Origin: Alphaproteobacteria bacterium
Lineage (GTDB): Bacteria; Pseudomonadota; Alphaproteobacteria; Thalassobaculales; Thalassobaculaceae
Direction: 5' to 3'
Assembly: GCA_028822575.1 (NCBI GenBank)
Contig: JAPKDN010000002.1
Span: 1 to 25,268 of the forward strand
Length of the DNA stretch: 25,268 bases
Shown here: one piece after another, positions 1-25,268 of the stretch
Layout: each line of letters begins with the position of its first letter
How positions within the stretch are numbered: the stretch's first letter is position 1
The notes under the pieces: generated by a model
Told to the model about the DNA's origin: nothing
The model's database searches: none
The model's input: only the letters and a program-made list of their open reading frames with translations
Made by a program: the position numbers and the translations under genes

Positions 1-177
1 GGGCAACTGGCGCTGCTCCTTGAGCTTGAAGCAGACCGGTTTGAAGCCATGGATCTAGGAACGAGGGCCAGTCACGCGCCTATCCGTGAAGCTCTCTCAT
101 CTGAGCTTCACGGCATCCTTGATCCAGAGGCGGTAGATGCCCTAGCCTTTTCGGATCAAGCGCTCGGATCTCCATGA
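1..177 (+). CDS. 3' end of an unidentified protein (partial)
   Basis: An open frame runs from the first base of the window to a TGA at 175-177, giving the last 58 residues of a protein whose start lies outside. The composition looks like a real protein: a Leu/Glu-rich amphipathic stretch (LALLLELEAD), then an acidic helical tail ending in SDQALGSP. I do not recognise the family. It converges with the minus-strand redox operon that ends at 246, and a hairpin at 175-199 overlaps its stop codon. The assignment rests only on the open frame and amino-acid composition. Confidence 0.5.
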   Translation, partial: GQLALLLELEADRFEAMDLGTRASHAPIREALSSELHGILDPEAVDALAFSDQALGSP

Positions 178-199
178 CCCGGCGGCGCAGCACGGGTCA
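175..199. terminator. Hairpin between convergent genes, possible bidirectional terminator
   Basis: TGACCCG at 175-181 is repeated inverted as CGGGTCA at 193-199, a perfect 7-bp GC-rich stem with an 11-nt loop. It starts at the stop codon of the plus-strand partial gene and lies 47 nt beyond the stop of the minus-strand operon. No T-tract follows on either side, so intrinsic termination is only possible, not shown. Confidence 0.3.
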
Positions 200-245
200 C
201 GGCGATGCCTAGTTTCGACCACACCCCACTGACAACTGAGGACGC

Positions 246-3200
246 CTAATCCACCTTGGCGCGCTTGCTGGGGCCGGCAAGGAAATCACCATCGCGGGGC
301 TTATCCGATACCATCCAGGGATCACCCTTGGCGTTTAGGTAGAGTTTGCGTTGTTCAGCCATCGTAAAAGGGCGAGAGCCCAGCCGGCCAAATACCGCGA
401 TCTGACCGCCAGTCTCATCCACCGCGCGGTCACGGTCGATACCCTTGGATAACGCTAGGGCCGGGGAGTTGGTCTGTTTCCAGGCGATCAACTCTGGCTT
501 TGGCTCCGGACTGTATCCGTAGTAGCGGGGTTGGCTGTCGGGTGAAGTCATCTGCACGACCTTTAAACCACCGACACCGTCGGCGATGTAGGCGAACAGC
601 GACGCGTTTGTGCTGCCAAGGATGACATCGCGCGCGTCGACGATCTTTCCATCGGCGTTGAAGATGGAATGCAATTTGGGTTTGCTCGGGTCCTTGATAT
701 TAAGGATTGCAAGGCCTTCCGAACCAGCCGCAACATAGGCATACGTCCGCGCCAGATAGACCCGACGCGCGTCCTTGAGTGGAATTTGGGCGCCCTCGAC
801 CTTGATTGGTGCCGCCGGATTGGTCGCGTCGAAGATTTGCACCCCGAGCTGGTCGGTGACGAAAAGGTAGCGGAACTGCAGCGCCGTAGCCCTCGGGTCA
901 TCCATCGGTATCGTCCTGGCGAGGACAGGAGCGAGCGGGTCGGTCATGTCGAGAACCACTACGCTGTTCTCAGTGGTTATGAAGAACCAATTGCCCGCGA
1001 TAGTGATGTGCCGTGCGCCGGTCAGTACACCGCCTTCGTTCCAGGTCAGCGCCCGCTCGAAGAAGTTATTGCGCGCCTCACCGTCAGACAGGGTGTTCAC
1101 GTCAACGACGATCAGACCTTCCACAGCGTCGGTGACGAAGGCGTAATTATAGATCGGGTGGAACGGTTGTTCCTGATTGTCGATCCTCATCAGATCGCCT
1201 TTGTTGCGGCCCGGAGCGATTGGCTGTCCAGTCGGCAGCGCCATACAGGTCGCATTTTTCGATTTAACGCGCGTGCCGTGCCCAAGCGGCGAGAAGGGCG
1301 CCGTGATAATCCGCTGAGAGATCCCTTTGTTGGCGATGCTCGCCACGTCATAAGCCTGGAAACCGCCCTTACCCTCGGCAACAAATAGGTATTCGCCGCG
1401 TAGTTGCAGGCAGTTGGCGACACCAGGGCTAGAATGGGCGTAGCTCTCTTGCAATTCCCCATCGTTATCCCGGTGGTCTGCGGACCAGTCGGGATAGGCG
1501 TATTTTTGAAGATAGCTTCCGATCACCGCCTGCGGCTCGTCCCATTCGGTAACCCGCACCGCCTCGACACCGTCCTCTGCACCGACCCAGGCATTGTAGC
1601 CAACGAAGTTGACGAAATTTGTGCCATGCAGCAGCAGCTGCGCCATACGGGAATTGTTGTCATTGGCTTCCGAAAGATGACAGTCACTACAAGTCTTAGT
1701 TTCGGTCTTACGCACAGTATGTGGGAAATGCGGGGCGAAGGCCTGGCTGGAATAGCCTGATGCCGCGATCGGCGGCTGCTGGATATAGATCTTCTCTCGG
1801 TTGATGTTGGTCGAGGAAAGCACTAGCGCCGACGTTGAGCGGATTGGAGCAATTGTGTTGCCCTTGGAAGTCGAATGGATGCCGAGCTGGAACATTTGGT
1901 CGCGTACGACCTGAGGGTTATAGGTGGCAAAGTTCCGGGTCTCGCCGCCCTCAAAGTGTTGACGCTCGGTCTTCCAGTTCGCCTGGATTGGGAGATGGCA
2001 GCCGCCACAGCTGGTGGTCCAGGACAGATGGCAAGTGAAACACTCCATCTCCTCGTCCTTGTGGGCACGATCGTCCTTGGCCACGCCCAGGCCCCAGGTC
2101 TGAGTGGCTGTGTCGTTTGAGACCAATTTCGCGCGCGCCGCCTTGGCGTTGTAGGTCGCATGGTCTGGATTGATTGAATCCTTGACCAAGCTCATCTCCC
2201 ATTCCAGATCCGGCCATAACGCCGAGCGCTGGATAAGCTTGTCGCCGCGCCATTCGAACCGTTTCGAGCCATCAGCATTGCGGGTCAAAGAAAAGTCGGT
2301 GCCTCCAGGAGGTGCCGCTGGGCCCGAGCTACGCAACGATGGGTAGGCATCTGCGGTGCCATGGCAGTCCTTACAGGTAACCTCGATCGTGTTCGCCACC
2401 TCACCGTAGAGATGGCCGTTGGAATGGGAATCCTGCTCGAAATGACAGTCGACGCAGTGCATCCCGGCATCGAGATGGATCGATGACATATGCACCGCCT
2501 TCTCGAATTTATCCGGATCGTCTGGCTCCACGATCTTGTTCTCAGCGTCTAACAAATTACCGGCTTCGTCCTTTTTGAACACGGCCCGGAAATTCCAGCC
2601 ATGGCCGTGGTAGTCGGCGAACTGGGTGTTTTCGAGGTCCGGGTTCATCTCCGAGACTTGACGCAAGAAGGACGGATCACCCCAAAGACCCCGAACCGCA
2701 GCTTCCTCGGGATTACGTTCCAAAATCTCAAGCATCTCGGCGTCGGTGGGATAGCGCTGTTCCTCTGGCCACATGGACGGCGCGTCGGACTCATAATCCC
2801 ACATCGAGTAGCCGAGATAGGAATTCAGGCACACATTCGGCTGATGCATATGGCAGATCATACATTGGCTGGTAGGAATTGCGCTGGTGAACTCATGCTT
2901 GAGAGGGTGCCCTGACTCCCCTTTAGGTATAGTCGGGTCAGCCGTCTGGGTTTCGCCCAGATGCCCATGTTTGGAATAGGGTCCAGAGTGTCTTGGGTCG
3001 CGATCATTCGCGTAAACCACGTGACAGGACGCGCAACCCGAGGTCCGAAAATCACCGGGTTGCTCATTGGTGCCAAGAAACCACATCAACGGGTCGTTGA
3101 GCCGCGTCTTGGTGATGTTAATCACCGGCACCGAAATACGCAGGCCTGTTCCCGGGCCACGATTAGATTGCCTAATATCTGGACGTCCCGGCTCCTCTAA

Positions 3201-4022
3201 GCGCTGTAACTGCCCCAGTGAATCTGGAATACCAATTTCAGGGAACAGATTTAGAAGGTTTCGGCCACCGCGCTCAAACACCCTGAAGATGTCTCCAGGT
3301 GGGACTACTTCCCAGGCCGGGATTGGCAGCATTTTCTCGAGTATGCCAGCCTTTTTCATCTCCTCCGTAACCGGGATCGCCGCTTCAAGGATCGCGGCAT
3401 TGCCATCTCGGTCGTAGGCTTCGCCCATAATATAATTCTTTAGCGGTACGATGCCGTTGTTGTAGGAGGCTCCGCCGAAAAGCATGGCGCCGGTCGCCAT
3501 AATGCTACCCTTGGCGGCGCGAATTTCCTTAGCGTGGCAAGCACCACAAGCTTCGTCAACAATGCGGTAGTCACTGGGGTTCACAAAGCGGACGTATTCC
3601 GGACTTTCCCGGTTGAGCAGGGAGTAGGAACCCTTTGGATTGGCGCTGCTCGGATAGTTCCAGGTGTCGGGCAAGGTAGGCTGCACATGCGCCGCGTCCA
3701 TCGCTTCTCGATAGGCGGTGTCGGACGGCGCGCCAGCGCCTGGTTTTGTGATAGCCACATCCCCGCCATGACAATCGACGCAGCCTAGATTAACCGCGCC
3801 AGATCGATGCATGCTCGGTTCATCAGTTGTCTCGTGACAGCTCATACACCCCGAGGATTTTCGCTTCATCTCGGTGTCAGACTGACCCGCCGGTGCGGCG
3901 GGCGCGGTCGTATAGGCAACCTCGCGCGGCTTTTCTGGACCAGCGGACGCGCTTGCTTGCCCCAGGAATGACACCAATGCTGTCAGGACTGCTAGAACCG
4001 TGAATGTCGGGATTGCGCGCAT
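246..4022 (-). CDS. Secreted decaheme cytochrome c with C-terminal LVIVD beta-propeller
   Basis: Predicted 1258-residue exported electron-transfer protein. Residues 1-26 form a signal peptide with no lipobox cysteine. Ten CXXCH haem c motifs begin at about residues 59, 81, 159, 330, 387, 523, 550, 661, 672 and 778. From about residue 870 to 1180 there are six LVIVD-type repeats (for example YLFVTDQLGVQIFD, FAYIADGVGGLKVVQM), a family expected to fold as a beta-propeller. The ATG at 4022 is preferred over the TTG one codon upstream because GAGG lies 8 nt before it. It is the last gene of the seven-gene operon, 10 nt after the beta-barrel gene, which suggests that the two products work together at the outer membrane or cell surface. 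Haem binding is secure from the motifs. Final location and redox partner are inferred. No catalytic site for a known substrate was recognised. Confidence 0.9.
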   Translation of the reverse strand: MRAIPTFTVLAVLTALVSFLGQASASAGPEKPREVAYTTAPAAPAGQSDTEMKRKSSGCMSCHETTDEPSMHRSGAVNLGCVDCHGGDVAITKPGAGAPSDTAYREAMDAAHVQPTLPDTWNYPSSANPKGSYSLLNRESPEYVRFVNPSDYRIVDEACGACHAKEIRAAKGSIMATGAMLFGGASYNNGIVPLKNYIMGEAYDRDGNAAILEAAIPVTEEMKKAGILEKMLPIPAWEVVPPGDIFRVFERGGRNLLNLFPEIGIPDSLGQLQRLEEPGRPDIRQSNRGPGTGLRISVPVINITKTRLNDPLMWFLGTNEQPGDFRTSGCASCHVVYANDRDPRHSGPYSKHGHLGETQTADPTIPKGESGHPLKHEFTSAIPTSQCMICHMHQPNVCLNSYLGYSMWDYESDAPSMWPEEQRYPTDAEMLEILERNPEEAAVRGLWGDPSFLRQVSEMNPDLENTQFADYHGHGWNFRAVFKKDEAGNLLDAENKIVEPDDPDKFEKAVHMSSIHLDAGMHCVDCHFEQDSHSNGHLYGEVANTIEVTCKDCHGTADAYPSLRSSGPAAPPGGTDFSLTRNADGSKRFEWRGDKLIQRSALWPDLEWEMSLVKDSINPDHATYNAKAARAKLVSNDTATQTWGLGVAKDDRAHKDEEMECFTCHLSWTTSCGGCHLPIQANWKTERQHFEGGETRNFATYNPQVVRDQMFQLGIHSTSKGNTIAPIRSTSALVLSSTNINREKIYIQQPPIAASGYSSQAFAPHFPHTVRKTETKTCSDCHLSEANDNNSRMAQLLLHGTNFVNFVGYNAWVGAEDGVEAVRVTEWDEPQAVIGSYLQKYAYPDWSADHRDNDGELQESYAHSSPGVANCLQLRGEYLFVAEGKGGFQAYDVASIANKGISQRIITAPFSPLGHGTRVKSKNATCMALPTGQPIAPGRNKGDLMRIDNQEQPFHPIYNYAFVTDAVEGLIVVDVNTLSDGEARNNFFERALTWNEGGVLTGARHITIAGNWFFITTENSVVVLDMTDPLAPVLARTIPMDDPRATALQFRYLFVTDQLGVQIFDATNPAAPIKVEGAQIPLKDARRVYLARTYAYVAAGSEGLAILNIKDPSKPKLHSIFNADGKIVDARDVILGSTNASLFAYIADGVGGLKVVQMTSPDSQPRYYGYSPEPKPELIAWKQTNSPALALSKGIDRDRAVDETGGQIAVFGRLGSRPFTMAEQRKLYLNAKGDPWMVSDKPRDGDFLAGPSKRAKVD

Positions 4023-4032
4023 CAACAGGGCC

Positions 4033-5799
4033 TCAATAGGTCAAGATCAGGTTGGCGAGCACGGAGTAGAATACATCGTCTTCGTCGGCGTCGGCGCCGT
4101 ACAGATCCTGAAGGCCTTCGCCAGCGAATAGCGTCGCCCCGGAAAGCCGAAACACTACGTTCTGAGTGAAGAAGGGCCTATAGATCAGTGCCGCCGAGAC
4201 ATCCCAGCCGATTTCCCGATCAATATCCTGCTGGTTGCGGGCCACCTCGAGAACAGTAGTGTCGTCGAATGCCATGTAGTTGACGTTTGTGGTGAGGCGC
4301 AACTCTGGCAAGATGTCAAAGTCCGCGCCAGCTCCAATCAACCGGAAACCAGGATTGTTGAAATTCGACTGCCCGTGCTCCTTCGAGGTATTAAGCGAGG
4401 GCAATAAGCCGTTACGGTTCGACAGCACCACACCGCCGCCGCCGATAAACGGGATCGCCTGGCGAGTCCAGTAATTCGTGTCGGAGCCGGCGATCTGCGG
4501 GTTCTCAAAGATTGCGTCGAAACCACCCTCGGTATCGTCAAAAGGATCAGAATCGCCGGAGGCATAGACCAACGAGCCGCGCACCCGCACCCAGTCAAAA
4601 TCCATCGACGGTTCGGCGGCAAAGAAAAACGCGTTTACATCCGATTGTTTATCCGTGAAGACGCTGTCCCGATTGCTACCGAAAGCATAGTAAAATGAGT
4701 GAGTCAGGTTGATTCGGCCGAAATGCCCGTCACCGCTGAACCCGAGATAACCGATGTCATAATTGCGGCCGCGTTCGCTTCCGAAGGAGGCCGGGCGTTC
4801 AATGAAGCCATTCTCGTTGAAGAAAAATTCCTCGCCCTCGCGATTCCGATTATAAATCGCCGCGATCTGACTTTGAAAACCAAGAACCGGGAAATCCTGC
4901 CAATAAAGGTCAGCGATGAAGACGTCGTCCTCGCGGATTTTTCGCTCGATGTGATTGAGCCCGCTGTTCGAGTCCTTTGTCAAACGCCTGAACCATGCCA
5001 GATTGTACTGGAAAATATTATTACTTCGGGTACCAAACAGACGCGCGCCGAGCTGCGCATCCTGGAACAGGAAACCACGAAAATCCGCGTTGAAAGGTTG
5101 AATTCCAACCCGGACCGAATCGAAATCATAACGATCCGAGACGTTTCGGATGTGATAGTCGATGAACGCTTCCTGGAGCGCTATGTGGCGATCATTCCGG
5201 GTCGTGCCTGAACGGGGGTCGGCCTTCAAGGCTCGCTGTTCCTCAACAACCACCCGGTTATAATTGATCACCGGCACGACCCGGAACTCCCAATCCGGCG
5301 GCTTGAAAGACGTGTCGCCCTTAATCAGGGAAGCGCTGATGATCAGGTTCTGATTAAAGACCCACTGGTTTACATCGCCAAAGAGATCAACTGAGTTGGT
5401 CCTATCGGTGGATTGCACGCCAACCGGCGTCGGTACCGATCGCGGTTCGTAGACGCTATCAGAAATCACCGAGAGATTGACGAACCAGTCATCGCCGAAC
5501 ACCGGCCGATCGCCCTTCAGGGGGTTGCGGTTATACGGATCAAGAATGCTCTCCTTGACCCCCAAAGATTCGATCAATCGCCAGCGATCCGGCACCGAGA
5601 TACCATCAATCTTCGCCGGGTCACGATTACGCGGCGGCGTTATACGGCGTAGGATCGCGCCAGGAAGCGGCCTAGTTTCCTCGACCTCGGCGGGGGGTAT
5701 CTTGCCGGGAATACGTCGTTCTTGTGCATGCGCGGAACTCATCGGGGCAATTGACATAGCCGCGAGCATTAATCCAGCGATTAGCGAGCGAAGAGGCAT
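4033..5799 (-). CDS. Outer-membrane beta-barrel protein, candidate partner of the decaheme cytochromes
   Basis: A 588-residue protein with a clear signal peptide (residues 1-25, cleavage after AHA). The rest alternates polar and hydrophobic residues with many aromatics (for example INLTHSFYYAFG) and ends in LILTY, an aromatic C-terminus as expected for BAM-inserted barrels. The frame is open back to 5838, but the ATG at 5799 is chosen: it gives the signal peptide directly and lies 1 nt after the TAG of the upstream gene. I could not place it in a named porin family. The size suits a large barrel, somewhat shorter than the MtrB sheath protein (about 700 residues). Position between periplasmic haem proteins and a secreted decaheme cytochrome suggests a sheath or anchor. 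Other possibilities are an ordinary porin or an alginate-export-like barrel. Confidence 0.75.
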   Translation of the reverse strand: MPLRSLIAGLMLAAMSIAPMSSAHAQERRIPGKIPPAEVEETRPLPGAILRRITPPRNRDPAKIDGISVPDRWRLIESLGVKESILDPYNRNPLKGDRPVFGDDWFVNLSVISDSVYEPRSVPTPVGVQSTDRTNSVDLFGDVNQWVFNQNLIISASLIKGDTSFKPPDWEFRVVPVINYNRVVVEEQRALKADPRSGTTRNDRHIALQEAFIDYHIRNVSDRYDFDSVRVGIQPFNADFRGFLFQDAQLGARLFGTRSNNIFQYNLAWFRRLTKDSNSGLNHIERKIREDDVFIADLYWQDFPVLGFQSQIAAIYNRNREGEEFFFNENGFIERPASFGSERGRNYDIGYLGFSGDGHFGRINLTHSFYYAFGSNRDSVFTDKQSDVNAFFFAAEPSMDFDWVRVRGSLVYASGDSDPFDDTEGGFDAIFENPQIAGSDTNYWTRQAIPFIGGGGVVLSNRNGLLPSLNTSKEHGQSNFNNPGFRLIGAGADFDILPELRLTTNVNYMAFDDTTVLEVARNQQDIDREIGWDVSAALIYRPFFTQNVVFRLSGATLFAGEGLQDLYGADADEDDVFYSVLANLILTY

Positions 5800-5800
5800 T

Positions 5801-7741
5801 CTATTTTCCGGCGCAAACGTTCTGTTCATTGGTATCAAGGAATGGTGAGAACGGGCAGTTAACGTAACGTAATCTAGCTCCCCGGACCACTACATTATCG
5901 GCACGGATCGACCGGGGCGCGTTACCAATACCATTGCCCAGCTCGACGCCCGCGTTGTGCAGACCGAGGAAGGAAATCATGTCGTCCTGATCAATGCCAT
6001 CGCCAGAGACTCCTAAACCACCAACCAAGACCGAACCACGATAGATAGGCACACTTCCAGGGAAGATCTGAATGCCGTTTGGTAGCCGGCTCAAGCTTGT
6101 CTGTGGGCGGGCCGAGAGCGCCGTACAACCCTGGGCCGTGTCGTTAGCCGAGGCGCCGAGCAAAAAATTGACATGTGCTGCCAAATTACCAAGGATCAAT
6201 TGGAATTGCAGACCGGTATTGAAGGGGCTCCAGGCACCGATTGGCTCGCTTAGCGGTCCGTTCGGTGAACCGTCAATACCGTCCGGATAATAGGGGCGCG
6301 ACAAGTTTCCACCAGACCGGTCCGCGAAGGCGATCCCGTTGGCAAGCGCGGTCGGACCAACAAATGCCCGGACTGCGGTCACAAACTTGCTCTGGCCGCC
6401 AGCGATCAACTCGCGCGCCGCGTTGGGGTTGGAGAAAAACGCGGCGGTACGGGCCTTCTGTAACGAGACATCAGTTCCGAAGATTGGGCCGTCCGGGGTG
6501 CGGATAATACCGAGGATCTTTCCATTGGTATCGACAACGGACATTGTCACCTGTGCGTGGCTGCCCAGGGGGCGCCGTATTTGCCCGCGGGCCCGGGTCG
6601 CGATCGTCAGCGCATTGCGCAGGATTGTGGTTACCTCGGCCGCTGTCAGGGAATTTGTCGAACCTTCCGTACCGGCCTGGGGCGAGAACCGGGGCTGATC
6701 ATTCTGGTCCACAAGGACAAAAGCCGTAAGTGGCGCGTAAGCGCCGCTTACGTCTTGTCTGAACCCCGACGATCCTTCGCCAAAAGTCTGCCCAGCGGCT
6801 ACCACGCCATCAAAATATGTGGGAATGGGGGTCAACGCCCCAACCGAGGGATCCAGCAAGCTGGCAAAACTCGGCGCGGCCCCGGCGCTTGATAAAAGTG
6901 AGCGTGAGTCCCGATCGGTAAAGCGGAAAGTCTTACCCTCCACCGTGATACGGTTACCCACGATATCAGCGGGCGGCTCGAAGCCGCGGGTGGCGGCAAG
7001 CGCGATCAACTCATCATTGTCGGTGTCAAAATCGGAGATCCTGAGATCAACGCTGTAGGCTCCATCAGAAATCACGCCGACACCGCCAACCATATCACCC
7101 TTCTTGTAGAGTGGCAGTCCGCCCGGATCCGCCGCGAGCCCCAGAGGGGAGCGTTTTGGTCCAATAGTGACAGTGTTGGTGTTGATGTTGAGATCGGAAC
7201 ACGGGAGTTGACTGAACTGGACCCCGAATAAGGGACCGCTGGGAGAGAACCGTTCCTGGGGATTGAAATGTTCCTGGACGATCTGGTTCGCAGTGCGGGT
7301 CGTGAACGCGTTACCCCCGGAAGACAAGTATGCGCCGGTAATCGCCTTTGCAATCGCTGCCACTGGGCCCGGAATTGACAACCCGTCCAACCCCAGATTG
7401 GTCGGCGTGTTGATGTTCGGCTTGCCCACCGCGCCGTTCGGCTGCGCTGGATCGGAGGTAATGACGATGCAGCCAACGGGAATGCCACCAAGCAGCACGG
7501 CGCAACCGTTGCCCACGGAATCAACTGAACGATTGGCGCCGATCATATTATAAATCGCGAGCACGTTCCCAACCCGGTCGGTGACCGCGATTGCAGCGGG
7601 AGCCCCCCGCGCGCGCGCTTCATTTACCGCCTGTGAAATTACTGATTGTACGTCAGCCACCGTAAGGTTCGCCGCGACCACCGGTCCCGACAGGAGCGAA
7701 CCAAGGAGCAGACCGAGCATTACCGCGCCGCGCCGGATCAT
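5801..7741 (-). CDS. Secreted protein with two GlcG/HbpS-type (DUF336) haem-binding-like domains
   Basis: 646 residues with a signal peptide (1-23). Two GlcG/HbpS units are visible, each split. Unit one has its N-half at about 27-66 (helix, then AAIAVTDRVGNVLAIYNM) and its C-half at about 208-255 (LPLYKKGDMVGGVGVISDG). Unit two has its N-half at about 365-450 (LTAAEVTTILRNAL, then VTMSVVDTNGKILGI) and its C-half near 560-605 (VPIYRGSVLVGGLGVSGDG). A single GlcG domain is about 140 residues, so this protein carries large inserts. HbpS-family proteins bind haem or sense redox state, and a periplasmic haem-associated role fits the operon. The ATG at 7741 overlaps the upstream stop (ATGA), and GGAG lies 8 nt before it. 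No CXXCH is present, so any haem would be non-covalent. No catalytic residues were recognised. Confidence 0.75.
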   Translation of the reverse strand: MIRRGAVMLGLLLGSLLSGPVVAANLTVADVQSVISQAVNEARARGAPAAIAVTDRVGNVLAIYNMIGANRSVDSVGNGCAVLLGGIPVGCIVITSDPAQPNGAVGKPNINTPTNLGLDGLSIPGPVAAIAKAITGAYLSSGGNAFTTRTANQIVQEHFNPQERFSPSGPLFGVQFSQLPCSDLNINTNTVTIGPKRSPLGLAADPGGLPLYKKGDMVGGVGVISDGAYSVDLRISDFDTDNDELIALAATRGFEPPADIVGNRITVEGKTFRFTDRDSRSLLSSAGAAPSFASLLDPSVGALTPIPTYFDGVVAAGQTFGEGSSGFRQDVSGAYAPLTAFVLVDQNDQPRFSPQAGTEGSTNSLTAAEVTTILRNALTIATRARGQIRRPLGSHAQVTMSVVDTNGKILGIIRTPDGPIFGTDVSLQKARTAAFFSNPNAARELIAGGQSKFVTAVRAFVGPTALANGIAFADRSGGNLSRPYYPDGIDGSPNGPLSEPIGAWSPFNTGLQFQLILGNLAAHVNFLLGASANDTAQGCTALSARPQTSLSRLPNGIQIFPGSVPIYRGSVLVGGLGVSGDGIDQDDMISFLGLHNAGVELGNGIGNAPRSIRADNVVVRGARLRYVNCPFSPFLDTNEQNVCAGK

Positions 7742-8196
7742 TGCCCCGCTCCAGAAACATTTCTATGCAGTTCGAAAACCCCAAATTTTAAAGCCGTTGG
7801 CGTGCGATAAGCCACGGTGATCCGGATTGGAAACAATTCCGCCGACATGTCCTCATCCTTCAGGATCTTGAACGACACCTGGTCGCCGGTGATCGAAAAC
7901 CGGTTATCGGTCAAGCTCACCAATCGACCGTCCCAGGGCACCCAGAATCCAAGGTGATTACGCTGTAGTGCTTTTCCACTGGCCGTATGGGCGGTCACGA
8001 AGGTTCCGGCTACCCCATCACCTCCAAGCGCGATCGTCCTCAACACCGTGACGCGTGCCGGGTCGACACCAACCGCCGACAATCGGGCTCCGGTATCCGT
8101 CAACCGATCCCGGGCCGACGCGGTGCCAGCCATCAGGGAAAACAATAAAATAACCGCGGCGAAAAATGGAAACAGCCTTGTCTGGATAGACATCAT
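7738..8196 (-). CDS. Small secreted protein of unknown family in the cytochrome operon
   Basis: About 152 residues. An N-terminal signal peptide runs from Met1 to about residue 28, with cleavage after TASA. The mature part is a compact, probably beta-rich domain (GFWVPWDGRLVSLTDNRFSI, then FPIRITVAYRTPTALKFGVFEL). I do not recognise the family. The frame extends upstream to 8259, but the ATG at 8196 is chosen because it overlaps the stop of the FHA-cytochrome gene as ATGA and begins the signal peptide. A second ATG follows at 8193. The stop in turn overlaps the next start as ATGA. This double coupling suggests production in fixed ratio with its neighbours and a periplasmic accessory role. That role is inference from position only. 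Confidence 0.75.
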   Translation of the reverse strand: MMSIQTRLFPFFAAVILLFSLMAGTASARDRLTDTGARLSAVGVDPARVTVLRTIALGGDGVAGTFVTAHTASGKALQRNHLGFWVPWDGRLVSLTDNRFSITGDQVSFKILKDEDMSAELFPIRITVAYRTPTALKFGVFELHRNVSGAGQ

Positions 8197-9881
8197 TTTT
8201 CTGCCATCTTCGCGGGTTTGACCATTGGCGGCTGATCCGGCGAGTGGAAACCATGGCACATGATACAGGTGCTCGGCACCTTGTCCGTGCTCTTGTCGCC
8301 GCCGTGACAGTCACGACACATTTCAATCTTCGGCAGCAAGACATCCGTGCTCGACATCGACTCGGACGTGGCGTGGCAATCCGTGCATTGCATGTCCCGG
8401 TGCTTGTTATGCGAGAAGATCGATTTTGGCTGCCAGCGATCAGTCAATCGCACCGGACGCACCGTCCAATCCGCGTGATTTTCGCCCTTAACGACGGTAT
8501 GGCAGGTGCCGCATTGGCTGGCCGAGAAAATATAGGACGCGGCTTGTGCGGTGCGAGTTCTAGACCAATCAAGCGCCTCCTCACGCTCGGGTTCGGAAAG
8601 GCTGGTCCCCGGTCGCCTTCGCACCACCGCTGGAGCGGTCTCGTCTATAACTCCGCCTTCCAAGGCGCGGGCCGCATAGAACTCACTTAATTCCCGCAAT
8701 ACCACTTTCGGCTTGCCGTGGCTAACTTGGCGTGTCGGGGCCGAAGGGTCGAAGGTCAGACGGTGACAATCGGAGCAGTGGGTTTCCATGCTGACCTTTT
8801 TCATCAAGGCCCCGCCTGGTTCCACAGTATGGCAGCTAGCGCACATCAATTGCTTGGTCCCACCCGTTGGCAAGCGCATTTTTTTGGCGTCGAGATGGGT
8901 CTTATGGGTGAATTTCAAATTCGATAGTTCCTTGGGATCGTCGTCGAGGCTGATCCGGGTCCAGATATTCTTGTCTGGGTCAGTCGAGACTGTCGGCCGA
9001 AACTGTGGATGGTTAGTCCCGAAATCCGCAGCGTTTTCCAGGGTCGTATTTGGCGCATCATCGCGCAGATCTTGATGGCAGTCGGCGCAGAGCTGTTGGT
9101 TGGCGTGGAACAGCGGATTCGGCCCCTGATGGTCCTTGTGACAGGAGGAGCAACGCGCCTCGGTCAGGTCATGATCGGGGAAGGCAACCGGATCGGCATG
9201 ATGCTGGGTGTTCACATGGCACGCCGCGCAGGCCGTGTTTGGGGTCATTTCGAACGCTTGCTGATGGCAGGCCCCACAATCATCGGCGAAGAATTTGTGC
9301 GCATCCATCATTTCACCACTTTTCCAAGCGATATCGAAAGATAGATCGTTCTTCATTCCGGCCGGACCACCAGGTGCTTTTCCAGCATCGAATAAATGGC
9401 CACCGATCGGCAAGCCAATGAATCCAATAGCCACGACCAGAAAAAACAGCCAAGCCCAAACCCGTTTGCCCATGCCGCCGGCCGCCAGTGTTGTGCGGCT
9501 TCTTGCCAGTAATGCCTTGACGTCGTCGCCCATCGGCTGGGTCAATTCGACGGTGACCGCCGCGTCTTTGTCTTCCGGTGGCTCAACCACGATGATCTGA
9601 TAGGGACCAACACCGATTTCGTCTCCGACCGAGACTTCAGCGTTGCGAACGACATTGCCGTTCAACCGCAGATCCGACGTTGTGCCAAGCGCCTCGCAAA
9701 ACAGGCCGTTGTTAGGGTTGAAGTGCAGCGCCGCCATTCGCAGGGGAACACGCGGGTCGGGCAAATAGATTTCGTTCTCGGTTCCACGGCCAATCCGCAC
9801 AACATCGGCAGAGACCGTTTCCTCTTTGGTTGAAACCCCGCCCTTGGCGCGTCGGGTCAGGAATGCGCGTCGCAGTTCCAC
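8193..9881 (-). CDS. Inner-membrane FHA-domain decaheme cytochrome c
   Basis: 562 residues in three parts. Residues about 24-100 are an FHA-like domain (RIGRGTENEIYLPD) facing the cytoplasm. One transmembrane helix spans about 141-162 (VWAWLFFLVVAIGFIGL). The periplasmic part has ten CXXCH motifs, the first six starting at residues 202, 218, 244, 265, 347 and 369, the others CGTCH, CTDCH, CRDCH and CIMCH. The spacing suits a cytochrome c3/c7-like wire that takes electrons from the membrane cytochrome b encoded just upstream. The usual FHA phosphothreonine-binding Ser-X-X-His segment reads RVPLRMAALHF here, so phosphopeptide binding may be lost. Start is GTG at 9881, with GAGG 5 nt before it and 7 nt after the upstream stop. 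FHA and haem assignments are firm; the electron partner is inferred. Confidence 0.9.
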   Translation of the reverse strand: MELRRAFLTRRAKGGVSTKEETVSADVVRIGRGTENEIYLPDPRVPLRMAALHFNPNNGLFCEALGTTSDLRLNGNVVRNAEVSVGDEIGVGPYQIIVVEPPEDKDAAVTVELTQPMGDDVKALLARSRTTLAAGGMGKRVWAWLFFLVVAIGFIGLPIGGHLFDAGKAPGGPAGMKNDLSFDIAWKSGEMMDAHKFFADDCGACHQQAFEMTPNTACAACHVNTQHHADPVAFPDHDLTEARCSSCHKDHQGPNPLFHANQQLCADCHQDLRDDAPNTTLENAADFGTNHPQFRPTVSTDPDKNIWTRISLDDDPKELSNLKFTHKTHLDAKKMRLPTGGTKQLMCASCHTVEPGGALMKKVSMETHCSDCHRLTFDPSAPTRQVSHGKPKVVLRELSEFYAARALEGGVIDETAPAVVRRRPGTSLSEPEREEALDWSRTRTAQAASYIFSASQCGTCHTVVKGENHADWTVRPVRLTDRWQPKSIFSHNKHRDMQCTDCHATSESMSSTDVLLPKIEMCRDCHGGDKSTDKVPSTCIMCHGFHSPDQPPMVKPAKMAEK

Positions 9882-9888
9882 GTCGGCC

Positions 9889-10716
9889 TCACCAATAATA
9901 AAAGACGGAAATCACGTGACCGGCGAGCGCCGCCAGCAACGCGAAGGATAGGGGAACATGGAAATAAAGCCAGACTTCCAGCATTGCTCTGAGCTGGACG
10001 TCACGACGCATGGTTCGCAACAATGTCGACTTTTTTCCAAGCAAGGTGATAAGTTTACGAATATCAACGCTATGAGCCCCGGTTAACACGGCGGCGAGCT
10101 CACGAACGCCCTCGAAGGCGCGGTTGGTTCCACAAGTCGGGTCCTCTCCACTCAACTGGCGAAGTATTGAGCCGCCAATCCGGGTTTCGTTACAGGACAC
10201 CAAGACCAGTGCTGCAATCTCGTCTGGCATGGTACTCGCGACTTGCCGGCATTCACGATCCAGTTCGCCAATCTCAGAATAGACCTCGTCCGTGGTGACG
10301 CCACGCCGGTTCTCGGTCATCAATCGCGGGTACCGCGCATAGGCGTAAATACCGAAGAATCCGCTAGTGATAACCACCATCATGAGGGAATAGGCCAGGG
10401 TGTGCAGGTTCCAGCCGAATTGGAAGCCGGTGTGCAGCGTCGCGACAATAATCAGACTGAGACCAAGGTATACATGCGCCGACAGCCAGCCCTGAAGTTT
10501 GCTTACGGTGCCATAACGCCGTTTGCGCACGCCGAACCACATCAACCAAAGGATCAGGGCGGCGCCAATGGAGCCCAACCCGTAGCCGAGCCAGGTGCCG
10601 CCATTCGGTTCGTCGGGAGGAGTATGCCAGCCATAGACCACAATCGCCGTCACACAAAGGAGCGTGGCAATCTTCAGGTAGCGAAATCCGGCGTAAACTA
10701 GGAAACCCTCATGCAT
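9889..10716 (-). CDS. Membrane dihaem cytochrome b-like protein
   Basis: 275 residues with about five transmembrane helices (roughly 13-30, 44-63, 80-98, 104-125, 250-272) and a soluble loop of about 110 residues between the fourth and fifth. Two helices each carry two histidines 14 residues apart: H81/H95 and H253/H267. That spacing is the pattern of bis-His haem b pairs in quinone-reactive cytochromes b (b561, FdnI and HydC types). The start at 10716 directly abuts the stop of the ferredoxin-flavoprotein gene, with GGGGAG upstream. Likely role: moving electrons between the cytoplasmic flavin/Fe-S protein or the quinone pool and the periplasmic decaheme protein encoded next. The loop (VSCNETRIGGS, and so on) is not recognised. 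Haem b binding is inferred from histidine spacing. Confidence 0.75.
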   Translation of the reverse strand: MHEGFLVYAGFRYLKIATLLCVTAIVVYGWHTPPDEPNGGTWLGYGLGSIGAALILWLMWFGVRKRRYGTVSKLQGWLSAHVYLGLSLIIVATLHTGFQFGWNLHTLAYSLMMVVITSGFFGIYAYARYPRLMTENRRGVTTDEVYSEIGELDRECRQVASTMPDEIAALVLVSCNETRIGGSILRQLSGEDPTCGTNRAFEGVRELAAVLTGAHSVDIRKLITLLGKKSTLLRTMRRDVQLRAMLEVWLYFHVPLSFALLAALAGHVISVFYYW

Positions 10717-13113
10717 CTAGGTTCTCCCCGACCCTGCCGAATGGGTGATCGAGAAAAACTCTTCCGGGTTGACCCGGATCGCGGCCCCGGTCGGACAGGC
10801 GCTTACACAGGACGGGCCACCGGCGATGTCTTTGCACATATCGCATTTGGTCGCGGTCTCGCGCGCGCCTGCCGGCTTCTCCCGCGGGGTCTTGTCCTCA
10901 CCGGGCCCTGGGCCAAGGCCAAGCAGCAGCCATTGAAGTAATCCCGGCTTCTCGGGCGGCGGGTAGGCCATATGGATCACGTCATAAGGACAGTCGCGCG
11001 CGCAGTTACCGCAGCCTATGCATTTCTCGTCGATAAACACCTCGCCATTTGGCGCCCGGTGTATCGCGTCGGCTGGACAATCCGACATGCAATGCGGGTG
11101 TTCGCAGTGCCGGCAGGATGTCGGTACATGCAGGGTCCCAAAGGTCGGACCGGCCTCGCGCTTCAAGCGTGACTTACCACCATGAGTTTCCGCGCAAGCC
11201 TTCTCGCAGTTGTCACAGCGCACGCAAAGCGCCTCGTCGATCAGCAGAACGTCCGTGGCCTCACCAAGGCCCTGATTAACTAGGAAATCGATGATATCGC
11301 CAGAATCCGGTTGCTGCTCGGTTTCGACGTTTTGAACCAATCGGTCCCGGAAACGTTCCTCGATCTCGCCTTTCAACACCGGCTCGCGCTCAAGCAGACG
11401 CTTGAAGGCAGCGGCATCGACCTTGATGGTTTCCGACGCAACGGTCGCCTTCACCGTTGCCGACCGCGGCGCTTCGGTCAAAAGCGCCATCTCGCCCACG
11501 TAATTGCCCGCCGGAATATAGGACAAAACCACGTCTCGCCCACCGATCCGCCGGGAAACCATCATCGAGCCCGACCGAATGAGATAGACATCGTCGGTCG
11601 TTTGGCCTTCCTCGATCATTATATCGCCAGCCGAGAAACTTTCGATCGTCGCTGTCGAGACGACTTCCTCCAGCAGCGCGGGATCGATATTCGGCGCCAG
11701 ATGGGTCTGGATCTGCCGGCTGATCGCCGCCTCGTCGATGACGCGTTTGGCGGCGTCTATAGAACTGATCAATTTCAACATCGCGCGGCGCGGCGTTTCG
11801 ACCAGGATCGAATCCTCATGGGCCAGAACGGTGGCAGTCCGCCGCCGCCCCGACAGCAACCCCATCTCGCCGAAAAACGCGCCACTATGGAGGGTTACGA
11901 CCTCACTAGGGTCATTGGGATTGATTTGAATATCAACCCCGCCATCAACGATTGAATAGACGCTGTTGGTGAAGTCATTGCGTTCGAAGATAGTGTCCTT
12001 CGGCGCGACACGATGGATCCGGCTTTCAAGCATGAACTCCCGCAACTGCAGACGCGACATGTGAGACAGCAACGGCACGTTGGTCTGGATCGCTTCCAGA
12101 ACCTCGTCGACGGTCATGCCCTCGATAGCAGCAAAGCGTTCTTCCAGCAAAGCTTGATCAGCAGGACGGACCGGATGACCGAGGATGGTCTCGACCACCT
12201 CGAACCCTTGATTCATCGCCTGCTTGATCAGTGGGTATCCGGCCAAGGCCCCTACGATATACATCCCCTCAACAGAGGCCTCATAGGTCGCCGAAAGTTC
12301 TGGCAAGGCCGAGGGCTCATCGCTGGAGAACTTGATCCCACACGCCTCGACGAAACGTCTGGGCGGATTGGCGCCAAGCCGGGCGATAACGCGATCGCAT
12401 TTGACCTCTGCCTCACCTTCCGGCGTCTTGAGGACCAAAAGGCCCGGCTCGACCCGCAGTGGCGAGGCATTAAAATAACACTCGATAAGTTCGCTTTCGA
12501 TAGCGCCATTGATCGCGTTTAGGTTGCCCTGTTTAGCGCGCGCGAACTCACCCTTTCGGTTAATAATGACCACTTCGTTCTGGGTCGTGAGACCCATCGC
12601 GTTTTCGATCGCGGCGTCGCCGGCGCCCACCACCACCACGGTCTCGCCTTCGTATTCCAAAGGGTCATCCAGCTGATACTGGACGCGCTCCCATTCCTGA
12701 CCGGGAACGCCGAGTTGACGGAGATTTCCCTGCACACCGATCGACATGATCACGTGTTTGGCCTTGACGGTCTCTTCTCCATTAATCGTGAGCGTGAAGT
12801 CCCCCTTCGAGCCCTCGATCGCGGTGACTTCGCTTTTGTAACGAATATTTACCGAGTGCTCATCGAGCCCGGTGTTCCATTTGTCAAGAATATCCTCTCG
12901 AACTCCAGCCTCAAAGAGCATGTCACTCTGAAGTGGCAGAACGTCTGGCGTCGCCATGACGAACTTTTTCTTTTGATATTTGTATATGGTATCCGAGGCG
13001 TGGTCTGTCCGCTCGAATAGCACATGACTAACACCACGCTGCGCCGCTCTGCCGCCGGCACTTAGTCCCGCCGGGCCGGAACCAACGATGACAATGTCAA
13101 AATCACTTGTCAC
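10717..13113 (-). CDS. Fusion: FAD/NAD(P)H oxidoreductase, two cNMP-binding domains, four-[4Fe-4S] ferredoxin
   Basis: 798 residues with no signal peptide, so cytoplasmic. Residues 5-315 are a two-dinucleotide-binding flavoprotein: FAD motif GSGPAG at 11-16, second Rossmann motif GAGDAA at 163-168. It has no CXXC, so it is not a thioredoxin reductase and is nearer to YpdA or ferredoxin-NADP reductases. Residues about 355-460 and 480-595 are two CRP-like cyclic-nucleotide-binding domains, each with a phosphate-binding-cassette-like stretch (FGEMGLLSGRRRTATV; VGEMALLTEAPRSATV). Residues about 622-785 are a DmsB/HybA-type ferredoxin with 16 cysteines in four groups (630-640, 667-679, 698-708, 757-773). 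Start is GTG at 13113; an in-frame TAG two codons upstream rules out a longer form. It heads the operon. Likely role: linking NAD(P)H to the cytochrome b next door, perhaps gated by a nucleotide. Confidence 0.9.
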   Translation of the reverse strand: MTSDFDIVIVGSGPAGLSAGGRAAQRGVSHVLFERTDHASDTIYKYQKKKFVMATPDVLPLQSDMLFEAGVREDILDKWNTGLDEHSVNIRYKSEVTAIEGSKGDFTLTINGEETVKAKHVIMSIGVQGNLRQLGVPGQEWERVQYQLDDPLEYEGETVVVVGAGDAAIENAMGLTTQNEVVIINRKGEFARAKQGNLNAINGAIESELIECYFNASPLRVEPGLLVLKTPEGEAEVKCDRVIARLGANPPRRFVEACGIKFSSDEPSALPELSATYEASVEGMYIVGALAGYPLIKQAMNQGFEVVETILGHPVRPADQALLEERFAAIEGMTVDEVLEAIQTNVPLLSHMSRLQLREFMLESRIHRVAPKDTIFERNDFTNSVYSIVDGGVDIQINPNDPSEVVTLHSGAFFGEMGLLSGRRRTATVLAHEDSILVETPRRAMLKLISSIDAAKRVIDEAAISRQIQTHLAPNIDPALLEEVVSTATIESFSAGDIMIEEGQTTDDVYLIRSGSMMVSRRIGGRDVVLSYIPAGNYVGEMALLTEAPRSATVKATVASETIKVDAAAFKRLLEREPVLKGEIEERFRDRLVQNVETEQQPDSGDIIDFLVNQGLGEATDVLLIDEALCVRCDNCEKACAETHGGKSRLKREAGPTFGTLHVPTSCRHCEHPHCMSDCPADAIHRAPNGEVFIDEKCIGCGNCARDCPYDVIHMAYPPPEKPGLLQWLLLGLGPGPGEDKTPREKPAGARETATKCDMCKDIAGGPSCVSACPTGAAIRVNPEEFFSITHSAGSGRT

Positions 13114-13425
13114 GGCCTACCCACAATCATTGTCTGGAAGCCCAAATTCATTGAGCATCTTCATTACCCCTTAGATTTATGGACGATAAGACGATGGCCG
13201 CGCACTGTCAAAAGGATGATGTGTCGCGATCGCAGAAAATTTTTGGGGATAGGCATATTCGCCGCGTGGAAAAATCTACTGGGTCTCCCGAATCTGGACA
13301 CGCAGGTCGCGAAATCGGGTAATGTCGCGCTTTAACGGCACGACTTGGCTATCCAAATTAGCCTTGGGCCTTGTCAGTGCGAGCCGATTGGTGCCAAACT
13401 TTCACGGGTGAGGAGGCGACCGGCG
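13114..13425. promoter_or_regulatory. Divergent intergenic region between the two cytochrome gene sets
   Basis: 312 bases without a gene, between the GTG of the minus-strand operon and the ATG of the plus-strand TPR gene, so it should hold both promoters. GCGATCGC at 13226-13233 is a perfect palindrome. GTCGCGAAAT occurs at 13306-13315 and again at 13428-13437 across the TPR start codon. I could not assign a convincing -35/-10 pair or a known FNR, ArcA or CRP site. The frame of the TPR gene is open back to 13345, but that part does not look coding. Confidence 0.4.
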
Positions 13426-13758
13426 ATGTCGCGAAATAACATGATGTTGATTTTTGGGCTAAGTGCGGTATCCCTATTCAGCTTTGTAATGATCGGGAGT
13501 TGGTGGGCCTTTCCGGATCAATCCGCGCCGATGCCAGGCGTGGAAGCAAGATTGGGAGCTTTGGAAAACCAGGCGCGCCTGGAACCAGGTAAGGTCGAGA
13601 ACTTCGCCCGGTTGGGGGCGGCCTATAAGGCGATGGGGCGGCTGCGGGAGGCGGTTTCAGCGTATGTTTCAGCGTCCGAGCTCGCGCCGGGCAACGCGGA
13701 GGTGCAGAGGGCTCTGATATCGTTAAAGGCGATAGCAGAGGTAAAGGGTCGACATTGA
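13426..13758 (+). CDS. Small membrane-anchored TPR protein, CcmH/CycH-like
   Basis: 110 residues. An N-terminal membrane anchor (about residues 6-27, MMLIFGLSAVSLFSFVMIGS) is followed by a periplasmic part with a clear TPR unit (NFARLGAAYKAMGRLREAVSAY, then ASELAPGNAEVQRAL). This resembles the TPR part of cytochrome c maturation factors CcmH/CycH/NrfG, which hold apocytochrome during haem attachment. Such a role fits its place between operons encoding 25 c-type haem sites in total. The ATG at 13426 is chosen because GAGGAGG lies about 9 nt upstream and the anchor begins at once; the frame is open to 13345. It could equally be a generic TPR scaffold. The next gene starts 82 nt downstream. Confidence 0.7.
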   Translation: MSRNNMMLIFGLSAVSLFSFVMIGSWWAFPDQSAPMPGVEARLGALENQARLEPGKVENFARLGAAYKAMGRLREAVSAYVSASELAPGNAEVQRALISLKAIAEVKGRH

Positions 13759-13840
13759 TCTTTGCGCGAATGCTGCGAAGTGATGTTACAATCGGGTAAA
13801 CAAGCAAAGCGTGTGCGGCAGCAGAAGGGGGACGGGGGAG

Positions 13841-15187
13841 ATGACAGGGAACCGATCGATCTACGCGACGGAGGCGCTAAAGCGAGCCTCGGTGGTGATT
13901 ACCGTCATAATGGCGACGCTTGGTTTCAGCGTCTTGGCAAACGCGGAAACGCCGCAATTCGGCAAGGACCTTCATATTGGCGTGACATCCTGCGCTGGAA
14001 GTACTTGTCATGGCGCCACGTCTCCTTGGGAAAACTCCACGGTCTTGCAAAACGAGTACATCACTTGGTCGCAGAAGGATTCTCACTCAAAGGCTTACGC
14101 CGTTCTGCGAAACGACGCGTCAAAGCGAATAGCGGCCAATCTTGGCTTGCCGAACGCGCATGAGGCCGATCTTTGCCTGGATTGCCACGCTGATAACACG
14201 CCCAAAGAAAAACGTGGTCGGTTTTTTCAAATATCCGATGGCGTTGCCTGTGAGGCCTGCCATGGTGGCGCCCAGCGTTGGCTTGGCGTTCATATTTCCG
14301 GCGCAGCCAACCATCAGGATAATCTAAACGCTGGCATGTATCCGACCGAGGATCCGATCAAACGCGCGGAATTATGCCTGTCCTGTCATTTCGGGGACGA
14401 CGACAAATTCGTCACTCACCGTATCATGGGTGCGGGCCATCCGCGAATGAGCTTTGAGCTTGATACCTTTACCGCGATTCAGCCGGCGCATTACGCGATC
14501 GACGACGACTATCGAAAGCGCAAAACCGTCGCCAACGGTATTCGTACGTGGGCGATTGGCCAAGCGATCGCCCTGAAGCGACGAGTCCATGCCGCCACCG
14601 ACCCAAAGCGGGGTTGGGATGGATTGGTCCCGGAACTGGTTCTGTTCGACTGCCAAGCCTGCCATCACCCACTGACTGCACCAACGTGGCAGGCCAGGCC
14701 GAGCACCGGGCTGCCATCTGGCGTCATCAAGTTCGACGATTCAAACGCGCTGATGCTTGGCATTATCGCCAGCCATGTGGATAGCGAGTTAGGCGCCACT
14801 TTTAAGCAGCAGGTCAAGGATCTGCACGCTGGGACCCTCCAAGGCCAGGCCGCTTACAAAGCGGCGGCCAACGCGTTGAAAGAAACCGCGGATGGGCTGG
14901 TTGCTAAGTTCAGTACTCATGCCTTCGGCAAGGATGACATCGCTGCCATGATGAACGGTGTCCTCGCCCAGGCGGCGGCGGCCGAGTACTCGGATTACGC
15001 CGGTGCCGAGCAGGCCGCGATGGCCCTCAGCGCGATCGCGTCGGCGGCAAGATCCGCAGGCATTGTCGATCTAGCCAAGGCCATCGACACGCCGCTTGAT
15101 AAGGCTTTCAATGCACTGGAGAAATATGACGGTTGGGACCATGCCGGTTTCAAGGCGGCGATAGCCGAGATTGGCACGGCGCAATAA
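13841..15187 (+). CDS. Secreted multihaem cytochrome c, c554-like (five haem sites)
   Basis: 448 residues, signal peptide 1-35 (cleavage after ANA). Four CXXCH motifs begin at 112 (CLDCH), 137 (CEACH), 179 (CLSCH) and 271 (CQACH). The first site is CAGSTCH at 51-57, a CX4CH spacing known from some cytochromes c3. The segment HRIMGAGHPRMSFELDTF (193-210) is conserved in c554-type multihaem proteins as I know them. The last 150 residues are Ala-rich and helical without haem sites. The ATG at 13841 is preferred because it starts the signal peptide and follows a purine-rich tract; a GTG at 13811 in the same frame is the alternative. Probably a periplasmic electron carrier or small-molecule oxidoreductase serving the divergent operon. 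Substrate unknown. Confidence 0.88.
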   Translation: MTGNRSIYATEALKRASVVITVIMATLGFSVLANAETPQFGKDLHIGVTSCAGSTCHGATSPWENSTVLQNEYITWSQKDSHSKAYAVLRNDASKRIAANLGLPNAHEADLCLDCHADNTPKEKRGRFFQISDGVACEACHGGAQRWLGVHISGAANHQDNLNAGMYPTEDPIKRAELCLSCHFGDDDKFVTHRIMGAGHPRMSFELDTFTAIQPAHYAIDDDYRKRKTVANGIRTWAIGQAIALKRRVHAATDPKRGWDGLVPELVLFDCQACHHPLTAPTWQARPSTGLPSGVIKFDDSNALMLGIIASHVDSELGATFKQQVKDLHAGTLQGQAAYKAAANALKETADGLVAKFSTHAFGKDDIAAMMNGVLAQAAAAEYSDYAGAEQAAMALSAIASAARSAGIVDLAKAIDTPLDKAFNALEKYDGWDHAGFKAAIAEIGTAQ

Positions 15188-15198
15188 GAAATGAGTCA

Positions 15199-15231
15199 GC
15201 CCGGGCGGGGATAACGCCCGGGCGTTTATTT
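15199..15231. terminator. Intrinsic terminator between convergent genes
   Basis: GCCCGGGCG at 15199-15207 pairs perfectly with CGCCCGGGC at 15215-15223 around a 7-nt loop, followed on the plus strand by GTTTATTT. It starts 12 nt after the stop of the multihaem gene. The T-run overlaps the stop of the minus-strand gene at 15226, and the symmetric stem may serve both strands. Confidence 0.85.
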
Positions 15232-16425
15232 CGGCACCACCTTGAGCGTAAAGAAGCCGGTACCGGCGCAGCAATGGGCGACCTCTAGCGTGTAGTCGCC
15301 CGGCTCTAGCGTCGCCTCCAGGGAAAAATTGTACCCAGATCCGCCGTCATCGTCCCCAGCCAAAATGGCCCCGGTCGGGTCTTTCAGACTGCCAACGATA
15401 TCGCTCGGACCGGTGGATACGATTTTATAATCGCCCGTTGATGGTATCGAAATCATGTAGCGTCGCGTCTCGCCGCTGGTGGTGATACGGTCGGTTACCG
15501 GCGCGTTGTTAGCGGGATCGAGTCGCTGCGGGGCCGTAGCGGCCGCAGTCGATGGCGGGCCAGCGTCCGCTGTCGGGCTCGACACGGTCTCGCGGTCAAT
15601 GGCGACTTCGATGGTATCGCTGGCGGTGAAACGCCGGCCCTTCGGAAATGTCAAAACGGCTTGAGGTCCCATGATTTCTCCGGCTGCCCGGGTGATCGAC
15701 GCAACCATCCCTCCATCGCCGTTCGGAACACCCGAAACCGCCAGCCCGGATGTTGCGACCACCTGCCACACGTCATCGAGACGTAGCGACCGGGTTCCGC
15801 CCGGGGATATCAGAAGAATCTTGTCCGGGACGGCGAGAGCCGCAGCCAAATCCTCTACAACCGGCCCGAGCGGTTGATCCGCCCGGCGCAACGCGGCGAG
15901 ACGCAGGCTTTCGGGCATGGTTCGACTGGATCGCGCCAGAAGTCGCAAAAATGCCGCCTGTCCTTCGCTGACAGTTTCATGCCAATGGCCGGAGCCGCCC
16001 TCGATGCCCACGAAGACCCTGTTCGGCGCGCGCTTAAACAGATAGCGTTTTTTACCGGCCTCGCCACCGATCTGGCGATACAGGTCATAGACGGCCAACG
16101 CCGCCTCGACCCAAGCTCGATCTCCAGGCCCGAAGGGCGCCTCATCGATAGCCCCCGCGAGATCCTGGACCGGGTCATAGAACATCAACGCACCAAGAAA
16201 TTTTACCTCTCCATTGGCCGTTTCGGTTCCGAGCGCCAGGGCCGTCGACGCGGTGCCGGCGATGGCGTTTGCGTTTGCGTTTGCGTTTGAGGGCTCGGAC
16301 GCGCGGGCGGCGTCAAGCATACCAGCAAAACCAACGGTCGACCCTAGGCATATGGCCATTAGACACCGACCGGCGACGCAGCCCCGGCGCCGGCGCCTCT
16401 TGAAGTTGGTTTCGCGCCTGGTCAT
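15226..16425 (-). CDS. Secreted protein of unknown function with C-terminal PPC-like domain
   Basis: 399 residues. A very basic N-terminus (FKRRRRRGC) leads into a signal peptide with likely cleavage near residue 42 (ARA). Residues 47-54 are an Asn-Ala repeat encoded by four copies of a 6-bp unit. The middle (about 73-270) is a soluble domain I do not recognise. Residues about 315-397 resemble bacterial pre-peptidase C-terminal (PPC) domains: RRYMISIPSTGDYKI, a DPTGAILAGDDDGG turn, then LEPGDYTLEV. PPC domains usually accompany secreted enzymes, but no protease or other catalytic motif was found. The ATG at 16425 follows GAGGG and lies 9 nt after the alcohol dehydrogenase stop, so the two genes are probably co-transcribed. 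The PPC call is by eye. Confidence 0.7.
   Translation of the reverse strand: MTRRETNFKRRRRRGCVAGRCLMAICLGSTVGFAGMLDAARASEPSNANANANAIAGTASTALALGTETANGEVKFLGALMFYDPVQDLAGAIDEAPFGPGDRAWVEAALAVYDLYRQIGGEAGKKRYLFKRAPNRVFVGIEGGSGHWHETVSEGQAAFLRLLARSSRTMPESLRLAALRRADQPLGPVVEDLAAALAVPDKILLISPGGTRSLRLDDVWQVVATSGLAVSGVPNGDGGMVASITRAAGEIMGPQAVLTFPKGRRFTASDTIEVAIDRETVSSPTADAGPPSTAAATAPQRLDPANNAPVTDRITTSGETRRYMISIPSTGDYKIVSTGPSDIVGSLKDPTGAILAGDDDGGSGYNFSLEATLEPGDYTLEVAHCCAGTGFFTLKVVPK
16265..16288. repeat. Hexanucleotide tandem repeat (GCGTTT)4 inside a coding region
   Basis: Four perfect copies of GCGTTT, read on the minus strand as alternating Asn and Ala codons just after the signal peptide of the PPC-like protein. 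Because the unit is 6 bp, gain or loss of copies keeps the frame and only alters linker length. Confidence 0.9.
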
Positions 16426-16434
16426 TGCCCTCGA

Positions 16435-17583
16435 TCAGGCCCGGTGGGGTTCCAAGATCTGGCGGATCGCCAGCCCGTCGGCCAACTGATCGAACCCTTC
16501 ATTGATCTTATCAAACCCGATGCTCCGGTTGATCAGCTGGTCGACCGGCAACCGGCCCTGACGATACAGCTCAATATAGCGGGGGATATCCCGCACCGGC
16601 ACACAGCTGCCCATATAGCTACCACGGATTGCTTTTTCCGAATTCACAATATCGCCCGGGTTGAACGAGAATAGCTTGGCGTTCGGGCCAGTATTCGGGA
16701 CCAGGCCGACCACGATCACCTCGCCGCCGGTGCGCAACGACTTGTAGCAGGTCTCGGTTGCGGCGATGGTTCCCGAGAATTCGAAGGCGTAATCAACACC
16801 GCCATTGCTGATGTCGAGAATCTGCTGAACATGATCCTCGTCCCGAGCGTTGATGGTGTGGGTCGCGCCAAGTTGACGAGCGAGACCGAGCCGATCGTCG
16901 CTGATATCCACGGCGATAATCTTTTCCGCGCCCGCGACCTTGGCGCCCATCAGGCCGTTCAGGCCGACACCCCCAAGCCCGACACAGGCAACGGTGTCGC
17001 CGGCCCGGATGCGCGCCGTGTTCAACACCGCGCCGACCCCGGTCATCACCGCACAGCCAAAGATTGCCGCGTCGGCCAGTGGCAGGTCCTTGTCGACCTT
17101 CACCGCCGTGCCCCGGTCGATGACCGCGTATTCGGCGAAGCAGGAGACTCCGGACTGATGCGCGATTTCGACGCCTTTGGAATCCCTGAGCCGGCTACCG
17201 CCAGCCATCAAATGTCCCTTGCCCCGCACCGACCCGTGAGTCGAACAGAGTTGTGGGCGTCCGCCTAGGCAATTACCGCATAACCCGCAGGAGGCCGAGA
17301 ACTGAAAGACGATCGGATCACCGACTTTGATGTCACGGACGCCGCGACCGACCTCGACCACTTCGCCTGAGCCTTCGTGGCCCAGGACCAAAGGCATCGG
17401 GCGGGCCCGGTTCCCGTTGATCACCGAAAGATCCGAATGACAGAGACCACCACCCGCGATCTTAATCAGCAATTCGCCATCCTGGGGAGGGTCGAGTTCA
17501 ACTTCCTCGATACGCACGGGTTCGGAAATCGCGTAAGGGCGCTTGGCGCCGGTTTCACGAAGGACGGCAGCTTTCATCTTCAT
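16435..17583 (-). CDS. Zinc-dependent alcohol dehydrogenase (MDR family)
   Basis: 382 residues, the usual size for medium-chain zinc dehydrogenases. Catalytic zinc ligands are C48 (GGLCHSD), H69 within GHE, and C177. The structural zinc site has four cysteines at 99, 102, 105 and 113. The NAD-binding GLGGVG is at 202-207, followed by an acidic AVDISDD, which favours NAD over NADP. The chemistry is reversible oxidation of an alcohol to an aldehyde or ketone; the substrate cannot be told, though the class resembles class III and aryl-alcohol dehydrogenases. The frame is open to 17709, but the ATG at 17583 is used: GGAG lies 7 nt upstream and the protein then begins in the family manner (MKAAVLRE). 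It is divergent from the PhyH-like gene, with a shared 158-bp promoter region. Confidence 0.92.
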   Translation of the reverse strand: MKMKAAVLRETGAKRPYAISEPVRIEEVELDPPQDGELLIKIAGGGLCHSDLSVINGNRARPMPLVLGHEGSGEVVEVGRGVRDIKVGDPIVFQFSASCGLCGNCLGGRPQLCSTHGSVRGKGHLMAGGSRLRDSKGVEIAHQSGVSCFAEYAVIDRGTAVKVDKDLPLADAAIFGCAVMTGVGAVLNTARIRAGDTVACVGLGGVGLNGLMGAKVAGAEKIIAVDISDDRLGLARQLGATHTINARDEDHVQQILDISNGGVDYAFEFSGTIAATETCYKSLRTGGEVIVVGLVPNTGPNAKLFSFNPGDIVNSEKAIRGSYMGSCVPVRDIPRYIELYRQGRLPVDQLINRSIGFDKINEGFDQLADGLAIRQILEPHRA

Positions 17584-17741
17584 CGGTCTTCTCCGTTCCG
17601 GCGGTGCCGGAGATCGTTGGCGAGTCTGGTAACCAGATATGGGATGATCCGGTGCCGGTTCGTCAAGCCATCCGTGAGGACGCTTGCGGGAGAAATCGCC
17701 CAAGCGCATCCTTCTATTAAGAAATCACAGGGACGATCACG
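17584..17741. promoter_or_regulatory. Divergent promoter region with a GntR/FadR-like palindrome
   Basis: This gap should contain the promoters of both the alcohol dehydrogenase and the PhyH-like gene. TCTGGTAACCAGA at 17625-17637 is a perfect 6-bp inverted repeat around one base. Half-sites GGT and ACC are typical of FadR-subfamily GntR regulators, but no regulator gene lies in the window. CCGG-N5-CCGG and CCGGTGCCGG repeats are also present. Confidence 0.45.
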
Positions 17742-18740
17742 ATGAAGCCTTGGACCCACGCTGACTTACCAAAAGCCACGCGCGACCAGGAAAGGGTCCG
17801 CGCCGATATTGATGCTTGGGGCTATGGATTGCTGGAAGACGCGTTGGAGGAACCGCTGTTCACCAGGGCCCAAACCCGAATCGCGGACCAGGCCGTGGCC
17901 GAGCTGCAACTTGGCCAGGCATTCGAGGATGGAGGCCCTACTCAGCAATGGGGCGAGTTCCGCGATGAGAACGGCAAGATCCGCGTCGAGGCGTTCACCG
18001 CCGCCAATGGCGGGATCAATCAGCGGGTCTGGCTGTTGCCGAACAAGGGTGAGGTTTTCCTTGAAATTCTAGAGCTCGACCATCTCCATGAAATGGTAGA
18101 AAATGTGCTGGGAGAGGAGTTTCAGCTTTCGTCCTTCTCGGCGAACACCGCAAAACCGGGCGGCATCAAAATGAACCTGCACACCGACCAGTGGTGGGCG
18201 CCTGAGCCGACCCGACCTGGCCGCCGCAATCTTCCCGTTGGATCCATGACCCGAACTCGGTTCGATGTTGACCCCGGACGTGACGGCACCGCCGACATGA
18301 TGGCGCCGGCTGCGGTCTCGAATATCTTGGTGATGATGAACGATTTCACCGATGCGAATGGGGCCACCAGGCTGGTTCCAGGTAGCCATCTGGCCGGCCG
18401 CCACCCGGACCCAGTGCGCGACGCCGCGGTCGAGACCATCGCCGCCGAGGGCCCGGCGGGCACCGCGATCATCACCGACGGTCGGGTTTGGCATGGCACC
18501 GGCAACAACCGGTCGGACGATAACCGCACGGCCCTGATTCTGACCTATTGCGGCCCGCAATACCGCCCTCAGGTCAACTATACGGTCGCCATGGATCGCG
18601 AGATCCTGGCCACTGCCTCCGACCGACTGAAAACTCTGTTCGGGCTCAAGGTCTGGTGGGCCTATGGACGAACAGGCAATCCGAGCGTTGAGTTCATAGA
18701 CCCGACACAAACCGCGTTGGGCGCGCTGCGCCCGGACTGA
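17742..18740 (+). CDS. Phytanoyl-CoA dioxygenase (PhyH) family Fe(II)/2-oxoglutarate oxygenase
   Basis: 332 residues. The iron-binding facial triad is visible: H147 and D149 in LHTDQWW, and H251 in VWHGTG. R262 in NRTALILTYC is the likely 2-oxoglutarate anchor. GATRLVPGSHLAGRH (207-221) is the typical PhyH turn before the distal histidine. These enzymes hydroxylate an unactivated carbon of an acyl-CoA or small molecule, using O2 and 2-oxoglutarate. Start ATG at 17742, with AGGGA about 8 nt upstream. The class III CoA-transferase gene follows 40 nt downstream on the same strand and is probably co-transcribed, which suits a pathway that activates and oxidises an organic acid. Substrate unknown. 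Confidence 0.88.
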   Translation: MKPWTHADLPKATRDQERVRADIDAWGYGLLEDALEEPLFTRAQTRIADQAVAELQLGQAFEDGGPTQQWGEFRDENGKIRVEAFTAANGGINQRVWLLPNKGEVFLEILELDHLHEMVENVLGEEFQLSSFSANTAKPGGIKMNLHTDQWWAPEPTRPGRRNLPVGSMTRTRFDVDPGRDGTADMMAPAAVSNILVMMNDFTDANGATRLVPGSHLAGRHPDPVRDAAVETIAAEGPAGTAIITDGRVWHGTGNNRSDDNRTALILTYCGPQYRPQVNYTVAMDREILATASDRLKTLFGLKVWWAYGRTGNPSVEFIDPTQTALGALRPD

Positions 18741-18780
18741 TTACACGTACCCATAACGCAAGCAATAGGGAGACGGGACC

Positions 18781-19977
18781 ATGAGCAAGGCGCTCGACGG
18801 TATTCGCGTCATAGACATGACTCACAACCAGGCGGGGCCCGCCTGCACCCAAATGCTCGCCTGGCTCGGCGCCGACGTGATTAAGTTGGAGGAGCCCGGC
18901 AAGGGCGACGTGGCGCGCACGAACATGAAAGACAAGGAGGACAGCGATAGCCTGTTCTTTCTGATCTTGAACGCGAACAAACAGAGCCTGACCCTAAATC
19001 TCAAAACCGACGAGGGTAAGGCGTTGTTCAAGGAGGTCATCGCGTCGGCCGATGTATTGGTCGAGAACTTCGGCCCCGGCGCGCTGGACCGGCTTGGCCT
19101 CGGCTACGACGTGCTCTCCGAGATCAACGAGCGGTTGGTCTATGCGACCATCAAGGGCTTCGGCACCTACGGACCCTACAGCGATTTCAAAAGCTTCGAG
19201 CCGATAGCCCAGGCCATGGGTGGCGCCATGTGCGCGACCGGCTTTCCAGACAATCCACCAACCTTTGTGTGGCCGGCCATCGGCGATTCCGGCACTGGCA
19301 TGCATATGGCGATCGGCATCCTCGCCGCTTTGCAGCAGCGCCACGCCACTGGCAAGGGCCAAGAGGTCGAGGTCTCGATGCAGGACAGCGTCGTCAACAT
19401 CATGCGCATCAGCCTGCGCGACCATCAGCGCCTGGGCGGCGTGCAGCCCAGGGCCGGCAATCAGCTTGGCAAGAACGTCCCCGGCTCGACTTACCCTTGT
19501 GCCCCGGGCGGGCCGAATGACTACATATTCATCTTTGCCCAACAACAAATGTGGAAAGCTTTCGCTACCGCGATCGAGCGCCCGGACATTATCGACGATC
19601 CGCGTTATGCGACCACCGAGGCGCGTTGGGAAAACCGGGACACCCTAAACCCTATCATCGAAGGTTGGACCCGACAGAGGACCAAGCACGAGGCGATGAA
19701 GATCCTCGGTGACGCCGGCGTGCCCAGCGGGGCCTGCCAGGATACCGGCGAAATATTCGAGGACCCTCACCTGCGCGAGCGTGAGATGGTCCTTGACCTC
19801 GACTACCCACCCCGCGGGACCTATCAGATGGTCGGCTGTCCGGTAAAGTTGTCGGATTCACCGGCCGATATCCAACGCCCTCCCATGCTGGGAGAACATA
19901 CCGACGCCTTGCTCGGCGATATCTGCGGCACAGATTCACAAACCCTCGCTCGATTGCACGAGGAGGGGGTTATTTAA
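18781..19977 (+). CDS. CaiB/BaiF class III acyl-CoA transferase
   Basis: 398 residues, normal for the family. The N-terminus (LDGIRVIDMTHNQAGPACTQ) holds the conserved CoA-binding region, including Q17. ADVIKLEEPGKGD follows at 31-43. D169 in GDSGTG is the catalytic aspartate that forms the acyl anhydride, at the same residue number as in formyl-CoA transferase Frc. VLVENFGPG at 92-100 is also conserved. The reaction moves CoA between two carboxylic acids, here probably to activate the acid handled by neighbouring oxygenases and the crotonase. GGGAG lies shortly before the ATG. Specificity cannot be read from sequence. A hairpin 3 nt after the stop (19981-20003) may end the transcript. Confidence 0.93.
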   Translation: MSKALDGIRVIDMTHNQAGPACTQMLAWLGADVIKLEEPGKGDVARTNMKDKEDSDSLFFLILNANKQSLTLNLKTDEGKALFKEVIASADVLVENFGPGALDRLGLGYDVLSEINERLVYATIKGFGTYGPYSDFKSFEPIAQAMGGAMCATGFPDNPPTFVWPAIGDSGTGMHMAIGILAALQQRHATGKGQEVEVSMQDSVVNIMRISLRDHQRLGGVQPRAGNQLGKNVPGSTYPCAPGGPNDYIFIFAQQQMWKAFATAIERPDIIDDPRYATTEARWENRDTLNPIIEGWTRQRTKHEAMKILGDAGVPSGACQDTGEIFEDPHLREREMVLDLDYPPRGTYQMVGCPVKLSDSPADIQRPPMLGEHTDALLGDICGTDSQTLARLHEEGVI

Positions 19978-19980
19978 GCG

Positions 19981-20003
19981 CCAGCTTCTAATATCGAAGC
20001 TGG
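19981..20003. terminator. Hairpin just after the CoA-transferase gene
   Basis: CCAGCTTC at 19981-19988 pairs with GAAGCTGG at 19996-20003, a perfect 8-bp stem with a 7-nt loop. It begins 3 nt after the TAA. There is no T-run, so it may be a weak terminator or 3' end protector. It also overlaps the stop codon of the decayed methyltransferase on the other strand. Confidence 0.4.
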
Positions 20004-20718
20004 AGGCCACGCATCCACAGCCACGGCGCCGCGGTTGTGTGATCCAGCATGACCAAATGGCCAGAAGAGGTGCCAGGGATTGAAATCCCGGCACCTCTTC
20101 TGGCTGGATTTCGCTTTGGCGGATCACCGTAATCTCATGAGTGTGTTGGAAATACTGGGCCAACGCCAGACCGGTGAACACCCCGGACGCGAAAAGCGTT
20201 TGGACCAACAGCTCCGAGCCGGCCATTGCCTCTGAGGGAAACGCGGTCAGCGCCCTCTATGTCAATCCAAAACAGGGCACCGGGGTCGGCATGCCGCAAA
20301 AGATTTTCCTTGGAACACTCACCAAGAACCGTGACCCAGTCCGCGACACCATTGACGGTCGCGGTTCGTAACGTCGCCAAACGGGCCCTGGGATCGATAT
20401 CGTAGGCCGTCACGGTACTTCTGGCGTCGCGTCGCGCGAAGCCCACGGCATGGGAGACCTCCGCCGGACCCAATGTTGACGACACGGTCCCAGACATCAC
20501 CGCCAACGGCGATATCCCACAACTCGTGCTCGTAAACGCCGAGCAGTTTGGCGATTGAGGGGTCTCCGGTAGGATGATCCGCCGCCAGTTTCAAACCCTC
20601 CAACGGTCCACGCATGACCACGTCGCTTTTCGGTAACCTCAATCGGGAAAACGCGATGCGACACGGCCCGAAAGACCGAGAGCAAACAATTCCAGAGTCT
20701 TGTCAGATGGGGTTTCAA
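19988..20718 (-). pseudogene. Decayed FkbM-like SAM methyltransferase with multiple frameshifts
   Basis: The minus strand carries a methyltransferase readable only by joining frames. One frame gives VVMRGPLEGLKLAAD and, further on, WDRVVNIGSG, the SAM-binding loop. A single extra G near 20460 moves the reading to EVSHAVGFARRDARS, TAYDIDPRARLATLR and LFWIDIEGAD. A second +1 shift near 20235 moves it to AMAGSELLVQTLFASG and FQHTHEITVI. The C-terminus LDHTTAAPWLWMRGLQLRY, with its TAG at 19988, returns to the second frame after the palindrome at 20060-20104. The N-terminal part may need another shift (MKPHLTRLWNCLLSVF from 20718). Motif order matches FkbM-type enzymes, which methylate sugars or polysaccharides. 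It is non-functional as written unless the indels are sequencing errors. Confidence 0.7.
20060..20104. repeat. Long palindromic hairpin within the methyltransferase pseudogene
   Basis: CCAGAAGAGGTGCC at 20061-20074 is perfectly inverted as GGCACCTCTTCTGG at 20090-20103, plus one more G-C pair outside. Inside, GGGAT and ATCCC pair around a 4-nt loop, with a single A bulge at 20075. The stem has about 20 pairs in 45 bases. No T-run follows on either strand, so it does not look like a standard terminator. It could be a palindromic repeat element or an inverted duplication. Confidence 0.8.
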
Positions 20719-20852
20719 ACCCGCAAGATAATCGAGGTCTCAATCGAAAATCGGCATTGGCTTATTTCGACGGGTGGAAAGGATGCGTTAGGCTATCACT
20801 GGTACCGAACCCAGACCAGTACCCAGCATCGTTGGCCAAAGGGAGTATTCGA

Positions 20853-21611
20853 ATGTCAGGCGTCACGGAAATCGAGAAACGCGGCCGCGTCGCCGTTCTA
20901 CGCTTCAATCGGCCCGATGCTCTCAATGCATTGACGATAGAGCTGGCCTGCGGTATCGCGGATGCCTTGATCACCCTCGACGCCGATGACGCGGTCGATG
21001 GCATCGTGCTCACCGGCGCCGGAGATCGCTCGTTCTGCGCAGGCGTGGATTTGCAAGAAGCGCATGACGTCCAAGTGGCCGACATCGAGAACTGGTTCGG
21101 CACGGTTTGCAACATCTACAAACAAATTCTGCTAACCAACAAACCGGTGATCGCGGCCCTGAACGGGGTTGCGGCGGGTGGTGGTTTTCAGATGGCTTTG
21201 GTTTCGGACCAGCGCGTCGCCCATCCCGGCACCCGCATGGGCCAACCGGAGATCAACGCCAGTATCCCCTCCATCATGGGTTCCTATTGGATGAGCCTGC
21301 ATTTGGGGTGGTCGCGCAATCAGGATCTCTCGATGACCGGCCGTCTGCTCGGCGCCGACGAGGCCAAGGAATGGGGGCTGATCAATCACTTGGTAGAGCG
21401 TGAGGATCTGATTCCCAAGGCCTGCAAGATAGCCGAGAACTTCGCCGCTAAACCCGCCGTCGCCTGGGCGCGCACGAAGGCTCGGTTCCGGGAAATCGCG
21501 CTATCGGGTTTCGAGGAAGCCTTCCGGGCGGGCGTGCTGGGCCAGCAGGAAGCCTATGCCAAGGGCGAGCCGCAAGCCGTGATGGCGGCGTTTCTGAAGA
21601 AGCGGGGGTGA
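20853..21611 (+). CDS. Enoyl-CoA hydratase/isomerase (crotonase) family protein
   Basis: 252 residues. The crotonase oxyanion-hole segments are visible at FCAGVDL (61-67) and AAGGGF (107-112). E133 in GQPEINAS matches the first catalytic glutamate of enoyl-CoA hydratase. By mental alignment, the second (Glu164 in rat hydratase) is D158 in NQDLSMTG, so activity may be isomerase, hydratase or hydrolase. The frame is open to 20700, but the ATG at 20853 is chosen: GGGAG lies about 8 nt upstream and the family N-terminus (VAVLRFNRPDALNAL) follows closely. The upstream 130 bases to the methyltransferase relic should hold its own promoter. Likely acts on the CoA thioester made by the CoA-transferase pathway. 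Substrate unknown. Confidence 0.9.
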   Translation: MSGVTEIEKRGRVAVLRFNRPDALNALTIELACGIADALITLDADDAVDGIVLTGAGDRSFCAGVDLQEAHDVQVADIENWFGTVCNIYKQILLTNKPVIAALNGVAAGGGFQMALVSDQRVAHPGTRMGQPEINASIPSIMGSYWMSLHLGWSRNQDLSMTGRLLGADEAKEWGLINHLVEREDLIPKACKIAENFAAKPAVAWARTKARFREIALSGFEEAFRAGVLGQQEAYAKGEPQAVMAAFLKKRG

Positions 21612-21656
21612 AGGGGGGGTAGAGATTTTACTGTTCATGGTTGTCAAACCCATGAT

Positions 21657-21683
21657 CGAGTGGGCTCACTCGGGGTTTTCTTC
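21657..21683 (+). terminator. Intrinsic terminator after the crotonase gene
   Basis: CGAGTG at 21657-21662 pairs with CACTCG at 21667-21672 around a GGCT loop, followed by GGGTTTTCTT. It lies 46 nt after the crotonase stop. A weaker inverted repeat (TCATGG/CCATGA) precedes it. Confidence 0.6.
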
Positions 21684-21774
21684 CAATCTTCCATATTCGG
21701 CACGATATCGGGTTTGAGGAAGCTCCAAGGGGCGTCGATTCAATCGTCTGTCATTTCTTGAATAATTCTGCGGC

Positions 21775-21930
21775 TTATAATGAATCCATTGAAGCAAAAT
21801 CTTCGTGCAACGCCCGAGCCATCGCCTCTGGTTCCCTATCGAAAGCCGTTAGAAGCGCCGCCGCCGGTCTGCGTCGACCTTGCGCCCAACCTCGCAACGT
21901 ATGAACGCTTATCCGCAGGGCACGCGCGAA
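21775..21930 (-). pseudogene. C-terminal remnant of an XRE-type antitoxin (HigA-like)
   Basis: 51 codons then TAA (21775-21777) on the minus strand. They read FARALRISVHTLRGWAQG, RRRPAAALLTAF, DREPEAMARALHED. This is the recognition-helix and C-terminal pattern of small helix-turn-helix antitoxins, whose usual form is roughly FARRL-IS-TLRNWEQGRR-P followed by REPEA. The N-terminal half is missing: a TAA at 21931-21933 replaces the codon before Phe, where a sense codon is normally found, and there is no start. It lies just downstream of a toxin remnant in the same frame, the usual higBA order. A deletion seems to have joined the toxin's C-terminus to the antitoxin's middle. Confidence 0.7.
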
Positions 21931-21933
21931 TTA

Positions 21934-22062
21934 TTTGGGAGCGACGGACCCGTCCTCGGATCGCAGCGGCATGGTGTCATCATGGTAGAAGTGAATCACT
22001 CGCGCTCCTCCACTCTTTCCGCGGCCTTTCGCCTTTGTGTAAAGTGGGGATGGCGCGTCCGC
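21934..22062 (-). pseudogene. Remnant of a RelE/HigB-type toxin
   Basis: On the minus strand the segment from about 22038 to 21964 reads TKAKGRGKSGGARVIHFYHD followed by DTMPL. The string GRGKSGGARVI is characteristic of RelE/HigB toxins (COG4737-like), where it precedes a strand such as YYWHDDD and then a conserved YLLTIYAKNE. That last part is absent. The frame runs into an unrelated tail (RSEDGSVAPK) and stops at 21931. No credible start or N-terminal half could be found upstream, where the sequence becomes the 5' region of the first TauD-like gene. Extent at the high-coordinate end is approximate. Confidence 0.6.
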
Positions 22063-22185
22063 GGCAGCCAAAAAACCCATCCCGTCCGTGAAATGACCAC
22101 CCGCGCGCCGGTACGGCCCTGAATCACGCCAGATTTCGTGTATAGTCTTCACATGAAATCCGCGACCTTGGTGGAGATCCAATCC

Positions 22186-23082
22186 ATGTCTATGACCATC
22201 ACCCAGATCCATGACCATTTTGTAGGCGAAATTGGTGGGATCGATCTTCGCAAACCGGTGACGCCGGAACATGCTTTGGAATTGAACCAGGCGCTGGATA
22301 GGCTCGGCGTACTGGTCTTTCACGACCAGGACCTGACCGATGAACAACAACTCGCCTTCACCCTCAATCTCGGAGAGATCGAGCTGGCCATCGGCGGTAA
22401 CGTCACCAAACCGTCCGAACGACGGCTGAGCGTCAAGATGGGCGATGTCAGCAACCTGGATCAGCACGGTAAGGTGCTGGCCAAGGATGACCGGCGGCGG
22501 ATGTTCAATCTCGGTAACCGGCTCTGGCACTCCGACAGTTCCTACCGCGTGATCCCGGCGAAATGCTCGTTGCTGTCGTGCCGGTCGAAACCGGTCGAGG
22601 GTGGCAATACCGAATTCGCCTTCATGCCGGCGGCTTATGACGCGTTGGACGACGAGACCAAGGCCGAGATCGAGGATTTGGTGGCTGAGCATTCGCTGAT
22701 CTATTCGCGCGGTCAGCTAGGCTTTGGCGATTATTCACCAGAGGAATTGAAGGCCTTCGAGCCGGTCCGACAGGCGCTAGTGCGGATCAACGACTTCACC
22801 GGGCGCAAGGCGGTGTACCTATCCGCGCATATCGGCACCATCATCGGCTGGGAGATGCCGGAGGCGCGCGACTATATCCGCGAGCTGGCGGAACACGCGA
22901 CCCAGCGGGAGTTCGTTCACGCACATCAATGGACGGTCGGAGATCTGGTGATCTGGGACAACCGGCAATGCATGCACCGGGTCCGCCCGTTCAAGGACAC
23001 GGATGAGCCGCGCGACATGCGCCGGACCACGGTGGCCGGCATCGCGCCGACGGCCGAACAGGCGGTGAACCGGGCAGCTTAA
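22186..23082 (+). CDS. TauD/TfdA-family Fe(II)/2-oxoglutarate dioxygenase, copy 1
   Basis: 298 residues. The metal triad is H115, D117 (RLWHSDSSY) and H264 (NRQCMHRVRPF). Arg279/280 in MRRTTVAG is the 2-oxoglutarate anchor typical of the family. FHDQDLTDEQQ at 45-55 is the conserved early motif. The family oxidises and cleaves sulfonates (TauD), aryloxyacetates (TfdA) or related small acids. The ATG at 22186 is chosen because GGAG lies 9 nt upstream and it gives exactly the same length and N-terminus as the next gene; the frame is open to 22138. It aligns without gaps to copy 2, 31 nt downstream, so they are tandem duplicates. Its leader overlaps a decayed toxin gene on the other strand. Substrate unknown. 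Confidence 0.92.
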   Translation: MSMTITQIHDHFVGEIGGIDLRKPVTPEHALELNQALDRLGVLVFHDQDLTDEQQLAFTLNLGEIELAIGGNVTKPSERRLSVKMGDVSNLDQHGKVLAKDDRRRMFNLGNRLWHSDSSYRVIPAKCSLLSCRSKPVEGGNTEFAFMPAAYDALDDETKAEIEDLVAEHSLIYSRGQLGFGDYSPEELKAFEPVRQALVRINDFTGRKAVYLSAHIGTIIGWEMPEARDYIRELAEHATQREFVHAHQWTVGDLVIWDNRQCMHRVRPFKDTDEPRDMRRTTVAGIAPTAEQAVNRAA

Positions 23083-23113
23083 CCACAAAACCAGGCAATA
23101 GGGAGGCGCTGAA

Positions 23114-24010
23114 ATGAGCATCTCGATCAAACAGTTGCACGAGCATTTCGTGGGTGAAGTCAATGGTATCGATCTGCGTGAACCCCTGTCCGCTGACCAA
23201 GCGCGGGAAATCCATGAAGGCATGGACCGCTTTGGCATTTTGATCTTTCACGACCAAGATCTGACCGATGATCAGCAGGTCGCCTATACACGGAACTTCG
23301 GTGAGATTGAACTCGCCGTTGGCTCCAATGTTTTCAAGGAAGATCAGCGACGTCTGCGTCTGGAAATGGCCGATGTCAGCAATCTCGACCAGGATGGACA
23401 GGTTCTCGCGCGCAACGACCGGCGACGAATGTTTGGTCTTGGCAACCGGCTCTGGCATTCCGACAGTTCGTTCCGGGTGACGCCATCGAAATTCTCGTTG
23501 TTGTCCTGCCGGTCCAAGCCGCCAAGCGGCGGGAACACCGAGTTCGCCTTCATGCCGGCGGCCTATGACGCGCTTGATGAATCGACCAAGGCGGAGATCG
23601 AGGACCTGGTGACCGAACACTCTCTGATTCACAGTCGCGGCAAGCTCGGCTTCGCGGATTTCAGCGCTGAAGAAAAAAAGACCTTCGAGCCGGTGCGCCA
23701 TGCCCTTGTGCGGCAAAACGCTTTCACCGACCGCAAGACGATCTATCTGTCCGCGCATATCGGCACGATCATCGGTTGGCAAGTGCCCGAGGCGCGCGAC
23801 TTCATCCGCGAGCTAACCGAGCACGCGACACAGCGCAGGTTCGTCCATGCCCATGAATGGCGCCTTGGCGATTTGGTGATGTGGGACAATCGCCAAAATA
23901 TGCATCGGGTCCGCCCCTTCAGGGATACCGGCGTGGTGCGCGACATGCGCCGGACCACGGTGGCCGGAGAGGGCCAAACGGCGGCTCAAGCGGTGGACCG
24001 CGCCGCTTAA
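23114..24010 (+). CDS. TauD/TfdA-family Fe(II)/2-oxoglutarate dioxygenase, copy 2
   Basis: 298 residues, the same length as copy 1 and alignable end to end without gaps. Shared blocks include FHDQDLTD, NRLWHSDSS, GGNTEFAFMPAAYDALD and YLSAHIGTIIGW. Iron ligands are H115, D117 and H264, and the 2-oxoglutarate-binding arginine is in MRRTTVAGEG. Differences gather at residues 70-100 and 180-210 and around the active site (SFRVTPSKFSLL here against SYRVIPAKCSLL), which suggests altered specificity rather than simple dosage. GGGAGG lies 9 nt before the ATG. It is 31 nt after copy 1 and 33 nt before copy 3, so the three are almost certainly one operon. Substrate unknown. Confidence 0.92.
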   Translation: MSISIKQLHEHFVGEVNGIDLREPLSADQAREIHEGMDRFGILIFHDQDLTDDQQVAYTRNFGEIELAVGSNVFKEDQRRLRLEMADVSNLDQDGQVLARNDRRRMFGLGNRLWHSDSSFRVTPSKFSLLSCRSKPPSGGNTEFAFMPAAYDALDESTKAEIEDLVTEHSLIHSRGKLGFADFSAEEKKTFEPVRHALVRQNAFTDRKTIYLSAHIGTIIGWQVPEARDFIRELTEHATQRRFVHAHEWRLGDLVMWDNRQNMHRVRPFRDTGVVRDMRRTTVAGEGQTAAQAVDRAA

Positions 24011-24043
24011 TCGACTTTCAGAGTTACACTTAAGGAGGCCGCC

Positions 24044-24982
24044 ATGGCGCTTCAGGAAAACGCCCGTGACGCCAGGTTCGCGATAAACCGGCTGGGCTCG
24101 GCGATGGGCGCTGAAATCATCGGACTGGATCTGAACCTGCCGCTGGATGACGCGACCTTCGCGGTGCTGCACGAAACAATGCAAAGCCATCATCTGTTGT
24201 GTTTCCGCGACCAACACAATTTGACCGATGACAGCCAACTTGCCTTCACCGAGCGTTGGGGCCCGCTGGAGGTCTTTCCTGAGGCTGATAAGACGAAGAC
24301 TGAGTCAACGGTCTATCACGTCGCCAATGTCTCACCGGATGGCGTGCATCTGGCCGAGGACAATCCGCAAGTCGTGTTTCAGAAGGTCAATGCCCGTTGG
24401 CACACCGACAGCTCGTACCGCCATATCCCGTCTTTCGCGTCGATCATGTTCGGCACCGAGGTGCTGCCCGACGAGGCAGAGGGCGGCGAGACCGAGTTTT
24501 CTAACATGCTGATGGCTTATGACGCGCTGACAGATGAGATGAAGCGACGGATCGAGCCCTTGCACATGGTGCACTATTACGAATTCGGCCGCCGGATCTA
24601 TCCGGATCTACCGCCAATTTCGGCGGTCGAGCGTGAGGTGGTGCCGCCGACTTGTCACCCCCTGGTCCGGGTCCATCCCGATCGCGCTGGCGCTGGTGGC
24701 AAGGGGCGACGATCCCTGTTCTTGACGACAAATGCAGGAAACGAGGTGAGTGGCATGACCCTGGAGGCCGGCCAAACACTGCACAAGCAGCTCGCCGCCC
24801 ATGCCGGCACGCCAGATTTCTGCTATCGCCACCGTTGGCGCCTCCACGATCTGGTGATGTGGGATAACCGGGTGCTGCTGCATCGGGCACGTCCCTACGA
24901 AATGGAAAAGTATCGTCGGGTTTTTCGCCGCACCACGGTCGCGGGGGCCGGTCCGGTGGAGGGACCGTATTCGACTTCCTAG
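24044..24982 (+). CDS. TauD/TfdA-family Fe(II)/2-oxoglutarate dioxygenase, copy 3 (divergent)
   Basis: 312 residues. It belongs to the same family but is clearly more diverged than the first two. Iron ligands are H120, D122 (ARWHTDSSY) and H280 (RVLLHRARPY); the 2-oxoglutarate arginine is R295/R296 in FRRTTVAGAG. It keeps the family HPLVRVHP segment (205-212), which copies 1 and 2 replace with ALVR, and is thus closer to standard TfdA-like proteins. The central region 185-235 is longer (YPDLPPISAVEREVVPPTCH). AAGGAGG precedes the ATG at 24044 by 7 nt. Last gene of the operon; nothing coding was found in the 286 bases beyond. Substrate unknown. Confidence 0.92.
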   Translation: MALQENARDARFAINRLGSAMGAEIIGLDLNLPLDDATFAVLHETMQSHHLLCFRDQHNLTDDSQLAFTERWGPLEVFPEADKTKTESTVYHVANVSPDGVHLAEDNPQVVFQKVNARWHTDSSYRHIPSFASIMFGTEVLPDEAEGGETEFSNMLMAYDALTDEMKRRIEPLHMVHYYEFGRRIYPDLPPISAVEREVVPPTCHPLVRVHPDRAGAGGKGRRSLFLTTNAGNEVSGMTLEAGQTLHKQLAAHAGTPDFCYRHRWRLHDLVMWDNRVLLHRARPYEMEKYRRVFRRTTVAGAGPVEGPYSTS

Positions 24983-25067
24983 GGTATGGGGTGTCGCTCT
25001 TTGCAAGGTCATGAGTGAACGTTGAAATCCTCTCCTTAGGCCAAACGGCGGAAGCGTACGGATTAAA

Positions 25068-25097
25068 TAATGGAACCCTATTTTAAGGGATCCATTA
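25068..25097. repeat. Inverted repeat downstream of the dioxygenase operon
   Basis: TAATGGA at 25068-25074 pairs with TCCATTA at 25091-25097, and CCCT pairs with AGGG inside, separated by one A-A mismatch and a 6-nt loop. It lies 86 nt after the last stop. It may be the operon terminator or an operator; T-rich sequence follows only weakly. Confidence 0.5.
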
Positions 25098-25142
25098 AGG
25101 GTTTCTTCAGATGAGCGTCGTATGGTGGCTCTGAGACAACGG

Positions 25143-25182
25143 GCCCACCAACCTCGCCCTCCCCCATCAAGGTTGGGCGGGC
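25143..25182. repeat. GC-rich hairpin near the window end
   Basis: CCAACCT at 25148-25154 pairs with AGGTTGG at 25170-25176, extended outside a small internal loop by GCCC (25143-25146) and GGGC (25179-25182). No T-run follows. The stretch from 24983 to 25268 holds no recognisable gene. Confidence 0.4.
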
Positions 25183-25217
25183 GTCACTTATGCAAACGCC
25201 TGTTGATTAAGATTCAC

Positions 25218-25233
25218 TGTCGGGATTCCGACA
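25218..25233. repeat. Short perfect hairpin at the window edge
   Basis: TGTCGG and CCGACA form a perfect 6-bp stem around GATT, and TCAC/GTGA outside could extend it with a bulge. It could belong to the control region or end of a gene beyond the window. Confidence 0.35.
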
Positions 25234-25268
25234 TTGAGTGATTTATGATTCAGTCTTTCGAACATGGG

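Follow-up and report, generated by a model that had tools for sequence, protein, structure and literature searches.

Relation to described electron transfer systems

The closest described systems are the MtrCAB, MtoAB, and PioAB conduits; the CbcL-type modules of Geobacter, which join an inner-membrane cytochrome b to a multihaem cytochrome; and the extHIJKLMNOPQS cluster of Geobacter sulfurreducens, which is linked to selenite and tellurite and also holds a porin-like protein, several multihaem cytochromes, and a cytochrome b together. The MtrB barrel has 26 strands. Barrels of the AlgE type are known as channels. ExtB, a part of the Geobacter ExtABCD conduit, has 18 transmembrane segments according to excerpts of its description (PMC6148476).

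The window, a stretch of 25,268 nucleotides (contig JAPKDN010000002.1 of GenBank assembly GCA_028822575.1) from an alphaproteobacterium of the family Thalassobaculaceae, carries on its minus strand, at positions 246 to 13113, seven packed, head-to-tail open reading frames (P0001 to P0007). Like MtrCAB, MtoAB, and PioAB, this operon combines a decahaem periplasmic wire, an outer-membrane barrel, and an exported decahaem cytochrome, but it has an AlgE-type barrel, an exported cytochrome devoid of a lipobox, and an NAD(P)H module of its own. As in CbcL-type modules, a cytochrome b, here probably dihaem, is coupled to an inner-membrane multihaem cytochrome c; however, this b/c pair is fed by a protein with NAD(P)H, cyclic-nucleotide (cNMP), and four [4Fe-4S] parts, and it has an FHA-like head. 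The barrel shares 13% identity with AlgE and Occ (OprD) channels and stands in a redox context, not in one of polysaccharide export. The likeness to extHIJKLMNOPQS consists of weak P0007-ExtM matches, with two stretches in the same order in three of the four relatives' genomes, whereas the NAD(P)H/cNMP protein, the FHA head, the HbpS protein, and the propeller are not mentioned for ext in the available excerpts of PMC5877670 and PMC6148476.

The preliminary description held that no part of the operon looks like MtrA, MtrB, or MtrC or their known analogues. This is mostly right, with the exception of P0007, which matches ExtM weakly (NCBIfam, 81.8 bits against a cutoff of 800; two relatives score 72.5 and 64 bits). 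MtrA and MtrC matches are far below the cutoff or absent. In four genomes with a P0007 relative, ExtM was matched every time and its cutoff never passed. An MtrA/DmsE identity of P0003 was rejected (TIGR03508, 36.6 bits against a cutoff of 192.2), as was an MtrC identity, on the basis of the NCBIfam scores. Some P0007 relatives carry a precomputed PF22113 annotation (MtrC/MtrF domains II/IV); since PF22113 stays below the gathering score in the other cytochromes of the system that were scanned, these hits are treated as haem-motif similarity. For P0006, no MtrB/PioB-type family appears among the NCBIfam matches at an E value of ≤0.01, and MtrB is absent among the 50 structural matches listed, although absence from a fold list does not exclude it.

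A strict Mtr-type conduit, in which the barrel encloses the cytochrome and electrons pass to extracellular minerals or an electrode, thus has to contend with an AlgE-type model instead of a 26-strand barrel, with the low MtrA/DmsE score of P0003, with the missing lipobox of P0007, and with the named hosts, which we take to be mostly aerobic heterotrophs. The component logic speaks for it, and because ExtB likewise has 18 transmembrane segments (PMC6148476, in excerpt), a count of 18 strands is in itself compatible with a conduit. One record with the operon (L026) is titled as a biocathode isolate, and excerpts of PMC12175321 report mtrA, mtrB, and mtrC in sediment metagenome-assembled genomes (MAGs) of Woeseiaceae, the family to which loci L037 and L047 belong, an overlap at the family level only. 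On balance, we consider such a conduit unlikely. The open-access PMC literature searched yielded no description of the operon, which, for a search of that scope, is a weak absence; the excerpted account of Sideroxydans PCC3 clusters (PMC12016527) does not describe it, and in the excerpted report on cathode-oxidising Thioclava no multihaem EET genes were found (PMC9226611).

Instead, we propose a modular, NAD(P)H-linked electron-export pathway that is adjusted by cyclic nucleotides and has P0007 and P0006 as its terminal parts at the outer membrane; we assign this reading a probability of about 0.55. The flavin/NAD(P) part of P0001 would oxidise NAD(P)H, and the electrons would pass through the four [4Fe-4S] clusters of P0001 to the dihaem cytochrome b P0002 and on to the membrane-anchored decahaem protein P0003. 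The periplasm would be crossed via P0003 with the pentahaem protein P0008, and the electrons would end on P0007, a putative terminal oxidoreductase that would act at the outer membrane together with P0006, the AlgE-type barrel. The two cNMP domains and the FHA-like head may adjust the flow to cytoplasmic cyclic-nucleotide, and perhaps phosphorylation, signals. We infer the outward direction solely from domain chemistry; the order of transfer, the gating, and catalysis by P0007 are likewise deduced from the predicted parts.

Operon structure and the inner module

All seven minus-strand reading frames are present in the order previously given, P0001 to P0007, and are as tightly packed as had been claimed. 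At the chosen starts, neighbouring genes are separated by at most 10 nt or overlap by 4 nt: P0001 and P0002 abut (0 nt), P0002 and P0003 are 7 nt apart, P0003 overlaps P0004 (start, 8196) and P0004 overlaps P0005 by 4 nt each, and gaps of 1 and 10 nt precede P0006 (start, 5799) and P0007 (start, 4022), respectively. Pfam and NCBIfam agree with the domain names of the preliminary description (Pyr_redox/YpdA-like, two cNMP, 4Fe-4S, cytochrome b561-like, FHA, HbpS, and LVIVD), and its assertion that every compartment has a component is supported. Two divergent plus-strand genes, encoding the pentahaem protein P0008 and a TPR protein, were absent from that account.

P0001 (10717 to 13113, minus strand) is a predicted cytoplasmic protein in which Pfam and NCBIfam identify a YpdA-like FAD/NAD(P) domain, two cyclic-nucleotide-binding domains, and a 4Fe-4S domain; four [4Fe-4S] clusters are predicted. 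The FAD/NAD(P) domain is nearest to YpdA-type reductases (NCBIfam, 140 bits against a cutoff of 339.9). In an alignment of 54 sequences, the FAD and NAD(P) glycines are kept, 16 Cys residues in four groups are invariant, and the NAD(P)-loop Arg residues R186 and R192 are conserved in 52 and 47 sequences, respectively. The phosphate-binding cassette of cNMP domains is marked by a Glu and an Arg, and both residues are present in both P0001 copies (E416 in 53, R425 in 54, E541 in 45, and R550 in 53 of the 54 sequences).

P0002 (9889 to 10716, minus strand) is a membrane protein of the cytochrome b561-like kind, as judged from its hydrophobic segments and a Ni_hydr_CYTB (cytochrome b561-like) match of 22.8 bits, below the cutoff of 30.1. 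Five His residues (81, 95, 105, 253, and 267) are invariant in an alignment of 47 sequences, and the protein probably binds two haems. P0003 (8193 to 9881, minus strand) consists of an FHA-like cytoplasmic head, one hydrophobic segment (about residues 141 to 159), and a periplasmic decahaem wire. It has 10 CXXCH motifs in the window, and 55 of the 59 cluster members keep ten (the BLAST clusters used for haem-motif counts took in the window and two plasmid loci). Outside the motifs, nine invariant His residues and a nearly invariant one are candidate distal ligands.

The head of P0003 is FHA/YscD-like, with an FHA score of 23.4 bits against a cutoff of 20.7. FHA domains bind phosphothreonine through conserved GR, S-x-x-H, and N residues. 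The P0003 head is little conserved, and the window copy lacks the usual S-x-x-H residues: the R32 column holds Arg in 37 of 57 sequences, and the likely His column holds His in 37 of 57 and Met in the window. Because of this poor conservation, control by cyclic nucleotides is better founded than control by phosphorylation. Genes for PP2C occur in 11 loci and double-FHA genes in 8 (BLAST clusters, one member of each checked with Pfam), while a protein kinase gene was seen once among the loci. Class III cyclase genes lie near a locus with the layout of the window (type A, L025) and near the inner module in a locus without P0007 (L084), which fits cNMP control.

Outer and accessory proteins

P0004 (7738 to 8196, minus strand) is small, secreted-looking, and without a known family. 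The secreted-looking P0005 (5801 to 7741, minus strand) has HbpS/GlcG-type domains (PF03928 in three stretches, 1.1e-20), and by sequence it weakly matches GlcG/HbpS-type chains in the PDB. P0006 (4033 to 5799, minus strand) is predicted to be an outer-membrane beta-barrel of the AlgE/Occ type, with 18 strands in the model by manual count, the number expected of the AlgE-type fold; in structural comparison, the model matches AlgE. PF13372 (Alginate_exp) does not match the window P0006 at an E value of ≤0.1; it matches 6 of the 52 members of the P0006 alignment (best, 1.4e-6). By sequence, the P0006 profile has no match in the PDB.

P0007 (246 to 4022, minus strand) combines a secreted-looking decahaem domain (haem motifs at residues 60 to 783) with a C-terminal beta-propeller (LVIVD). 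Ten CXXCH motifs are present in the window protein and are kept by 76 of the 78 cluster members. The best PDB matches of its profile by sequence have E values of only 0.15 and 0.24, and the model of the haem domain (mean pLDDT of 69.5) gave no usable structural match. The Foldseek list consists mostly of propeller proteins and includes cytochrome cd1 nitrite reductase (E value of 5.3e-7, TM-score of 0.19 to the query). P0007 is the most conserved of the seven parts, with a mean pairwise identity of 0.632 compared with 0.320 for P0003 (23 loci), which fits an enzyme.

P0008 (13841 to 15187, plus strand) is a secreted-looking pentahaem protein of the c554 family (PF13435) with four CXXCH motifs and one CX4CH motif; among 57 cluster members, 52 have the four CXXCH and 55 the one CX4CH. 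By sequence, it matches cytochrome c554 in the PDB with an E value of 0.016. On the Sphingobium and Sphingopyxis plasmids (L001 and L002), relatives of P0008 and the outer genes belong to a single operon. The small TPR protein (13426 to 13758, plus strand) is NrfG-like on the basis of a weak NCBIfam match (19.4 bits against a cutoff of 306), and members of its cluster are found near the operon in L003, L004, and L010; it might conceivably serve as a cytochrome c maturation helper. As a separate observation, ccm-like (cytochrome c maturation) genes were seen by eye to adjoin the operon in L023, L025, L029, and L030.

Distribution and co-occurrence of the operon genes

A P0007 profile scan of genome contigs gave at least 527 relatives among 594 stretches, from which the best 80 were taken as loci; many of these contigs end early. 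By tblastn, P0006 was found in 79 of the 80 loci, P0005 in 67, P0003 in 61, P0001, P0002, and P0008 in 60 each, and P0004 in 12. In the 39 loci with at least 9 kb on each side, P0005 and P0006 are always present, P0001, P0002, and P0003 occur in 37, and P0008 occurs in 27. All six main families are present in 37 of these 39 loci, on one strand in 33 (29 of them in the order of the window) and split over both strands in 4. As the loci were picked by P0007, the counts show the partners given P0007. A chance gene neighbourhood is ruled out, because homologous loci carry the families together. In two of the 39 loci and in the Sphingopyxis plasmid stretch, the inner and outer modules are not neighbours. 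Both modules are present on plasmid pMSHV of Sphingobium herbicidovorans; plasmid pMC4 of Sphingopyxis indica has the outer module only, within the 40 kb read.

We also searched 375 genomes (185 gammaproteobacterial and 190 alphaproteobacterial), including three that were first reached through P0007 loci (G006, G001, and G005). P0003 is present in 10, P0007 in 8, and P0006 in 7 of the gammaproteobacterial genomes; the alphaproteobacterial genomes have P0003 in 17 cases and P0007 in 12. Thus, P0007 occurs in 20 of 375 genomes, or in 17 of 372 without the three just mentioned, and each of the 20 also has P0003 (E value of ≤1e-20), in keeping with the co-occurrence that the preliminary description had proposed to check. 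The P0007 family is large, with at least 7,992 of 7,998 scored candidates at an E value of ≤0.001, and the 120 matches listed are 64 to 87% identical to the window protein. Parts of the operon also occur in three MAG records (L017, L032, and L067) whose titles, Marinimicrobia, Bordetella parapertussis, and Klebsiella pneumoniae, look misassigned.

Exchange of modules

Consistent absence of the barrel or the propeller cytochrome, or replacement by a known soluble reductase, had been named as a point against the conduit. P0007 is missing from 7 of the 27 genomes with P0003. Five of these seven have another barrel-like protein and a pentahaem protein, and no soluble reductase in place of the outer parts was seen in the stretches read of the P0007-less genomes. 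In four genomes (G253, G297, G312, and G100), a secreted-looking pentahaem protein and a barrel-like protein of about 530 residues adjoin the inner module (type B; the latter was called an outer-membrane barrel by eye and has no Pfam match), and in a fifth (G245) this pair is on another contig. The remaining two are G218, in which a type A locus is cut and retains P0004 and P0005, and G037, in which only a pentahaem relative of 35% identity, on another contig, was found. One genome (G352) has both outer modules. Two results blur this picture. One is that G164 and G183, both type A genomes, also have pentahaem relatives of 35 to 36% identity; the other is the wider spread of the type B barrel-like protein.

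That protein is present in 12 of the 190 alphaproteobacterial genomes, of which 5 also have P0003 and 7 lack it (in 2 of the 7, the match is weak). Three of the latter seven (L103 to L105) have a third layout, type C, recognised by tblastn and by eye. Here the cNMP and 4Fe-4S protein lacks the YpdA part, and the head of the decahaem protein, on the cytoplasmic side, is Cys-rich; the layout also encodes a cytochrome b, a pentahaem protein, the barrel-like protein of type B, and, as a separate gene product, a flavin/2Fe-2S reductase-like protein (named by eye). The decahaem proteins of types A and C are homologous (hhalign, 99.8% over 327 columns, with three sequences on the type C side), whereas the barrels of types A and B have no detectable homology (hhalign, 2%, with nine sequences on the type B side). 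A predicted chain running from an NAD(P)H enzyme via a cNMP ferredoxin, a cytochrome b, and a decahaem protein to a barrel and a secreted cytochrome thus appears to persist though its parts are swapped, which supports the logic of the preliminary description.

In type C, the separate flavin/2Fe-2S reductase-like gene stands in for the absent YpdA domain, which suggests that the partner in the cytoplasm is NAD(P)H. The two forms of NAD(P)-linked flavoenzyme fit a low-potential donor inside the cell and so argue against electron uptake, in which electrons of an external donor would enter via P0007 to reduce either NAD(P)+ or the quinone pool. Every step is reversible in principle, and the biocathode-titled MAG (L026) would suit uptake, which nevertheless seems improbable to us. 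Overall, our results lend partial support to the earlier logic, in the form of a multihaem pathway that is real, widespread, and modular and that links NAD(P)H to the outer membrane. Whether it represents a general class of envelope electron pathways, not described before, in mostly aerobic proteobacteria, NAD(P)H-driven and cNMP-gated, with a fixed inner and interchangeable outer modules that bring electrons to the surface, is a more tentative proposition. If electrons are exported, many bacteria not regarded as electroactive would possess a redox route at the outer membrane that is connected to NAD(P)H and second messengers, and the constant inner module with its differing outer modules offers a direct way to test the acceptor of each outer module.

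Location of P0007

The place of P0007 bears on the choice between electron export and a porin-fed periplasmic reductase, in which the same chain would end on a periplasmic P0007 and the barrel would admit a soluble substrate, such as an oxyanion. Since AlgE-type barrels are channels, P0006 may be just a porin. Surface decahaem lipoproteins such as MtrC and OmcA have a lipobox, which P0007 lacks: a lipobox-like motif is found in only 3 of the 78 cluster members, and the first Cys of the window protein belongs to haem 1 (residue 60). In the first 60 residues from uncurated starts, such a motif occurs in 25 of 61 P0005 and 19 of 57 P0008 sequences. The barrel type, the missing lipobox, and the conservation of P0007 therefore favour a periplasmic location. 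Moreover, P0007 weakly matches ExtM, and the Ext cluster has a porin-like protein, with extHIJKL lacking an outer-membrane cytochrome according to excerpts of PMC5877670 and PMC6148476; for the ExtI cluster of Geobacter, the excerpted literature suggests entry of a soluble substrate via the porin as one possibility. Among the components of Geobacter conduits, the exposed one varies most (PMC6148476, in excerpt), whereas P0007 is the least variable part here. Together, the AlgE-like fold, the missing lipobox, the high conservation, and the weak ExtM resemblance make the periplasmic reductase a strong rival, though a less probable reading than export.

Genes of the type II secretion system (T2SS) point the other way. 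T2SS-type genes adjoin the operon in six loci (L010, L016, L018, L019, L021, and L041; GspE of L021 by Pfam, the rest by cluster and by eye), and a prepilin-peptidase-like gene precedes it in L005 to L007 (by eye). In the 12 alphaproteobacterial genomes with P0007, a near-full GspE match lies 3.8 to 4.3 kb from P0007 in five and on another contig in five. One of the five adjacent matches passes the curated cutoff of 630 (637 bits), and four score 572 to 612 bits; as GspE scores overlap those of PilB-type ATPases, only positions beside the operon and clear weakness were used. The other two genomes, G200 (fragmentary) and G337, have only weak GspE matches, so that T2SS is not required. The four alphaproteobacterial genomes with the type B module only have no or weak GspE matches, none was found within 10 kb of P0007 among the matches listed for the 8 gammaproteobacterial genomes, and the window reading frames scanned include no T2SS gene. 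T2SS as a general partner was thus rejected.

According to excerpts of PMC1974784, the outward transport of MtrC and OmcA in Shewanella is attributed to T2SS, and with this precedent the T2SS genes beside the operon favour export of P0007. Layouts B and C keep a pair of barrel-like protein and secreted cytochrome although the barrel is not detectably related, as in conduits, and a decahaem-propeller protein of about 1,250 residues would be large for a periplasmic enzyme; both points, too, speak against the periplasmic reductase. We lean slightly toward the cell surface as the place of P0007.

Flanking genes

P0009, a reading frame of 399 residues (15226 to 16425, minus strand), adjoins P0008 and has no Pfam match; L018 has a relative of 32% identity close to the operon. 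The region from 16435 to 24982 holds catabolic genes for a Zn-alcohol dehydrogenase, PhyH, a class III CoA-transferase, an enoyl-CoA hydratase, and three TauD-type dioxygenases. In L001 (from annotation) and in L099, L103, and L108 (by eye), the clusters repeatedly have FecR-like, two-partner-secretion, or TolC-like genes in their vicinity.
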